Source: Cyclobacteriaceae bacterium | GTDB taxonomy: Bacteria; Bacteroidota; Bacteroidia; Cytophagales; Cyclobacteriaceae | Direction: 5' to 3' | Assembly: GCA_016787725.1 (NCBI GenBank) | Contig: JAEUTZ010000025.1 | Span: 310,001-374,000, forward strand | Length of the DNA: 64,000 bases | In this document: one piece after another, positions 1 to 64,000 of the stretch | Position numbering within the stretch: the first letter of the stretch is position 1 | How the letters are laid out: the number at the start of each line of letters is the position of its first letter | Position numbers and translations under genes: made by a program | Notes under the pieces: model-generated | Databases searched by the model: none | Seen by the model: the letters and a program-made list of their open reading frames with translations, nothing else | What the model was told of the DNA's origin: nothing

Positions 1-803
1 AAAGCAGCGGTTGCTTGGGTGTAAGAAACAATTACCTCCCCCCGCGCTCCAGCGCCCCCAGTCCGGTCTAGATTTCCTAAGTTATCCCAACCGCCACTAC
101 CGCCACCCCCGGGAACGTTTCCGGGATTTCCGTTTCCGGCACTGGTTAATCCAGCGCCACCGGCACCGCCACCCCCGGTTCCACCGGCACCTGCAGTAAT
201 TCCAGAGGCATTGCCACCCACTCCGATTTCTCCACCGGCACCACCACCACCACCACTTCCAATTGCATTAAAATCAGGTGCGCCTCCATTAGGAGCTTCA
301 GCACCTGCTCCACCATTATTCGTACCAGTACCACCGGCTCCACCGGCTCCTGTCCGATCGGCTGGGAGGCCAGAAGTTCCTCCAACACCACCTGGTGCAT
401 TTACTGGAATCGCGGATGCAAAAGTGGAAGTTCCACCAGTGCCACCGATAGTAGGATTCGTTCCTGGCGTACCCCCTGCACCAACAGTTACTGTAATGTC
501 CGCCCCGGGCGTAACTGTCACGTTATTATTTAATACAAAGGCACCGCCACCACCACCGCCACCAGCTCGGTTTTCAGTGCTGTTGCTATCGGCACCACCA
601 CCACCACCACCACCACCCCAGGCTTTCACGGTAACTTTCACAATACCGGGTGGTACCGAAAAGGTATTAGGACCAGGTACGGTAAAGGTCTGTGTTGTTG
701 TTTGACTCAGTACGGTACTTGACCAAAGAAGGGAGATAACAAATAGTCCAAAAGAAATTCGTTTTTGAAAAGGGAATAAAATGACAGTAGAAATTCTATT
801 CAT
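1..803 (-). CDS. Secreted glycine-rich protein (3' end beyond window)
   Basis: The frame is open from the ATG at 801-803 to the window edge (267 codons plus 2 nt), so the C-terminus is missing. The N-terminus is a long signal peptide ending near SSTVLSQ. A beta-type stretch (TFTVPGPNTFSVPPGIVKV) follows, then AWGGGGGGGA and a region dominated by Gly, Ala and Asn with runs of up to seven Gly. It closes with ARGEVIVSYTQ, the usual end of one glycine-rich domain unit in Bacteroidota surface proteins. Further domains, possibly including a T9SS tail, probably lie outside the window. It starts 43 bp after the lipoprotein gene and may be the last gene of the run starting at 10964. The proline-rich reading on the other strand is its shadow. 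The secreted glycine-rich identity is firm; function is unknown. Confidence 0.8.
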   Translation of the reverse strand, partial: MNRISTVILFPFQKRISFGLFVISLLWSSTVLSQTTTQTFTVPGPNTFSVPPGIVKVTVKAWGGGGGGGGADSNSTENRAGGGGGGGAFVLNNNVTVTPGADITVTVGAGGTPGTNPTIGGTGGTSTFASAIPVNAPGGVGGTSGLPADRTGAGGAGGTGTNNGGAGAEAPNGGAPDFNAIGSGGGGGAGGEIGVGGNASGITAGAGGTGGGGAGGAGLTSAGNGNPGNVPGGGGSGGWDNLGNLDRTGGAGARGEVIVSYTQATAA

Positions 804-846
804 AGAGGGTGTAGTTCAGTAGTAAAAAGAATCGTTCGCTTACAAA

Positions 847-2091
847 TTATTGCACATTCCCTTCGGAATCCATTTTCATTAGCATGATGGTACCCAACCC
901 GGCCAGCGTGGTGTTGCCACACAACACCAGGTTGCCATCACTGGATTGAAGCACCGCCACACTCCGGTCAGCAAACCGGCTGCCGATGGGTTTCTGCCAC
1001 ATTACGTTTCCGAAACCATCCGTTTTAATCAAATAATAATCCGTCTCGCCTTTTCCAAATTCAATCCCCGCGTTACTGGGTACAGTTCCGGCAATGAATA
1101 AACCACCATCACGGGTGGAAGCAATCGCATTCCCGATTTTATTTCCGGGGACTGGCACTTCTTCGCCTTGAAAGAGTGTGGTAAACGGATAGGCGGTTGA
1201 GAAAATCACCGTTCCATCTTCCGCTAAACGTTGCACTAAAATTTCGCGCTCCCCGGTGGATGTAGAATCCGTACTTCCGGAAACTGCATACCCGAATCCA
1301 AACCGGGTGATGTCCACTCCGAACTCATTGAAGTTGGGTCTACCGATCGGAAGATCAAAATCTGTATTAAGACTGTTTTGAATGGTGCGCACTAATCGAA
1401 CATCGGCTCCGTTTTGTCGGGTAACCGTACCGCCCCAAACCAGTTTGTTTTGGGTGTCAAGAAATAGTTTGTTCACCAGATAAGCGGCATCGCCCGAACC
1501 GTAAGCACGGGACCAGGTAATGGACAGATCACTTTTGTTTATTTCAGCAGCCACCATGTTATCTTCCAGGCTGTTAAGAATGTTTGCTAAAATCAAAAAG
1601 CTGCTTCCGGTTTGGCTTTCAGTGATCGCAATTCCCCGTACACTCAGGTTAGCCGGGTTCGAAGCATATTGCCGTTCTGCAGTTACCTTGCCGTCATTGT
1701 CCAGCACCAGTACATATAACTGCGATTTCCCGCTTGCATCAATATCTTCACCGGCCACAACGTAACCACCTCCGGGGATCAAATAAAGGCCATTGCCTTT
1801 GCGGCTGTAGAGCGGATCACCCTTGGCAATAAATCCAGGATATACTTGTGTCCATACTTTATTTCCCAAAGCATCTGTTTTGACCAGTTTTATTTTGTAC
1901 CGGCCGTCTTCTAATTGTGAATTGGCAAGAATTATATAGCCCTGATCACTGGTTTCCGCTACGGCAACAGCGGCATCATTGTTGCCGCCATTGAAATAGC
2001 GGATAAACGTTTCGGAGGCCCCAATTTCAACACCCTCTTCGCTGAAGCAGGAAACGAGGGCCAGTAAAAACAGGAAGTAGAGTTTCTTCAT
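847..2091 (-). CDS. Lipoprotein with propeller-like repeats
   Basis: 414 residues. The N-terminus MKKLYFLFLLALVSCFSEE has a clear lipobox (LVSC), so the protein should be lipidated. The rest is about six imperfect repeats of the type 'GGYVVAG...YVLVLDNDGKV' and 'GGLFIAGT...YYLIKTDGFGNVMWQK', the pattern of beta-propeller-like repeats in many Bacteroidota surface proteins. It shows no catalytic motif and no T9SS tail. The start codon lies 2 bp after the stop of the upstream barrel gene, so the two are almost certainly co-transcribed and probably translationally coupled. By inference it is an envelope lipoprotein that binds a ligand or partner protein in the STAND/TIR gene run. Lipoprotein confidence is high; function is unknown. 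Confidence 0.75.
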   Translation of the reverse strand: MKKLYFLFLLALVSCFSEEGVEIGASETFIRYFNGGNNDAAVAVAETSDQGYIILANSQLEDGRYKIKLVKTDALGNKVWTQVYPGFIAKGDPLYSRKGNGLYLIPGGGYVVAGEDIDASGKSQLYVLVLDNDGKVTAERQYASNPANLSVRGIAITESQTGSSFLILANILNSLEDNMVAAEINKSDLSITWSRAYGSGDAAYLVNKLFLDTQNKLVWGGTVTRQNGADVRLVRTIQNSLNTDFDLPIGRPNFNEFGVDITRFGFGYAVSGSTDSTSTGEREILVQRLAEDGTVIFSTAYPFTTLFQGEEVPVPGNKIGNAIASTRDGGLFIAGTVPSNAGIEFGKGETDYYLIKTDGFGNVMWQKPIGSRFADRSVAVLQSSDGNLVLCGNTTLAGLGTIMLMKMDSEGNVQ

Positions 2092-2093
2092 TA

Positions 2094-3146
2094 CTATTTG
2101 ATCTTAAGTTTGGCGGGTTTAAAAATGGGCAAGGAAACACCGAGCGCACCGGTAATCGTATTCAACCGAACATCATTGTGCTGGGCTGCATAATCAAGGG
2201 TTACTTCCAGGTTCGTACGCGAGTCAGCATTCACCACATTACTTAATCCGTATTGATACCGGAGTTCGGCATGCACATATAACCCTCCAATGCGATACTT
2301 CAATCCAGCCAAAGCGGTAACGGAATAGTAGAATTGCTCAAACGAATCCTTTACATCCACGTCCACACCGCTGACCGCACTACCCGAAAGTCCGGTGGTG
2401 TTTAATTGTAGATCTTGCCGGATCGATAAACTCGCAGAAGGCCCAAGGCCCGCATAGGTAATAAAAGAGCCATTTTTGTTTCGGCTGATTTCATATTGCA
2501 CTATTGCATTCAAATCGATCCAGGTTTGCTTGTAGACCGCTTCTGTCTTGCCGCCCACTTCATTCAGCGAATCACTGGCGAATAAACTGTTCTCTTTCGA
2601 AAATTGCCGTGATGCGAACATCAACTCGGGGGCAATGGAAAACTTTTTGTAGATCTTCATTTCAAACATCGCACCTGCCTGAATACCAATACCGGGTGAA
2701 TATTCACCCGATCCTGCCGCATCAACGGCTGTGTAGTAATTCGTTACCACCACCGGCATGACCAAAGAGGGCCCGAACTTCAACCCTAATGAATAAAGCG
2801 GCTCAGTACGAAATGTTTTGTACAAGGCAACGAACTCGGCCGGATCAATCTCGGGGTTGATCTGAAAGAAATGATCGGTCTCCAACACCTTGCGCATGGT
2901 TTCATCGGCTTTCTTTGGCTCTTCCAGGTAGATGTAGGTGAGGGTTAATAATTTATAGGCTTCTACTTGTTCTTCGGTGGTAAAACCAGAGCTAAGACAG
3001 GGCCCCAGAATACTTTCCAATTCGTGTAGGCGGCCCTGTTCATAGGTGGAACGTGCCAACCGCAGCGTTTGGGCACACGATGTGGCCTGGCCCTGACTTT
3101 GAAAATAGGTTCCCGCCAGTGCGAGAAGGAGCAGAAGTCGTTTCAT
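2094..3146 (-). CDS. Outer-membrane beta-barrel protein with N-terminal helical domain
   Basis: 350 residues. A Sec signal peptide (MKRLLLLLALAGTYFQSQGQA) is followed by about 100 residues of TPR-like helices with two Cys (SCAQTL, GPCLSS). From about residue 115 come alternating amphipathic strands typical of the PorT/OMP_b-brl family (LGLKFGPSLVMPV, GIGIQAGAMFEMKI, FITYAGLGPSASLSI, LYVHAELRYQYGLSN), ending in GALGVSLPIF. Its ATG overlaps the TAA of the upstream STAND gene by one base (TAATG), so translation is probably coupled. The helical part may sit in the periplasm and contact the periplasmic half of the STAND protein; that is inference. Confidence 0.72.
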   Translation of the reverse strand: MKRLLLLLALAGTYFQSQGQATSCAQTLRLARSTYEQGRLHELESILGPCLSSGFTTEEQVEAYKLLTLTYIYLEEPKKADETMRKVLETDHFFQINPEIDPAEFVALYKTFRTEPLYSLGLKFGPSLVMPVVVTNYYTAVDAAGSGEYSPGIGIQAGAMFEMKIYKKFSIAPELMFASRQFSKENSLFASDSLNEVGGKTEAVYKQTWIDLNAIVQYEISRNKNGSFITYAGLGPSASLSIRQDLQLNTTGLSGSAVSGVDVDVKDSFEQFYYSVTALAGLKYRIGGLYVHAELRYQYGLSNVVNADSRTNLEVTLDYAAQHNDVRLNTITGALGVSLPIFKPAKLKIK

Positions 3147-6100
3147 TATTTACCGCCTTTTTTATTGAGTGATTTAACACTGGATTGAATACCCGGATAA
3201 TTGGCACACGTCTTTTCATAGTCCAGGTCTTCCTTCACATACGTGTTCCATTCTTCCTGGCTCATGTTGCGACCGGCTTTTTCACATAAGATGTTGGTCA
3301 TTACTTCGAAGTTGGTCGGGTAGGCATGAATGGTTTCATCTACGCCAGTAGCTTTTTGACGTACGGAGTTGATCCCCACCATCAATTGTGAATCATCCGG
3401 AGTAAACGCAACACTCCATACCCAATCGTGATCACTCATCAGGATCGGAGGTTGTGTGAGTTGCTTGAAATTCCAGAGGCGCACCGAATAGTCTTTACTG
3501 GCCGATGCCATGAACGTGCCGGCATGGTTGAACTTAATATCCTCAATCTGCGAAGAGTGACCAGGAAGCGTACGGGAAACGATCCCGGCTGTAATCAGGT
3601 GTAACTGTCCGGCCCGGTCGCCCACCACAATTTGCTGGCCATCAGGTGCAAACGTAACGGCCGATAGGCTGGCTGCTACTTTTATAACCGTGGCAGCGTA
3701 ATTCTTGCGGATATCCCAGATATAAAGATTGCCATCCACGCCAGCCCCGGCCAGTGTGGTACCGGCACCATTCAGATCCAGGGAAACGATTTTCTCCTTG
3801 GAGGCGATCACCTCCTTGGCGGAATTCAAATCGGAATACTTAATGCTAAATCCCGAATTGTCGCGGGCGTAAAGTCCCTTGCCATCCGGAGTAAAGTGCA
3901 GGTTATTGATGTCGTACTTAAAGCCGGTAATCTTTTTCGGTGCGGCCTGCAGGTTGCTTAAGGTGTACAACTCAATGTAGTTGGCTTCGCTGTTAGTGGA
4001 ATAGAGTCCACCGGCAGCTAACATCGTCCCATCCGGACTGGTGTCAAGCGAGTAAACCAGGTACGGCTCAGTACGTTTGGTTTCGTCCATGATCACCTCG
4101 GCATTCCATTGGCCGTTGGCATAACTCCACCGGAAGATGCGGCCATCGCTGCCACCGGAATAAATGTGGTTGCCCTGGCCATGCGTTTCCAGTGCCCGGG
4201 CAGCGCCATTCTTGTGGGCCGACAAACTTTTGGTAAGCGGATGGTCGTTGTTCTTCAACGCGGTATACAAGCCACCATAGATGTCGGTATCATAGGCATA
4301 GCCGTTATACTTCTTGTTAAAGATGTAGGCCTGCTGGGCCACGAGTGCTTCAAGCACTACATCATTTCCAAGTTCTTTGGACTTAATGGCCATGGCTTTG
4401 GCAGTGGCGAGGTAACGTTCGCGTTGGGCTTTTGCAGCGTTATCGATCGCAAGTGCTTCCTGCTCTTTTGCTTTTGCTTCTTGTATTTTTGCTACTTTTT
4501 CGTTTTCAACAGCTTTAAGTCTTTGCTTTTCCGCCTCTGCTTTTGCTTCTTCAGCTTGAATACGCTTTTCCTCTGCATCGTTGCGAGCCTCGGTTGCAAG
4601 TCGAGCCTGTTCTTTGGCATCTGCTTCAGCTAATTGAGCTCTTTCGGCTGCTTCAGTTGCACGGATGGCTTCCACTCTGGCTTTTTCGGCATTTTCATTT
4701 GCCAATCTTTCATTGTCTAACGCCTTTTCCTTCTGTCTGTTAGCCTCGGCCTGCTGTACGAACGCATACACAAACGCGATCAGTGCGACACCCGCCAGTG
4801 TACCGAACACAATCGCGGTAACTCGGGCGCGCTGGAGTTTGCGTTTCTGCTCCAGTTCCTTTATGCGCTGTTCAGTGTCAAATTCTTTCTTGGAATATTC
4901 CAGAAAGATCATCGTCCGCTCAAAGGCGGGATGGTAGCGTTGCCCCCAAACCAGGGTGGGCTTGTGCTTCGCCTGCCAGTTCAACGCCAGCTGCAAATCC
5001 GGTGGCCGCCATAAACCGGCCTTGCCAACCTGGTACTGCGAAGCGGCTTCCGCCAAGCGCAGGTACATCTGCACGGCTTCACTTTCATCATCCACCCAGT
5101 TTTTCAGGCGCACCCAAATACGCATCAAACTTTCGTGCGAGATATCGATCATCGACTTGCTGCCCAGATCAATCCCAAAAGCCGGGGTCAATAACGACCG
5201 GCCCGGCTCGCGGAACTTATCAATCACGGCCACTACATCGGCTTCCGATACATCCGCAATGGAGGCAATTTCATTTAAGCGGGTAGGCCTGCGTATGCCA
5301 AAGTTCTCACCGCGCTTTTCGGTGATGGCCTTGAACATGATTTCGCAAATACGCTGCTGTTCTTCATCCAATTCATCGTAGGCTTCGTTGGCGTGCATCG
5401 AAAGCGCCTGCGACATCGTGCCAATCGCCTCATAATGCTTCAGGTCTACCGGCTCATCATCATAGTCGCGGTACTTGGCCCAGTAACTCCACGTACGCAT
5501 CAGCGCGTGCTGCAAAATCGGCAACTGATCGGGGTTGTCGCCCAGGTCATTTAATAATTGTTGTACAAGACGCGGGGTAACTTTTGCGTTGCCTACGGCT
5601 ACTGGTCCTTCAATGGCTCTGCGCTTCTGGTCGCGCGTCATTTGCGGAATCAGGTAGTGGCTGTCGTTGATCTTGCGGGTTAACTCGGGGAACTGGGCAC
5701 ATTCACCAATAAAGTCCGAACGCATGGTGATGGCCACGTAAATCGGGGAGTCTTCATAGTTCACTGCTTCCATCAACAGGTTAATGAAGGCCAGCGATTC
5801 GTTTACCGAATTCGGATCGGTGCTGTCCTTGAAGCGAAATAATTCTTCAAACTGGTCAACCAGAATCAGGTAGTTGATGTCATCTTTTCTGCGCGACTGT
5901 TGAATGGCTTCCACCAGCCCCAGCGAGGAGCTTCGCAGCAACGTGGAAACGATGGTGCGTTTGATTTTTTTATCCTCGGCATCGGCCGAAGTGTAGTCCT
6001 TGACGTTTTTGAGTAGTGACTCGGCCAGGTTATCGATCGGGCCGGCTCCGGGGCGTGTTACCACCACTTCCCAGTTCGGGCTGGCATCGGTCAGGAATCC

Positions 6101-6331
6101 GCCATACAATATGGGCAGCACACCACAATAAATGAAGGATGACTTACCACTTCCTGATGGACCGATGACGCCCACAAACCGGCTCTTGGAAAGTTTCAGC
6201 AGCACCTCATCGCTTTGCCCTTCGCGGCCAAAGAACAGATGACTCTCTTCAATCTTGAAAGGCCTTAACCCCGGAAAGGGATTGTCGGTGCCAATCAGAA
6301 CATTGCTTTGGGTTTCGTTGGTCTGGCTCAT
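3146..6331 (-). CDS. Membrane-anchored STAND NTPase with WD40 repeats
   Basis: 1061 residues. NPFPGLRPF...LFFGRE (17-36) is the hallmark opening of nSTAND1 (novel STAND) NTPases. Walker A is GPSGSGKSS (57-65), Walker B is LILVDQFEEL (155-164), MRSDF (203-207) resembles a sensor motif, and ISHESLMRIW (397-406) marks the winged-helix end of the module. One transmembrane helix (about 503-525) is preceded by a basic cluster (KRKLQRAR). A long Ala/Glu/Lys-rich coiled coil (about 526-660) follows, then WD40 repeats (about 690-1010). There is no signal peptide, so the predicted topology is NTPase in the cytoplasm and WD40 in the periplasm. STAND proteins are ligand-triggered switches in bacterial immunity and signalling. 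It lies 3 bp after the TIR-like gene and overlaps the barrel gene by 1 nt. Confidence 0.85.
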   Translation of the reverse strand: MSQTNETQSNVLIGTDNPFPGLRPFKIEESHLFFGREGQSDEVLLKLSKSRFVGVIGPSGSGKSSFIYCGVLPILYGGFLTDASPNWEVVVTRPGAGPIDNLAESLLKNVKDYTSADAEDKKIKRTIVSTLLRSSSLGLVEAIQQSRRKDDINYLILVDQFEELFRFKDSTDPNSVNESLAFINLLMEAVNYEDSPIYVAITMRSDFIGECAQFPELTRKINDSHYLIPQMTRDQKRRAIEGPVAVGNAKVTPRLVQQLLNDLGDNPDQLPILQHALMRTWSYWAKYRDYDDEPVDLKHYEAIGTMSQALSMHANEAYDELDEEQQRICEIMFKAITEKRGENFGIRRPTRLNEIASIADVSEADVVAVIDKFREPGRSLLTPAFGIDLGSKSMIDISHESLMRIWVRLKNWVDDESEAVQMYLRLAEAASQYQVGKAGLWRPPDLQLALNWQAKHKPTLVWGQRYHPAFERTMIFLEYSKKEFDTEQRIKELEQKRKLQRARVTAIVFGTLAGVALIAFVYAFVQQAEANRQKEKALDNERLANENAEKARVEAIRATEAAERAQLAEADAKEQARLATEARNDAEEKRIQAEEAKAEAEKQRLKAVENEKVAKIQEAKAKEQEALAIDNAAKAQRERYLATAKAMAIKSKELGNDVVLEALVAQQAYIFNKKYNGYAYDTDIYGGLYTALKNNDHPLTKSLSAHKNGAARALETHGQGNHIYSGGSDGRIFRWSYANGQWNAEVIMDETKRTEPYLVYSLDTSPDGTMLAAGGLYSTNSEANYIELYTLSNLQAAPKKITGFKYDINNLHFTPDGKGLYARDNSGFSIKYSDLNSAKEVIASKEKIVSLDLNGAGTTLAGAGVDGNLYIWDIRKNYAATVIKVAASLSAVTFAPDGQQIVVGDRAGQLHLITAGIVSRTLPGHSSQIEDIKFNHAGTFMASASKDYSVRLWNFKQLTQPPILMSDHDWVWSVAFTPDDSQLMVGINSVRQKATGVDETIHAYPTNFEVMTNILCEKAGRNMSQEEWNTYVKEDLDYEKTCANYPGIQSSVKSLNKKGGK

Positions 6332-6334
6332 AGC

Positions 6335-7768
6335 TTAGGAGTTAAATTCCTGGAGAAAATTTTTCAAGGTCTCGATCGACCGGCTGTTGTCACCGGTAAT
6401 CAAGGTTAAATTCTGGTTCTTAAAATTATCGAGGTTGCTGCCGGGGCTCACGATGGCCTTCCCCTGAATCGGCTTCTTGCGGCCAAAGCCCGGAGCTTTC
6501 AATAAGTCGAGCACTTTCATGCGCACCCATTGATCGTTTACTTTTCCTTTAAAGATGATGGCCCCGTCAAAGTTTCGCAGGTTGTCGATGTGTTGCTTGC
6601 GTACCTCCAGCAACTCGCCTTCAAAGGCAGGCGTCAGTACTTTAAATCCTGATTTTTCGATTGCGTCCCGAATCGGGGTAACATCACCCACATCAATTTT
6701 ATCGTGCACCAGGTAAATCGACTTTTCCTGATTCTCATCAGCTACCCTGCGTTCCTGCGATTCGAGCAATTCCTCACGCATGATGTTCTTAAAATCTTCC
6801 AGCGGGTTTTGTAAGATTTCAGCCCCTTCCTGAGCCTCCGTGTCGCGCTTGATCGTATCAATGAATGCTTTTTGTTTGTCGCTGGCATTCTTCAGGTTTT
6901 GCGAGATCCAGATCAGCCTTGAAAACTCCTGCTTGTTTTGCTTTTTTTTGGCTGCAGTTTCTGCCGCAAGACGATTCTGTATGTCAACAATCGAGCGGTC
7001 GGCTCCTTCCGGGATTTCGCCATACGCACTGCCTATCAGGTGCACCGACAGGCTGCACTCTTCCAGATCTTTTCGCACCGTTGCCTCCACCTCATTTACA
7101 CTGGTGGGTAGGGTATTCTTGGGTAAAACAATGTACCCGTGGCGCTGTAGCTCGCGCTTGATGATGTTACGCTGCACCGACAGATCGTGGCCGGTTTCCG
7201 CAAGATAAATGCTCTTTCGTTTGTATATATTTTTAACACCGGCTTTAATGTCCCCTTCATTGAGAATCATCAAAGCCTCATGGATATCATAGGCCAGGTC
7301 CACCAGTTTCATCCAATACTGCTTTTCGGCTTCCTGACTGAAAAAGTCGGAATACTCTTTTTGCATGCCGGTTTCTGTATCCAGCTGATACATTTCATAC
7401 CCGATCAGGTCGCGCAGCCGGGGCGGTTGCTCCTGCACGGTGAGGGGCGCCTTCATTACTTTAAAAATCCGATTGATTTTTGAACTGGCGGTGGCCTTAT
7501 GAAAAGCCTCCACGTTGTCCAGGCAACGACCGGATTCAACAAATTCTTTTGTCACGACCGCAACAAGAATAGCCGCATTGTTTAAAGCGGGGGCAGTAGC
7601 CGTGTCAAATTCAGACTTCAGAACAATATTGGGTTTGGTACCCAACACCTGCAGCAGCATCAGCTCCAGAAATTTCTTGAATTGCGATACCCAGCCGGTC
7701 TCATTTTTCTGAGCGGTCTCGTTATCTTTTTCAGCAAAGGTTATCAGTACGTCTATTTCAAAGGCCAT
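6335..7768 (-). CDS. Triple TIR/DUF4062-like module protein
   Basis: 477 residues, no signal peptide or membrane segment, so cytoplasmic. Residues 3-130 look like a TIR domain: EIDVLITFAEKD matches box 1 and ILVAVVTKEFVESGRCLDNVEAF the later core strand and helix. The usual TIR motif WCxxE is changed to RCLDNVE, so NADase activity is uncertain. Residues 185-320 (KSIYLAETGHDLSVQRN...SVHLIGSAYG) resemble DUF4062-type modules, and residues 349-475 (again opening KSIYLVHDK) form a third related alpha/beta unit. It lies 3 bp upstream of the STAND NTPase gene and 31 bp downstream of the transporter-like gene. TIR plus STAND-WD40 pairing is typical of bacterial conflict and signalling loci. It could be a receptor or adaptor rather than an enzyme. 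Confidence 0.68.
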   Translation of the reverse strand: MAFEIDVLITFAEKDNETAQKNETGWVSQFKKFLELMLLQVLGTKPNIVLKSEFDTATAPALNNAAILVAVVTKEFVESGRCLDNVEAFHKATASSKINRIFKVMKAPLTVQEQPPRLRDLIGYEMYQLDTETGMQKEYSDFFSQEAEKQYWMKLVDLAYDIHEALMILNEGDIKAGVKNIYKRKSIYLAETGHDLSVQRNIIKRELQRHGYIVLPKNTLPTSVNEVEATVRKDLEECSLSVHLIGSAYGEIPEGADRSIVDIQNRLAAETAAKKKQNKQEFSRLIWISQNLKNASDKQKAFIDTIKRDTEAQEGAEILQNPLEDFKNIMREELLESQERRVADENQEKSIYLVHDKIDVGDVTPIRDAIEKSGFKVLTPAFEGELLEVRKQHIDNLRNFDGAIIFKGKVNDQWVRMKVLDLLKAPGFGRKKPIQGKAIVSPGSNLDNFKNQNLTLITGDNSRSIETLKNFLQEFNS

Positions 7769-7799
7769 GACGATGGAGTAGGTGGTTAGGGTTTGTATG

Positions 7800-10700
7800 T
7801 TAAACTATCTCGTGTTCTTGTTTTTCGGTGATATTATGGATTAAGCCCTGTGCCAATTCATGATGGTTGGCCAGAACATAATAGAAGTCGATCAGATTGA
7901 TTTTGAAAATAACGGCCCGCTGCTTCGCCACCACTTCACTGATCACCGGAGTGGGCCCTTCCTGAAAGAGGTCGCCATACACATCCCCCGGATTTAAGAC
8001 CATCACCGTTTGGGTATTGTTCTTCAATTCCACCTCGCCATAAGCCGAAATTAAAATCGGCATCTCTTCCGACTGGGGTATCGGTAAACTTTCACCGGGC
8101 TTCAGGGTGATTGGCAAAATTTTATCAGCCAGATCGCTCAGTACCTTGCCCTGAATGTGCTTAAATACCGGAATCCCTTTGATCAGCATGATCATTTCAA
8201 TAAAGAGAAAGAACCCATCATCCAATCCATCGAGTAACTGATTGCTTTCAATGGAAGAGTCCAGGAATTTTTTATCCTTGTAAGGTAGCCGTTCAGAAAT
8301 GTTCTCATACGCGGTTCGGTCTTTATTATATATAACCCAGGCGGTAGTCTCCTGCAGTATTTTGTCATGGTTGAACATCTGACTGATTAACCCCCGGCTT
8401 ACCCGGAAATCCGGCATGTAAGCGGTAGCATGTACTGCACAGGCTTTTGTCCACCGGTTGTTGTAATTAAAGTCGCGATTGAGAATGTAGTTGACAACTT
8501 GTATGGGGTTGTAACTTTCGCGCGGGAAGAAAGTCTGCAATTTCTCCAGCTTTTGCGGAGTAGTGGAGTCGTCCAATAACGGAATGAGTTTGGGTTTCAG
8601 ATCCTGGTCCACAAACAAATCCAACAATTCAAGGGCGTACTGAACACTGTCCGGGGTACCTACTTCAATATTCTCTTTTACCAGCTGAACGGATTCCGGA
8701 TCATATAATAAGGAGAGCAACAACGTCAGGTGATCGTAATTATCCCGGATTTCTTCACGCAGCGCTTCCTTCAGGTATTCATAATGTGGCTCATCGGTTA
8801 ACTCGTGCAGGGCAGCGAGGTTCCAGAGTGTTTTACTCATTTCCGCATCCAGCAAATCTTTAACGGCAAGCGCTTCACGGCCGGAAGCGCGGTAGTTAAT
8901 GAAGCGCAGGGAGTACAGAATCTGTTTTACAATGCGTTTGTCCGGGTAATCAATTTTTTTCCAGAGCAGTTGCAGGCTTTCCTTGCCGGGAATGTGGCCC
9001 ATGATCTGAATGATCTTGAGCATGATTTGATCCTGTTGACCGGATTTGTGGAAAGCGGCTTCCAGCACCGGAAGCGCGGGCTCTCCGGCTTCTTTCAAGG
9101 CGGAGGCAGCCTGATGAGCATACCGCGGAGACGAAAGCAACTCAATGAGCACGTTCCAGGTTTCGGGGCGTTTTACTTTGCGCGCTGTTAATAAAGCCTC
9201 GGTTCTTACTTTTGGATCGGCATCGCGCATCAGTTCCAGCAAGATGAAAATGGTTTTCTGATTGGTGAGTTTGCGCATGAGTTTGGCAGCCAGTAACCGA
9301 TCGGATTGCTTTACCGACTTGCTAAGTTTCATGAGTTTCTCGATCGGGATCGAAAGCAGGTCACTGTCTTCAGCCATCCCGGCAGCTTGAGTGGCCAGGC
9401 CCCGGATTTCACTGTCGCCCGAATTGATGCCGAGTTCCTGAATTTTCGCCTGAGCAAACTGCGCTACTTTTTTGGACTTACTGGAAACAAGCTGCAGCAG
9501 GGAGGATTCAAAGAGGGCCGGCTCCAGTTTTTCCATGAGCTTAAGTCCATAAATAATCTTTTCATCCACAGTGCTGCGCACTTCACGCTCCAGTACGCTG
9601 TCCATCGTAAACTCTTTCACCAGGTTCTTTTTGATACTCGATTTATTTTTCACCAACGAATTTTGCAGCGTCTCGCGGTATCCATGGTACATCCGGTTGG
9701 TAACCCAATACCAAATGGCCAATACAGGCAGGGTAAAGAGGGTAATGGAGAGTACGTTAAAGATGTCGAACTGGTTCACCAACACAATCAATCCCCCGGC
9801 AATGGTACTGGCCAGAGCCGTAACAAATCCTTCAATTTTTGTCTGAACATCGATGCTGATGGATCGCTCAATCGGAACGTAATAAAATTTAAACGTGGGG
9901 TTATCGAGGGCATCGCGCAACGAATTGATAAACAACTTACTCATGGCCACGGCAATGAAGAAGAAGATGATCGTACTGCCTTCACCCGTGCTCAGATCAT
10001 ACCCAAAGAAGGTCCCCAACGCTAATGCAGAGGCAGTAAACAGAATTAATAACAATGGGGTAATTAGCAGGGAGACCCGCAATCCGTAATCCTGATTGAT
10101 GCGGTCCGTAGCAAATGTGGAAAACAAGAAACTGAAAATTACCACGGTAGCTTCAAACAAACTCAGAAACGTGGGTAAACTCTCCGTCTCAAATTGAATG
10201 GTAGTGGCGTTATAAAACGAATAGTCTACGAATCGCAGGGCTACCATCGAAACAATGATGAACAGCGACATGGTGATGATGTACCGGTTGCCGATAAACT
10301 GACCAATAGACAATTTCTTAATCTCCGATTCAGATTTAATGACCGACCGGCCTTTGACTAAGTGGCGGTTGGCCAGCATGATGAACAGGATCAGATACAC
10401 CACGATACTCACCAAGCCGATTGTATATAAGGAGGCGGTTTCAAGTCCATATCCGATGAGAATCGGGATGGTGAAGAAGGCCAGAATCTGGGCAATCGTG
10501 GTCCCAAGATCCACACTTCCAACAATCCGTTTTGCCACCCGCACGTTGAACATCCGGTTAAAGGCACCCCAGAAAATCAATTGAGTTACAAAGGTAAAGG
10601 GCAAAATCAGCGTAAAACCGAAGTAAAAGAGGTAGTCCGTGTCCTGCACGAATTGTTCTCCAAATTCAATAAAGGCCGTAAAAAAGATAACCAACACCAG

Positions 10701-10964
10701 GTTGGAAATCGCCAAAGCTGTAAACGGAATCCGGCCTTGGAGAAAATTGTAGAAAAACGTAATCAAAACCCCCATCCCCCCGGAAAGCGCCAGGGCAACC
10801 GGAAGATCGGCCCGCTCATCGAAGTGTTCCAGAAAAAGAGATTGAGAGGCAACCGCCACGGTTGCTAAGAATAAGCCCAAAAAGAAGCTCATAATCAGCA
10901 AAAATGAAACCGGGCCGGTCTCTTCGGGCTCAACATCTAATAGATTCCATAGTCTGGACAGCAT
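7800..10964 (-). CDS. Nucleotide-transporter-like (NTT/MFS) protein fused to HEAT repeats and a cNMP-binding-like domain
   Basis: 1054 residues. The first ~430 residues hold about 12 hydrophobic helices resembling the ATP/ADP antiporter (Npt/Tlc) family, opening with LLDVEPEETGPVSFLLIMSFFLGLF. A helical region (about 430-880) contains HEAT-like repeats (RTEALLTARKVKRPETWNVLIELL; QDQIMLKIIQIMGHI). The last ~140 residues look like a cyclic-nucleotide-binding fold (LKPGESLPIP...ISAYGEVEL...VLNPGDVYGDLF), but the phosphate-binding Arg expected after the GE-type motif is not evident. It is the first gene of the minus-strand run, 31 bp before the TIR-like gene. Possible roles are nucleotide exchange or nucleotide sensing at the inner membrane. 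Fusion and fold are fairly sure; substrate is unknown. Confidence 0.72.
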   Translation of the reverse strand: MLSRLWNLLDVEPEETGPVSFLLIMSFFLGLFLATVAVASQSLFLEHFDERADLPVALALSGGMGVLITFFYNFLQGRIPFTALAISNLVLVIFFTAFIEFGEQFVQDTDYLFYFGFTLILPFTFVTQLIFWGAFNRMFNVRVAKRIVGSVDLGTTIAQILAFFTIPILIGYGLETASLYTIGLVSIVVYLILFIMLANRHLVKGRSVIKSESEIKKLSIGQFIGNRYIITMSLFIIVSMVALRFVDYSFYNATTIQFETESLPTFLSLFEATVVIFSFLFSTFATDRINQDYGLRVSLLITPLLLILFTASALALGTFFGYDLSTGEGSTIIFFFIAVAMSKLFINSLRDALDNPTFKFYYVPIERSISIDVQTKIEGFVTALASTIAGGLIVLVNQFDIFNVLSITLFTLPVLAIWYWVTNRMYHGYRETLQNSLVKNKSSIKKNLVKEFTMDSVLEREVRSTVDEKIIYGLKLMEKLEPALFESSLLQLVSSKSKKVAQFAQAKIQELGINSGDSEIRGLATQAAGMAEDSDLLSIPIEKLMKLSKSVKQSDRLLAAKLMRKLTNQKTIFILLELMRDADPKVRTEALLTARKVKRPETWNVLIELLSSPRYAHQAASALKEAGEPALPVLEAAFHKSGQQDQIMLKIIQIMGHIPGKESLQLLWKKIDYPDKRIVKQILYSLRFINYRASGREALAVKDLLDAEMSKTLWNLAALHELTDEPHYEYLKEALREEIRDNYDHLTLLLSLLYDPESVQLVKENIEVGTPDSVQYALELLDLFVDQDLKPKLIPLLDDSTTPQKLEKLQTFFPRESYNPIQVVNYILNRDFNYNNRWTKACAVHATAYMPDFRVSRGLISQMFNHDKILQETTAWVIYNKDRTAYENISERLPYKDKKFLDSSIESNQLLDGLDDGFFLFIEMIMLIKGIPVFKHIQGKVLSDLADKILPITLKPGESLPIPQSEEMPILISAYGEVELKNNTQTVMVLNPGDVYGDLFQEGPTPVISEVVAKQRAVIFKINLIDFYYVLANHHELAQGLIHNITEKQEHEIV

Positions 10965-11144
10965 AGGGTGGAATTTGGTAATCTAAATTTTAGACATTTC
11001 ATCGAAAATTCCTATTAAAGCAATAGAGCATTTGGAAAAGCTTAACCGCTGATTAATAAAGTTTTGAATACGCTAATGGAACCCGATGGTAATTCGCTTG
11101 TCGAAATTCCTGCAAAAAAGAGAGAATTAACACCGTTTTGGCCA

Positions 11145-11160
11145 AAGAGGAGAACCTCTT
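11145..11160 (-). terminator. Small hairpin at the end of queA
   Basis: A 6-bp inverted repeat (AAGAGG / CCTCTT, 4-nt loop) overlaps the queA stop codon and is followed on the minus strand by only TTTGG. It is a weak terminator candidate. The rest of the 194-bp gap (10965-11158) shows no gene and no TAnnTTTG box on the minus strand, so the promoter of the downstream run is not identified. Confidence 0.3.
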
Positions 11161-12352
11161 ACCTGGCTGGAGTTCTGAAGAGTAGGGAACTGTCGCCATA
11201 ACTCAGAAAGCGATAGTCCATTTTAATTGCCGAATCGTAAACAGCGCGCCAGTCTGAGCCCACAAAAGCGGCAATCAACAGGATTAATGTGGAAGCTGGT
11301 TGATGAAAATTGGTAATTAAGGCATCCACTACCTTGAAATTGTACCCTGGCATTATATAAATGGCTGTTTCTCCGGTAATTTTATCAGTCTTTAAGCGGG
11401 TAAACAGTTTTAATACCTCTTGAATTGAATCTTGAAGCGCTATTGTCGGGGTTAATTGATTGGGGTCGTACTGGGTAATCCGGAAAGGCGCCCCAGGGTC
11501 CGACTTTAATTTTACTCCAAACCAATACAGGCTTTCGAGCGTGCGGAGCGCGGTTGTTCCCACCGCAACTTTAACAGGAGCATTCAACAGACTTTCCACG
11601 TTTTCTTTGGTGATGACCAGCTGTTCCTGGTGCATGGTATGGTCTGCCGCATTTTCTGCTTTAACGGGCTGAAATGTGCCGGCACTCACATGCAGGGTTA
11701 AATGTTGAAGTTGATGACCATTTTTTAAGAGGGAATTCAAAACATGGGTGGTAAAGTGCAATCCGGCTGTGGGAGCAGCCACGGCACCTTCGTTTCTTGA
11801 ATAGATGGTTTGATAGGTTTGCTTGTCGGATTCTTCCGCTTCCCGATGAAGATAGGGTGGAAGCGGTACATTACCTGCTTGGGTAATGATCTCCGAAAAT
11901 GTAAGCGACTGGGGAGTCCATCGGAGATCAACAATGCCTGCCACGCGGTCGATCAGCGTTGCGTGAATCGTCATCTCACCTACTGTTTTAATAAGGGTAG
12001 TTCCATCGGGCCAACGCTTGAGGTTACCGATCGTACATTGCCATTGCGTATGGTGCGTGACGGTCATCGCCTGTTGCAGCAGCGTGCTCGGGGCCAGTGG
12101 ATTGAGTAAAAAGATTTCGATAACGGCCCCGGTATCTTTTTGAAAATGAAGTCGTGCCGGAATTACTTTCGTATCATTAAAGTAGAGCGTGGAATGCGGA
12201 GGCAGGTACTTGTCGATCTTAAAAAACTGACTGTGAACAATCTCACCACCTTTGTACACCAGCAGTTTTGATTGATCGCGTTCCGGTAACGGGTATTTCG
12301 CAATTCGGTGGTCGGGAAGTTCATACGAAAAATCGTTCATCAGCAGCGCCAT
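11159..12352 (-). CDS. queA: S-adenosylmethionine:tRNA ribosyltransferase-isomerase QueA
   Basis: 397 residues. QueA transfers and isomerises the ribose of SAM onto 7-aminomethyl-7-deazaguanine in tRNA, forming epoxyqueuosine. The opening FSYELPDHRIAKYPLPERDQSKLL and segments YFNDTKVIPARL, EGAVAAPTAGLHFT and LITNFHQPASTLILLIAAF are family signatures. It is somewhat longer than the ~350-residue E. coli enzyme. ATG at 12352 is the first start; MNDFSYELP four codons later is an alternative that begins exactly at the conserved block. It is transcribed away from menC across an 86-bp gap holding one -7-like box for each direction. Confidence 0.95.
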   Translation of the reverse strand: MALLMNDFSYELPDHRIAKYPLPERDQSKLLVYKGGEIVHSQFFKIDKYLPPHSTLYFNDTKVIPARLHFQKDTGAVIEIFLLNPLAPSTLLQQAMTVTHHTQWQCTIGNLKRWPDGTTLIKTVGEMTIHATLIDRVAGIVDLRWTPQSLTFSEIITQAGNVPLPPYLHREAEESDKQTYQTIYSRNEGAVAAPTAGLHFTTHVLNSLLKNGHQLQHLTLHVSAGTFQPVKAENAADHTMHQEQLVITKENVESLLNAPVKVAVGTTALRTLESLYWFGVKLKSDPGAPFRITQYDPNQLTPTIALQDSIQEVLKLFTRLKTDKITGETAIYIMPGYNFKVVDALITNFHQPASTLILLIAAFVGSDWRAVYDSAIKMDYRFLSYGDSSLLFRTPAR

Positions 12353-12368
12353 GCCATCAAGGTTTGGC

Positions 12369-12376
12369 CAAAGGTA
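12369..12376 (-). promoter_or_regulatory. -7 box for queA
   Basis: On the minus strand this reads TACCTTTG, matching the Bacteroidota consensus TAnnTTTG, 16 nt before the queA ATG. No convincing -33 TTG element is visible. Confidence 0.4.
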
Positions 12377-12407
12377 TTAAGTGCGCGATGGATTGCCATG
12401 TGTAAAT

Positions 12408-12415
12408 TAATTTTG
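12408..12415 (+). promoter_or_regulatory. -7 box for menC
   Basis: TAATTTTG matches TAnnTTTG, 23 nt before the menC ATG. With the minus-strand box at 12369-12376 it makes the queA/menC gap a divergent promoter region. No clear -33 element at usual spacing. Confidence 0.4.
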
Positions 12416-12438
12416 ATCTTCGCTGGATTATTGAATGC

Positions 12439-13539
12439 ATGGCCCTGCAGGTAAGCCTTTCGAAAAGAGTCTTTGAATTTTCTTTCAACGCCCGCACCTC
12501 CCGGGGTGCCATGAAAGACAAAGTTTCGTGGTTTGTGAACCTGTGGGACGATTCGAATCCGGAGATCGTGGGCCTTGGTGAATGCGGGCCTTTACCGGGA
12601 TTGAGTCCAGAATTCAACGCTGAATTTGAGGCCTCCCTCCATCACACCATGGATTCAATCAACAAGCAAGCTGTCCCTTTTCCAGCGGCTTCCGACCTTC
12701 AATCAATTCATTTGTTGATTCAGAAATTAATCGGTCCGGATACCGCTCAGAATAATTCTTCGCTCGTCTTTGCATTAGAAACTGCACTGCTCGATTGCCT
12801 GCACGGTGGGGAGCGGGTGCTTTTCAGAAATTCGTTTGTGGAAGGCACGCCAATACCCATCAATGGCCTGATCTGGATGGGCGGACTCGACTTCATGTTG
12901 CAACAAATTGAAATTAAAATCCGCGATGGATTTACCTGCCTGAAGCTGAAAGTAGGGAGTCATGATTTCGAGAAAGAATGTGATGTATTACAATACATCC
13001 GCAGAAAGTATTTTCGCGATAAAATTACCATTCGACTGGATGCCAACGGTGCCTTTAAAAAAGAAGAAGCCCTGTTCAAAATAAATCAGTTAACCCGCTT
13101 TGAGGTACACTCAATCGAGCAGCCCATCAAACCCGGCCTTCCGGAACTGAGTCAACTATGCATTCAATCGCCCATCCCAATTGCCCTGGACGAGGAATTG
13201 ATCGGGGTAACCGGAATAGAAAAAAAACGGGCCTTGTTAACCCGGATCAAACCCCAATACATCATACTAAAACCTACATTACACGGTGGACTTTTCTCTT
13301 GTTCGGAATGGATTCAGCTTGGTCAGGAACTGGGTATTGGCTGGTGGATGACCTCCGCCCTGGAAAGCAATATTGGGCTGAATGCCATTGCGCAATTCAC
13401 TGCCAACTACCCGATTGCTATACCCCAGGGATTGGGAACAGGCATGATTTACAATGAAAACATTGAATCACCCCTTACCATTAATAATGGTAAACTGAAA
13501 TATCAAAAAGACTTATTTTGGGCTAAAATCAACGAATAA
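12439..13539 (+). CDS. menC: o-Succinylbenzoate synthase (MenC)
   Basis: 366 residues, enolase superfamily. It dehydrates SHCHC to o-succinylbenzoate in menaquinone synthesis. Visible active-site elements are the LKLK lysine motif (FTCLKLKVGSHDF), metal ligands in IRLDANGAF, HSIEQPI and IALDEE, and the opposite-face lysine in YIILKPTLHGG. ATG at 12439 is preceded by a -7-like box at 12408. It is separate from the menIFDBE operon, which lies 1.2 kb further on and on the other strand. The 3' end runs into a palindrome at 13535-13557. Dipeptide epimerases are the main alternative, but the men context favours MenC. Confidence 0.9.
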   Translation: MALQVSLSKRVFEFSFNARTSRGAMKDKVSWFVNLWDDSNPEIVGLGECGPLPGLSPEFNAEFEASLHHTMDSINKQAVPFPAASDLQSIHLLIQKLIGPDTAQNNSSLVFALETALLDCLHGGERVLFRNSFVEGTPIPINGLIWMGGLDFMLQQIEIKIRDGFTCLKLKVGSHDFEKECDVLQYIRRKYFRDKITIRLDANGAFKKEEALFKINQLTRFEVHSIEQPIKPGLPELSQLCIQSPIPIALDEELIGVTGIEKKRALLTRIKPQYIILKPTLHGGLFSCSEWIQLGQELGIGWWMTSALESNIGLNAIAQFTANYPIAIPQGLGTGMIYNENIESPLTINNGKLKYQKDLFWAKINE

Positions 13540-13557
13540 CTAAATTAATTAGTTATT
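13535..13557. repeat. 9-5-9 palindrome, candidate operator
   Basis: AATAACTAA, a 5-nt spacer, then TTAGTTATT: a perfect inverted repeat. It begins in the last codon of menC, and its right arm touches the -7-like box TAAATTTG (13557-13564). It lies about 50 nt before the small gene that precedes the XRE/S24 regulator. That position suits a repressor operator; it could instead be part of a terminator for menC, but there is no U-tract. Confidence 0.45.
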
Positions 13558-13564
13558 AAATTTG
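13557..13564 (+). promoter_or_regulatory. -7 box for the small gene and XRE regulator
   Basis: TAAATTTG matches TAnnTTTG, 44 nt before the ATG at 13609, and abuts the palindrome at 13535-13557. No clear -33 element. Confidence 0.42.
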
Positions 13565-13608
13565 GATTTCTGTAGAAAACAGCCCTAATTCACTAAAAAT
13601 ATTAGCGA

Positions 13609-13866
13609 ATGGACTACAGGTTACGAATCCAAAGCAAGAAACTCCGGTCAGGCCGGTTTCAGATTAATTTCAGCACGCTACCTTCAGACGGTGGTTACTA
13701 TGGGTACTTATTGGCCGAACCCAAGACCTCGGTTTCGGAAATTGTAGGGAAGATAAACCGGCACTTGGCGGCCATTACTTGTTCCGAGCGCTATTTTCAA
13801 CGGAATCTTTTTTCACTAGGAAACCGGAAAGTCAATTCCGGTAGAATTTTAATTTTTAAACGCTAA
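13609..13866 (+). CDS. Small basic protein of unknown function, upstream of XRE regulator
   Basis: 85 residues, rich in Arg and Lys, with no recognised motif, no signal peptide and no membrane segment. The central part (PSDGGYYGYLLAEPKTSVSEIVGKINRHLAAI) suggests a small folded domain. It ends 4 bp before the XRE/S24 gene and follows a -7-like box and a palindrome, so it is probably the first gene of a two-gene autoregulated unit. It could be a partner or antirepressor of the regulator. Coding status rests on length, spacing and promoter placement rather than a known family. Confidence 0.55.
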   Translation: MDYRLRIQSKKLRSGRFQINFSTLPSDGGYYGYLLAEPKTSVSEIVGKINRHLAAITCSERYFQRNLFSLGNRKVNSGRILIFKR

Positions 13867-13870
13867 CCCG

Positions 13871-14653
13871 ATGGTAAAGCTGAATGAAAACATCCGTATC
13901 CTGCGCAAGCGACTTTCAATCACACAGGATCAGTTTGCCCAACGATTGGGGATCAAGAGATCCCTGGTGGGTGCCTATGAAGAAGGACGGGCAGAACCCC
14001 GGCTTGAATTACTTCAAAAGATGGCTGAAGTATTTTCTATTTCGGTCGATCAATTGATCAGTCAGGATTTTTCACAGCAGTCACCACCCGGTTCCAAACC
14101 GGACTACGGTCGCGGCAAAGAAGTATTGGTCGTGACGGTCGATTCCAATCAGCGGGACAACATTGAATTTGTTCCTCACAAAGCCGCTGCGGGGTACCTC
14201 AATGGGTATGCCGATACGGAGTATGTTAAAGAATTGCCCCACTTTCATTTGCCCAACCTCAGGCAAGGTACCTATCGGGCATTTGAGATTAGTGGCGACT
14301 CCATGTTGCCCCTCATGCCGGGCTCGATCATCATTGGTGAGTATGTCGAAAATTTGAATAGCATCAAGAGTGGTAAAACCTATGTGTTGGTTACCCAGCG
14401 CGAAGGAATTGTTTACAAGCGGGTATTCAACTACCTCGAAGAGAATGGCAGTCTGTTTTTGGTTTCTGATAACCGGCAGTATGCTCCGTTTCAGGTAAGT
14501 GGGTCGGATGTATTGGAAGTATGGGCCGCAAAAGCTTACATCAGTGTACAGTTTCCGGATGTGGCTGAAAAGTCGGATGTCTCCGTTGAGCAACTCGCTG
14601 GAGTCGTACTCGATCTGCAGAAAGAAATTCTTCAGTTGAAATCAAAGAAATAA
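13871..14653 (+). CDS. XRE-family repressor with S24 (LexA-like) domain
   Basis: 260 residues. The N-terminal helix-turn-helix (ITQDQFAQRLGIKRSLVGAYEEGRA, about 17-41) is followed by an S24 peptidase-like domain. An Ala-Gly pair at 107-108 (AAAGYL) is a possible self-cleavage site, Ser144 lies in ISGDSMLPL and Lys183 in VYKRVF; these are the expected Ser/Lys dyad positions. The protein is therefore a phage-C2/LexA-type repressor that may be inactivated by autocleavage, though many homologues in this phylum have not been tested. It is followed by convergent menE across a hairpin. Confidence 0.82.
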   Translation: MVKLNENIRILRKRLSITQDQFAQRLGIKRSLVGAYEEGRAEPRLELLQKMAEVFSISVDQLISQDFSQQSPPGSKPDYGRGKEVLVVTVDSNQRDNIEFVPHKAAAGYLNGYADTEYVKELPHFHLPNLRQGTYRAFEISGDSMLPLMPGSIIIGEYVENLNSIKSGKTYVLVTQREGIVYKRVFNYLEENGSLFLVSDNRQYAPFQVSGSDVLEVWAAKAYISVQFPDVAEKSDVSVEQLAGVVLDLQKEILQLKSKK

Positions 14654-14671
14654 ACTTAGCGGTTTGACCTT

Positions 14672-14700
14672 CCCGATCTCTTCCTTCCGGAAGAGGCGGG
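14672..14700. terminator. Hairpin between convergent XRE gene and menE
   Basis: CTCTTCC (678-684) pairs with GGAAGAG (689-695) around a TTCC loop, and outer CCCG/CGGG arms can extend the stem. There is no U-tract on either side, so termination is plausible but unproven. Confidence 0.4.
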
Positions 14701-14707
14701 CGAGGTA

Positions 14708-15778
14708 TTACAAACCTCTAACCAATGCGATCGTTTTAGGTCGGTTTACCTTGCCCGTTTCTGTATTCACGAAGTGAGAAACCGTTTCAATTAAGCGTGG
14801 TGCACGGTAGGCAGGAAGTTTTTGCTTCATGGAAGCGAGCAGGTTTTGTTGAAGAGACTTATCCAGAGTTCCCTCCACCACCAGCATCAGCACTTCTCCT
14901 AATGATGAGTCGGGCGCTGCCATAATGAAGAATCGATTCGATAAACCGAACTCGCTAAAGATCGGTTGCAATTGATGCTCAATTTCCTCAGGAAAGATTT
15001 TTATTCCACCACTGTTAATAACATGGTCAATGCGACCCAACCAACGGAAGCTATTCCCGGGATAAAGTTCTACCAAATCATTCGTAACAATGGGTGCTTC
15101 ACGAAGATGCGGAGCCTGAATAATAAGGCATCCGCGTTCATCTCGCGATAAGGAAATGCCAGCCAATGCCTGAAATTTTTTTTGAGCGGCCGCACCACTC
15201 AGGCGCTGCAAAGCAATGTGCGAGAGCGTCTCCGTCATCCCATAGGTACTGTAAATGGCAGCGCGAAAGGGTTCTAGCGCGGTCTTCAATTTTTCGGATA
15301 CCGGTGCTCCGCCAATCAAAACAACCTTCATCGTATCCAACCGGGCGCCATGGTCTGACTTCAATATGGCTTCAACCTGATAGGGGACCAACGCGACAAA
15401 ATCAATGGGCATGGAATCAGGAATTGATTCGAAGGGATTGGCAGAAGGATTGACGAGCACGATGTTCAGACCGCCTTCTAGCGCCCGCACCAACATCATG
15501 ATGCCGGCTATGTACCGGGTATCCAGGCAAACCAAAGCGGTTTCGTTAGGTTGCAAACCTAGAACGGAAAGAGTTAGTTGGGCACTGGCAATTAATTGAG
15601 GCCGGGTAACCTTAATTTTTTTTGGTTCTCCCGTAGAGCCGGAAGTCTGCAGCTCAAATTCTGTCCGCCCGTTCAACCATTCAATGCAAAATTGAAAGGC
15701 TGGATGAGTAGATTCAGGTTTGAGTTCTTCTGACAATGAGTAGCGTACTCCCTCATAATAAATCCAGGGTATGCTCAT
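14708..15778 (-). CDS. menE: o-Succinylbenzoate-CoA ligase (MenE)
   Basis: 356 residues of the adenylate-forming family. The P-loop-like motif ELQTSGSTGEPKKIKV lies near residue 42, YSTYGMTET is the A5-type motif and TGKVNRPKT carries the catalytic lysine near the C-terminus. It makes OSB-CoA from o-succinylbenzoate, ATP and CoA. It is shorter than the ~450-residue proteobacterial enzyme, with the reduction before the P-loop. Last gene of the menIFDBE operon, 12 bp after menB. Confidence 0.9.
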   Translation of the reverse strand: MSIPWIYYEGVRYSLSEELKPESTHPAFQFCIEWLNGRTEFELQTSGSTGEPKKIKVTRPQLIASAQLTLSVLGLQPNETALVCLDTRYIAGIMMLVRALEGGLNIVLVNPSANPFESIPDSMPIDFVALVPYQVEAILKSDHGARLDTMKVVLIGGAPVSEKLKTALEPFRAAIYSTYGMTETLSHIALQRLSGAAAQKKFQALAGISLSRDERGCLIIQAPHLREAPIVTNDLVELYPGNSFRWLGRIDHVINSGGIKIFPEEIEHQLQPIFSEFGLSNRFFIMAAPDSSLGEVLMLVVEGTLDKSLQQNLLASMKQKLPAYRAPRLIETVSHFVNTETGKVNRPKTIALVRGL

Positions 15779-15790
15779 CTCCGGATCGGA

Positions 15791-16615
15791 TCAGGGAAAC
15801 TTGGGAAACTTTGAAAAGTCAGGTTCCCTTTTCTCCAAAAATGCATTCTTACCTTCTTTCGCTTCATCGCTCAGGTAATAGAGCAACGTTGCGTTGCCCG
15901 CAAGTTCCTGAATACCGGCTTGTCCATCCAGTTCCGCATTAAAAGCACACTTGAGCATACGGATGGCCAGCGGACTTTTCTTAAGGATTTTCTGAGCCCA
16001 ACTCACGTAGGTTTCTTCTAACTGATCAAGCGGTACTACTTTGTTTACCAAGCCCATTGCTAGTGCTTCTTGTGCATCATATTGATCGCACAGATACCAG
16101 ATCTCCCGCGCTTTTTTCTGCCCCACAATCCGGGCCAGGTACGAGGCACCAAAACCACCGTCAAAGCTACCCACCTTGGGACCCGTCTGACCAAAGCGGG
16201 CATTATCCGCTGCGATGGTCAGATCACAAACTACATGCAGCACATGACCTCCGCCAATGGCCCACCCGGCTACTGCAGCAATAACCGGTTTGGGAATGGA
16301 GCGAATAACTTTTTGCAGGTCGAGTACATTGAGGCGCGGCACGGTATCCTGCCCCACATACCCGCCATGCCCCCGCACGCTTTGATCTCCACCGCTGCAA
16401 AATGCTTTGCCGCCTTCACCTGTCAGGATGATTACGCCAACCTCCATGTCTTCGCGGCAATGGTTCATGGCATCCAGCAGTTCTTGCACGGTGCGTGGTG
16501 TAAACGCGTTATGTACTTCGGGGCGGTTGATGCTGATCCGAGCAATGCCTTCGTATTTATGAAAAAGGATTTCCTGATATTCTTTTACGGGTTTCCAGTT
16601 GTACTTAAGATTCAT
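15791..16615 (-). CDS. menB: 1,4-Dihydroxy-2-naphthoyl-CoA synthase (MenB)
   Basis: 274 residues from the ATG at 16613-16615 ([16 protein letters not shown]). A longer in-frame reading to 16858 lies wholly inside menD and is not real. Crotonase-fold signatures include [39 protein letters not shown] and [15 protein letters not shown]. It closes the second ring of the naphthoquinone by Dieckmann-type condensation of OSB-CoA. The start overlaps the 3' end of menD by 11 bp, suggesting coupling. Confidence 0.95.
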
Positions 16616-18338
16616 AACTTGATTTAATATGGTTCTTGAATTGATTAAACGATTCTTTTGAGGAAGCCTGATCGGTAGTGATTTCCAGAATCCGGGTCGG
16701 TCCATCAAACTTAAAAAAATCTTTAAAGGATGATTTGAGTTGTTTGAGATTGTCGGCCTCTTGAAACTGAAACCCAAATTCATGGGCGAGATGCCTGGCT
16801 GAAAGCCGTTGCCGGGTAATGAAAAATTCATTGGCTTCGGGTAAGTCTCCGGGTCCATCGATCAAATTGAAAATAACGCCCCCGTGGTTGTTCACCACTA
16901 CCACATGCAAATTGGGAATGGGATAGTTGTGCCAGAAGGCATTGCGGTCATAGAAAAAAGCAAGGTCACCAGTGATTAAAATGTTAGGCACATCACTGCT
17001 AAGTGCATGCCCGACAGCTGTACTGGTACAACCATCAATCCCGCTCGTACCACGATTGGAAAATACCCGCACACCATTACCTTTTTCGGCCAAACCAATC
17101 AGATTGGCATACCGAACGGCCATGCTGTTGGCAAGGTGAAGGTTGCAGCGCTCCGGCAAAGCATTGATGATTTCCCGAATGCCGGTGAGTTCATTAAATC
17201 CCGACTTACTAAAGAACGCCAGAGAAGCAAGTTGCGCCCGGTGCATTTCTGCTTTCCACAAGTTTGCATAATTATCCTTCTTCTGTAGCTCAAACTTATC
17301 AAGGTGGGGTGGAGTGCTTAATGATTCAAAGAACAATTTGGGCTCCGCATAAATAATTCTTGTCAACGCCTGAAAAGTATCGCTGCTCAGTCCACCCGGC
17401 TGAATATGCCAATGGTGAAGAGACGGATTCTTCCGGAGGAATACCTTCAGATTTTTTGAAATAACGGACTTGCCGAACGTAATCAGCAGATCGGGTTGCA
17501 AGGACTGAGCCACTGACTCAGAACATTGCCCGAGGAATATTTCCGCCAATGGAATGTTCGTTGAAAGGCTGTGAAAATTTGAGATGACATCCCCCAGCAA
17601 CGCAACCTTATGTATCTTAATGAATTTCTCAACGGCTTTTAAGAGCCCCTCGTGATAATCATTTTGACCCGCCACCAGCATCACTTTCTGATACCCGGTC
17701 AGTTCCGTCAACAAGGGTTTTAGCTCTTTCTCGCTCAACACTATTTTTCCTCCGGCTGCCTGTGTTATCCGGATATTTTTGGTGAAACTGATTTTTTCAC
17801 CCGCGGCAGGATAGAGCGGCTCCCGCAATGGAATATTAATGTGCACAGGGCCTTGAGGAAATTCCTGGGCAAGGGCAATGGCTTCGTTTACCGTGCGATG
17901 GATATACCAGATTGCATCTGCATGGGTATAGTCGGCCGGGAGCGTGTATGACTTCTTTACATGATTACCGAATAAATTTTCCTGCCGAATGGTTTGTCCA
18001 TCCAGTTGGTCAATCCATTCTTTGGGTCGGTCGGCAGTGAAAATCAAAACTGGAATTTGTTGAAAGAACGCTTCCGCCACAGCCGGTGAGAAATTATAGG
18101 CTGCAGATCCTGACGTGGAAACGAGCACGGCAGGGGTCTTGGTCTGTTGGGCAATTCCGAGTGCAACGAATCCTGCACTCCGTTCATCGCTCAACGTGCG
18201 GCAGCTAATTTTTTCATGACGCGCAAACGCGAGGGTGAGTGGTGCGCAGCGCGATCCCGGGCAGACAATGGCTTGGCTGATTCCGTGCCGGGCACAAATT
18301 TCTGCGATGTCATAAATGGGTTGAAGGCGCACAGGCAA
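16605..18338 (-). CDS. menD: SEPHCHC synthase (MenD)
   Basis: 577 residues, thiamine-diphosphate enzyme adding 2-oxoglutarate to isochorismate. Typical elements are the early [30 protein letters not shown], the TPP site [14 protein letters not shown]...[15 protein letters not shown] and [16 protein letters not shown]. The ATG immediately follows the menF stop with no gap, and the 3' end overlaps menB. Confidence 0.95.
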
Positions 18339-19487
18339 TTATTGAATCAGAATGTTTCGAAGATTATCCATCTTCATTTCAGTTTCACTCCATTCCTGAT
18401 CCGCGATTGAATCGGCAGTGACACCGGCACCCGCATACAGGCGTACTTGATCGGAGAACCATTGAAGGCATCGAAGATTGACATACAGGTGACTTTCTGT
18501 TTTCAGATTGACGGGGCCCAGATAACCACTGTAGTATTCACGCTCATAGCCTTCCTGCTTTTTCAGAAAGTCAATCGAACTTTCCATGGGCATTCCGCAG
18601 ACAGCAGACGTTGGATGCAATAACTTCAGCATGACGGATCCTAATTGCGGAAAGTTGGTTGCCAACATGTCTACTTCATATTCGGTTTTCAGATGCATGA
18701 CATTGCCGGCCACGGTGGTCTTAGGTCCATGTTCTTCATATTCACGCAACCGGATTTTCTTAAAACAATTAATGATGAACCGGCACACCAAAGCCTGCTC
18801 TTCAATTTCCTTTTGTGTCCAGGCAACGGACTTAAGATTGATATCTTGCGAATAGGGCAAAGTGCCAGCCAATGCAACGGTTTTGAATTTACTTTGAGTT
18901 ACGCTCACCAACAACTCGGGCGAAGCTCCCAGCCAGGTTCCGGTCTCGGGTGACGAAACCAGGGAAACCAGCGCCTGCGGATGTTTTGCACACAATTTTT
19001 CAAAGGCATCCACCAGGTTTAATTTGTCCACCACAATATCCTTAAATCGGGAAGGAACCACCTTTTCAAATTGACCCTGCTCAATGGCCGTAATACTCTC
19101 CTGAACCAACTGCTGAAAATTCGGGGTACTTTCATCACGTTTAGGTTTCTGATAAAAAGCAAGTTCTCTGGGAATTGGATCATGCAGAATCTCAGCAGGT
19201 GGCCTGGGACTCAACACACCGTTTTCGATCTGGTATAGCATGTCTGCTGGAACAAAGATTTTTTTTCGAGCGGGATCAAAAGGAGCGAAGGCAAATCCGG
19301 TTTCCGACCCTTCCAGGTTAATATCGTCAAGGTATTTAACAGAATCTGCCAGGATCAGAAAGGTTTCCTTTTTACCGGGCATTTTCCATAAAGAAAATGA
19401 TTGCCCCCGCGCGAGGGCGCGTGACAGGATTCGACTCACTAATTCAGTGGCACTTACATCGCGATTTTTCTTGTCTGCAAAAACCAT
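18339..19487 (-). CDS. menF: Isochorismate synthase (MenF/EntC family)
   Basis: 382 residues of the chorismate-binding family. The C-terminal half holds QFEKVVPSRFKDI, GTWLGASPELLVS, VALAGTLPYS and HPTSAVCGMPMESSIDFLKKQEGYEREYYSGYLGP, which give the Mg-chorismate site. It converts chorismate to isochorismate. The men operon context supports a menaquinone rather than siderophore role. It starts 3 bp after menI and ends against menD. Confidence 0.93.
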   Translation of the reverse strand: MVFADKKNRDVSATELVSRILSRALARGQSFSLWKMPGKKETFLILADSVKYLDDINLEGSETGFAFAPFDPARKKIFVPADMLYQIENGVLSPRPPAEILHDPIPRELAFYQKPKRDESTPNFQQLVQESITAIEQGQFEKVVPSRFKDIVVDKLNLVDAFEKLCAKHPQALVSLVSSPETGTWLGASPELLVSVTQSKFKTVALAGTLPYSQDINLKSVAWTQKEIEEQALVCRFIINCFKKIRLREYEEHGPKTTVAGNVMHLKTEYEVDMLATNFPQLGSVMLKLLHPTSAVCGMPMESSIDFLKKQEGYEREYYSGYLGPVNLKTESHLYVNLRCLQWFSDQVRLYAGAGVTADSIADQEWSETEMKMDNLRNILIQ

Positions 19488-19490
19488 TTT

Positions 19491-19916
19491 TTATCGCTTA
19501 TCAATTACAGCCATCGTTATCCGGCTGGTGCAAACCAACTCCTGTGCTTCGTTGGTGATTCGGATATCCCATACGTGTGTTCTTTTGCCAATATGAACCG
19601 GTCGTGTAATTCCGAACACATAGCCTTGCTTTACACTTTTAATATGATTGGCATTAATCTCCAATCCAACGCAGTATTGTTTTTCCGGGTCAACACAGCA
19701 CGTGGCGGCAACACTACCCAGGGTCTCTGCCAAACTCACCGAAGCACCACCATGTAACAAGCCAAGGGGTTGATGGGTTCTGAAATCCACCGGCATTTTT
19801 GCTGAGATATAATCAAATCCTATTTCAGTGAATTCAATGCCAAGGTGACTTACCAGGGTATTGGCAGAGAGTTTATTGAGGTCGTGAATGGATATGCCTG
19901 GCTTGAATACAGACAT
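19491..19916 (-). CDS. menI: Hotdog thioesterase, probable DHNA-CoA thioesterase (MenI-like)
   Basis: 141 residues, PaaI/YdiI-type hotdog fold. PLGLLHGGASVSLAETLGSVAA carries the catalytic Glu of the YdiI (MenI) family. Position as first gene of an operon with menF-menD-menB-menE fits release of CoA from DHNA-CoA. Other PaaI-type thioesterases look similar, so the symbol rests partly on context. Confidence 0.78.
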   Translation of the reverse strand: MSVFKPGISIHDLNKLSANTLVSHLGIEFTEIGFDYISAKMPVDFRTHQPLGLLHGGASVSLAETLGSVAATCCVDPEKQYCVGLEINANHIKSVKQGYVFGITRPVHIGKRTHVWDIRITNEAQELVCTSRITMAVIDKR

Positions 19917-19948
19917 GGGGTTGGGGACTGTGAATTAAACTATTTCCT

Positions 19949-19956
19949 TATTTTTG
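19949..19956 (+). promoter_or_regulatory. -7 box for histidine phosphatase gene
   Basis: TATTTTTG matches TAnnTTTG, 41 nt before the ATG at 19998, in the gap between divergent menI and this gene. A TTG at 19921-19923 is 25 nt upstream, slightly longer than the usual spacing. Confidence 0.4.
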
Positions 19957-19997
19957 CGCCCGCATCTGCATGGCGGCTTGAAATTAGGTAGAAATTG

Positions 19998-20654
19998 ATG
20001 AGCAAAAAAATCTATATCATACGGCACGGTCAAACTGATTTTAACCTGCAGGGAATTGTGCAAGGAAGTGGAGTGGATTCCTCTCTCAATGAGACCGGTC
20101 GTCAGCAAGCATTATCATTTTTTGAGGCCTATCGCTCCGTTCCCTTTAACAAAATCTATACTTCGACACTAAAACGTACTGTTGAATCGGTAGAATCCTT
20201 TCTGACGTTGGGTATTCCCCATGAACAATTACCAGGATTGAACGAGATCAGCTGGGGAACGAAAGAAGGCCAGATAATTACTCCGGAAGAAGATGCCTAT
20301 TACCACTGGATGTTGCAACAATGGCAACTAGGCAATACGCATGAGCGGATTGAGGGTGGCGAAAGCCCCGAAGATGTTACAGTGCGTCAGGCCAACGCTG
20401 TAGAACACATTCTTGGGAAGAAGGCGGAGGAGCAAATCTTGATTTGTATGCATGGCCGGGCCATGCGGATTTTATTATGTCGACTGTTAAACTATCCATT
20501 GCGAAGCATGGATATGTTCGAACATGAAAATCTTTGTTTGTATTTAGTGGAGTATTCTGGAACGATGTTTTCGGTTCGCCTGTACAACGACACGGCTCAT
20601 CTGGCCGGAATGAAGGCACCCGTAAAAGTGGCCGCAAATCAGGCTACGCTTTAA
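19998..20654 (+). CDS. Histidine phosphatase family protein
   Basis: 218 residues from ATG at 19998; a TTG one codon earlier is less likely. IIRHGQTDFNLQG holds the phospho-acceptor His and RHG motif, and ICMHGRAMRILLC the second catalytic His. Members include phosphoglycerate mutase-like and cobalamin phosphatases; the substrate cannot be told. The 3' end overlaps the convergent TPR gene by 11 bp. Confidence 0.85.
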   Translation: MSKKIYIIRHGQTDFNLQGIVQGSGVDSSLNETGRQQALSFFEAYRSVPFNKIYTSTLKRTVESVESFLTLGIPHEQLPGLNEISWGTKEGQIITPEEDAYYHWMLQQWQLGNTHERIEGGESPEDVTVRQANAVEHILGKKAEEQILICMHGRAMRILLCRLLNYPLRSMDMFEHENLCLYLVEYSGTMFSVRLYNDTAHLAGMKAPVKVAANQATL

Positions 20655-22143
20655 AAGCGGGTAACCTGTCCAACTCTGTTCGGGCTTTGCTATCGATGCT
20701 GTTTTTGTATTCGTGCTTGGGGTAACTGAGGGCGAGCTCAAAGTACTTTCGGGCGTTGGAATAATCGCGTTGTTCCTTGGCGATATAGCCCAGTTGCAAC
20801 GCTGAGTAGGCTCCGAAATACCACGGGTTATTTTTTGTCATGTCAATGCTTTGTTGATACAACACCTTGGCCGTAGCAATTTCTCCGGTGCGATGCGCCA
20901 GGCGAGCCTTGCGATAATGGTATTCGGTTTTGTCTTTATCGGTGGTTAGTTCGGCCAGCGAGACGGAACTTAAAATCCGGGCAGCTTCTTTGTAATACCC
21001 GCCATCAGTATAAAATCGGGCACTCAGCAATTTCTTGTTTGGCAGGTTCGGTTGCTCCAATTGTTGCGCTGCATAGCGGTCCGGTTCTGCTTTATCCGAA
21101 CCGGATAGTTTCGCTTTTTCATAATAGGATTTAGCTTGCCGGGAATCGTTCAATAACCAATACGCAAGGGAAATTTTGAAGTACGAGTCTTTTTTAAAGC
21201 TAATGCTGGGGTAGTGGGTGATAAACTTTTGAAAAGCTTGAATTGACTCCTGATAATCCCCCCGCTGCAACAAGACTTCACCCTTCAGATAATCAATGTA
21301 ATGCATTGGTAGACCTTCCTTTTGCGATTCTATTTGATGAATGAGTGCCAGCGCTTCTTCACCGCGGGCATCCTTCACCAACATATTCACCCCGATAAAG
21401 AGTAACAAGCGATTCTCAGGTTGTTCCCTTAACGTTGCATTGATTCCATTGGCAGCTTCAGAAAACTGCTGATTGATAAATCCCTGAATCGTGTAATAAA
21501 GAATGCCCGCTTCTGTGTTTAATGAGGAGGGTGAGTTTTTTAATTCTGAAAGCTGCCGTTGTCCTTTATCGACAGATCCTTTCATTCCCAATAAACTCAT
21601 AAACCATTGATACTTGTCCGGTACCGAGCCTACCATTACCTGAAGCACTCCACTGGTTTTCTTAATGGGGATGAAGGTTGGAAATTGTTTAAGGCATTCG
21701 GACGTGAGTTGATACGCTTTGCGAATCGACATGACCGCAGTGAGTTCCTGCCCCAGGTTGAGATAACAAAAACCGCGCTGCAGGTTTAACTCTGCTTGCA
21801 GAAAAAGTGTTTCCGCAGTGACCGGCAAACTCTCCAGGTATTTCAGATTTTGCTTGAATTTTTCTTCGATCTTCGGAAAGCCCGCATGGTCTTCCGTAAT
21901 CAGGATGTACAGGGTTTCATTCAGACTTTCAACATACAGTTTGTGAAAGCCTGGGGTTCGAACACGTTTGAGTTGCTCGCGGGCTTTGTCTGGCTGCAGA
22001 TTGGTTACATACCAATAGGCCTTTTGCAAGTCTGCCTCAAATTGCCAGGTTAATTCAGTGGCAAGTGCAACCTCCACGAACAAAAAAAGGCAAGTGATCA
22101 AGCCTGCCTTTCTTATGAATGTTATGAATTTCTGGTTATTCAA
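20644..22143 (-). CDS. TPR-repeat protein, exported
   Basis: 499 residues. A signal peptide (LITCLFLFVEVALA) is followed by helical repeats of TPR type throughout (for example GEVLLQRGDYQESIQAFQKFITHYP; EQRDYSNARKYFELALSYP). No enzyme motif. The start overlaps the upstream coiled-coil gene by 8 bp, so it belongs to the Nif3-coiled-coil-TPR operon. Probably a periplasmic scaffold; function unknown. Confidence 0.75.
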   Translation of the reverse strand: MNNQKFITFIRKAGLITCLFLFVEVALATELTWQFEADLQKAYWYVTNLQPDKAREQLKRVRTPGFHKLYVESLNETLYILITEDHAGFPKIEEKFKQNLKYLESLPVTAETLFLQAELNLQRGFCYLNLGQELTAVMSIRKAYQLTSECLKQFPTFIPIKKTSGVLQVMVGSVPDKYQWFMSLLGMKGSVDKGQRQLSELKNSPSSLNTEAGILYYTIQGFINQQFSEAANGINATLREQPENRLLLFIGVNMLVKDARGEEALALIHQIESQKEGLPMHYIDYLKGEVLLQRGDYQESIQAFQKFITHYPSISFKKDSYFKISLAYWLLNDSRQAKSYYEKAKLSGSDKAEPDRYAAQQLEQPNLPNKKLLSARFYTDGGYYKEAARILSSVSLAELTTDKDKTEYHYRKARLAHRTGEIATAKVLYQQSIDMTKNNPWYFGAYSALQLGYIAKEQRDYSNARKYFELALSYPKHEYKNSIDSKARTELDRLPAFKA

Positions 22144-22927
22144 CTTTTTTTGCCCGTTTTGCCGGAGCTGCCTTTTTTGGCTTCACTTCCTCTTCCATGG
22201 AGCCTAAATCGACATCGGCTAAAATTCTGCCGGAATGTTCATCAATAACAATTTTCTTCTTTTCCCGGATTTCAGCAATTTTTTGGGGCGGTATGATGAT
22301 GTTACAACCTTCGGCCGCGCCTCGAACCACCCGTACTACTGCCAATCCATTGGAAAGACTGCTTCTTAAACGGCTATAGTGCTTCAGAAGTTTATCTTCA
22401 ATTTTCTTAACGGCTTTATCGCGCTCTGTGAGGAGCCTCTTCTCTTCTTCCTGGCTCTCACCCAGGATATTATCCAGTTCGTTTTTCTTATTCTGCAGGT
22501 CTTCCTCTCTTTCTTTAATAATTGTCTCGATCGAGGCAATTTCTGCTTTCTTGGCCTCCATTTTCTCTTTGGCCTCTTTAATTCGTTTTTCGCAAATCTG
22601 AACCTCTAATTCCTGAAGCTCAATTTCCTTGGTAATGGCATCAAATTCGCGGTTGTTCTTAACGTTTTTTTGCTGCTCGTTATATTTCTTAACCAGCTTT
22701 TCTGCCTCTTTGATACCTTCCTTATTCTTCTTGATGGCATCTTCTAATTCTTTCAATTCAGCTTCAAAACGGCCCAAACGCGTCCGGTAGCCTTCCATTT
22801 CATCTTCGAGGTCTTGCACCTCATCGGGCAAATCGCCACGCAATTTTTTGAGTTCGTCCAGTTTTGAGTCGATGGATTGTAATTTTACCAGGGCTTCTAA
22901 TTTCTGTGCAACTGTCTGATTTTCCAT
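22136..22927 (-). CDS. Coiled-coil protein with degenerate C4 zinc ribbon
   Basis: 263 residues. Residues 5-185 form a long antiparallel coiled-coil hairpin. Residues 200-240 match the C-terminal zinc-ribbon family that usually accompanies it (RGxCxGC...IPPQ...CExCGRIL). Here the first Cys is Ala205, the second pair is Asp229 and Ser232 (DEHSGRIL), and only Cys208 remains, so zinc binding is probably lost. The basic tail (KPKKAAPAKRAKKVE) may bind nucleic acid. It lies 3 bp after nif3. The exact role of the family is unknown. Confidence 0.8.
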   Translation of the reverse strand: MENQTVAQKLEALVKLQSIDSKLDELKKLRGDLPDEVQDLEDEMEGYRTRLGRFEAELKELEDAIKKNKEGIKEAEKLVKKYNEQQKNVKNNREFDAITKEIELQELEVQICEKRIKEAKEKMEAKKAEIASIETIIKEREEDLQNKKNELDNILGESQEEEKRLLTERDKAVKKIEDKLLKHYSRLRSSLSNGLAVVRVVRGAAEGCNIIIPPQKIAEIREKKKIVIDEHSGRILADVDLGSMEEEVKPKKAAPAKRAKKVE

Positions 22928-22930
22928 TAC

Positions 22931-24034
22931 TTAGAGATAACTGATAGGATTGGTAATTACTTTTGAAAAAGCGACTGCAAAAGTAGGAAATTTTTCCGTC
23001 AAATACTCACCCAACAGGTCTTTCGTAAACTGCTCGCTTTCATAATGACCAATATCGGCTACCATAATTTTACCCTCGGCATCAAAAAATTCATGGTATT
23101 TGAAGTCGGCAGAGATGTAAACTTGAGCTCCGCTCGCAATAGCCTGAGGGAGCAAGAAACTTCCCGAACCCCCACAAACTGCCACGGTATTAATCATTCC
23201 CGGAATGGGTTTGGTATGCCGGACACACTCGGTTTTCATGACGGTCTTCAATCGCTTCAAAAATGAAACTGGCTCCTCCGCTGCGGGAAGTTCCCCCACG
23301 ATTCCGGCACCCACTTCCTGATTTTCATTTTCAAGCACACTCAAATAATAGGCAACCTCCTCATAAGGATGACTCGACCGGAGGGCTGCCAAAATGGGTT
23401 TCTTCAAAGGAGCTGGTAAGATTACTTCAACCCGAAGTTCGCTGGTCCGCTCCAACGTGCCCAATGTTCCCTGATACGGTTTGGCATCAGCCGTGGGCAG
23501 GAATGTTCCTTCACCAAGAAGTTGGAAACTGCAGTTCTTATAGTTACCTATTTGACCAGCACCGGCTTTATACAAGGCTTCAGTTACACGTTCCACATGT
23601 TCACGGGGAGTGAACGTAACCAGTTTCAGCAAGGTATTTTTTTTGGGAGCCAGGATCCGAAGGTTCTTGAGTCCAATCGCATTCGCAATTTTTTTGTTAA
23701 CTCCGTCAATCACATTATCCAGGTTAGTATGAATGGCATAGATCGCCACGTTATGCTGAATCGCTTTGATCAAAAACCGTTCAACATAGGTTTGGCCGGT
23801 AAGTCGCTTAATGCCTTTGAACAAAATGGGGTGATGGGCAACAATCAAATTGCAGGAACGCGCCACCGCTTCGTCAAGGACAGCTTCTGTACAATCCAGG
23901 GTCACCAGAATTCCGGTAACCACCATCTCTGGGTTACCGGTGATCAGACCACTGTTATCATAATCTTCTTGGTAAGCACGGGGCGCCATCCTTTCCAGCG
24001 ATTCGATCACTGCTTTAATAGTTACAGAAGCCAT
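22931..24034 (-). CDS. Nif3-like dinuclear metal-centre protein
   Basis: 367 residues. Metal-binding segments LIVAHHPILFKGIKRL, IHTNLDN, CGGSGS...ISADFKYHEF and ADIGHYESEQF are typical of the NIF3/YbgI family. The ~120-residue middle insertion (LLKLVTFTPREHVERV...HPYEEVAYYL) is the PII-like/CutA-like domain of long Nif3 proteins. The biochemical role is poorly defined; a GTP cyclohydrolase I type 2 label is common but not proven. Divergent from lpxK. Confidence 0.88.
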   Translation of the reverse strand: MASVTIKAVIESLERMAPRAYQEDYDNSGLITGNPEMVVTGILVTLDCTEAVLDEAVARSCNLIVAHHPILFKGIKRLTGQTYVERFLIKAIQHNVAIYAIHTNLDNVIDGVNKKIANAIGLKNLRILAPKKNTLLKLVTFTPREHVERVTEALYKAGAGQIGNYKNCSFQLLGEGTFLPTADAKPYQGTLGTLERTSELRVEVILPAPLKKPILAALRSSHPYEEVAYYLSVLENENQEVGAGIVGELPAAEEPVSFLKRLKTVMKTECVRHTKPIPGMINTVAVCGGSGSFLLPQAIASGAQVYISADFKYHEFFDAEGKIMVADIGHYESEQFTKDLLGEYLTEKFPTFAVAFSKVITNPISYL

Positions 24035-24043
24035 TGATTTCCT

Positions 24044-24051
24044 TACTTTTG
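24044..24051 (+). promoter_or_regulatory. -7 box for lpxK
   Basis: TACTTTTG matches TAnnTTTG, 33 nt before the lpxK ATG. It sits 2 nt from the opposite-strand box of nif3, so the two promoters overlap. Confidence 0.42.
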
Positions 24052-24053
24052 GT

Positions 24054-24061
24054 CAAAAATA
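24054..24061 (-). promoter_or_regulatory. -7 box for nif3 operon
   Basis: On the minus strand this reads TATTTTTG (TAnnTTTG), 19 nt before the nif3 ATG. Confidence 0.42.
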
Positions 24062-24084
24062 GCGAAAGATCACGGCTCCTTTTT

Positions 24085-25143
24085 ATGGCCCTTTTCAAGT
24101 ATCTGTTACTGCCGTTTGCCGGTCTTTACAACCTGGTTACCCGCATCCGAAATCATCTGTACGACATCGGTCATAAGAGGTCATTCGAATTCAATACGAT
24201 TGTAATCAGCGTTGGCAATCTCAATGTAGGAGGGTCCGGGAAAACGCCCATGATTGAATACCTTATTCACCTGTTAAGTCCAAACTATCGGGTGGCTACC
24301 CTCAGTCGCGGATACGGTCGGGTTACATCGGGCTTTCACATCGCGAATGAACACGACAACGCCCGCACGATTGGGGATGAGCCCTTTCAATTGTATCGTA
24401 AATTCAAAGACGCAGTGGTGGTCACCGTGGGAGAAGAACGGGCGTTGGCGATTCCAACGATCTTAAACGAACGACCCGAAATACAAGTGATTTTATTGGA
24501 TGACGCCTTTCAACACCGCACCGTCATCCCGCAATTCTCTGTTTTGGTAACGGATTCGGCAAAACCCTTCTATCAGGATTTTGTTCTGCCCATGGGCCGG
24601 TTACGAGAGGCAAGAAGAGGTGCTAGTCGTGCCGATGTTATTGTCGTTACTAAGTGCACGAATTTATCAGCGGAAAAGGAAAGCGAGATCCGAAAGAACC
24701 TTGCGGCAGTAGTCGGGAACAAACCCGTTTTCTTTACCCGCTTAAGGTATGAGGCTCCGGTCCCCATCAATCATCAGGAAAAGATCAGTACAGAAGTTAT
24801 TCTGGTTACCGGGATTGCCAACAGCATTAACCTGGAGCAAGAGGTAGCAGCCCGGTTTAAAGTTGTAAAGCATTTCCGCTATCCGGATCACCATGTTTAT
24901 TCAACACAGGAAATTGATGCCATTCACCGGATTGCAGAAGCAAACCACATTCGTTCAATTATTACAACTGAAAAAGACATGGTTAAATTGGTAACGGGTA
25001 TGGTAAGAGATCGGTTAGCAGCGCAAAACTGGTTTTACATTCCTATTCAAACAACCTTTGTAAAAGATGGTTCAGATTTTGATAACAGGGTATTGCGGTT
25101 GGTGAACTCCAAATTGGAGGAGGGATCGCAGGGGAGTGAATAA
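24085..25143 (+). CDS. lpxK: Tetraacyldisaccharide 4'-kinase (LpxK)
   Basis: 352 residues from ATG at 24085 (MALFKYLLLPFAGLYNLVTR). An upstream TTG at 24034 would add 17 residues over the promoter and is rejected. Walker A is SVGNLNVGGSGKTPM, and the conserved LLDDAFQHR and GRLREA blocks are present. It phosphorylates the lipid A disaccharide at the inner membrane. The 3' end overlaps the porin reading frame by 8 bp. Confidence 0.93.
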   Translation: MALFKYLLLPFAGLYNLVTRIRNHLYDIGHKRSFEFNTIVISVGNLNVGGSGKTPMIEYLIHLLSPNYRVATLSRGYGRVTSGFHIANEHDNARTIGDEPFQLYRKFKDAVVVTVGEERALAIPTILNERPEIQVILLDDAFQHRTVIPQFSVLVTDSAKPFYQDFVLPMGRLREARRGASRADVIVVTKCTNLSAEKESEIRKNLAAVVGNKPVFFTRLRYEAPVPINHQEKISTEVILVTGIANSINLEQEVAARFKVVKHFRYPDHHVYSTQEIDAIHRIAEANHIRSIITTEKDMVKLVTGMVRDRLAAQNWFYIPIQTTFVKDGSDFDNRVLRLVNSKLEEGSQGSE

Positions 25144-27178
25144 GTTGATCGATTTTCCAAATTCTGATCTATTTTTGCGCGTGTTTTCAAAATCTTACCT
25201 GTACATAATTCTGTTCGCAGGCATCAGCGCACTTGCATTCTCGCAAGAAAAGCCGGCCGATGTCAAACGAACCCGAATTCAGGCATTGGATACCATCAAA
25301 CGGCCACTGAGCCAACCAGTACAAAAACCGGATGCTGGCACGCCTACAGGCAGAGGATCCCAGATTTTAGATGATTCCACAAAAAATGTGTATGGTCCCA
25401 AAACCACCTTGTGGACCACCGAGCAGAGTTTCTTTTTCAATAAGCCATTGTACCAGCCGCTGGATACTACGCTCTCCAATTACCATCGGTGGACGCACGT
25501 GCAAGTGCTGAACAATACCAGCCAGGACCTGGGCAATGTTGGAACCGCCCTGAATCCCATTTTCCCTTCCGTGCCAACTACCATAGGTGCAGATCCGGGG
25601 TATCATTCCTATGTTCATTATTATGAAACTGAAGAACCGCGCTATTATGATACCAAGTCCCCATTCACCCGCATTTTTATTGTGTGGGGTGGGGATGGGC
25701 GAGCGACAACCAAAGTGGAATTCAGTCGCAACATTAAACCCAATTGGAATTTCGGATTCAATTACCGGCCGATACTGGTTGATAAGCAGATTCAACGAGC
25801 CCGGAAAGGCGACCGGCAAACGATCAGTCATTATTACGACTTCCATACCTCGTACCGTTCGCTTGACGACCGTTATGTGTTGCTCGCCAGTTTCAGGCGC
25901 ATGCGGCATCGGGTAAATGAAAATGGGGGCGTGCTCCTGACGCGCGACACCACCATCAATGGATACTTCGAAGATAATCCTCAACCGTACTTGTTGGCGG
26001 CCCAATCGGATGAGCTTCGAAATGTGCTGCATGTGTATCAATCCTATAAAATTTCAACTCCCTTACAGGTTTATCAAAAGTTGGATATCGGCCGGCAACG
26101 CAATCGCTTTACCGATACAAAAAGCAGCGAGACAAACTATAGTGATTATTTTCTATTTACAAATACCGATCCTGACATTGATACTGTGAATGTACGGGAT
26201 GGCATTGAATTCAAATCGCTGACGAATGAGGTGGGCGTAAAAGGAAATGCATTCAGGCTATTTTACAGCTTATACTATAAGCTTCGTCTGTATTCTGCAG
26301 TGAATCGATACGTGGCCGAGAGTGAAATATATGATCCTACCGGGGTTGAGAATTACCTGGGCGGTCAGGTTGCCTGGCAGTTTGATTCATTAATTCAGGT
26401 GGGGGGAAAAGCGGAATATTTATTGGATGGCAATTACCGGTTGCAAGCCAACCTGAATACCCGATGGGTTGATGCTTCCGCCACGACAGCTTTAGTGAAG
26501 CCTTCGATTCTATCAACGGTATACCGGGGCAGTCATCATAGCTGGGTCAATACATTCAATGATCGCTTCCACTATCAGCTGACAGGATTTTTGAAGGGTA
26601 ATTGGGATTGGTTATTCATCTCTCCCGGCATCACCTTCAACTACCTCACCAATTACATTTACTATAAGAGTAATCCCGTTTCAAAAGAACCACAGGTGTT
26701 ACCCGTTCAATCGACAGGCATTCAGCAAATCATGACACCGGAACTCCGCATGTCGGTCCGGTTTTTGAGACATGTGTATTTCCGGCCGCAACTCATGTAT
26801 AACGAGTTCTTAAGAAATGATGCGGAAGCAGTACGCATGCCCACCTGGTTCTTAAATGCACAATTGGCATATGAGAACATGCTTTTTAAGCGAGCCATCC
26901 AGGTTCAAATCGGTGTAGACGCCCATTGGAAGTCCGACTATACTGCGTTAAACTATGATCCGGCCATTCAACAGTTTTATGTACAAGATGGATTTATCAA
27001 TCCGGCCTACCCGCTTGTGGACGTATTCTTCAACGGCAAGTTTAGCCGGGGGCGATTCTTTGTCAAATACCATAACCTGGTGCAGGCGATTACCAAGAGC
27101 GGTTACCTGCCAACACCGGGGTATCCGGCCAAGGCCAATGTACTCGATTTTGGTTTTGATTTACTTTTATTTGACTGA
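25136..27178 (+). CDS. Putative porin (Porin_10-like outer-membrane protein)
   Basis: About 680 residues. A signal peptide (LYIILFAGISALAFSQ) is followed by a linker and then a beta-rich domain (FTRIFIVWGGDGRATTKVEFSRNIKPNWNFG; TWFLNAQLAYENMLFKRAIQVQIG) ending in DFGFDLLLFD, as in the Bacteroidota 'putative porin' family. GTG at 25136 overlaps lpxK; GTG at 25181 would start just before the signal peptide. The start is therefore not settled. A TATTTTTG box lies at 25168-25175. Confidence 0.75.
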   Translation: MNKLIDFPNSDLFLRVFSKSYLYIILFAGISALAFSQEKPADVKRTRIQALDTIKRPLSQPVQKPDAGTPTGRGSQILDDSTKNVYGPKTTLWTTEQSFFFNKPLYQPLDTTLSNYHRWTHVQVLNNTSQDLGNVGTALNPIFPSVPTTIGADPGYHSYVHYYETEEPRYYDTKSPFTRIFIVWGGDGRATTKVEFSRNIKPNWNFGFNYRPILVDKQIQRARKGDRQTISHYYDFHTSYRSLDDRYVLLASFRRMRHRVNENGGVLLTRDTTINGYFEDNPQPYLLAAQSDELRNVLHVYQSYKISTPLQVYQKLDIGRQRNRFTDTKSSETNYSDYFLFTNTDPDIDTVNVRDGIEFKSLTNEVGVKGNAFRLFYSLYYKLRLYSAVNRYVAESEIYDPTGVENYLGGQVAWQFDSLIQVGGKAEYLLDGNYRLQANLNTRWVDASATTALVKPSILSTVYRGSHHSWVNTFNDRFHYQLTGFLKGNWDWLFISPGITFNYLTNYIYYKSNPVSKEPQVLPVQSTGIQQIMTPELRMSVRFLRHVYFRPQLMYNEFLRNDAEAVRMPTWFLNAQLAYENMLFKRAIQVQIGVDAHWKSDYTALNYDPAIQQFYVQDGFINPAYPLVDVFFNGKFSRGRFFVKYHNLVQAITKSGYLPTPGYPAKANVLDFGFDLLLFD

Positions 27179-27771
27179 TGGAAAAGCATGTATTGGGCCT
27201 GGAGTTGCCTACAGATCCGCGGTGGGTTAACATTGCAGAGAAAAACATTGAAGATATTCTGGTCGATCATGCGTATTGCGAACAGAAAGCGGCCTCCTCC
27301 TGTATTTCCCTAATTGTTAATTTTCCTGAAAAGCAGAGGTTGGTAGAAGCCCTTACACCGGTGGTAGCCGAAGAGTGGAGTCACTTTGAACGGGTATTGG
27401 ACCACTTGCGAAAGCGAGGGTTTCATCTGGGCGTTCAACGGAAGGATGAATATGTGGAGCAGTTGCAAAAAATCGTAAAGAAGGGTGGAAGCCGGGAACA
27501 ACAGTTAGTAGAGAAACTTTTAATCAATGCGCTGATTGAAGCCCGTAGTTGCGAACGCTTTCGCTTGTTATGGAAGGAAATCGGGGATGAGGAGCTCAGT
27601 AAGTTCTACTATGAGTTGATGGTGTCAGAGGCAGGTCATTATAAAAATTTTATAAAACTCGCCAAAGAATTTCAGAAAGAAGAACTTGTTGAAAAGCGCT
27701 GGCGTGAAATTCTAACACAAGAAGCTGAGATCCTGAAAAACATGAAGGTCCGGGGCGACCGGATGCATTAA
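27178..27771 (+). CDS. miaE: tRNA-(ms2io6A37) hydroxylase-like protein (MiaE)
   Basis: 197 residues of a di-iron helical-bundle family. Iron ligands are visible as EEWSHFERV, EARSCERF and EAGHYKNF, plus an earlier Glu in YCEQKAAS. MiaE hydroxylates the isopentenyl side chain of modified A37 in tRNA. ATG overlaps the porin TGA by one base (TGATG). It ends directly against the convergent T9SS gene with no gap. Confidence 0.88.
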   Translation: MEKHVLGLELPTDPRWVNIAEKNIEDILVDHAYCEQKAASSCISLIVNFPEKQRLVEALTPVVAEEWSHFERVLDHLRKRGFHLGVQRKDEYVEQLQKIVKKGGSREQQLVEKLLINALIEARSCERFRLLWKEIGDEELSKFYYELMVSEAGHYKNFIKLAKEFQKEELVEKRWREILTQEAEILKNMKVRGDRMH

Positions 27772-30700
27772 TTACTCCCGCACGATTACTTTCAAGGTTT
27801 TGTTCCAATCCGGAGTCTGAATAATGATGAGATGGGTACCGCGCGATGGAATAGTAAGATCGGTTTTGTGAAGACCCGCTTGTACCAATGAATTTATTTT
27901 TTGAGTAACCCGGCCGGCAAGATCCACGACTTGAATGGTAACAGCCCCGGGTTTCGAAAGTGAATAAGAAAGCGTTACCGGTCCGGTGGTAGGATTCGGA
28001 TACAGTTCCACAGCACCAGGAATGGCTGGATCTTCAATTCCCGTTGGCTCTTGTTGAATATGCAGATCATCCACAGACCAACCCCAACTGGTGACGGATT
28101 CATCCGAAAATAGACGGAAACGGAATAAAAGGGTATCGCCAACAGCAAACCGGGTAGTAAGGTTGATGGTATGATCCACAAATTGCGCAATGGATCCGGG
28201 TTGATTCGTGGCATGGGCTGTTAACCAGGATGCATTAAAGGACGCATCGTAACCATCGGCAAGGGGAATCCAATGAACTCCGTCTTTTGTAGCCTCGACT
28301 ACTACATAATCCTTAAAGCCGGGTTGACCAAACGCTGACCCCGGGCTGCCAGGCTCAACAATCGCTACATCGCGATAAAAGAAAAAGGGATAGGTGCTGG
28401 TAACAACAATGGGTTGCTTCAGAGTAGCAACGGCCGTGGAATTTAACGCGTATTGATGTAACGACTGCAAACTGGCATTAGCATTGCCAAAGGGTTGAAT
28501 GGTAAATGCGGTTAAACTGAGGTCTGATCCCAGATTAAAGTAATTGAAATACTGATTTTGAATGGATTTGAGTTGAAGTTTCTCACCCGTTACCTCCAAC
28601 GAATGAAAGGGGGCCACTCCCTTGTAGCTGATTAATTTTGCCTTCACACTTCCCGGCTGCACGCCAGCAAGGGAAAGGGTATAGTCTCCGGCAGGGACCT
28701 GATTGAGTTTACCTACAAATACACCTTGCAGATAAACCCAGGTGGAATCAAAGGTTTCGGGCAAGGTGATCCCAAGCGTCAACTCTGCTTGTGGCGAGGT
28801 TCCAATTCCGGTAATGGTAGGATTCTTTCGTGCGAGTTGATTGTCTTCCATTTGTGCCGTCCAGATACCACGGCCATGGGTGGCGATCACCACCTGGTTG
28901 TCCTGACCTTTCATATCCCAGACCGATACATTCGGAAAATCATTAAGCAAATTCCAGGTAAGACCGTTGTCAAGGGATTCGACAATTCCAATTTCAGTTC
29001 CGGCCCAAATAATGTGCGGGTCATCCGGCCGAACATACAAGCAGTAAACAGCTACATCCGGAAATCCATTTGTACTGGAGCTGCCGGTAAAACCGGAAAT
29101 ATCTTCCCAGGTTTCACCAAGGTCTTGAGTGCGTAAAATTTTTGGCCGACCGGCAAAAGAAAACAATGCGTAGGCAGTACTATCTTCAATCGGATGAGAC
29201 GCTAACTTGGTTATACCTCCCATTACTTGTGCGGTGTAATTGTTGGTGGCTTTATAAGTCACTCCGCCATTAGTGGAGACATGTATGTTTCTTAGGTTCC
29301 CGGAATTCACCATGCCACTCCCAGCCCACACAATATTGGCATTGGCACGCGATACTTCTACATCCATGAGCGATGCACTGCCCCATTTTTCAGGGATAGC
29401 GGTTAACGTCCAGTTCGCTCCAAAATCGGTTGATCGGAAAACACCGGCTGATGAAAGAGTATAGAGTACATCGGGGTTAAAAGGAGAGTTGGCAAGTTTG
29501 GATACAAAGGGATGGGACCCACTCAGACCGCTGGTGGCGCTGGTCCAGGTAATTCCGCCATCCAGGGAACGCGAGAAGTTATTCCCTTGTGAGCCACCAA
29601 TGAGCTTTTTATCATCAAGCTTATGCCAGACAACTTCAAATCCATCTCCGCCCAAGGCAAATTGATAAGCAATTCCCTGAGAAGCAACCTGACCGGTCGG
29701 TGATCGCCACGTGCCGTTATCCTGCATCCCACCAAAATACTCGTCAAATCCGGGTCTTTTATCCGCGCCATAAAATTGACTGGTATTGTAGGTTAGACCA
29801 ACCATTTTCCAATCTCCCTGATTGATACCAGGCGATGGGGCAGTGTTCGAAACAAAGATTCCTCCATCGCTGGCATTCAGAATTTTGTAGGTGGAGGCAG
29901 ACATGGGAACGGCAACGAGATTGTGATGATCGGGGTGAACATCTTTAGCAAATGTGAGGAAGCGATTTTTGCCATCAAATTGATTGTACGCATCGGCTAT
30001 GGTAATGGTAGTGGCGTTGATCAGCGGCAATGAGCTGAAGGTGATGGAAATTTTTGAATCGGTAATATCGGCAGGCCAACTTTTACCGGCCGCCAGCACC
30101 GGCCACAAGAAATACATTTGTTGTGTGATGTGCCCGCCATTGACAGCAACGGTGGGGTGAGGCGTGGCGCTATAATCCAGGTTATTAATGTAAATGTATT
30201 CACGACTTTGTGCGGTCGCAGGTCCTTCCGTATTCTGGAGCAGGAGATTGAACTGGCCATTGCGATCCTGATCGCGGAACGAAACCATTAATTGGCGGTT
30301 GTTGGTAACATCCCAAACTTCAAAGGGAACATCCACATAATTCGCATAACTGTAGCTGACATCGGGTACGCCCGAAGTAGCTCCTTCCGGCACCAGAAAA
30401 CGATGGGCCTTTTGACTGCGACCAGCACCAAATCTGATTTCGACCGAAGCGTTGGCGGCCGAACCAATTGCCAAACGACCTCCATAAAAGGCGGCACCAA
30501 AGTTCACCATGGTCAGAAAGTTTGTACTCAGCTCTTGCACGGAATAACTATTCACCGAACTCGATCCGCTCTCGACCTGTACCCGAAAAAGACTAACACC
30601 ACCCACATAGATGACATTGGCATCAAAAGGATCACACAGGATCGTATTATCATACCAACCCTGGCCACCTAGGAAATTTACATTGTTGTTGTTGAAGGAA

Positions 30701-31692
30701 ACTTTTACCACCGACCAATTTCCTCCGGCATCATTGGATATATAGAGGTCCGAGCCGGTTCCTGACAAGCCACCTTCGGCAGAAGCGAAAACCCGATTCG
30801 TATTGACTGGTGATACAGCCAACTCCAATCGCCCGGACGGACTCATTCCGGCATTGGCAAGGGTCCATGTCATGCCGGCATCCATTGATTTATAAATACC
30901 CACGCCATTTTGAGCAGCATACTGAATGTTGTAATTGCCGGGTGTCACTTTTAAATCTTCAACGCCCAATAGCGGAGCGGTCTTCATCCAGGTATCACCA
31001 CCATCAATCGTGCGATAAATGCCGGAGCTGGTGGCGGCCACTAGAATATTGGCATTGGTTGGATCAACCGCAATTCGATTAATGTCCGAAAAGTTCGAAG
31101 TAGCGGTCAGGTAATTCCAGGTTTGTCCGCGGTCGGTTGATTTAAACATACCATTGCCCCGGATGCCGGGCAGGCCCCCAAAACTTTCGCCCGTGCCCAT
31201 GTAAATAATGTTGTGATTCGACTCAGCCATGGCGAGTACGGTAGTGGCCAGATTGGAAAGGGCAGGTGTTAAAAGTGTCCAGCTGGATCCGCCATTGGTA
31301 GTCTTCCACACACCTCCGCCAGCAGAACCTGCATACCAGGTATTTTTAGTAGGATCGTCCGGGTCTACGATCAAACCGCGGGTTCTTCCCGGAACATTTG
31401 ATGGGCCCCGTTCAATCCATTCAATCACACCATTGGATTTCGTTCGGGCACCCGACCGGGCGGCATGCGCTTTTGATTGAGCAAGTTCCCGCAACAGGTA
31501 GCCCGGTTTATACCCGGGCTCAACCGCATCCTGGGGTGTACGAATGCTTTTGTGAAACAAGATAAATTGTTCCGGTCCGTTAAATTCCTGTGGCTGATAC
31601 GCCTCGGGTTGAAAAGGAGGGTTTGTTTGGATAGCAATGAGTATCACCAAACAAAAGATCAAATTCAATAGAATCAGGTAGCGGAACTTCAT
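27772..31692 (-). CDS. T9SS-secreted BNR/VPS10-like repeat protein
   Basis: 1306 residues. A signal-anchor-like N-terminus (YLILLNLIFCLVILIAI) precedes many BNR/Asp-box and sortilin-like repeats (GGVWKTTNGGSSWTLL; GMFKSTDRGQTWNYL; GIVESLDNGLTWNLL), which form a large propeller. A C-terminal jelly-roll-like region (WGWSVDDLHIQ) and a T9SS type-A sorting tail (VELYPNPTTGPVTLSY...LIIIQT) follow. It should be exported by the type IX system and attached to the surface or released. Substrate unknown. Confidence 0.88.
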   Translation of the reverse strand: MKFRYLILLNLIFCLVILIAIQTNPPFQPEAYQPQEFNGPEQFILFHKSIRTPQDAVEPGYKPGYLLRELAQSKAHAARSGARTKSNGVIEWIERGPSNVPGRTRGLIVDPDDPTKNTWYAGSAGGGVWKTTNGGSSWTLLTPALSNLATTVLAMAESNHNIIYMGTGESFGGLPGIRGNGMFKSTDRGQTWNYLTATSNFSDINRIAVDPTNANILVAATSSGIYRTIDGGDTWMKTAPLLGVEDLKVTPGNYNIQYAAQNGVGIYKSMDAGMTWTLANAGMSPSGRLELAVSPVNTNRVFASAEGGLSGTGSDLYISNDAGGNWSVVKVSFNNNNVNFLGGQGWYDNTILCDPFDANVIYVGGVSLFRVQVESGSSSVNSYSVQELSTNFLTMVNFGAAFYGGRLAIGSAANASVEIRFGAGRSQKAHRFLVPEGATSGVPDVSYSYANYVDVPFEVWDVTNNRQLMVSFRDQDRNGQFNLLLQNTEGPATAQSREYIYINNLDYSATPHPTVAVNGGHITQQMYFLWPVLAAGKSWPADITDSKISITFSSLPLINATTITIADAYNQFDGKNRFLTFAKDVHPDHHNLVAVPMSASTYKILNASDGGIFVSNTAPSPGINQGDWKMVGLTYNTSQFYGADKRPGFDEYFGGMQDNGTWRSPTGQVASQGIAYQFALGGDGFEVVWHKLDDKKLIGGSQGNNFSRSLDGGITWTSATSGLSGSHPFVSKLANSPFNPDVLYTLSSAGVFRSTDFGANWTLTAIPEKWGSASLMDVEVSRANANIVWAGSGMVNSGNLRNIHVSTNGGVTYKATNNYTAQVMGGITKLASHPIEDSTAYALFSFAGRPKILRTQDLGETWEDISGFTGSSSTNGFPDVAVYCLYVRPDDPHIIWAGTEIGIVESLDNGLTWNLLNDFPNVSVWDMKGQDNQVVIATHGRGIWTAQMEDNQLARKNPTITGIGTSPQAELTLGITLPETFDSTWVYLQGVFVGKLNQVPAGDYTLSLAGVQPGSVKAKLISYKGVAPFHSLEVTGEKLQLKSIQNQYFNYFNLGSDLSLTAFTIQPFGNANASLQSLHQYALNSTAVATLKQPIVVTSTYPFFFYRDVAIVEPGSPGSAFGQPGFKDYVVVEATKDGVHWIPLADGYDASFNASWLTAHATNQPGSIAQFVDHTINLTTRFAVGDTLLFRFRLFSDESVTSWGWSVDDLHIQQEPTGIEDPAIPGAVELYPNPTTGPVTLSYSLSKPGAVTIQVVDLAGRVTQKINSLVQAGLHKTDLTIPSRGTHLIIIQTPDWNKTLKVIVRE

Positions 31693-31693
31693 G

Positions 31694-32074
31694 TCAAAAC
31701 TTTTGAGCGCGAACGGAAATCAATCTAATATAATCTTTCAATTCTTCCTGTTGCCTGATCATGCCAGGCTGATCCAATAATTCCAGTTGATAGTCACCGG
31801 CCCATCGAACATAGCCCGGGATAAAGCGTTGTTCAAGAACAATTTTCTGCGAGGCAACTTCAAACACAACAAAAGCAAGTGCTTGGGCAGGAACGGTAGG
31901 AACATTCTTTTGCACATAGAGAATATATTCTCCGGTCGCATTTTTTTCCGAGATAAAGTCATTACCTAATTTTTCAACTGCAAGTTGATCCAACCGGTTA
32001 GTGGAATCTACGACTGCAGCCGGCTTACAGGCTACCGCAATGAACCACACCCAATGAAGTACGGTTAATCTCAA
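31694..32074 (-). CDS. Small lipoprotein, TTG start overlapping upstream stop
   Basis: 126 residues from a TTG at 32072-32074 that overlaps the TGA of the upstream gene as TTGA. The first residues (LRLTVLHWVWFIAVACKPA) give a short signal peptide with a lipobox-like AVAC. A longer in-frame reading to 32227 lies inside the upstream gene and has no signal peptide, so I reject it. The body (NDFISEKNATGEYILYVQK...LEQRFIPGYVRWAGDY) is unassigned. Probably works with the secreted protein encoded upstream. Confidence 0.62.
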   Translation of the reverse strand: MRLTVLHWVWFIAVACKPAAVVDSTNRLDQLAVEKLGNDFISEKNATGEYILYVQKNVPTVPAQALAFVVFEVASQKIVLEQRFIPGYVRWAGDYQLELLDQPGMIRQQEELKDYIRLISVRAQKF

Positions 32075-33327
32075 GTCTTTTGCTTTTTCTTTTTGGCTGC
32101 CGGGAACAGGATATTGTTCAGGATCAATCGGTATCCGGGAGAGTTCGGGTGCAAATTCAGATCCGTAGGCTCTTCGCCCACCTGGTGCTGGTAATCTTCC
32201 GGATCGTGCCCCCCGTAAAAGGTCCAAAATCCCTTGCCAAAAATTCCATGCAGATACTTTGCTTCCTTGATCTCACCGTTCTCGCCCATGATTGTAACAT
32301 CGGGTTTTACCAGACGCTTTTTGAAACCGGTAGTCTGACCATAAAAGCCTTTAATTACCCGGGTATGGTTTTGCGTAAGCATGGTGGGGATGGGATCCCA
32401 TTTGGCTGAGAATTGAAAGATGCTGAAATAATCATTGTCTTGCCGTAGTCCCCGATCCGGAAGGTTGTTGTCGATATCCGAAAATTCATATTGAAAGGGA
32501 TCAAGAGATAATCGAAAATCGGTAAAGGCGAAGGTATTGTTAAAGTTCAATTTGGATTGTGCCTGCGGATCAGCCGGATCGCCATCGTACATCCGTTCAC
32601 AGATGTCTACACCTTCAGCGGCCAGGGCAATGTCATAGGTATCTGTTGCCGAACACATGGCAAACAGAAATCCACCCCCGGCCACAAATTCTTTGATTCT
32701 TTTTACAACAGCCAGTTTGGCCTGCGATACTTTGTGAAATCCAAACCTCCGTGCAGTTTCTTCGGCTTCCCGCTGCTGTTCAATGTACCAGGGATAATTA
32801 GCGTAGTTGCTGTAGAACTTTCCATACTGACCCGTAAAATCTTCATGATGCAAATGGAGCCAATCGTACTTCGGAAGCAAGTCATTTAGCACTTCATCAT
32901 CAAAAATCACATCATAGGGAATTTCGGCATAAGTAAGGACGAGCGTAACCGCATCGTCCCACGGTTGTTTTGTCTTGGGAGAGTAGACCGCAATGCGGGG
33001 ATACTTTTCCAACTTCATGATGTCGTAGTTGGCAGCCGGGCTGGCGATTTCAGAAACAAGGGTATTGACTTTAGCTTCTGAAATGATCTCAAAACTGACG
33101 CCCCGGACCACGAGCTCGTTTTGAATGCTGGGATGGTATTTGCACATGAAACTGCCCCCGCGGTAATTCAGGAGCCAGTCCACTTCCATATCGTGTCGGA
33201 GAATCCAATAGGCTATACCATAGGCTTTCAGGTGGTTAGTTTGCTTTTCATCCATCGGAATGAGGATGGAATTGGCAAAGGCCCCCCCGGAAAGGGTTAG
33301 AATCAAAAACAAAAACACCACGCGCAT
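32071..33327 (-). CDS. Secreted protein of unknown function
   Basis: 418 residues from ATG at 33327 (MRVVFLFLILTLSGGAFA, a clean signal peptide); the ORF extends 11 codons further upstream. It opens ILIPMDEKQTNHLKAYGIAYW and contains AGGGFLFAMCSATDTYDIALAA, which looks like a class-I glutamine-amidotransferase/ThuA-like fold region. Relatives in this phylum are often auto-labelled 'asparagine synthetase B' (from memory), but no synthetase motif is visible. It is followed at once by the small lipoprotein. Confidence 0.7.
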   Translation of the reverse strand: MRVVFLFLILTLSGGAFANSILIPMDEKQTNHLKAYGIAYWILRHDMEVDWLLNYRGGSFMCKYHPSIQNELVVRGVSFEIISEAKVNTLVSEIASPAANYDIMKLEKYPRIAVYSPKTKQPWDDAVTLVLTYAEIPYDVIFDDEVLNDLLPKYDWLHLHHEDFTGQYGKFYSNYANYPWYIEQQREAEETARRFGFHKVSQAKLAVVKRIKEFVAGGGFLFAMCSATDTYDIALAAEGVDICERMYDGDPADPQAQSKLNFNNTFAFTDFRLSLDPFQYEFSDIDNNLPDRGLRQDNDYFSIFQFSAKWDPIPTMLTQNHTRVIKGFYGQTTGFKKRLVKPDVTIMGENGEIKEAKYLHGIFGKGFWTFYGGHDPEDYQHQVGEEPTDLNLHPNSPGYRLILNNILFPAAKKKKQKT

Positions 33328-33403
33328 CGTATACCGGTCTATTGAACTACTTTGTAACAAAAGAATCGACCAAGAGTCTTATTAAAAAGATCGATTAAAG
33401 ATA

Positions 33404-33411
33404 TAATTTTG
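33404..33411 (+). promoter_or_regulatory. -7 box upstream of MacB-like permease
   Basis: TAATTTTG matches TAnnTTTG, 52 nt before the ATG at 33464. No clear -33 element. Confidence 0.38.
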
Positions 33412-33463
33412 AATCCAGTTTTGAGTCTATATTGAAAATTAGCCGCTAAAAGCATTTTCCTGC

Positions 33464-34699
33464 ATGAATTTAGTTGAAAATATAAAAGAAGGGTTACGGT
33501 CAGTGAAAGCCAACATGCTACGGTCTGTATTAACGGCCCTCATTGTTGCCATTGGCATCACCTCATTAGTAGGAATTCTCACCGCCATCGATGGTATTGA
33601 ATATTCGGTTTCCGAGAGTCTTTCTTCCCTGGGCGTTAATACATTCGATATCTACTCAAAATGGAACCGGGGTCGCAGTCAGGAGGGCGTGGTGGAAAAG
33701 GTTCGTCCCCGCCTCACCCTGCAGGAAACGTTGAAGTTTATCGAGCAATACAATGTTCCCTCCGCCATCAGCCTGTCAGCACGGCTAACCAACCTGGCCG
33801 AGGTAAAGCATGGTTCAAAAAAGACGAATCCCAATGTCGACATCCGCGGGGCAAACGAAGAGTATGTTCCGATCAAAGGACTTAACATTCAGCTCGGCCG
33901 AAACTTTTCGCCCTTCGAAATTCAGTATGGAAGTAAGGTAGCTATCATCGGGTATAAATTAGCCGTTGAACTCTATGGCGAGAATCCCAACCCGGTCAAT
34001 ACCGAAATCTCTTTTAAGGGAACGCAATTTAAGGTGATTGGCATGCTGAAAGAGAAGGGCGATATCTCGGAGAATAATTTTGATAACATGGTGATCATAC
34101 CCATCCTGGTGGCCAACCAGATGGCCCAGGGTCAACCCCTGCGGTACATCCTCACGGTAGGCATTCAGGACATGGAGCAGGTTGATTATGCAATGGGTGA
34201 GGCGACCGGTTTGATGCGTAAAATCCGGCAAGACCGGGTGGATGAAACAAACTCCTTTGAGATCGAGAAAAGCGAAACACTGGCCCAGGAACTCGAAAGC
34301 ATTACCAGTGGCTTGCGCTGGGGCGGATTTGGTGTAGGATTCATTACATTGTTGGGGGCATCCATCGCCTTGATGAACATTATGCTGGTTTCCGTAACGG
34401 AACGGACCCGCGAAGTGGGTGTTCGAAAAGCATTAGGCGCCACCCCGCTTCGCATTCGGCAGCAGTTTGTAATTGAGGCGATTGTGGTGTGCGTGTTGGG
34501 AGGAATCGGAGGCGTAATTCTGGGGATTCTGATCGGAAACCTGATCTCGAAAGCCATTGGTATCGATGCGTTTGTTGTTCCCTGGCTGTGGATGTTGGTG
34601 GGCATGCTGATTTGTATTTTTGTTGGGTTGCTTTCAGGGTACTACCCGGCTCACAAAGCTTCCAAACTTGATCCGATTGAATCCCTGCGGTTCGAATAA
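33464..34699 (+). CDS. ABC transporter permease, MacB/FtsX type
   Basis: 411 residues. One N-terminal membrane helix (LRSVLTALIVAIGITSLVGIL), a periplasmic MacB core domain (about 50-270), then three helices (VGFITLLGASIALMNIMLVSV; AIVVCVLGGIGGVILGIL; WMLVGMLICIFVGLLSGYYPA). VTERTREVGVRKALGA is the classic MacB motif. No ATPase gene is adjacent, so its partner is elsewhere. Followed by a strong terminator. Confidence 0.9.
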   Translation: MNLVENIKEGLRSVKANMLRSVLTALIVAIGITSLVGILTAIDGIEYSVSESLSSLGVNTFDIYSKWNRGRSQEGVVEKVRPRLTLQETLKFIEQYNVPSAISLSARLTNLAEVKHGSKKTNPNVDIRGANEEYVPIKGLNIQLGRNFSPFEIQYGSKVAIIGYKLAVELYGENPNPVNTEISFKGTQFKVIGMLKEKGDISENNFDNMVIIPILVANQMAQGQPLRYILTVGIQDMEQVDYAMGEATGLMRKIRQDRVDETNSFEIEKSETLAQELESITSGLRWGGFGVGFITLLGASIALMNIMLVSVTERTREVGVRKALGATPLRIRQQFVIEAIVVCVLGGIGGVILGILIGNLISKAIGIDAFVVPWLWMLVGMLICIFVGLLSGYYPAHKASKLDPIESLRFE

Positions 34700-34722
34700 A
34701 GTCGTTTGCAGATAAATTTAAG

Positions 34723-34758
34723 ACTCCCTGCTTTTACAGACAGGGAGTTTTTATTTTT
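34723..34758 (+). terminator. Rho-independent terminator of the permease gene
   Basis: ACTCCCTG (723-730), 10-nt loop, CAGGGAGT (741-748), then a T-rich tract (TTTTATTTTT). The T-tract also forms the -7-like box of the following tRNA gene. Confidence 0.85.
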
Positions 34759-34759
34759 G
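34752..34759 (+). promoter_or_regulatory. -7 box for tRNA-Ser
   Basis: TATTTTTG matches TAnnTTTG, 7 nt before the mature tRNA start, and lies inside the U-tract of the preceding terminator. Confidence 0.45.
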
Positions 34760-34766
34760 CGCTCCC

Positions 34767-34854
34767 GGAGAAGTGCCAGAGAGGCTGAATGGGACGGTCT
34801 CGAAAACCGTTATCCGCTATATGCGGATCGAGGGTTCGAATCCCTCCTTCTCCG
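34767..34854 (+). tRNA. tRNA-Ser (anticodon CGA)
   Basis: 88 nt, class II. Acceptor GGAGAAG/CTTCTCC with discriminator G, anticodon stem ACGGT/ACCGT with loop CTCGAAA (anticodon CGA, codon UCG), a long variable arm (TCCGC...GCGGA) and a normal T-arm GAGGG-TTCGAAT-CCCTC. CCA is not encoded. The stop codon of the opposite-strand gene begins at the next base. Confidence 0.95.
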
Positions 34855-35904
34855 CTATCGTCTGACGCGGCTGATCTTATTTACCCCGGCCATCACAATC
34901 AACTTACCGGATGGGGATATCCCCAGTACATGAAATGATTTTTCATCGTTGACGGACTGCCAATCTTTACCGCCATTCCGGGTGATATCGGTACCGGAAG
35001 GCCCGGTGGCAAGTGCCATTTTTTTTGAGAGATGCACCACACATTCCCGATAGCCCCGGGGTGGAGTAACAGGTAAGTGCCAGGTCTTTCCACCATTGCG
35101 GGTGTATAAAGAGTTTCTATGAAGTAAAGAGTCATATTGAAAGTCACCACCCACAATAATCCCATTCCGGGAGCTCCAAAAGTTAACCGAGAAAATTCCC
35201 GTGCTCTCCCTTCCTTGAATAATTTCCGGGGTGGAAATGTTCCAGCTTTTTCCTTTGTCTTGTGAGATGAAAAGCCGCGAGGTTTTTCCACCGGTGGCAA
35301 TCACTACCATCGATTCATCGAGGCATTGAATGCCGGTGCCACTCGCGGCAAAGGAAGCTTCACCATCGTGTAACATGGGTCGACTCTGTTCGGAAACAAG
35401 TTGCCAGGTAGTTCCCCCATCGTGTGTGTACAAAAGAAGCATTTTACCATTTATCGGGTCCCCGTAAATCAACCCTTCGTGATGATTCCAGAAATCAACC
35501 CCATCAATGAATGCGGCAGGGTCTTCATTTTTGTACACTTCTTTCCAGGTGGTGCCGCCATCCCGTGTCAGTAAGATAAAGGCCGGTGCGCCCGCAGTGG
35601 CCAGAAGGGCGGAATGTTCATCAAATGCATAAATGGTTCGGAAGTCAAATTTTTCAAATCCAGGAATTTGTAGAAAGTTCCAATCTATGGCACCATTAAC
35701 ACTTCTCCCTACCCAGCCATTATTTCCACTAACCCAAACCACGGTATCACTCACCACCGATATACCACGAAAGGAAGATTGTACTGAAACAACGCAGGGT
35801 TCGAAGGAAAGCGATTGACTAACTCCCTGATAGTAACTAAGAATAATCAGAATGATCGTCAGACTTTTACAACCCGGTTTCCGAATTTGGAATATTCTTG
35901 CCAT
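34855..35904 (-). CDS. YCF48/BNR-like exported protein
   Basis: 349 residues from ATG at 35904 (MARIFQIRKPGCKSLTIILIILSYYQGVSQ). Propeller repeats of the photosystem-assembly YCF48/BNR type are clear (TRDGGTTWKEV, THDGGTTWQLV, SQDKGKSWNI, TRNGGKTWHL, TRNGGKDWQSV). No T9SS tail. Often labelled 'oxidoreductase' without evidence. The start is 23 bp from the divergent lipoprotein start. Confidence 0.8.
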   Translation of the reverse strand: MARIFQIRKPGCKSLTIILIILSYYQGVSQSLSFEPCVVSVQSSFRGISVVSDTVVWVSGNNGWVGRSVNGAIDWNFLQIPGFEKFDFRTIYAFDEHSALLATAGAPAFILLTRDGGTTWKEVYKNEDPAAFIDGVDFWNHHEGLIYGDPINGKMLLLYTHDGGTTWQLVSEQSRPMLHDGEASFAASGTGIQCLDESMVVIATGGKTSRLFISQDKGKSWNISTPEIIQGRESTGIFSVNFWSSRNGIIVGGDFQYDSLLHRNSLYTRNGGKTWHLPVTPPRGYRECVVHLSKKMALATGPSGTDITRNGGKDWQSVNDEKSFHVLGISPSGKLIVMAGVNKISRVRR

Positions 35905-35927
35905 CTTTATTAAAACTCGTTTTCTGC

Positions 35928-36440
35928 ATGAAAAATAGCGCATTGTATTCGTTTCTCATTTTATCCTCTGTCTTAATTACTTCGTGCAAAGAGGATGACC
36001 CCGAGCCATTGAAGGCCCAAACCCAGGCAGTGTTATTGGCTGGGGAGCCCGGCAGCAGCAAGACCTGGAAGTTGACGGGCGGCACACAGCAGGTAAATGC
36101 AGGAGGTGTAGTGCCCCAAACGTTTGATCCTTGTCAATTGGATGACCTCTTTACTTTTTCCAACAACGAAGCGCAAAGCTATGAGATGCGGGGTGGTGCC
36201 TCGAAGTGCGATGCAGCCGATCCTGATCAATTGGAATCCGGAACCTGGGCTTTCACCCTCAACGGAACCATGGTCATTATCCTCAGCAACAAGACCGCCA
36301 TCAGCGGATTGTTTAACTTTTACGCGCTTCCATTTCCTGCCGAAGTGGTTTCTCTTACCGATTCTGCGATGAAGCTTAAATTGGTGGTGATTGATGATGG
36401 CAACACCTTTACCTTCATTTTTGATTTCACGAAGGCTTGA
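35928..36440 (+). CDS. Lipocalin-like lipoprotein
   Basis: 170 residues from ATG at 35928 (MKNSALYSFLILSSVLITSCKED, lipobox ITSC). KTWKLTGG...FTFSNNEAQSYEM...GTWAFTLNG...MKLKLVV resembles the small lipocalin-like families of Bacteroidota. Ligand unknown. Its TGA overlaps the TTG start of the next gene (TTGA). Confidence 0.75.
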   Translation: MKNSALYSFLILSSVLITSCKEDDPEPLKAQTQAVLLAGEPGSSKTWKLTGGTQQVNAGGVVPQTFDPCQLDDLFTFSNNEAQSYEMRGGASKCDAADPDQLESGTWAFTLNGTMVIILSNKTAISGLFNFYALPFPAEVVSLTDSAMKLKLVVIDDGNTFTFIFDFTKA

Positions 36441-37069
36441 TTTATAACATTGCGGTTGGTTTAATCCTGTTAGCCCTGATGCAGCCGCGGGAATTTAAAT
36501 ATCTCGCATTAGGCGATTCATACACCATTGGCGAAAGCGTAGCCGAAGCAGACCGTTGGCCCAATCAGTTGGCCGACCGGTTAAAAATTCCGCGACCAAA
36601 AATTATTGCAACTACCGGATGGCGCACCGATCAGCTGAAAGCAGCGGTGGAAACAGCCCACTTATCGAATGAGTATAACCTGGTTTCTTTATTGATTGGT
36701 GTCAACAACCAATATCAGGGTAAACCGGCAGCCCAGTATGAAATTGAGTTTGAAGAACTATTGACGCGCTCCATTCAACTGGCACAAGGCAATCCTGAAA
36801 AGGTTTTCATCGTTTCAATTCCGGATTACGGATACACACCCTTTGGAAAGACCAAGCAAGAAACCATTTCCAAACAGCTCGATGAATTTAATGCCATCAA
36901 CAAGCGGATAGCTGCGAAATACAACGTAGCCTATTTCAACATCACGGACATCTCCCGGCAAGGATTGGATAAACCAGCGTTGGTTGCTTCGGATGGATTG
37001 CATCCGTCCGGTGCCATGTATACTCTCTGGGTGGATCGGATTCTGCAAGACCTGAAAATCACTCGCTAA
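36437..37069 (+). CDS. SGNH/GDSL hydrolase
   Basis: Up to 210 residues. Block I GDSYTIGES holds the nucleophile Ser, GVNNQYQG the block III Asn and SDGLHPSG the Asp-x-x-His. TTG at 36437 gives an N-terminal hydrophobic segment and overlaps the upstream stop; ATG at 36479 (MQPREFKYLALGDS) begins just before the catalytic fold. Which start is used is open. The 3' end overlaps the convergent tesA-like gene by 4 bp. Confidence 0.82.
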   Translation: MIYNIAVGLILLALMQPREFKYLALGDSYTIGESVAEADRWPNQLADRLKIPRPKIIATTGWRTDQLKAAVETAHLSNEYNLVSLLIGVNNQYQGKPAAQYEIEFEELLTRSIQLAQGNPEKVFIVSIPDYGYTPFGKTKQETISKQLDEFNAINKRIAAKYNVAYFNITDISRQGLDKPALVASDGLHPSGAMYTLWVDRILQDLKITR

Positions 37070-37677
37070 ATCAATTTCTCAAAGACAGGCTTTAAGTTGT
37101 TGGCAATAATTTTATGGCCTTCAACGTTCGGATGAATCCCGTCTGCCTGATTTAATTTTTCGTTTCCGGCCACACCCTCCAGAATGAAGGAAATCAACGT
37201 AGCCTTGTTTTTACTGGCAAGATCAGGATAGATGTTCTTGAATTCATCGGTGTACTGCTTGCCCATGTTGGGGGGAACCATCATGCCGGCCAATACGATT
37301 TTACAGTTCGGATACTTGGATGTCACCTTATCAATAATGCTTTGCAGATTTTTACGCGTTTGCTCAATGGGCAACCCTCGTAAACCGTCATTGGCACCCA
37401 GTTCCAGAACAAAAACGTCTACCGGTTGTCGCAGAATCCAATCGATGCGGCTCAACCCCCCGGCCGAAGTCTCGCCACTTAAACCGGCATTTACAACTTT
37501 TACCTTTTTTACCGACTTGTTAAGCTCGGTTTCCAGCAACGCAGGAAAAGCATCTTCAGGCGAAAGCCCATAACCGGCCGTCAGACTATCGCCAAAAAAA
37601 AGAATTACTTTAGGCGATTGGAGACTGGAAAAGAGGGAAAGAATTGCAATAAGAACCGCTTTTTTACCGACTACCAT
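37066..37677 (-). CDS. tesA: TesA-like arylesterase/lysophospholipase (SGNH)
   Basis: 203 residues from ATG at 37677 (MVVGKKAVLIAILSLFSSLQS, exported). FFGDSLTAGYGL, NAGLSGETSAGG, LGANDGLRG and DGIHPN are the four SGNH blocks in TesA order. It is divergent from the ABC ATPase at 37760, the same arrangement as tesA and ybbA-ybbP in E. coli. Confidence 0.87.
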   Translation of the reverse strand: MVVGKKAVLIAILSLFSSLQSPKVILFFGDSLTAGYGLSPEDAFPALLETELNKSVKKVKVVNAGLSGETSAGGLSRIDWILRQPVDVFVLELGANDGLRGLPIEQTRKNLQSIIDKVTSKYPNCKIVLAGMMVPPNMGKQYTDEFKNIYPDLASKNKATLISFILEGVAGNEKLNQADGIHPNVEGHKIIANNLKPVFEKLI

Positions 37678-37759
37678 AATATTGTGATAAGTGCATACGT
37701 ACTTTGAAACAATTTTAATCAATTAACGATTTAATTGTTGTTCTGTTAACTTAAATATC

Positions 37760-38452
37760 ATGCCAGAAATCGTACTTAAGGCGGAAGGACTTTCTAAAAT
37801 TTATCGATCGGCTGAAAAGGACTTGATCGTGCTGGATCAGGTCTCATTCGAAGTAACCCAAGGCAACAGTCTCTCCATCATCGGACCCTCCGGAAGTGGT
37901 AAAACAACCCTGCTGGGTTTGTGTGCCGGGTTGGATGTGCCTTCTTCCGGCTCGATTTCGCTCATGGGATTTCTCCTGAACAAAATGAGTGAAGATGACC
38001 GGGCTTACATACGCAACCAATACGTTGGTTTTGTCTTTCAGAATTTTCAATTATTACCTACCCTCACTGCGCTGGAAAATGTAATGGTGCCCCTGGAGTT
38101 GCGGGGCGAGCGAAATGTTGCACAAAAGGCGAAAGATCTTTTAGCCCGCGTAGGATTGAGTGAACGCTTCACCCATTATCCTTCCCAACTCTCGGGCGGA
38201 GAACAACAGCGTGTGGCGATGGCCCGGGCGTTTATCACCGCACCACGCATCTTATTTGCCGATGAGCCTACTGGAAATCTGGACGAGGAAAATGCGCATC
38301 AGATTACCGATTTACTTTTTGGTATGAACCGGGAAGAAAAGACAACCTTAATCCTGGTTACGCATAACCTCGAGTTGGCCGAAAAAACAGAACGGATTCT
38401 GCAAATGAAAGGTGGCAAGCTGGTGAACGAACGCATCCTGAACCTGGCATGA
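37760..38452 (+). CDS. ybbA: ABC transporter ATP-binding protein, YbbA/LolD type
   Basis: 230 residues. Walker [11 protein letters not shown]-loop [10 protein letters not shown], signature [14 protein letters not shown], Walker [13 protein letters not shown] and H-loop VTHN are intact. The order with ybbP downstream and tesA divergent supports YbbA rather than LolD. Its stop overlaps the ybbP start as ATGA. Confidence 0.9.
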
Positions 38453-41019
38453 TCGATTACATCATCAAATTGAAGCGCAACGTCCGGTCCATAGTTCGCG
38501 ATCGATGGGTGTGGGTAATGGCCTGGCGTGATGGTCGCCATAACTTTTCAAGATTATTTCTTTTTGTTGCCTCGTTGATCACCGGCATCGCGGGTGTGGT
38601 CGCCATCGGATCCCTGAATTATGCCATGCAGGATGAACTCGATCGCAATGCAAAAGGATTGTTGGGTGCCGACCTGGTCATTAAAAGTAACAACCCGTTT
38701 GATAAGGATTTTGTAAAGGAGTTGGATACCGCACAGCGTCAATTCGCCAAAGATGCGGAGATGGCCTCCATGGTCATGTTCATGAATACGCGCCAGCCCC
38801 GCCTGGTAAAGATTGTGGCATTGGAAGGTGAGTTTCCATTTTACGGAAAACTGGAAACCTTACCGGCCAATGCCTATGAACTTGTAAAAAACGGAAAGTA
38901 CGCGATGCTTGATGAGTCCCTCGCCCGGCAATATGAAGTCAGCTCCGAGGATTCGATCAAGATCGGAACACAACACTTTAAAGTCGCTGGCGTGGTGGAG
39001 AAATTTCCGGGAGGGGGAGCGCTTACCTCTACGTTGGCACCGGCCGTCTACATTTCACTCACGGCACTCGATTCAACGGGACTGGTTCAGTATGGAAGTC
39101 GCATTAACTACAGCCTATTCATTAAAACCGTATCCGACAAGGAAACAGGTGCACTGCTTGAAAATGTAAAACCGAAATTAGAAGAGCTTCGATATTCCTA
39201 CGATACCATCGAGGAAAGAAAGGATGATCTGGGCGATGGGTTTCGTTCGATTTATCGTTTCTTTTCCATGCTGGCATTTGTAGCCCTGGTGTTGGGATGC
39301 ATTGGGGTGGCGAGTTCCGTACACATCTATGCACGCGAGAAACGCGATGAGGTGGCTGTCCTGCGATGCGTGGGATCTTCCGGGTGGCAAGCCTTTAATA
39401 TTTACTTCATCCAGATCTTTGTTCTTGGCTTTATAGGAAGCCTCATCGGAGCGGCTTTGGGAGCCGGAATTCAACAACTGATACCCATCGCATTCGGAGA
39501 ATATCTTCCCTTGGAGTTACAATTCGAAGTATCGTGGCGCGCCATTGGCGAAGGAGTGTTGTTGGGTTGCCTGGTGTCTATTCTTTTTTCCGTACTTCCG
39601 TTGGTGGCGGTTCGGTTCGTACCTCCGCTGGCGGTTTTACGGGCTGACTTTTCACCGGCACGGGTGTTTTCGAAAGTCCGGTGGACAGCCATTGTACTCA
39701 TCGCCTTATTTCCTTTGCTGGCGGCAGCTTACCAAACCAGCAGCTTTTTTTCGGGCGGAATGTTTTCGTTGGGATTAGCCGTGGCCCTGGGAAGCTTGAT
39801 GCTGGTGGCCATGGGGTTGTTGTATGTCGTGCGCAGGTATTTTCCGCAGAATGGTACGTTCATTTTCAGACATGCCTTGTCAAACTTGTTTAGGCCCAAC
39901 AATCAAACCCAGGTATTGTTGGTGACCATCGGGTTAGGAGCATTTATCATTGCCACCCTGAATATTATTCAAAGCAGTCTTTTGAATCAGGTGGAATTCA
40001 GGGGGAATAGCAATCAATCCAACACAATCTTGTTTGATATCCAATCCAGTCAAAAAGATGACGTGGTGAAGCTGATTGCCAAACATCAATTGCCGATCAA
40101 CCAGGTGGTGCCGATTATTACATGCCGGTTGGCAGAATTAAAGGGGCAACCCATCGATTCACTGTTAAAGAGTGACTCGGTTAAAATCAAGCGATGGGCA
40201 CTCAGACGCGAATACCGGGTTACGTATCGCGATAGCTTGCATATCTCCGAAGAGTTGATAGACGGGGAGATTCATTCTTTTAAAAAAGGTAGACCCGATT
40301 CGGTGTGGGTTTCCATCTCCGAAGGCATGCATGAAGAATTAAAAGTAACCCTGGGCGACTCGCTGGTGTTCGATGTACAGGGGGTTCCAATCAAGGCCTT
40401 CATCAGTGGCATCCGCAAAGTGGATTGGCCAAAAGATCCGCCCAATTTTATTTTTGTATTTCCAACAGGCGTACTGGAATCAGCTCCACAAATCTGGGTG
40501 GCTGCCACCCGGGTCGATAACCCGCAAGCTGCCATTCAATTTCAACAGGAATTGGTTTTCGGTTTTCCTAACGTATCGTTAATCGATCTGCGATTGATCT
40601 TAAGTACTGTAGACGAATTGTTCAAGAAGGTAGGGCTGGTAGTACGGTTCCTGGCGCTGTTTAGTATCATAACGGGGTTAGTCGTGCTGGCAGGTGCCGT
40701 ATTGAACAGCAAATTTGCTCGCATCAAAGAGAATGTTCTGCTGCGAACCATTGGTGCCCGCACCAATCAAATCATGAAAATTACCTTAATCGAGTACAGC
40801 TATGTAGGTATATTTTCTGCCATTACAGGATTGGTATTGGCACTGGGGGGTGGATGGTTGCTGACCAAATTTTTCTTTGAGGTTAATTTTTCGGTGAACG
40901 TACTCGAATTGATAATTATTTCGGTGGGTGTGGTGCTGCTGACGGTATTTATTGGTTGGTGGAATTCCCGAGAAGTGATTACCACACCACCCTTGCAAGT
41001 ATTGCGGAAGGAGGGTTAA
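38449..41019 (+). CDS. ybbP: ABC transporter permease, YbbP-like FtsX family
   Basis: 856 residues. Two FtsX-type permease units with large extracytoplasmic domains: a helix near residue 40 (LFLFVASLITGIAGVVAIG), helices around 270-390 (FFSMLAFVALVLGCIGVASSV), a middle group and a C-terminal group (FLALFSIITGLVVLAGAVL). The motif REKRDEVAVLRCVG is typical. Translationally coupled to ybbA. Substrate of the E. coli homologue is not settled. Confidence 0.88.
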   Translation: MIDYIIKLKRNVRSIVRDRWVWVMAWRDGRHNFSRLFLFVASLITGIAGVVAIGSLNYAMQDELDRNAKGLLGADLVIKSNNPFDKDFVKELDTAQRQFAKDAEMASMVMFMNTRQPRLVKIVALEGEFPFYGKLETLPANAYELVKNGKYAMLDESLARQYEVSSEDSIKIGTQHFKVAGVVEKFPGGGALTSTLAPAVYISLTALDSTGLVQYGSRINYSLFIKTVSDKETGALLENVKPKLEELRYSYDTIEERKDDLGDGFRSIYRFFSMLAFVALVLGCIGVASSVHIYAREKRDEVAVLRCVGSSGWQAFNIYFIQIFVLGFIGSLIGAALGAGIQQLIPIAFGEYLPLELQFEVSWRAIGEGVLLGCLVSILFSVLPLVAVRFVPPLAVLRADFSPARVFSKVRWTAIVLIALFPLLAAAYQTSSFFSGGMFSLGLAVALGSLMLVAMGLLYVVRRYFPQNGTFIFRHALSNLFRPNNQTQVLLVTIGLGAFIIATLNIIQSSLLNQVEFRGNSNQSNTILFDIQSSQKDDVVKLIAKHQLPINQVVPIITCRLAELKGQPIDSLLKSDSVKIKRWALRREYRVTYRDSLHISEELIDGEIHSFKKGRPDSVWVSISEGMHEELKVTLGDSLVFDVQGVPIKAFISGIRKVDWPKDPPNFIFVFPTGVLESAPQIWVAATRVDNPQAAIQFQQELVFGFPNVSLIDLRLILSTVDELFKKVGLVVRFLALFSIITGLVVLAGAVLNSKFARIKENVLLRTIGARTNQIMKITLIEYSYVGIFSAITGLVLALGGGWLLTKFFFEVNFSVNVLELIIISVGVVLLTVFIGWWNSREVITTPPLQVLRKEG

Positions 41020-41027
41020 CTTGTAGA

Positions 41028-44000
41028 ATGCGAGTTGGAATTGCGTTCGGAATTACCGTCACACTTTTACTAACCGGCACCATTGTACTGCGTGCCGATC
41101 CGCCTGTCACCAAGTTTATCGAGAATCAATGTCAATGGTCGGAAGCAATTCAATATGTGGCGCATGTGCCGGGTGGTGCCATGCAACTGAAAGCGGGTGG
41201 ATTTGCGTACCTCTTTGTGGATCAGGAACAATTAGAAGCATTGCATCAGCAGGGTCATGATGCCCAGGAAAGCGGATCGATGAATATCCATTCAGCAATT
41301 GCTGCTCAGCATATTGTTGTAAACTTTTTAGGTTCGAATTCTACAGCCGCCCCCCTTCCTTTTGGAAGGCAACCGGAATACTACAACTACTTCATGGGCA
41401 AAGACCCCACGCGTTGGAGCGATCATGTACCTGCTTACGAAGGTGTTTACTATCCGAATTTTTATCCGGGTATTGATCTGAAAGTCTATGGAGCGGGGCG
41501 AAACATTAAATATGATTTTTTAGTAAGCGCAGGTGCTCAACCAGAAGCGATTGAATTTGAGTACCAGGGGGCTGATCGTGTCCGGTTGATCCAGGGCGAC
41601 CTGGAAGTAACCGGCTCTCATTTTACTTTTTACGAGAAGCAGCCCATTGCTTTTCAGGAAATCAACGGCAGAAGGAGGTACGTAACCTGTCGGTACGAGT
41701 TAAAAGAGAATCGGGTACGATTCCTTTTTCCAGAATCGTATGATCCGTGCTACCCATTGGTGATCGATCCCTTATTGATTTTCTCAACTTACTCAGGTTC
41801 CACTGCGGATAACTGGGGTAGTACAGCCACGCCAGGCGAAAAGGGAACCTTGTATTCTTCCGGTGTGACCAGTCACAATCTTGGAGGTTCCTTCCCAGCT
41901 ACTCCGGGTGCTTTTCAGATCAACTATGACAGTTTGTATGATGTCTCGGTTTTGAAGTATGATTCGGCAGGGAAGAAGCTTCTCTACGCATCGTATTTAG
42001 GTGGTAGCGGAAATGAATCCTCCCACAGCCTGATCATGAGCGCAGCGAATGAATTATTTCTATTGGGAACCACCAGCTCAACTAATTTTCCAACAACAGC
42101 AGGCGCGATCGATAATTCCTATAACGGAGGTACGGCTGATTTTAATGTCATTCAATATACCGGCTCCGATCTCTTTGTTGCCCGCATAAGTCCGGACGGA
42201 AGTCAGTTGCTTTCCAGTACCTATCTGGGTGGGTCCCTAAATGATGGTCTCAATCCAACCGGAAGTCCATTGGTTGCCAATTACGGTGATCAGCTACGCG
42301 GAGATATTCTGGTGGACGCGAGCGGAGATATTTTTGTCAGCACGGTGACAGCATCACCGGATTTCCCAGTGGCTGCCAGTTTTGGGAATTCGTATCAAGG
42401 GGGTGAAACGGATGCAGTTGTTTTGCATCTTGATAAATCCTTAACACAGATTCGTTGGGCAGCTTATCTGGGTGGCAATGCGGCCGATGCCTCGCACACA
42501 ATAAAGATGGATACACAGGGCGACCTTTATATTGGTGGCGGAACCACTAGTGTTAATTTTCCTTCCACGCCCGGTGCCTATCAGGAAGTTCATGGAGGTG
42601 GAGTGGATGGCTGGATTGCAAAACTGGCGAAAGACGGCTCCGCCATCTTGCGGGCAACCTTCACTGGTACGGCAGGCTTCAACCAGGTTTACTTTCTGGA
42701 CCTGGATGCGAACGACAATGTGTATACCTACGGCCAAACAACAGGGAGCTTCCCAGTTACCTCCGGAGTCTATTCCAATGCCAACAGCGGTCAGTTTTTA
42801 CAGAAGTTTAATCAGGAACTCAGCACACTGCAATTTTCTACAGTATTTGGGGCTGGCCGCGGAATACCCGACATTTCACCAACCGCATTCCTGGTCAACG
42901 ATTGTAATAACATTTACCTGAGTGGCTGGGGCGGATACCTGAATTGGTCTCGCAATTTTTGGAACAGCAGCACGACCGGAATGCCGACCACTCCGGATGC
43001 GTACCAGAAAACTACTGCCGGCTCCGATTTTTATTTTATTGTCCTTACAGGCGATGCCTCCAGGCTCCTGTATGCAACCTTTCTCGGAGGCAATCAATCG
43101 CCCACCCATGTGGATGGCGGAACCAGCCGGTTCGATAAAAGCGGAATTGTTTATCATGCTGTGTGTGCCGGCTGTCTGGGTGGATTCGATGACTTTCCAA
43201 CAACATCGGGGGCTCATAGCCGCTTGAATAACAGCATTAATTGTAACAATGCAGCCTTCAAGTTCGATTTATCTACGTTGAAGGCGCGCCTACAAACCAA
43301 TTCGGTTGAACTGGATATGCCGGGATTAAGTAAAATTTGTTTACCGGATGCCATCGCTTTTCAGAACCTAAGTACTGGTGGTCAATTATTTGAATGGGAT
43401 TTTGGAGATGGCGGTCAACTGGTAAAACAGGACACTACCTTTGTTATGCATGCGTACTCGGAACCAGGCACCTACAAGGTGCGCCTGCTGGCCATCGATG
43501 CGGGCACGTGTGTGGGTCGCGATTCAACCGTTACTACCGTTACCGTATTCAAGCCACAAGGCGTTGCCGGACCCGACCAGGACATGTGCTTTGATGCCGG
43601 CACGCGCTTGATCGCTGCGGGTGGGGTTAGGTATGAATGGCATAATTGGGATCAATCATTCACGTCAGCCGAACCGTCCCCACGGGTCAATCCTACGGAA
43701 GACGATGGGTATGTTGTTACCATCACCGATTTCAATGGATGTCAAGTGCAGGATACGGTGAATATTCGGGTTATCCCTGGTATTGAGCTCGACTTTGAAT
43801 TCAGCAAAGTCTATGACTGCGACTCACGGCCCACGTTGTTAGTGACCAATCAGTCGGACCCAGAGGAGACCACGTTTTTCGATTTTGGCGATGGCACTAC
43901 GTCCGATCTAACCTCAACCGACCATGCCTTTGCGGCCGATGGAACGTATCCGGTTCGGGTCGTGGGCGTAAAGGAAACCTGTATTTATGATGAACTGGAA

Positions 44001-44279
44001 CAAATTCCCATCTATCAACTAAAAGTGCCCAATGTAATTACACCAGATGAGTTTCCTGAGAATAACCGGTTTGTAATACAATACGGAAACCAACCCTTGT
44101 CGCAATCATCATTGCAGGCGCAGATCGTGATCTATAATCGTTGGGGCAACAAGGTGTTCGAAAGCGACAACTACCAGGACGATTGGAGTGCCGCTAACGT
44201 GGAAGCGGGGATCTATTACTACGATATTCAAGTTCCAGGCGAAACTTCCTGTAAAGGGTGGGTTCAGGTTATTAAATAA
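41028..44279 (+). CDS. T9SS type-B secreted protein with SBBP repeats and PKD domains
   Basis: 1084 residues from ATG at 41028 (MRVGIAFGITVTLLLTGTIVLRA), 8 nt after the ybbP stop with AGGAGGG upstream. The N-terminal domain (KFIENQCQWSEAIQYVAHVPGG...YYPNFYPGIDLKVYG) is the DUF7948-type unit, then SBBP repeats (YLGGSGNESSHSL; TYLGGSLNDGLN), PKD-like domains (FEWDFGDGGQLV; FFDFGDGTTSD), and a gliding-motility-associated C-terminal domain (IVIYNRWGNKVFES...GIYYYDIQV). The tail directs secretion by T9SS. Confidence 0.9.
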   Translation: MRVGIAFGITVTLLLTGTIVLRADPPVTKFIENQCQWSEAIQYVAHVPGGAMQLKAGGFAYLFVDQEQLEALHQQGHDAQESGSMNIHSAIAAQHIVVNFLGSNSTAAPLPFGRQPEYYNYFMGKDPTRWSDHVPAYEGVYYPNFYPGIDLKVYGAGRNIKYDFLVSAGAQPEAIEFEYQGADRVRLIQGDLEVTGSHFTFYEKQPIAFQEINGRRRYVTCRYELKENRVRFLFPESYDPCYPLVIDPLLIFSTYSGSTADNWGSTATPGEKGTLYSSGVTSHNLGGSFPATPGAFQINYDSLYDVSVLKYDSAGKKLLYASYLGGSGNESSHSLIMSAANELFLLGTTSSTNFPTTAGAIDNSYNGGTADFNVIQYTGSDLFVARISPDGSQLLSSTYLGGSLNDGLNPTGSPLVANYGDQLRGDILVDASGDIFVSTVTASPDFPVAASFGNSYQGGETDAVVLHLDKSLTQIRWAAYLGGNAADASHTIKMDTQGDLYIGGGTTSVNFPSTPGAYQEVHGGGVDGWIAKLAKDGSAILRATFTGTAGFNQVYFLDLDANDNVYTYGQTTGSFPVTSGVYSNANSGQFLQKFNQELSTLQFSTVFGAGRGIPDISPTAFLVNDCNNIYLSGWGGYLNWSRNFWNSSTTGMPTTPDAYQKTTAGSDFYFIVLTGDASRLLYATFLGGNQSPTHVDGGTSRFDKSGIVYHAVCAGCLGGFDDFPTTSGAHSRLNNSINCNNAAFKFDLSTLKARLQTNSVELDMPGLSKICLPDAIAFQNLSTGGQLFEWDFGDGGQLVKQDTTFVMHAYSEPGTYKVRLLAIDAGTCVGRDSTVTTVTVFKPQGVAGPDQDMCFDAGTRLIAAGGVRYEWHNWDQSFTSAEPSPRVNPTEDDGYVVTITDFNGCQVQDTVNIRVIPGIELDFEFSKVYDCDSRPTLLVTNQSDPEETTFFDFGDGTTSDLTSTDHAFAADGTYPVRVVGVKETCIYDELEQIPIYQLKVPNVITPDEFPENNRFVIQYGNQPLSQSSLQAQIVIYNRWGNKVFESDNYQDDWSAANVEAGIYYYDIQVPGETSCKGWVQVIK

Positions 44280-45767
44280 TCAGAACTGAAAGTAGATAAA
44301 CGGTTGGATGTCGGAAGATTTGATCTGCATGACCAGAAAAATAAGCGTGCTCAACAGCAGGGCCTTCCCAGCCATTGGTAATTGTGTTACCCAAACCTGG
44401 GCATGCTGCTCCGTCTTCGCAGGAATGAAATGAAGTGCATAGCCAAGAATCATCAGAAAGACAACTTCTTTGTATCCCACAATAAAATCGTAGGCTACCT
44501 GCGGGGTGAAGTGATGAAGGATCTGATACAACATCTGCCCGGCTTCGTCCAGCGAAGGGGACCGGAAAAAGATCCAACAGAAACAAACAAAATGGAATGT
44601 GATAAAGATGCAGAGAAACGAATAAATGGAATGGCCGATCCGCCCTTTTGGATTCCATTGGAAATTCAGAGATGCGGCATATTTGTGAATGGCCAGGGCC
44701 AGGCCGTGTAATCCACCCCAAAGCATAAACCGCCAGGCAGCTCCGTGCCAGAGTCCGCCCAGGAGCATCGTAATCAGCAGGTTGATATACGTCCTTACTT
44801 TTCCTTTCCGATTGCCGCCCAGCGAAATGTAAAGATAATCCCGAAGCCAACTGGAAAGCGAGATGTGCCACCGTCTCCAGAATTCAGTAATGCTTTTGGA
44901 TTGGTACGGTGAATCAAAGTTAATATGAAAATGAAATCCCAGGAGCAAGGCAATTCCAATCGCCATATCCGAATACCCGGAGAAATCGCAATAGATTTGA
45001 AGGGCGTATCCATAAATCCCAAGAAGATTTTCAAATCCGGTATACAGCCCGGGTGCCTCAAAAACACGATCAACAAAATTTAGACTGATGTAGTTTGAAA
45101 TAATTGCTTTTTTAAACAGCCCGGTGCAAATCAGGTATACACCTCGCCCAAACATTTCCCCGGTTACAAACGTGGGCTTACTTAGCTGTGGCAGAAAGTC
45201 AGCCGCCCGTACAATCGGCCCGGCCACCAATTGTGGAAAGAAAGAAACAAAGAACGCGTAGTCCAGTATGTGCTTGACCGGAACCAATTTCTTTCGATAA
45301 ACATCAATTGTATAGCTCAGCGATTGGAATGTGAAGAAGGAAATCCCAACCGGTAAAAAGATATCAAACGGTTCGTACGTTACCCCGGCAGCCTGACTGA
45401 AGATTTGATGTAAAAAATTCGTGTATTTAAAATAGCCCAGCATTCCAAGATTGACCACCAGACTAACCGCCAGCAAACTGCTCCGTTTCCACGGGATGGA
45501 AGTTTGGTACATTAACCGGGCGAGAGAAAAATCTACGGTGGTGGTTACCAACAAAAGCAGGAAGTATAGACCACTCGACTTATAATAGAAATAGAGTGAA
45601 AAAATCGTAACAAAAAGCAATTTAGGGCGATGCGTTTTACTGAGTGGAATGTAAATCAACAAAAAGCCCAGAAAGAGAAACAGGAACAGACCGCTATTGA
45701 AGATCAATGGCTCCTGCGAATGGTAGCGAAACTGTTCGAGTAGTTTATGGATATCGAGACCGAACAT
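44280..45767 (-). CDS. MBOAT-family O-acyltransferase (AlgI-like)
   Basis: 495 residues with about 10-12 membrane helices. The signature DMAIGIALLLGFHFHINFDSPYQSKSITEFWRRWHISLSSWLRDYLYISLGGNRKG and the active-site His in GGLWHGAAWRFMLWGGLHG are clear. AlgI-type proteins pass acyl groups across the inner membrane to SGNH transferases. The start overlaps the upstream SGNH gene by 23 bp. Confidence 0.92.
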   Translation of the reverse strand: MFGLDIHKLLEQFRYHSQEPLIFNSGLFLFLFLGFLLIYIPLSKTHRPKLLFVTIFSLYFYYKSSGLYFLLLLVTTTVDFSLARLMYQTSIPWKRSSLLAVSLVVNLGMLGYFKYTNFLHQIFSQAAGVTYEPFDIFLPVGISFFTFQSLSYTIDVYRKKLVPVKHILDYAFFVSFFPQLVAGPIVRAADFLPQLSKPTFVTGEMFGRGVYLICTGLFKKAIISNYISLNFVDRVFEAPGLYTGFENLLGIYGYALQIYCDFSGYSDMAIGIALLLGFHFHINFDSPYQSKSITEFWRRWHISLSSWLRDYLYISLGGNRKGKVRTYINLLITMLLGGLWHGAAWRFMLWGGLHGLALAIHKYAASLNFQWNPKGRIGHSIYSFLCIFITFHFVCFCWIFFRSPSLDEAGQMLYQILHHFTPQVAYDFIVGYKEVVFLMILGYALHFIPAKTEQHAQVWVTQLPMAGKALLLSTLIFLVMQIKSSDIQPFIYFQF

Positions 45768-46983
45768 AATCGTGATAACCTTTTATGAGGGCATCATAGA
45801 AAAGAGAGCCTTGAAGTGCATAACCGGCTTTTGTAAAATGCACACCATCAGCTTGTAGCAGACTGTTATCCTTCCATACCTCAGCTGCATGTTTGCCGCC
45901 TCCTACGGTATATAAATCCCAATAGGCAATTCCCTTAGCATCCGCATAATCCAGAATCATCGTGCGAACAACTTCAACGCCTGGATTCCTTCGGGTCTTC
46001 TTTTTGTAAAAATCCATGGGTACGGTAAGCAGCAGCTGGACTTCCGGGTTGGCAGATTTTAAACGTTGTATAAAAACGTCTAATTGTTCGGTAAATGTTG
46101 GATCAACGTAGGGATGATCAATCGCTTCATTGGTGCCCAATGAAATAATAATCAGGGCAGGATCAAGGGCTGTGGTTTGTTCAACGAAAAGTTCCGCTTC
46201 CAGGAAATGTTTTAGTTTAGCCCCGTTGCCTCCCGTAGCATGATAGCGGATGCCGGATTTGCCATTTTCCAGAACCAATCCAAACAGCGTCAGGTGAGTT
46301 TGTTCATCCGTAGAGGCAGTCGTGGTAAGTTCAATCTGATTGACAAACTGCGGCAATTGAATCCGGCTTGTATTTTTTGATTCAACAGAATAAGGTCCGG
46401 CATACGCTAACGTGTTTCCAAGAGAATCTTTAATCTCCAGATTAAAACTACTAAAGTCTTTTTTATACAAGAGCATGATCCGATCAAAGGCATAAGAAAG
46501 TTCATCGGCCGGATGAGTTCGCAAAATCAGGTTGGCCCCAACGTGATTTGTCTGCAGGGTCATCGCCCCAACCCCGATGGGTAACGGATGGTTTCCATAA
46601 ATAATCCTGCTGGCATCCCAACGGGCAGAGGAAGAGGAATATAGCGTAGATGGTTCATTGGTCCGTCCCACACGTCCTGGAAAGACCAGACCACGGCCCG
46701 CATTCCCAAATTCACGTTGAAAGAGTTTTCGGGTGGTGCCTGTGAGATAGTCTGCCTGGATGTGAGAATCTCCGATGTGAAGAATGTTGACGATGGTCTC
46801 CTTTTTACTTTTTAGCTGATAAAGTAAATCGTAGAAAGGCGCAAGAGAAGCGGAATTGTGAATGCGATTATCCTCTTGTTTAATGAAGTCATACTGCACC
46901 GGATGGGAATACGAAACGGTATCCTGTGCCCGGGTAAGTTGCATTAACCCGCAAAAACTAAGGAGCAGGAGGTTTCTTATCAT
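45745..46983 (-). CDS. SGNH-family protein, probable acyltransferase partner of MBOAT
   Basis: 412 residues from ATG at 46983 (MIRNLLLLSFCGLMQLTRAQ, signal peptide). ILHIGDSHIQADYLTG carries the nucleophile, LGTNEA the conserved Asn region and LQADGVHFTKAGY the Asp/His. The 'GDSHIQ' form is typical of SGNH proteins beside MBOAT genes. Overlaps the neighbours by 26 bp upstream and 23 bp downstream. Confidence 0.82.
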   Translation of the reverse strand: MIRNLLLLSFCGLMQLTRAQDTVSYSHPVQYDFIKQEDNRIHNSASLAPFYDLLYQLKSKKETIVNILHIGDSHIQADYLTGTTRKLFQREFGNAGRGLVFPGRVGRTNEPSTLYSSSSARWDASRIIYGNHPLPIGVGAMTLQTNHVGANLILRTHPADELSYAFDRIMLLYKKDFSSFNLEIKDSLGNTLAYAGPYSVESKNTSRIQLPQFVNQIELTTTASTDEQTHLTLFGLVLENGKSGIRYHATGGNGAKLKHFLEAELFVEQTTALDPALIIISLGTNEAIDHPYVDPTFTEQLDVFIQRLKSANPEVQLLLTVPMDFYKKKTRRNPGVEVVRTMILDYADAKGIAYWDLYTVGGGKHAAEVWKDNSLLQADGVHFTKAGYALQGSLFYDALIKGYHDYVRSRYP

Positions 46984-48337
46984 AACGGGTTCGTTCAAAC
47001 AAAAGGGCATCGGCTAACTTCCTGGCAATCCTATCGCCACCGCGAAAGGTAAGATGTGTAAAGTCTTTGGCTGCCAATGGTGGTTGTGCGGAGACATAGT
47101 CAATGATGCTATTCGCGCCACCCATGGCTTCAAATAAATCCCAAAATGCAATCTGACTGCGCTTCGCAATTTTCCGTTGGGTATCGCGCATGCGCATGAT
47201 GGCCGGAATGGTTTGGATTTTACCATCCCTGTTCCCGGCCCGGTCGCTGATCCCAATCAAAACAATACCCGCTTCCGGAAAAATTGTTTTTAAATGACTA
47301 ATGGTTTTCACCATTTTTGATTCGTACCAAAGGTAATCCATGCTGTCTTTTTCGGTAACAATATTCAATCCGTATTGCAGCAGAATCAACGTATAGCGTT
47401 GATGTTCGTTAAATTCCTTCATAAAATCTTCATCCAGACTGGACAGGGCCATCCCGGAATTACCACGCATGGCGAAATTGTCAATATATATTCCGGTGCC
47501 CTCTTCAAAACTTATACCATAGCCAACGATGGAATCGGGCTCCGGAAATTGGACTTTAATTGATTTCGTATTTTCTTCTTCAAACGTAACAACCTGGAGA
47601 TGTTCCGAGGGATAGAGTTCCTGGAGATGCGTTATGGTGTCGTTAACCTGATACATTAATGTAGACCCTGCCGCGCTTCTATAAAACAACCGAACACGAT
47701 CGAACCGATAAGGGCGTTGTTTACGACCTGGTTTGTAACCCACCTCATTGTTATGCCGGGGTATAAACGCATATCCGGAAATACCCAATGGCTCCGTGGT
47801 TTTTTGTTTGCTCACCAACGAGTACGTATTCCAATTCTCAAATGTGTGTTGAATGGATATCCGGTACTGAGGCACCTCGGTGGCAAGCGGAACAAATCCA
47901 ACACCCCGCCCTCCATAAAGTAGCTGCAGGGTGTCGCGTAAACTTCCGGAGACGATGTCGCCTTCAATAAAGGAGTCTCCATAAAAGGCAATCCGAACAG
48001 GGCCCTCGTTTTTCCGAATCGCTTGAAATAAGGGGCGAAGACTTTTTTTTCCGGGGCTGTAATCTTCCAGACAAGTCAGCCCTGCGGGACACGGATAAGT
48101 TGTTGATGAGGCTTGAACCTGGAGCGTGTCAGTTGGTGCAGCACCGGGCACGGTATCTGGAGCGGGTAGGGAAGTTGTACCTGAGTCAGGGTCTATCCTT
48201 CGGATGTCAGTGAGCATGTCCACTTTTCTTAATGAGATCGGACCCAGGGTGACCGATGGCAGCAATGAGGTAAGGAAAAGCGCTCCTAGAATCGACAACA
48301 GCAGCCAAAGGGATTGCGTCAACTGGTTTTTAGGCAT
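46958..48337 (-). CDS. Second SGNH-family protein of the acylation operon
   Basis: 459 residues with an N-terminal membrane anchor (LWLLLSILGALFLTSLLPS) and a Pro/Thr-rich linker. IAFYGDSFIEGDIVSG is the nucleophile block; the distal block DFTHLTFRGG fits a catalytic Asp/His. LQYGLNIV replaces the usual GxND block. It is the first gene of a three-gene unit with the second SGNH and MBOAT genes. Probably transfers or removes acyl groups on a surface polymer. Confidence 0.78.
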   Translation of the reverse strand: MPKNQLTQSLWLLLSILGALFLTSLLPSVTLGPISLRKVDMLTDIRRIDPDSGTTSLPAPDTVPGAAPTDTLQVQASSTTYPCPAGLTCLEDYSPGKKSLRPLFQAIRKNEGPVRIAFYGDSFIEGDIVSGSLRDTLQLLYGGRGVGFVPLATEVPQYRISIQHTFENWNTYSLVSKQKTTEPLGISGYAFIPRHNNEVGYKPGRKQRPYRFDRVRLFYRSAAGSTLMYQVNDTITHLQELYPSEHLQVVTFEEENTKSIKVQFPEPDSIVGYGISFEEGTGIYIDNFAMRGNSGMALSSLDEDFMKEFNEHQRYTLILLQYGLNIVTEKDSMDYLWYESKMVKTISHLKTIFPEAGIVLIGISDRAGNRDGKIQTIPAIMRMRDTQRKIAKRSQIAFWDLFEAMGGANSIIDYVSAQPPLAAKDFTHLTFRGGDRIARKLADALLFERTRYDKKPPAP

Positions 48338-48391
48338 GCGTACCTATTGTGATATCAAGTATAAGCAGGTTCTTCGTTAAAAGAAAGCGTG

Positions 48392-49159
48392 CTATATGTA
48401 TCCGCTTACTTTGTAGGCAATCATTCCTACCCATTCGCGAATCAATGTACTCCAGATATGAAGGGCTTCAATTTTGGGGATGAACAATACATCCGGTGTG
48501 AATTTTCGTTCGTGATGTAAGAAGTCAACACTAAATGTAGGCGTGGGCCAACCCACTTTCTTGAAACAAGCGCGGGATCTTCGCATGTGAAAAGCCGAAG
48601 TGATGAGCAGACAATCATCTGGCGTATAAGACTCTTGCAACAGGTGTCTGACCGCCTTGGCAGATTCATGTGTATTGCGCGATTGATTTTCGATGAGGAT
48701 ATCCTGGGCGGGTACACCCATCAGCAGTAACACATCAGAAATTTCATCCGCCTCTTGTCTCGTTCGCTCCGTCAACATCCCGCTGCCACCGGAAATGAGT
48801 ATTTTCTTGATGATGCCCAGTTTATAGAGTTGTAACGAATGCGTAACCCGGTCGGCACCCCGTTGAAAATAAATCCGGTCATCCGGTGTCATGTTTCCTT
48901 TGGTAACTCCGGTTAATAAAATTCCAACCTCGTAGGTGCGTGGGATGTCCGCATAGGGAGTGGCCGGCAATTCCCAGATACGCACCACTTCGTTGCTTAA
49001 AAAGTCATTGGAGAACAGCAGCAAGAGTGCAAGGCCGGTTTTATAAAGCCTCTTTTTCCAGGTGGCGGATTTAATGAACAAGCCAACTAGCATCAGGAGG
49101 CAGATGATCACCAGGGGCATGGTGAGATAATTCAGCGTTTTAGAAAGAAAGAAAAACAT
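48392..49159 (-). CDS. YdcF/ElyC-like DUF218 membrane protein
   Basis: 255 residues. Two N-terminal helices (LTMPLVIICLLMLVGLF; TGLALLLLFSNDFLS) precede a DUF218 domain: GILLTGVTKGN, ILISGGSGMLTERTRQEADE, ENQSRNTHESAKAV, LITSAFHMRRSRACF. ElyC/SanA relatives affect cell-envelope precursor metabolism. It starts 2 bp after the ABCG-like gene and is followed after 54 bp by the acylation unit. Confidence 0.85.
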   Translation of the reverse strand: MFFFLSKTLNYLTMPLVIICLLMLVGLFIKSATWKKRLYKTGLALLLLFSNDFLSNEVVRIWELPATPYADIPRTYEVGILLTGVTKGNMTPDDRIYFQRGADRVTHSLQLYKLGIIKKILISGGSGMLTERTRQEADEISDVLLLMGVPAQDILIENQSRNTHESAKAVRHLLQESYTPDDCLLITSAFHMRRSRACFKKVGWPTPTFSVDFLHHERKFTPDVLFIPKIEALHIWSTLIREWVGMIAYKVSGYI

Positions 49160-49161
49160 GT

Positions 49162-52100
49162 TTACATCCGCTTCGGGAGCGGGCTGGTAATGTTTCCTAG
49201 ACCTTCGATTATTTTACGTAACACTTCCCAATACAAGGTTAAGGCGAGCAGGAGGGTCATCGACCAGATCACGCCCAGGTTGAAATAGAACGTATCAATA
49301 TTCCGGTTTAGAAAATGTTTGGCCGGCATATAGAATTGCGCATCAAAATCGACCCAGTGTTCAGGATCCGGATCTTTGTAAATGGGAAAAATTTTCTGAA
49401 TCAACTTGCCATCCTTTTCAATAATCCGGTTCGACTCCACCGTATTCTTCACCAGGTCGGTAATGGACTCGTTTTGGTAGCTGGTGCGGAACGCCTCAAA
49501 CTCTTTTTCTTTTTCTAGCGTATTGGTCATGTGGGTGATCCTTTGGTCTTTCTCACGATCGGCTTTATTATACCGGTTGATGTAGAATTGTTTGAGGGCA
49601 TCCAGAAAATGAGCCGTCTCCGCATAGGCGGAAGAATCAAAAAGGTCGGGGGTATATTTATCAAGGGTGGTAAAATTCTTCTTTCCGACAAAATCCAGTT
49701 CTTCGCGGATCTCCCGGCCTAACAGAGCAAAGTCTTCCACTACTTTTTTCCGGATTTCCGGATTGGAATTCTTATAATTCAGATTGATAAAATCCAACTT
49801 GGTTTCAAGAGTCGGGATAAAGTAAATCTTTTTGTAATCGGCATCGGCCATGATTTTATCTTCGGCATAAAACATTTTTTCAAAGGCATTGTCTTTGTAT
49901 TGAGCAACCATGCTCGCTTCAAAGGCCCACCGGCTCGCCATTAAGTCACCAACCAAAGGCACGGTGGCCGTATTGCCAATGACAGGATTCAGTTTATCAA
50001 ACTTTACTACCACCCCACTCAGTATCAGTTGGGGAATCAGTAAAATGGGTATTAAAATATAAATGGTGACAGCCGAATTGAAAGCCGATGAAATATTAAG
50101 TCCGAGCAGGTTGGCAAAACAGGAAGTAGTAAACAGAATGGCCCAATAGATGAAATACATCCCTTTAATTTCCAGCAAGGTATTTCCGACCGCTACGAAC
50201 AAAGCCGTTTGAATAGCGGAAATCAGGAAGAGAATCCCCACTTTCGAAATGATATAACTGCTGTGGTTAAGGTGCAGGAATTTTTCACGCTTCAGAATTT
50301 TGCGGTCCCGGATGATTTCCTCGGCACTAACCGTGAGCCCCATAAAGAGGGCCACAATCACACTCATGAACAGGTAAGCGGGCATGTTCAGGTTTTTACT
50401 AAACACATACACGTCATTATAGGGGTCATCCGGATTATAGTACCGAACGATAAAGGCAAGGATAAAAGCCAACAACGGAGCTTCCAGCAAATTGATAACA
50501 AGGTATTGTGTGTTGCTGAGTTTGGCCAGAATGTCTCGTTGACCAAACAAGGTAATTTGTTTGAGCCACGAAGGAATCCGTAACGTGGAATGCGGAGCAT
50601 CATGGGCAGTGGCCACTTCATACACTTTTATTTTTTCCCGGTATTGCTGATTCCATTGCTCAGGGGAAAACTTTCGCTCATCGGTGAAGTTGCCATACTC
50701 ATTGATTACCTTGGTCTCAATGATATTGAATATTTGTTCGGGGTTAACGTTCCCGCAGGTAATGCATTCTCCTTCTTCGCTGTTTACAAGATTGATGTTT
50801 CGCTTGAAGTAAGTGATGGCATCGACCGGGTTTCCATAGTAAATCTGGTATCCGCCTGTGTCTAAAATCACCAGCTTGTCAAACATCTTAAAGATGTCAG
50901 AGGAAGGCTGATGGATAACTGCAAAAACAAGTTTTCCTTTCAGCGAAAGTTCTTTCAGTAAATCAATAATGTTTTCTGAATCGCGTGAAGATAAACCCGA
51001 AGTGGGCTCATCAACGAAAAGTACTGCCGGTTCCCGCAGCAATTCCAACCCAATGTTCAACCGTTTGCGCTGCCCACCGCTGATGGTTTTGCGCAAAGGC
51101 GACCCTACTTTTAGATCTTTGGTCTCGGTAAGACCCAGGTCATTGAGAGTTTTTAATACCAGGAAATCAATTTCTTCTTCGTTGAGATGGCTAAAGCAAA
51201 GTTTTGCTGCAAAGTAGAGGTTCTGATAAACGGTAAGATCCTCTATAAGCAAGTCGTCCTGGGGAACAAATCCGATAACACCCTCAACCTGGTCGGGGTG
51301 TTGGTAGATATCAATGCCATTAATCAACACCTGTCCATGCGAGGGTTTCTCCGTTCCATTCAGCACATGCAGCAACGTTGACTTACCGGCACCACTGGCA
51401 CCCATCAGGGCAACCAGGTTTCCGGATTGTTCGGCAATGTCAACTTCCCGCAGTCCTAACCGGCCATTTTTAAAAACATAAGAAATTTTCCGGGCTTCAA
51501 AACTGGTTCGGGTTGTTTTACTCCCTTTTTTAAACAATGCCAAAATTTCACCATAGTATACCGGGTCAATGGCATCCCAGCGCATGGTACTTCCCGTACC
51601 GAGCACGATGATGTTTTTTCTTTTTTGGGGAACACCATTCAGGTACACATCGCTCTGTCCGAGATATTTAAAGAAAAAGGAATCGGTTTTTGGTAGATAA
51701 AGAACGGAAATGAAGCCATCCAGACCTTCGCGGAAGAGGTGCTTTGCCTTTTCAGGGCCGTTCGGATTCGAATCGATGATAAGCATGTTCTCATGATCGG
51801 CATCTTCCCGGTTTTTAGCCAACACGTATTTCTTAATAATTTCAAGATCATCGGCCGGGATGTTCAACGATTCACTGATGGCCCGGCCTAAAACTTTTTC
51901 CCGCTCGGAGATTGTACCATCGGCAAGGATCACGCTCATCAACTCAAGGATGATCACCACTTTTTGTTTTTGCGCTACCTCCTGATTGATGGAATTGCAA
52001 ATTTCCTGAATGCTTTCCAATTCCTGTTGGGCGCTCAATTTGGATGACATTTCTACAGCGTACTCATCAAAGAGCTGCAAATGAGTTTGGGTCGCTTTCT

Positions 52101-52218
52101 GACTGAGGTGGTCGGACAAAAACACCTGAATGTATTCGCGTTCCTGTTTGGTAATCAGGTCTTCTTTGGCAACTAAAGCAAATAGCCGCATGATGGCGTC
52201 CAGTACAGGTTCACTCAT
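49162..52218 (-). CDS. ABCG-type transporter with N-terminal TerB-like domain
   Basis: 1018 residues. Residues 1-145 resemble a TerB domain (DAIMRLFALVAKEDLITKQEREYI; VILADGTISEREKVLGRAI). A linker follows with FHA-like features (SDVYLNGVPQKRKNIIVLGTGSTMRW). The ATPase has Walker A GASGAGKST, signature ISGGQRKRLNIGLELL and Walker B VLFVDEPTSGLSS, then an ABC2-type membrane domain with a ~230-residue charged insertion (about 745-975) before the last helix. The half-transporter architecture is the ABCG/White type, probably dimeric. Substrate unknown. Confidence 0.85.
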   Translation of the reverse strand: MSEPVLDAIMRLFALVAKEDLITKQEREYIQVFLSDHLSQKATQTHLQLFDEYAVEMSSKLSAQQELESIQEICNSINQEVAQKQKVVIILELMSVILADGTISEREKVLGRAISESLNIPADDLEIIKKYVLAKNREDADHENMLIIDSNPNGPEKAKHLFREGLDGFISVLYLPKTDSFFFKYLGQSDVYLNGVPQKRKNIIVLGTGSTMRWDAIDPVYYGEILALFKKGSKTTRTSFEARKISYVFKNGRLGLREVDIAEQSGNLVALMGASGAGKSTLLHVLNGTEKPSHGQVLINGIDIYQHPDQVEGVIGFVPQDDLLIEDLTVYQNLYFAAKLCFSHLNEEEIDFLVLKTLNDLGLTETKDLKVGSPLRKTISGGQRKRLNIGLELLREPAVLFVDEPTSGLSSRDSENIIDLLKELSLKGKLVFAVIHQPSSDIFKMFDKLVILDTGGYQIYYGNPVDAITYFKRNINLVNSEEGECITCGNVNPEQIFNIIETKVINEYGNFTDERKFSPEQWNQQYREKIKVYEVATAHDAPHSTLRIPSWLKQITLFGQRDILAKLSNTQYLVINLLEAPLLAFILAFIVRYYNPDDPYNDVYVFSKNLNMPAYLFMSVIVALFMGLTVSAEEIIRDRKILKREKFLHLNHSSYIISKVGILFLISAIQTALFVAVGNTLLEIKGMYFIYWAILFTTSCFANLLGLNISSAFNSAVTIYILIPILLIPQLILSGVVVKFDKLNPVIGNTATVPLVGDLMASRWAFEASMVAQYKDNAFEKMFYAEDKIMADADYKKIYFIPTLETKLDFINLNYKNSNPEIRKKVVEDFALLGREIREELDFVGKKNFTTLDKYTPDLFDSSAYAETAHFLDALKQFYINRYNKADREKDQRITHMTNTLEKEKEFEAFRTSYQNESITDLVKNTVESNRIIEKDGKLIQKIFPIYKDPDPEHWVDFDAQFYMPAKHFLNRNIDTFYFNLGVIWSMTLLLALTLYWEVLRKIIEGLGNITSPLPKRM

Positions 52219-52272
52219 AAGTCAGTAGAATTAATAGCGTTTTTAAAGATACAAAAGAATGGTGCTGAAAAT

Positions 52273-52305
52273 AAAAAGGGATTAACCAGAGGCTAATCCC
52301 TTTTT
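52273..52305. terminator. Bidirectional-looking terminator
   Basis: AAAAAGGGATTA (273-284) and TAATCCCTTTTT (294-305) form a 12-bp stem with a 9-nt loop. On the minus strand it ends the lipoprotein gene and separates it from the ABCG-like operon. Confidence 0.85.
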
Positions 52306-52322
52306 ATTTAAAATTGAGTTAT

Positions 52323-53213
52323 CTATTCAACAATGGAGGTTCTCATTTTTTCCACCACCTTGGTTATTTCTTCAAGATTCTTGTCAGACAGCACCAGATC
52401 AGACCGGTTGTTTTTGATTTGCTCTTCGATGTTCAACGCCCGGTAGCTGGCTTGCAAAGAAGTTAAGTCGGTGGCCAGGGAAGTTAACAATTCATCTTTT
52501 TCAAGGGTGTTGATCATGTTCAACAATTCATCTACCGACAGTTCTTGCTGCAGAATTACTCGCATCAACGGAGTTAATACCAGGTTTCTGGAGTCTTCCG
52601 GAAGAATATCCTTGGGATAACTTTTGATTAGGCCGGTAGAGATGTATAACCCTTCAACAAAACTTCCGGTTAATAATAAGGCGGCTAACTTGGTACGGCT
52701 TTCATCTTTCAAATACTTCTCGCTGCTTAAAATGGCCCGGTTAAGAATATTTGCCAGGGAATCTTTATTGGCAATGTTTTGCTCAAAGCGCTGCAGAACA
52801 TCCATGTTAAAAGACCCAATAACTCCTAAATTGTCGGCAAGTTTCTTGGCAGCATCGAGGTAATCAATGGCCTCTTGAGTCTTGTCATAGGAACTCAAAT
52901 ACCCGATGTCGGCTGCATAAATGCCCAAATTGAGGGCTGCTTTGTCGTTTCTGGAAAAGTATTTATCAACTTTTTTGCGGTCGTTGAGCAGACTCTGATT
53001 GTACTCGGCCCCGGTCATTTGAATCAAATAGGGGATTTCGGTGGGTGGGGGAAGGTTCCCAATCACAGTCTCAACCTGTTCCTTGAGAGATTGTTCCGCT
53101 TGATCAAATTCTTCGGCATTGTTTTGGTTTTCTTTAGAACCACCACAGGACCATAGGCCCGTTAAAGCTGCCACTGTAATCAAAAAAGCAGGAATAAGAC
53201 GAATAAATTTCAT
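52323..53213 (-). CDS. Helical lipoprotein of unknown function
   Basis: 296 residues. Lipobox LWSC within MKFIRLIPAFLITVAALTGLWSCGG. The mature part is acidic and helical (AALNLGIYAADIGYLSSYDKTQEAIDYLDAAKKLADNLG) with a hydrophobic patch near the middle. I recognise no family motif. Single transcription unit bounded by a strong terminator. Confidence 0.72.
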   Translation of the reverse strand: MKFIRLIPAFLITVAALTGLWSCGGSKENQNNAEEFDQAEQSLKEQVETVIGNLPPPTEIPYLIQMTGAEYNQSLLNDRKKVDKYFSRNDKAALNLGIYAADIGYLSSYDKTQEAIDYLDAAKKLADNLGVIGSFNMDVLQRFEQNIANKDSLANILNRAILSSEKYLKDESRTKLAALLLTGSFVEGLYISTGLIKSYPKDILPEDSRNLVLTPLMRVILQQELSVDELLNMINTLEKDELLTSLATDLTSLQASYRALNIEEQIKNNRSDLVLSDKNLEEITKVVEKMRTSIVE

Positions 53214-53349
53214 GGGTTAATGGTTTAGCCTTCAATTTTAGCACATTTTTCGTATCCGGTAAAACCGTTTGGCCTTTATTTTAGCCGGAAACCGGACTTA
53301 CCGCAACCTTCTGAAAACAAACCCGTTCGATTACAGGTTTAATAGTCTG

Positions 53350-53769
53350 ATGACCAGCCATTATCCCATCCAAACAGCCATTGTAGTTGATGACAACGAG
53401 GTGGACTTATTTATCCAAAAGCGGTTCATTGAAATGAGCCACTTTGCGAACAAGATTATCACCTTCAGTTCTCCAGGTCAGGCGTTGGCCGCAATTCAAT
53501 CCGACCCCAATCAACCTCCGGGTGTCATTTTCCTAGACCTGAATATGCCCGTGATCAATGGGTTCGAATTTTTAGAGGCCTTGCAACTGAATTCCTCCAC
53601 CGGGCTCGATCAACTCAAGGTGGTCATTCTCACCTCCTCAAACAATCAGGTCGATTATGAAAGGGCACACGCTTATAAAAATGTGATTGGGTTTATCTCC
53701 AAACCACTCACACAGCAGCGGTTGGATGAATTGGTTAAACGGATTAAGCCTGATGTTGATATGGAGTAG
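53350..53769 (+). CDS. Single-domain response regulator
   Basis: 139 residues from ATG at 53350 (MTSHYPIQTAIVVDDNEVD). Acidic pocket Asp14-Asp15, phosphoacceptor Asp63 in FLDLNMP, a Thr/Ser in VVILTSS and Lys in SKPL complete a CheY-like receiver. No output domain. A longer reading from 53269 is not supported. No histidine kinase lies in the window. The 3' end overlaps the convergent DUF5690 gene by 26 bp. Confidence 0.92.
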   Translation: MTSHYPIQTAIVVDDNEVDLFIQKRFIEMSHFANKIITFSSPGQALAAIQSDPNQPPGVIFLDLNMPVINGFEFLEALQLNSSTGLDQLKVVILTSSNNQVDYERAHAYKNVIGFISKPLTQQRLDELVKRIKPDVDME

Positions 53770-55060
53770 GATCGTGAACCGTCCAGGCTCTGAATTTCAG
53801 AACGAAATAAACCAGCGACAAGGCAATGAGAAGGGAACCGGCAATAGAAAGGATGTATCCTGCGGAGATAAAAAACTCAAGCCAACTTAACTCAGCTTTC
53901 CCAAACTCTTTGAAAAGTAGCACACCAACACTTCCTAAATACCCAAATGAATCCGCCAGGTAAATCAGAAACCCAACGGTACTGACATACCTAAACGTGG
54001 CGATGAGTCGATCAAAGAAAATGCTGTTGAATTGGATGTAACCAAAATACAGACCCATTCCTACTAAAATCATCCAGGTGGGGGCGCCAATCAATTCTCG
54101 CTCGAAAGCGAGGGTACTGATGCCCACCGTAATCATGCCCAGGAAAACAATCAGGTGATTGATCACCATCGCTTTGAAATTGTCGCGAATGACCATCAGG
54201 CTGCCAATCACAATCAAAACCGTAATGGCAACAATCGACTCCGTGAACGTAAAAATGCCTGGCTTGTCACCATATCCTAATGATTGCCAGATTTCAGCAG
54301 AAAAATTATCGCGAAAGTCCCGGAAGGCAGTTAACAACATGTACGTAAGAATGAGCAGGATCAATCCGGGGGCAAAAGTCAGCGTATAAGCCATCCGTTC
54401 TTTTCCTGTCATGGGGCTGCGTTTGGTGCGAAGTGCTTCATCTTCAACGGTGGGGGGCGGGATTTTATCAAGCAACCAAAGAAACAGGACCAGCGGAAGA
54501 AAGAACAGGCACGCAGCAACAAAGGGCATCCAGAATTCGGATGTGCCCCAATCGCGGATCAGGAAGCCGCCTATGGTTTTTGCAAAGCCGGCAGAAAAAA
54601 TGAAACTCACCGATAAACTCGCACCCAATACTTCTGTTAGTTTGCGTCCTTCCAGGTAGCCAAAAACCATCCCCCACACCATGCCCAACGGAAGTCCATT
54701 GAAAAACAAAAAGATCAAATTGTACGGGGTGGGGGTAATCGCAAAAAACAACCACGACAAGGTAGCGATACTGACCATCAACAATATTCCTTTGGCACGG
54801 GCATGGGCGCCTAACTCGGAAACAACTTTTATCCCGATAAACTTTGAAAGCATGTATCCGATTACTTGAAAAATGACCATCCACACTTTGAAGTCAGCAC
54901 CCCATACCGCCAAGTTTTCGTACGTGGCCACACCAAAAGTTTTTCGCAAAGCAAAGATGCACGTATACAGGCAAAAGGCAGTGATGGAAACGTACAACGA
55001 AAACCCAAGACCATGGGTGCGTTCTAACCAGAGCGTAATTTTTGATTTCGGGAGACTCAA
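53744..55060 (-). CDS. DUF5690-family MFS-like membrane protein
   Basis: 438 residues, about 12 membrane helices in MFS arrangement (FCLYTCIFALRKTFGVATYE; GLPLGMVWGMVFGYLEGRKLTEVLGA). The only start at the N-terminal end is TTG at 55060 (MSLPKSKITLWLERTHG); an in-frame TAG lies just upstream. The family is of unknown substrate. Confidence 0.8.
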   Translation of the reverse strand: MSLPKSKITLWLERTHGLGFSLYVSITAFCLYTCIFALRKTFGVATYENLAVWGADFKVWMVIFQVIGYMLSKFIGIKVVSELGAHARAKGILLMVSIATLSWLFFAITPTPYNLIFLFFNGLPLGMVWGMVFGYLEGRKLTEVLGASLSVSFIFSAGFAKTIGGFLIRDWGTSEFWMPFVAACLFFLPLVLFLWLLDKIPPPTVEDEALRTKRSPMTGKERMAYTLTFAPGLILLILTYMLLTAFRDFRDNFSAEIWQSLGYGDKPGIFTFTESIVAITVLIVIGSLMVIRDNFKAMVINHLIVFLGMITVGISTLAFERELIGAPTWMILVGMGLYFGYIQFNSIFFDRLIATFRYVSTVGFLIYLADSFGYLGSVGVLLFKEFGKAELSWLEFFISAGYILSIAGSLLIALSLVYFVLKFRAWTVHDPTPYQHQA

Positions 55061-55198
55061 AATACTTTGTAAAATCTAAAATTAGTATTTCCGCACAGAT
55101 CTGCAAGAAATGGATAGGAAGTGCAAAGGAGTAGTTGTCGATCAGGTAATCACAATATTTTCTATTTTTAATCCATGTATTCATCAATTTTTGATTTT

Positions 55199-56254
55199 AT
55201 GAAACTTTTAGTGGTGAGCTTGCTGGTTAGCGTGTGCTTCGTGAGTTGTAGCAAGAAGGAGGGTACAACAGAAACGTCATCCGCCATTAGCACCATCGCC
55301 TTTGGTTCGTGTGCCGAACAATGGAAACCACAACCGGTATTGGATCAGGTAATCAGCAAACACCCCGATATTTTTATTTACCTGGGCGACAACATTTACA
55401 GTGATACATACAGCATGGATACCTTAAGAATGAATTATGAGGTGTTGGCTAACAAACCTGAATTTCAACGACTAAAAAAGGCAATGCCCATCTATGCCAT
55501 CTGGGATGATCACGATTTCGGATGGAATGATTCCGGACGGCATTATCCTTACAAGGAAGAATCCAAACAGATTTTCCTGGACTTCTTTGGCGATCAGAAC
55601 GATCCGTTAATCCACAACCATCCCGGTATTTACCATACCGCCTATTTTGGAACTACCGGTAACCGCATTCAGATCATTTTCCCGGACTTGCGAACCTTTC
55701 GTGATAAGTTGTTGCCCTACAACGGAAACCGAAATGGGGATGCCCGGTTTAATTATTCGTTGGATTATTCGCCTTATGAAACGATTGATTCAACCATGAT
55801 GGGCGAAGAGCAATGGCGCTGGCTGGAGGCGGAGTTAAAAAAGCCGGCCGACTTAAGAATAATAGCATCAAGCACGCAATTCAGCATTACCCACAATGGT
55901 TACGAAGCCTGGACTAATTTTCCTCACGAACAACAACGCTTTCTGGAATTAATAAAATCCACCCAGGCGAAAGGTGTGCTGTTCATTTCTGGCGATGTGC
56001 ATTATGCGGAAATCTCTAAACTTACCAGCCCCGATTTGTATCCAATCTATGATGTAACGGCCAGTGGCATCACCTCCACGTGGGACTTTGCCACACCCAA
56101 CGACCATCGGATTGATGGACCTGTAATGGAGAATAACTTCGGGTTAATCAAAGTAAACTGGCAATTGCAGGACCCTGAGATCAGCTTGCAAATTCATGAT
56201 GCAGAAGGCAACGAGAGAATCAATCGGGTAATCAAACTGAGTGAATTGAAATAA
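55199..56254 (+). CDS. PhoD-like metallophosphatase lipoprotein
   Basis: 351 residues from ATG at 55199 (MKLLVVSLLVSVCFVSCSKKE, lipobox FVSC); ATG-initiated reading at 55175 would add eight residues. Metal-binding motifs YLGDNIYSD, IWDDHDFGWND and FISGDVHYAE match the PhoD alkaline phosphatase/phosphodiesterase family. It should act at the outer face of a membrane. Confidence 0.88.
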   Translation: MKLLVVSLLVSVCFVSCSKKEGTTETSSAISTIAFGSCAEQWKPQPVLDQVISKHPDIFIYLGDNIYSDTYSMDTLRMNYEVLANKPEFQRLKKAMPIYAIWDDHDFGWNDSGRHYPYKEESKQIFLDFFGDQNDPLIHNHPGIYHTAYFGTTGNRIQIIFPDLRTFRDKLLPYNGNRNGDARFNYSLDYSPYETIDSTMMGEEQWRWLEAELKKPADLRIIASSTQFSITHNGYEAWTNFPHEQQRFLELIKSTQAKGVLFISGDVHYAEISKLTSPDLYPIYDVTASGITSTWDFATPNDHRIDGPVMENNFGLIKVNWQLQDPEISLQIHDAEGNERINRVIKLSELK

Positions 56255-56258
56255 GGCC

Positions 56259-58214
56259 TTACCGATTCACCTTCACCTCCTTGATTTTCCGGGGCAGCCA
56301 TACCTGCATAGGGTTTTGGCCTCGGTTACACCAGGCATAATAAGGGATGGCCGTAATTTTTTTCGCTTCTGTTTTTACCGATTGTCCATCTGTAGTCACC
56401 TGAACAGCAGGGGCATCGAATTGAATGGTGGTAACACCTTCCAACAAATTAGGTTGAAAGGAGGTGGTAAACCGGACGTTATCTTGCAGAATAAAATTCC
56501 AGGCCTGACCACCGTTGTCGGCACCTTCCACACAATACACCAACGGCCCACGTTGTAAGGCAACCCGGTCTGCATTTTGTTTTACTTCCGGACGCGAAAC
56601 AATCCGTTTTACATTCATGGGCAGCGCCAATTCAACCTGATCGCCTTTTTTCCAGTCGCGGTCGATCACGGCATAACCATTTAAAAGTTGAAACGGAACA
56701 GCCTTTCCATTGACCGAAAGAGTGAATGCTTCTTTAGTTTTGTCTTCAAAAACAAACAAGTCGCCAGGAACAGCCTCACCCTGCACCCATCCAGGAATAC
56801 GCAGGTGAACTTTAAACTTACTTTTTGATTTCGGTTGTAGGGTCAGTTTCACGTTTCCATCCCATGGGTAGTTGGTTTCCATTGTAATAGGAACCTCCGC
56901 TTTGCCGATACGGGGTGTGGTTGAACTGCCAATGAAAAGATTTATCCATAATCCCGTTTCGGAATACCCATAGATGTAATCACCCAGCGAAGATATCAGA
57001 CGCGCAATGTTGGCCGGGCAACAGGCGGTTCCAAACCACTCGCGTCTGTAGTGTCTTCCATCCGAGGCGAGCGGGTTTCCATAGAAAAACCGGTCGCCCG
57101 ATAAGGATAATCCATCGCGGGCCCCATTGTATAAGCTACGCTCCAGCACATCAATAAACTGACTGTTGCCTGTCAGTAAATTCATCCGTTGATTCCAGAA
57201 CACCATGCCGACAGAGGCACACGTCTCGCAGTACGCTTGTTCATTCGGTAAATCATAATCGGTGCTGAAGCCTTCATTGCTTCCGGACGATCCAATGCCC
57301 CCGGTAACATACAGGTTGCGGTGTACCACATCTTCCCATACGGTCTGCATGGCCTGCATATACCCGGCGTCTCCGGTGAGGGCCGCCACATCAGCTGCCC
57401 CGGTGTAGAGGTACATGGCGCGTACCGCATGGCCAGTGATTTCCTTCTGCTCGCGCACCGGCACCACATCTTGTGCATAGGCCGTGTCCTTCCATTCCGT
57501 CCACGTGTAGCCTGTGGCATATTTATGGCCGCGCTCTTCCAGCAGCCAATGCGCGAGGGTGAGGTATTTTTTATCCTGGGTGGTGGTGTAAAGTTTAACC
57601 AGGGCCAGTTCCAGTTCCTGATGCCCGGTTACCCAATGCTTTTTACCGGGCCCGAAAAGTGAATCAAAGTGATCGGCAAACTTAATGGCAACGTCCAGCA
57701 GTTTTCGCTTGCCCGTTACCTGATAGTAAGCCACCGCAGCTTCAATCAGGTGACCGCCATTGTAATCCTCGTGCATGCTCATATCACTCCAGCGTTCATT
57801 CAACCGGCCCAACGTATAGTAGGTGTTGAGGTACCCATCCGGCAACTGAGCTGCTGCAATCTTATCAATCCATTCATCCGCTTTCTTTTCAAGCTCAGGA
57901 TTAGGATGATTCTTCAGCGAATACGCAATGGCTTCCAGGGCTTTAAATACATCCGAGTCATCGTAAAATATACCTTCATGTTTTTCATTTTGTCCACGGG
58001 CCACCTTTTCAAAATTCCGGATGCGTGGGGTCTTCACTTCGGTTTGATAAATACACGCTTGCAGGGTGGTAGTAGCTACCTTATCCAGCGTAGGCTTCCA
58101 GAAGGCATCGGTGATGGTGACTTGAGAAAAGCTAACGGGCTCAATTTTTCGGGTTGGAAGTTGAGCCGATAACACAACCGGAAGCAGGCAAAGAAAAATC
58201 AGAATTCGTTTCAT
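56259..58214 (-). CDS. GH127-family glycoside hydrolase (beta-L-arabinofuranosidase-like)
   Basis: 651 residues from ATG at 58214 (MKRILIFLCLLPVVLSAQ, signal peptide). The active-site set of the HypBA1 family is intact: Glu314 (general acid/base equivalent), Glu330 and Cys332 (AYCETCAS), Cys398-Cys399 (TACCPANIAR), where one Cys is the nucleophile and the others bind zinc. An all-alpha barrel precedes a beta-sandwich C-terminal part. Exported, so it probably trims plant arabinose glycans. No SusCD pair lies nearby. Confidence 0.9.
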   Translation of the reverse strand: MKRILIFLCLLPVVLSAQLPTRKIEPVSFSQVTITDAFWKPTLDKVATTTLQACIYQTEVKTPRIRNFEKVARGQNEKHEGIFYDDSDVFKALEAIAYSLKNHPNPELEKKADEWIDKIAAAQLPDGYLNTYYTLGRLNERWSDMSMHEDYNGGHLIEAAVAYYQVTGKRKLLDVAIKFADHFDSLFGPGKKHWVTGHQELELALVKLYTTTQDKKYLTLAHWLLEERGHKYATGYTWTEWKDTAYAQDVVPVREQKEITGHAVRAMYLYTGAADVAALTGDAGYMQAMQTVWEDVVHRNLYVTGGIGSSGSNEGFSTDYDLPNEQAYCETCASVGMVFWNQRMNLLTGNSQFIDVLERSLYNGARDGLSLSGDRFFYGNPLASDGRHYRREWFGTACCPANIARLISSLGDYIYGYSETGLWINLFIGSSTTPRIGKAEVPITMETNYPWDGNVKLTLQPKSKSKFKVHLRIPGWVQGEAVPGDLFVFEDKTKEAFTLSVNGKAVPFQLLNGYAVIDRDWKKGDQVELALPMNVKRIVSRPEVKQNADRVALQRGPLVYCVEGADNGGQAWNFILQDNVRFTTSFQPNLLEGVTTIQFDAPAVQVTTDGQSVKTEAKKITAIPYYAWCNRGQNPMQVWLPRKIKEVKVNR

Positions 58215-58451
58215 ACGCACGATTGAATGTGTGAATTTATGGGTTGACCACAACTTCCCACAACCCGAGGTTTACTTTTTGAAAGTGCGGAGAATCGCAA
58301 CCGGGATTGTCGGTAACCGGCCACCTTAAAAGAATAAGGCAAAATCTTCAATTCATTGTTTTAGATCAGTAAAGGTTGAGATCCGCTTTTATTCTCAAGC
58401 CTGCACTTTTGAAAAGTCTAAAATCTTTACATCATCAATTGCATACGGTAG
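58215..58451. other. Intergenic stretch, no gene seen
   Basis: First part of the 419-bp gap between the GH127 gene and the tRNA gene. No ORF of note, no TAnnTTTG box for the GH127 gene on the minus strand, no repeat. The rest of the gap holds the candidate RNA at 58452-58581. Confidence 0.6.
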
Positions 58452-58581
58452 GAAATTTAGCTTCGATTTAATTTCGCAGCGGAGTCTCCCGCCTCGAGGA
58501 CTCTGCTGCCAGTGACTGTGTCTTTAAATTTCAGCTTCTGTCCCTGAAACAGGCATCTACAAAGAATCGATTCTCTTTTTT
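58452..58581 (+). ncRNA. Possible structured small RNA
   Basis: GAAATTTA (452-459) pairs with TAAATTTC (525-532). Inside, separated by ~15-nt internal-loop strands on each side, GCAGCGGAGTC (476-486) pairs with GACTCTGCTGC (499-509; 11 bp with one G-U) around a 12-nt loop. Downstream AGAATCGATTCT plus a run of six T (576-581) could end a transcript. The long hairpin with a large bubble is loosely 6S-like, but no family match is claimed. Strand is inferred from the T-run. Confidence 0.35.
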
Positions 58582-58609
58582 ACGCTTAGGTAATTTTAGG
58601 GGTAATTAT

Positions 58610-58617
58610 TAACATTG
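58610..58617 (+). promoter_or_regulatory. Near-consensus -7 box for the tRNA
   Basis: TAACATTG differs from TAnnTTTG at one position and lies 16 nt before the tRNA. Confidence 0.3.
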
Positions 58618-58633
58618 CACTCCCAAAACGTAG

Positions 58634-58707
58634 GGGCCCATAGCTCAGCTGGTTAGAGCACCTGACTCATAATCAGGGGGTCGCTGGATCGTGCCCAGCT
58701 GGGCCCA
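58634..58707 (+). tRNA. tRNA with CAT anticodon, probably tRNA-Ile2
   Basis: 74 nt. Acceptor GGGCCCA/TGGGCCC, D-arm GCTC/GAGC, anticodon stem CCTGA/TCAGG with loop CTCATAA (anticodon CAT), variable GGGTC, T-stem GCTGG/CCAGC. C4-G69, C5-G68 and U12-A23 agree with lysidine-synthetase determinants, favouring Ile2 over elongator Met. The T-loop is ATCGTGC instead of TTCRANY: positions 54 and 58 are A and T instead of T and A. CCA not encoded. Confidence 0.85.
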
Positions 58708-58747
58708 CATTTTTTTCTCTCAGGTTCCCTTAACACAGCCTTGCATC

Positions 58748-59395
58748 ATGTGGGTGGAAGTTTTTTCAGAAGCGGTTGAACTGCTTCCCCAAAAAGCCCT
58801 GTTTTTAAAGCGGTGGAAGGTGCTTTTAATTGCCGATTTGCATTTTGGAAAGATCAATCACTTTCGCAAATCAGGAATACCGGTGCCGGCCCGCGCCAAC
58901 GATAAAAATTCAGAAACATTAATTTCCTTACTGCAACAGACAAAACCGGAACGGGTGATCTTCCTGGGCGATTTATTCCACAGCCATTACAATGAAGAAT
59001 GGGAAGTGGTGGGTCAGATCCGAAGGCACTTTTCCACCTGCCAATTCGAACTGGTATTGGGCAATCATGATATTCTCAGTGGTGTGCAGTATGAACGGCA
59101 TCATGTTAAGGTTACCCTGAGCCAACTGCAGCTTGGAAAGTTCCTCCTCACACACGAACCACTGGCCGAAGTGCCGGAAGGGTGCTACAACTTGTGTGGC
59201 CACATCCACCCGGCCGTTCAGCTGCGCGGCAGCGGACGACAATCCGTAACCTTACCTTGTTTTTATTTTGGTAGCCACCAGGCTATTCTTCCGGCATTTG
59301 GTTCATTTACCGGAATGGCACGCATTGTGCCCAGGAAAAAGGATAGAATTTTTGTTATTGCAGACAATCAGCTCATCGCCTATCAAGATGCCTAG
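58748..59395 (+). CDS. pdeM: Ligase-associated-type metallophosphoesterase PdeM
   Basis: 215 residues from ATG at 58748 (MWVEVFSEAVELLPQKALFL). The calcineurin-like motifs LIADLHFGK, FLGDLFHSH, VLGNHD, THEP and GHIHP are complete. PdeM is the endonuclease-type partner of ligase-associated DNA repair genes, but no DNA ligase, Lhr helicase or exonuclease gene is adjacent here. The 3' end overlaps the capA-like gene by 8 bp. Confidence 0.85.
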   Translation: MWVEVFSEAVELLPQKALFLKRWKVLLIADLHFGKINHFRKSGIPVPARANDKNSETLISLLQQTKPERVIFLGDLFHSHYNEEWEVVGQIRRHFSTCQFELVLGNHDILSGVQYERHHVKVTLSQLQLGKFLLTHEPLAEVPEGCYNLCGHIHPAVQLRGSGRQSVTLPCFYFGSHQAILPAFGSFTGMARIVPRKKDRIFVIADNQLIAYQDA

Positions 59396-60737
59396 AATCC
59401 TGTGTGTCCTCTTCTTCGCAATAAGTGATCCGATCTTCGGCCAAGACACCACCCGGCTTTCACTGCTGTTTGTAGGCGACATTATGCAGCACGACTCCAA
59501 CATCGCTGCCGCGTATGATCCGGAAACGAAACGATATGACTATTCAGCCTGCTTTGAATACGGGGCCCCAATCCTGCGCTCGGCTGACCTCACATTCGGC
59601 AATCTGGAATTGACCCTGGCCGGTGCACCCTACAAAGGCTATCCCCAATTCAGCGCGCCCGATGCACTGGCAGTGGAATTAAAAAAGTCGGGCTTCGATA
59701 TTCTGGTTACGGCCAACAACCATAGCCTTGATCGGAGACGAAAAGGATTGGAACGAACGCTTCGCGTATTGGATTCCTTGCAGCTGTTGCATACCGGCAC
59801 CTTTCGCGATTCGCTGGAGCGCAGTGAAACTTATCCGCTGGTAATAACTAAGAAGGGATTTCAATTGTCGTTGTTGAATTATACCTATGGCACCAATGGC
59901 ATCCCCGTCACCAAACCCAACATCGTCAACCTGATTGATACTGTACTGATCAAACAGGATCTGGAAAAGGCACGCAGCCAACAGTCAGATGCGATCATCG
60001 TATTTATGCACTGGGGGGCCGAGTACCAAAGCTTACCCAATCAGGAACAAAAGCGACTGGCTGCCTTATGTTTTCGTGAAGGTGCCAACCTGGTGATAGG
60101 CGCACACCCACATGTGTTGCAACCCATGCAATGGAATAAGGAAGAAAACCAGGTGGTAGTTTATTCGCTGGGAAATTTTGTCTCCGGACAGCGTCCACGG
60201 TATCGCGATGGTGGAGCGATGGTGTGGATTGATTTACAAAAAGTCAGCACGGATTCCGTGAGCCGTACCACCATCGATACCGTTGAATATGAATTGGAGT
60301 GGGTACAAAAGTCCAGGGATTTTGTCATCCGGCCCTTTCGTTATTTTGAAGGCGATACGGTCTTCATAAAGGAGCCCATGGCACGCGAAGCACAAAAATT
60401 ATTTGCCAAAGATGCACGGGCATTGTTAGGCAAACACAACGTGAATGTGATTGAGCGCACCCCACAGGGTTCAGATAATGTTCAATACGCGATCCGGCTG
60501 GGATCACTCGCTGACGTTGATTCTGTCCACCTCCAGGACCCGTTACTTCAATTTTATAGCCTGTCAAGATGGGAGTCGGATCAGGATGCCATCTGGCTTA
60601 CCGGATCATTTTATGATTTCGAGTTGGCACAACAAGCGCTGGTAGAAATTTTAACAAAGACTCCCTTTCGCAAGGCGCGGATTCTTCGAAGAATTGATTT
60701 GGAACTTCTACCTCCCCGTAAAAATCACACCAATTGA
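59388..60737 (+). CDS. CapA-family metallophosphatase-like protein
   Basis: 449 residues from ATG at 59388 (MPRILCVLFFAISDPIFGQ, signal peptide). FVGDIMQHD, NLELTL, TANNHSLDR, FMHWGAEY and GAHPHVLQ mark the PGA_cap (CapA) domain. A C-terminal region (about 330-440) may be an SPOR-like unit (WLTGSFYDFELAQQALVEILTKTPFRKARIL). Likely surface-glycan related; no capB/capC nearby. Confidence 0.85.
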   Translation: MPRILCVLFFAISDPIFGQDTTRLSLLFVGDIMQHDSNIAAAYDPETKRYDYSACFEYGAPILRSADLTFGNLELTLAGAPYKGYPQFSAPDALAVELKKSGFDILVTANNHSLDRRRKGLERTLRVLDSLQLLHTGTFRDSLERSETYPLVITKKGFQLSLLNYTYGTNGIPVTKPNIVNLIDTVLIKQDLEKARSQQSDAIIVFMHWGAEYQSLPNQEQKRLAALCFREGANLVIGAHPHVLQPMQWNKEENQVVVYSLGNFVSGQRPRYRDGGAMVWIDLQKVSTDSVSRTTIDTVEYELEWVQKSRDFVIRPFRYFEGDTVFIKEPMAREAQKLFAKDARALLGKHNVNVIERTPQGSDNVQYAIRLGSLADVDSVHLQDPLLQFYSLSRWESDQDAIWLTGSFYDFELAQQALVEILTKTPFRKARILRRIDLELLPPRKNHTN

Positions 60738-61391
60738 AAATTCCAATCCGGTAAAGTCAACCCTGGCATCCGCGTAATCGAGGGCTTTGGTTTCAATCGC
60801 GCTGAGTGTACCGCCCGTGTACGAACCGGTCAGCGGAAATTTAGCAGCCCCCATCAGATAATTCGTTTCAATCGAGATTCCAAATTGGCGGGTAACATAA
60901 AAGGTAAACTCAACCCCGGCATGAAATCCATACCCCGGGTGGTTATCAAAATTCAGTGCGGCATTGGCTACGTCCCAGTTTTCAACTTCCCGAAGGGTCC
61001 GATCAATGTTTCCATAGTTCAACTTATTATCGAAGCCATAAAACCCAAACACACCGCCTTTAATATCGAACTCTGCTTGCTTTCCGGCAAACTGAAGGAC
61101 GAGTTCTACAGGTACGAAAAGCGTGAAGTTGGGTCCGAGGAAGGGTTCTTTCGTTTCATAGGGCAAGCCGGTCATGCTCAGTCCTGACATCCGGTAGAGC
61201 GAAGCCCCCGTTTCAAGAGCAAGAAACCGGTTGATGTTAAACCCCACACCGCGCAGAGAAAACGGACTGATGGGCGTGGAGAAATATCCGTTACGGGGAA
61301 TGAAGTAAGAAAAGGAAAGCCCGACATCCTGAGCAAACAACCCGCTCGCACCCGATACCAGGAAGGCAATAACCAGAATAATGCGTTTCAT
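60708..61391 (-). CDS. Outer-membrane beta-barrel protein
   Basis: 227 residues. Signal peptide MKRIILVIAFLVSGASGLFAQ; alternating strands such as FGISIETNYLMGAAKF and GLEFSIGVIFTGR typical of small barrels. The 3' end overlaps the convergent capA-like gene by 30 bp. Function unknown. Confidence 0.75.
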   Translation of the reverse strand: MKRIILVIAFLVSGASGLFAQDVGLSFSYFIPRNGYFSTPISPFSLRGVGFNINRFLALETGASLYRMSGLSMTGLPYETKEPFLGPNFTLFVPVELVLQFAGKQAEFDIKGGVFGFYGFDNKLNYGNIDRTLREVENWDVANAALNFDNHPGYGFHAGVEFTFYVTRQFGISIETNYLMGAAKFPLTGSYTGGTLSAIETKALDYADARVDFTGLEFSIGVIFTGR

Positions 61392-61504
61392 TTTAATGAA
61401 TTTATCAAGTCCGGCAAGTTACTAAACTATCCAGCAGCCACCGTTGACAAAATTCTGAACAGAACTTAACGCGTGGATTCTTATTTTGCCACAAATTATT
61501 TTCT

Positions 61505-63220
61505 ATGAAAAAGTTCTTTCAATGGACGGGTGTTGTGTTGCTGGCCGTAAGTCTTGTTCAATGTGCCGGGAAGAAGACCCCGGCTGATCTGATCATACGG
61601 GGTGGAACCATTTACACCATGGAGTCAGCCAATCCAACTGTGGAGGCCGTGGCCGTGCGGGGCGACACCATTGTATACAGCGGGGATGTGAATGGGCTCG
61701 CTCCTTATGAGGGTGAACTCACACAGGTGATTGATCTCCAGGGAAAAACGATGACTCCGGGATTCATTGAAGGGCATGGTCACCTGATGGGATTAGGGTA
61801 CAACGAGTTGAACCTCGATCTCATGAATGTAGCGAGCTATGATGAGTTGGTGGAAAAAGTGAAAGAGGCGGTGGCCAAAGCACAACCGGGTCAATGGATT
61901 TTAGGTCGCGGCTGGCATCAGGACAAGTGGACAAAAAAGCCGGAGAAAATGGTCAACGGGTTTCAAACCCACCAGCTACTGAGTGCTGTTTCGCCAGATA
62001 ACCCGGTGTTTTTAAGACATGCCAGCGGGCATGCCGGTTTCGCCAATGCCAAAGCGATGCAACTAGCAGGTGTGAACCAGCTTTCGGTTGAAAAGTTGGG
62101 CAAAGACCTAGGCGAGGGTGGCGAAATAATGGTCGATGAATTGGGTAACCCAACCGGGCTTTTCAATGAACGCGCCCAGATGCTCATCGCACAACACATT
62201 CCTGAAAATACTGCCGAAACGGATGAACAAGCCCTGGAACTCGCCATGGCTGCTTGTTTGCGAAATGGAATCACCAGCTTTCACGATGCCGGTGTCTCCC
62301 GCGAAAACATCGAATTATATAAGCGATTTAAGACAGCTGGAAAATTGAATACCCGAATCTACGCCATGCTAACAGGATTCGACAGTAACCTGCTCTACGA
62401 ATGGTTTCGCAAAGGTCCGGAAGTAGACACAGCAAATTTGCTAACCATCCGCGCCATCAAATTGAATTGCGATGGGGCGTTGGGATCCCGCGGTGCCTGG
62501 TTGTTGGAACCTTATTCCGATCGGCCCGACTTCAGCGGCATGGCCACACTATCGATGGACACCGTGCTGAAGATTTCCCGCGAAGGGTTGAAGCATGGCT
62601 TTCAGATTTGTTCACACGCCATTGGCGATCGGGCCAACAAAGAAATTCTGGATCGTTACGAAACAGCACTGCGTGAAAAGCCGGAGGTTCGCGATCATCG
62701 CTATCGCATTGAACATGCACAGCATTTGCATCCGAACGATATTCCCCGCTTTGGAATGCTGGGTGTAATTCCGGCCATGCAGGCCATCCACTTGTCTTCC
62801 GATCGGCCGTGGGCCATCGACAGGTTAGGAGCGAAGCGCATCCGCGAAGGTGCCTACATGTGGCAATCCTTATTGAAAACCGGAGCTGTGATTGTAAATG
62901 GTACCGATGTTCCCGTGGAGCCCATCAATCCGATTGCCTCCTTCTTTGCTTCGGTAACGCGTCAAACCTTGAAAGGTGAACCGGCCGGTGGCTTCGAGCC
63001 GGAAGAAAAAATGACCCGTGAGCAGGCCTTGAAATCCTACACCCTCGATGCTGCCTATGGGGCCTTTGAAGAAACGATTAAGGGATCGATCAAACCCGGT
63101 AAGCTGGCCGATTTCACCATTTTCTCGAAAGACCTCATGACCATTCCGGATCCGGAGATCCTGTCTGCCGAAGTAACCATGACCATCTTGGGTGGGAAGG
63201 TGGCGTACGAGAAGAAATAG
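61505..63220 (+). CDS. YtcJ-like amidohydrolase lipoprotein
   Basis: 571 residues. Lipobox LVQC in MKKFFQWTGVVLLAVSLVQCAGKK. Metal motifs GFIEGHGHLMG, ICSHAIGDRANKEIL, RIEHAQHLHPND and NGTDVPVEP match the amidohydrolase_3 (YtcJ) family; the carboxylated-Lys position is not obvious. Acts on an unknown amide in the periplasm or at the surface. Followed by a terminator. Confidence 0.88.
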   Translation: MKKFFQWTGVVLLAVSLVQCAGKKTPADLIIRGGTIYTMESANPTVEAVAVRGDTIVYSGDVNGLAPYEGELTQVIDLQGKTMTPGFIEGHGHLMGLGYNELNLDLMNVASYDELVEKVKEAVAKAQPGQWILGRGWHQDKWTKKPEKMVNGFQTHQLLSAVSPDNPVFLRHASGHAGFANAKAMQLAGVNQLSVEKLGKDLGEGGEIMVDELGNPTGLFNERAQMLIAQHIPENTAETDEQALELAMAACLRNGITSFHDAGVSRENIELYKRFKTAGKLNTRIYAMLTGFDSNLLYEWFRKGPEVDTANLLTIRAIKLNCDGALGSRGAWLLEPYSDRPDFSGMATLSMDTVLKISREGLKHGFQICSHAIGDRANKEILDRYETALREKPEVRDHRYRIEHAQHLHPNDIPRFGMLGVIPAMQAIHLSSDRPWAIDRLGAKRIREGAYMWQSLLKTGAVIVNGTDVPVEPINPIASFFASVTRQTLKGEPAGGFEPEEKMTREQALKSYTLDAAYGAFEETIKGSIKPGKLADFTIFSKDLMTIPDPEILSAEVTMTILGGKVAYEKK

Positions 63221-63221
63221 A

Positions 63222-63246
63222 AAAAGGCCGGGTGAACCGGCCTTTT
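63222..63246. terminator. Terminator between convergent amidohydrolase and TerB genes
   Basis: AAAAGGCCGG (222-231), loop GTGAA, CCGGCCTTTT (237-246): a GC-rich 10-bp stem with A and T tracts on both sides, able to act in both directions. Confidence 0.88.
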
Positions 63247-63270
63247 GTATACCTTAGTGGTCGATCGGTT

Positions 63271-63663
63271 TTACTTCAGGAATTTGTGCGCACGCTCAAA
63301 CAACATCTTGCGGTCGGCAGTGATGGTAGGATCAGAATAGATTCGGGACGATAACTCAGACACCACAGCCTTTTTGTAACCCAGCTTTTCAGCGATTTGC
63401 TCACAAAAGTTAATCTCACTTTTGAATACCTGCCCATCACTTTTCATTAACTGAATCATATGGTAGAGGTTTTCGAACTTCTGGTCTTCGGTAAGCCGGG
63501 TCAAATCACCAATGGTATTTGGTTTTTTCATCATCTCCTCGATTTCGTCTTTGGATACCCCGTTGGCCTTCCCGATCATGTGAATGATCTTTGATTCTTT
63601 TTCACCCACCGTGCGATCGCTGGCAGCCAGATTGATTAACACATTTAATTGTTCTTTAATCAT
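63271..63663 (-). CDS. TerB-family protein
   Basis: 130 residues, all helical. NVLINLAASDRTVGEKESKIIHMIG and MIQLMKSDGQVFKSEINFCEQIAEKLG show the two acidic-loop repeats of the TerB/DjlA-like metal-binding fold. No signal peptide. A related domain begins the ABCG-type transporter at 49162-52218. Confidence 0.82.
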   Translation of the reverse strand: MIKEQLNVLINLAASDRTVGEKESKIIHMIGKANGVSKDEIEEMMKKPNTIGDLTRLTEDQKFENLYHMIQLMKSDGQVFKSEINFCEQIAEKLGYKKAVVSELSSRIYSDPTITADRKMLFERAHKFLK

Positions 63664-63820
63664 GGTCAGTTAGTTTTGTGCGAAATTATTAGGACGAATA
63701 CTCGAAATTTAGAGTAAAAAATGGATATTTCTTACACCGGGTAAAAAAAAATGGACTCCTTTGTTTCTCCAAGCAACCAATTCATTGCGGGGTGGTCATT
63801 GAGTCAAAATTGTTTGTAGT

Positions 63821-64000
63821 ATGCAAAAATTCATAGCGGCTTTATTTCTCTGCATTTGTTCCATCGCGGGCATGGGCCAGCAAAGCGAGGTTCGCTCCAT
63901 CGGCTCGTTCAGCGGCCTGAAAGCCGGTGAAGCGATTGATGTTTATCTGAAGAAAGGGGATAAAGAAAGTGTAAGGGTTGAAACCTCCGGAACCGCGCTC
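63821..64000 (+). CDS. Head-GIN (DUF2807) domain protein, N-terminus only
   Basis: 60 codons remain open to the window edge. Signal peptide MQKFIAALFLCICSIAGMGQ; then RSIGSFSGLKAGEAIDVYLKKG, the characteristic beginning of a putative auto-transporter adhesin/head-GIN domain. The rest lies outside the window. The 157-bp gap before it holds no clear promoter box. Confidence 0.8.
   Translation, partial: MQKFIAALFLCICSIAGMGQQSEVRSIGSFSGLKAGEAIDVYLKKGDKESVRVETSGTAL

Follow-up and report, generated by a model that had tools for sequence, protein, structure and literature searches.

Most STAND receptors that are known act as alarms inside the cytosol, and T9SS surface adhesins of the SprB type are giant repeat proteins with PorP/SprF partners. 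In predicted conflict systems, an nSTAND1 NTPase is paired with a TIR-type partner and WD40 propellers occur, as described in passages of two accounts (PMC8195603, PMC10907252). DUF4062 is an NADase in Swarozyc, according to part of the source (PMC13174449), and fusions of NTT, HEAT and cNBD parts form a broad bacterial clade that the consulted portion of another source treats as functionally uncharacterised (PMC5381601).

Here we describe a run of six genes, A to F, all on the minus strand of a window of 64,000 nucleotides from a Cyclobacteriaceae bacterium (the whole stretch of DNA that was analysed, G000:C18:310001-374000). Each of the domains is known; at the domain level the run is of the STAND/TIR kind, and its envelope-wide layout fits no system that we found described. 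Searches of the open-licence PMC literature yielded no paper that joins the STAND, TIR, DUF4062 and NTT parts with D, E and F, in agreement with the original prediction that the system may be undescribed. The features, in window positions, are as follows.

10965..11158, minus strand: upstream intergenic region, 194 bp between A and what we take to be a QueA-like gene
7800..10964, minus strand: gene A, 1054 aa; NTT-like carrier, HEAT and cNMP-binding-like fold
about 9615-10964, minus strand: NTT-like carrier of A (profile match)
9096-9341, minus strand: best stretch of HEAT repeats in A (6.1e-10)
7863-8042, minus strand: C-terminal cNMP-binding-like fold of A (0.017, below the Pfam cut-off)
6335..7768, minus strand: gene B, 477 aa; three TIR-like domains
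7259-7759, minus strand: TIR domain of B (TIR_2 match; residues 4-170)
6746-7222, minus strand: DUF4062 of B (Pfam match; residues 183-341)
6338-6730, minus strand: third TIR-like domain of B (structure model; residues 347-477)
3146..6331, minus strand: gene C, 1061 aa; nSTAND1, helix, coil and WD40
5030-6280, minus strand: nSTAND1 NTPase of C (PF20703 at 4.2e-97; residues 18-434)
4757-4813, minus strand: membrane helix of C (residues 507-525)
4382-4750, minus strand: alanine-heptad coil of C (alanine every seventh residue)
3149-4264, minus strand: WD40 propeller of C (Pfam match)
2094..3146, minus strand: gene D, 350 aa; signal peptide, TPR and 8-strand barrel
2823-3083, minus strand: TPR of D, predicted periplasmic (residues 22-108)
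2121-2807, minus strand: 8-strand outer-membrane barrel of D, OmpA-type fold (residues 114-342)
847..2091, minus strand: gene E, 414 aa; lipoprotein with propeller-type repeats
2047-2049, minus strand: lipoprotein cysteine of E (Cys15)
1..803, minus strand: gene F, first 267 of 4748 codons; continues below 310001 in G000:C18

As in the SprB-type adhesins, a giant repeat protein adjoins an outer-membrane barrel gene; here, however, D combines TPR with an OmpA-type barrel of 8 strands and has no PorP/SprF match, the T9SS tail is of type A and a STAND NTPase is coupled to the set. With the nSTAND1/TIR conflict systems, as portrayed in parts of PMC8195603 and PMC10907252, the run shares an nSTAND1 NTPase, a TIR-type partner and WD40, whereas C is membrane-anchored with its WD40 predicted to lie outside the cytosol, the TIR-like domains of the window have other residues in place of the predicted catalytic glutamate and the operon extends into outer-membrane and T9SS parts. 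The DUF4062 fold is shared with Swarozyc and the layout of NTPase and WD40 with TEP1 (PMC13174449, in part), but here glutamine occupies the predicted glutamate position in 95 of 105 B proteins, the parts are split between two genes and a membrane anchor is present. Gene A has the same three parts in the same order as the NTT-HEAT-cNBD fusions; it mostly occurs in an operon with STAND and outer-membrane genes, whereas neither such an operon nor the string 'Cytophag' was found in the available portion of PMC5381601. The likeness to myxobacterial TraA/TraB is a proposed one of working, in that a polymorphic surface part would decide specificity (PMC5562445). We favour, with moderate confidence, a reading of A to F as one envelope-spanning sensing and display module, and consider a cell-surface sensor more likely than a simple virus-defence toxin.

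Gene layout and predicted architecture

The ORF list confirms A to E and agrees with the original prediction of five genes running in one direction, with intergenic spacing of 31 (A/B), 3 (B/C), -1 (C/D) and 2 bp (D/E); the domain calls for A to E hold in Pfam, profile and structure-model matches. Upstream of A lie genes that we take, from their sequences, to be QueA-like and menaquinone genes, and the gene after F is, on the same footing, presumably TerC-like. The intergenic region before A is the widest gap ahead of the run and is therefore its likely (predicted) promoter region; a promoter scan returned 14 promoter-like sites, which is at the level of shuffles (15.8), and a terminator scan gave 18 where shuffles gave 14.3; neither scan was given weight.

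In A, the NTT, HEAT and cNBD parts are joined in a single chain, with the cNBD match of the window falling under the Pfam cut-off. A profile of A built from 21 rows matches solved ADP/ATP carriers (9j3n at 2.5e-22). At E <= 1, HEAT repeats are found in 21/21 rows and the cNMP fold in 16/21, and the Pfam TLC model in only 2/21; 'NTT-like' is thus a correct label for a remote relation. Judged by eye, the 21 rows share no phosphate-binding cassette in the cNMP fold.

The structure model of B has a pLDDT of 80.8 and a pTM of 0.44, a low value that fixes no mutual arrangement of the domains. Nothing useful came from a single-sequence search of the PDB with B, and a profile search returned weak matches only, to plant and TLR TIR domains.

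Both Walker boxes are present in C (GPSGSGKSS at 57, Walker A, and ILVDQFEE at 156). Its membrane helix starts at residues 470-560 in 114 of 115 proteins (exactly one segment in 104, more in 11), and the net charge before the helix is more positive than that after it in 110/114. On the strength of the helix and this charge bias, the coil (median length 122 residues across relatives) and the WD40 propeller are predicted to be periplasmic and nSTAND1 to be cytosolic. The cysteines C1016 and C1042 of C are both present in 108 of 115 proteins, both absent in 6 and single in 1; the corresponding counts for C24 and C50 of D, over 112 proteins, are 99, 8 and 5. Such joint presence and absence is how periplasmic disulfides, which we predict here, would behave.

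Among outer-membrane families D matches PF13568 only, and the Pfam search gave no match to PF11751 (PorP/SprF). E is weakly similar to LipL53-type propellers, at 2.8e-05, far under the family cut-off. A lipobox was found in 103/105 E proteins, with an acidic residue soon after it in 83, by a crude rule that misassigns some cysteines and carries little weight here.

F is a protein of 4748 aa; its gene begins 43 bp beyond the end of E, at position 803, and extends out of the window. It contains Gly_rich_2, Big, fn3, PKD and Por_Secre_tail domains, and its C terminus is a T9SS type A tail (TIGR04183 at 8.7e-11, PF18962 at 6.5e-13). A glycine-rich secreted protein had been proposed as a possible sixth member, and F bears this out: a large F-like ORF (at least 500 aa, within 600 bp, same strand) follows E in 76 of the 81 loci that have E and more than 1.8 kb of sequence beyond it. 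The remaining five comprise split repeat ORFs (L131), a repeat ORF on the opposite strand (L061) and three loci with none (L124, L148 and L169). By look, 15 of 20 ORFs after the operon have a tail-like end; ten of these 15 were tested, and 10/10 match TIGR04183. In a set of 21 joined stretches from 20 genomes, an F-like gene after the operon is absent in G097 and G138, F lies on the opposite strand in the second copy of G039 and in two frames in G024 and G044, and one stretch is partly unreadable. The window genome encodes SprA, the one T9SS part searched for, and has 32 T9SS tail matches in all, so steady adjacency to a tailed protein would not be expected by chance.

Conservation and variant loci

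Loci were picked by similarity of B or C, never of A, D, E or F. The 142 loci with C were reduced to 124 by removing identical C segments, to 120 by leaving out four loci of another B-C type (L048, L050, L180 and L181) and to 94 by keeping those with room on both sides. The order A-B-C-D-E is found in 82 of the 94; the 12 exceptions read ACDE (5), ABCD (4), BCDE (2) and BCDA (1). Median gaps across loci are 20.5 (A/B), 4 (B/C), 4 (C/D), -1 (D/E) and 35.5 bp (E/F). In these 82 loci, as proposed, an NTT-like protein and outer-membrane parts are encoded together with a TIR/STAND core.

Across the order (391 genomes; thresholds of at least 170 bits for B and at least 687 bits for A), A lies no more than 3 kb from 50 of the 67 B loci, and D no more than 6 kb from 60 of them; among 80 A loci, D lies within 9 kb in 63 and B within 3 kb in 50; and 77 of 98 D loci are near A or B. 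Thus, the outcome that the original prediction had named as speaking against it, homologues lying apart in most genomes, is not what these counts show. Co-occurrence is not clean: A is absent within 3 kb of B at 17 of the 67 loci. Nine of these loci belong to a single genus, g54, where nine genomes have D near B with A placed elsewhere (B-C-D-E was read in one, L178). D is absent within 6 kb at 7/67, neither A nor D is near B in G284, G053 and G317, and B lacks C within about 20 kb in L046 and L172; 21 of the 98 D loci are near neither A nor B, some of them at contig ends, and one paralogous operon has no B. The synteny in 82/94 loci and these order-wide neighbour counts rule out that unrelated genes adjoin by chance, and the recurrence of the gene order in isolates and MAGs rules out a contig artefact.

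Within the genus of the window, B is matched in 31 of 35 relatives (a partial match, to another DUF4062 protein, in G022 and an interrupted frame in G013 are included), and in 24 of the 25 relatives that are at least 90% complete. The order survey gave a B match in 63/391 genomes and 31/129 genera, and the phylum survey in 9/296 genomes, 4 inside the order and 5 outside it with weaker matches, the best of which is 1.0e-32 over 410/486 positions. Among the best 80 of 569 relatives, complete or partial operons occur in Cyclobacteriaceae, Chryseolinea, Chryseotalea, Chryseosolibacter, Fulvivirga, Marivirga, Shiella and Raineya (the last with C-D-E only on its contig) and, among MAGs, in one of Sporocytophaga and a few that bear a Bacteroidales or Flavobacteriales label. 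The environmental isolates with A to E include Chryseolinea lacunae (L103), Marivirga atlantica (L116) and Chryseosolibacter histidini (L101). In the B search across the order, the operon is absent from some families and, within the family of the window itself, from some genera.

Seventeen A loci have D and no B at threshold, one of which (G097:C104) has a weaker B match. Two B-less loci were read, and both run A-C-D-E-F: one in G284 (L225), the other a second copy in the window genome (G000:C13, L222) with an OmpH-like gene ahead of it and F cut by the contig end. In seven loci a HAMP-SpoIIE phosphatase gene separates A from B (one confirmed by Pfam); L224 encodes, by eye, a fused sensor-SpoIIE-like protein, and L041 carries a fusion of the D TPR with a TonB-dependent receptor. 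Observations beyond the original prediction are the complete length of F and its T9SS tail, the apparent exchange of surface parts described below, the phosphatase, OmpH and injection-system neighbours and the second copy without B.

Apparent exchange of the surface parts

In the 78 loci with all five genes A to E, mean pairwise identity drops from inside to outside: it is 0.72 for the C STAND, 0.41-0.50 for the parts of A and B and 0.45 for the D TPR, and falls to 0.36 for the C WD40, 0.27 for the D barrel and 0.24 for E.

Classes were compared over 39 rows drawn from these 78 loci (the two largest E classes plus the window), with two clusters imposed per part. Clustered alone, the D barrel gives the same class as E in 39/39 rows. 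On a core tree of A, B and the C STAND with two outgroup rows added (a quick tree with SH-aLRT support only and long-branch warnings for five rows), this shared class undergoes at least 7 changes forced by supported branches and 9 on the best tree, and the window, of class 1, is placed among class 2 loci. Supported branches give 7 independent pairs, in which barrel and E agree (sign test, 0.0156). The D TPR is without such a split, 38/39 rows falling in one cluster, and over the 78 loci its Spearman correlation is 0.71-0.77 with the core versus 0.52 with the barrel. As barrel and E split and the TPR does not, the start of the exchanged unit seems to lie within gene D. A surface cassette thus seems, as far as sequences tell, to be exchanged as a set on a fixed inner chassis.

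The N terminus of F tracks E and D after core similarity is removed (partial r 0.21 and 0.20, respectively, over 70 loci; 0/5000 permutations for E and 0/5000 for D). Related F N termini make up 119/382 pairs at an E identity of at least 0.28 versus 47/2033 below it; this link between F and E is modest, and the clusters of F are noisy owing to repeats.

The WD40 propeller behaves differently. Its class agrees with that of barrel and E in only 8/39 rows, and the independent pairs comprise 0 that go the same way, 3 that go the opposite way and 4 with no difference. On a continuous measure the WD40 does correlate once core similarity is taken out, which removes relatedness only in part: partial r is 0.36 with the barrel and 0.48 with E. 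The 8/39 agreement speaks against a simple lock-and-key of WD40 and barrel, and the failure of the WD40 classes to follow the cassette counts against a trans-envelope sensor.

Candidate modes of action

Gene order, domains, the T9SS tail and the class switching of the D barrel and E are established from sequence; the scheme that follows is our proposal for how a sensing and display module could work. F would be a giant, variable surface protein exported by the T9SS. E and the D barrel would sit at the outer membrane and, with F, would form an exchangeable specificity cassette, and the D TPR would reach into the periplasm. C would be held in the inner membrane by one helix, with its coil and WD40 in the periplasm, where the D TPR may meet the WD40, and its nSTAND1 in the cytosol. 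An altered surface state (contact, or cargo displayed or lost) could pass from D and E to the WD40, the input of which may trip an ATP-dependent assembly of C. The state of C would then be read by B, putatively an adaptor in the cytosol, whose three TIR-like domains are without the predicted catalytic glutamate. A may act as a further output, as may, in some genomes, the SpoIIE-type phosphatase encoded between A and B.

A close rival is an export or assembly machine, in which A to E would secrete F, insert it into the outer membrane or anchor it (or, elsewhere, handle injection particles) and STAND ATP would power or time release, with no signalling to the cell. We regard this as possible, if on the unlikely side. 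It would fit the F-like ORF that adjoins E in 76/81 loci and several neighbours recorded in a survey of 114 loci in which duplicates are still included: 7 loci have an OmpH-type gene ahead of A, and upstream on the opposite strand lie PorP/SprF in 6 and a TPR-PD40-OmpA protein in 34/114, each confirmed by Pfam in one case. It would also fit the contractile-injection genes (tube, sheath or baseplate) found downstream of A-B-C-D in three (L179/L221, L130 and L044/L200) of the four loci with room in which E is absent on the same strand. In L044, E-like and F-like genes lie on the opposite strand, and the fourth locus, L043, has no injection genes within 4.7 kb. Given these three loci, no single role for F covers all cases, a point that counts against the sensing and display reading. 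However, a TIR-like adaptor, a cNMP-like fold and a SpoIIE phosphatase are signalling parts, and the window genome has 31 other T9SS tail matches against two known operons of the A-F type, so that most tailed proteins probably do without such an operon. It is because of B, the C terminus of A and the phosphatases that we prefer signalling over pure export.

Within the sensing and display reading, we tentatively raise NLR-like recognition of self and non-self, or of contact, a proposal that we hold to be rather doubtful. Polymorphic F and a matched D barrel and E would be swapped as one cassette with a breakpoint inside D, the periplasm-facing STAND and the TIR-like adaptor would report match or mismatch, and the same chassis would govern a contractile injection system in some lineages. 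Polymorphism of the surface parts is seen in the D barrel and E; its role in partner choice is a proposal only. The comparable TraA/B is not known to have a STAND, TIR or NTT part.

We consider it improbable that the run is an antiphage or suicide system, with C as the sensor of envelope damage by phage and B as the killer of the cell through NAD cleavage. The TIR_2 and DUF4062 matches in B would suit such a system, as would the NADase activity of DUF4062 in Swarozyc (PMC13174449, in part) and the company of nSTAND1 and TIR in predicted conflict systems (parts of PMC8195603 and PMC10907252). E and the D barrel also vary fast, like phage receptors. Against this, B is predicted to be without NADase chemistry, since the predicted catalytic glutamate is absent at each of the three sites in the window and, for each site, from most relatives. 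At positions 85, 264 and 418, the predicted catalytic ones by motif alignment, the window has N85, Q264 and K418; across 105 B proteins glutamate occurs at 85 in 15 and at 264 in 8 (the other residue there being glutamine in the 95 mentioned above), and lysine at 418 in 103. B is, moreover, near-core in the genus (24/25 of the relatives at least 90% complete). PADLOC found no match in A, B, D or E and weak mad3/mad8 P-loop matches in C, and among five upstream neighbours in the window it matched helix-turn-helix parts in one only. Of the originally predicted envelope-sensing or defence device, the sensing part stays plausible, and the defence part is not supported, given the missing glutamate and the weak PADLOC matches.

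Just as improbable is a nucleotide-linked device in which A moves nucleotides across the inner membrane with flux coupled to surface state: the NTT fold by profile and the broad bacterial clade of NTT-HEAT-cNBD fusions argue for it, but these fusions are functionally uncharacterised (PMC5381601, in part), 17/67 B loci have no A nearby and the ligand motif of the cNMP fold is, by eye, not conserved, which leaves the 'nucleotide-linked' label of the original prediction unsupported.

If the sensing and display module is real, its conserved STAND, extending through the inner membrane in the direction of outer-membrane parts, and its swapped cassette would together be a bacterial counterpart of a surface receptor wired to an NLR-type core. 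It would also give a concrete setting to NTT-HEAT proteins, to TIR-like domains without the catalytic glutamate and to giant T9SS proteins.

Additions to and a fusion within the operon

Homologous loci vary in the genes around A (the NTT-like carrier/HEAT/cNMP-like fold protein) and B (the protein with three TIR-like domains), and in D (TPR plus 8-strand barrel):
L039, L047, L142, L145, L150, L158 and L177: HAMP-SpoIIE phosphatase, an extra operon member between A and B
L131, L134 and L135: additional B-type gene upstream of A
L041, 8875-11445: TonB-dependent receptor fused to the TPR of D, adjoining B and C (nSTAND1-WD40)

The Pfam test of the phosphatase covered L142 only, one of the seven loci. 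The additional B-type genes encode short proteins in L131 (302 aa) and L135 (299 aa) and one of 478 aa in L134. A formyltransferase-like gene, recognized by eye, precedes a low-similarity A in L041. Stops interrupt both A and B in a single genome (L077, G013:C72), which could be an assembly error or decay.

Related loci in the window's own genome

Other contigs of this genome (G000) carry related genes:
L222 (G000:C13), 4974-18708: second operon copy lacking B, comprising OmpH-like, A, C, D, E (lipoprotein) and F (giant T9SS-tailed protein)
L050 (G000:C26), 445-10193: TIR-DUF4062 protein, then two large nSTAND-type proteins

The B-less copy is truncated by the contig end. Several relatives also have partial B matches of the L050 kind. 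Two more TIR_2 loci, L001 and L002, lie on G000:C19.

Contractile injection genes beside A-B-C-D

Contractile injection system genes encoding tube, sheath or baseplate adjoin A-B-C-D, accompanied in L179 and L200 by a GH18-type gene:
L179, 15648-19067, and L221
L200
L130, 21072-21758
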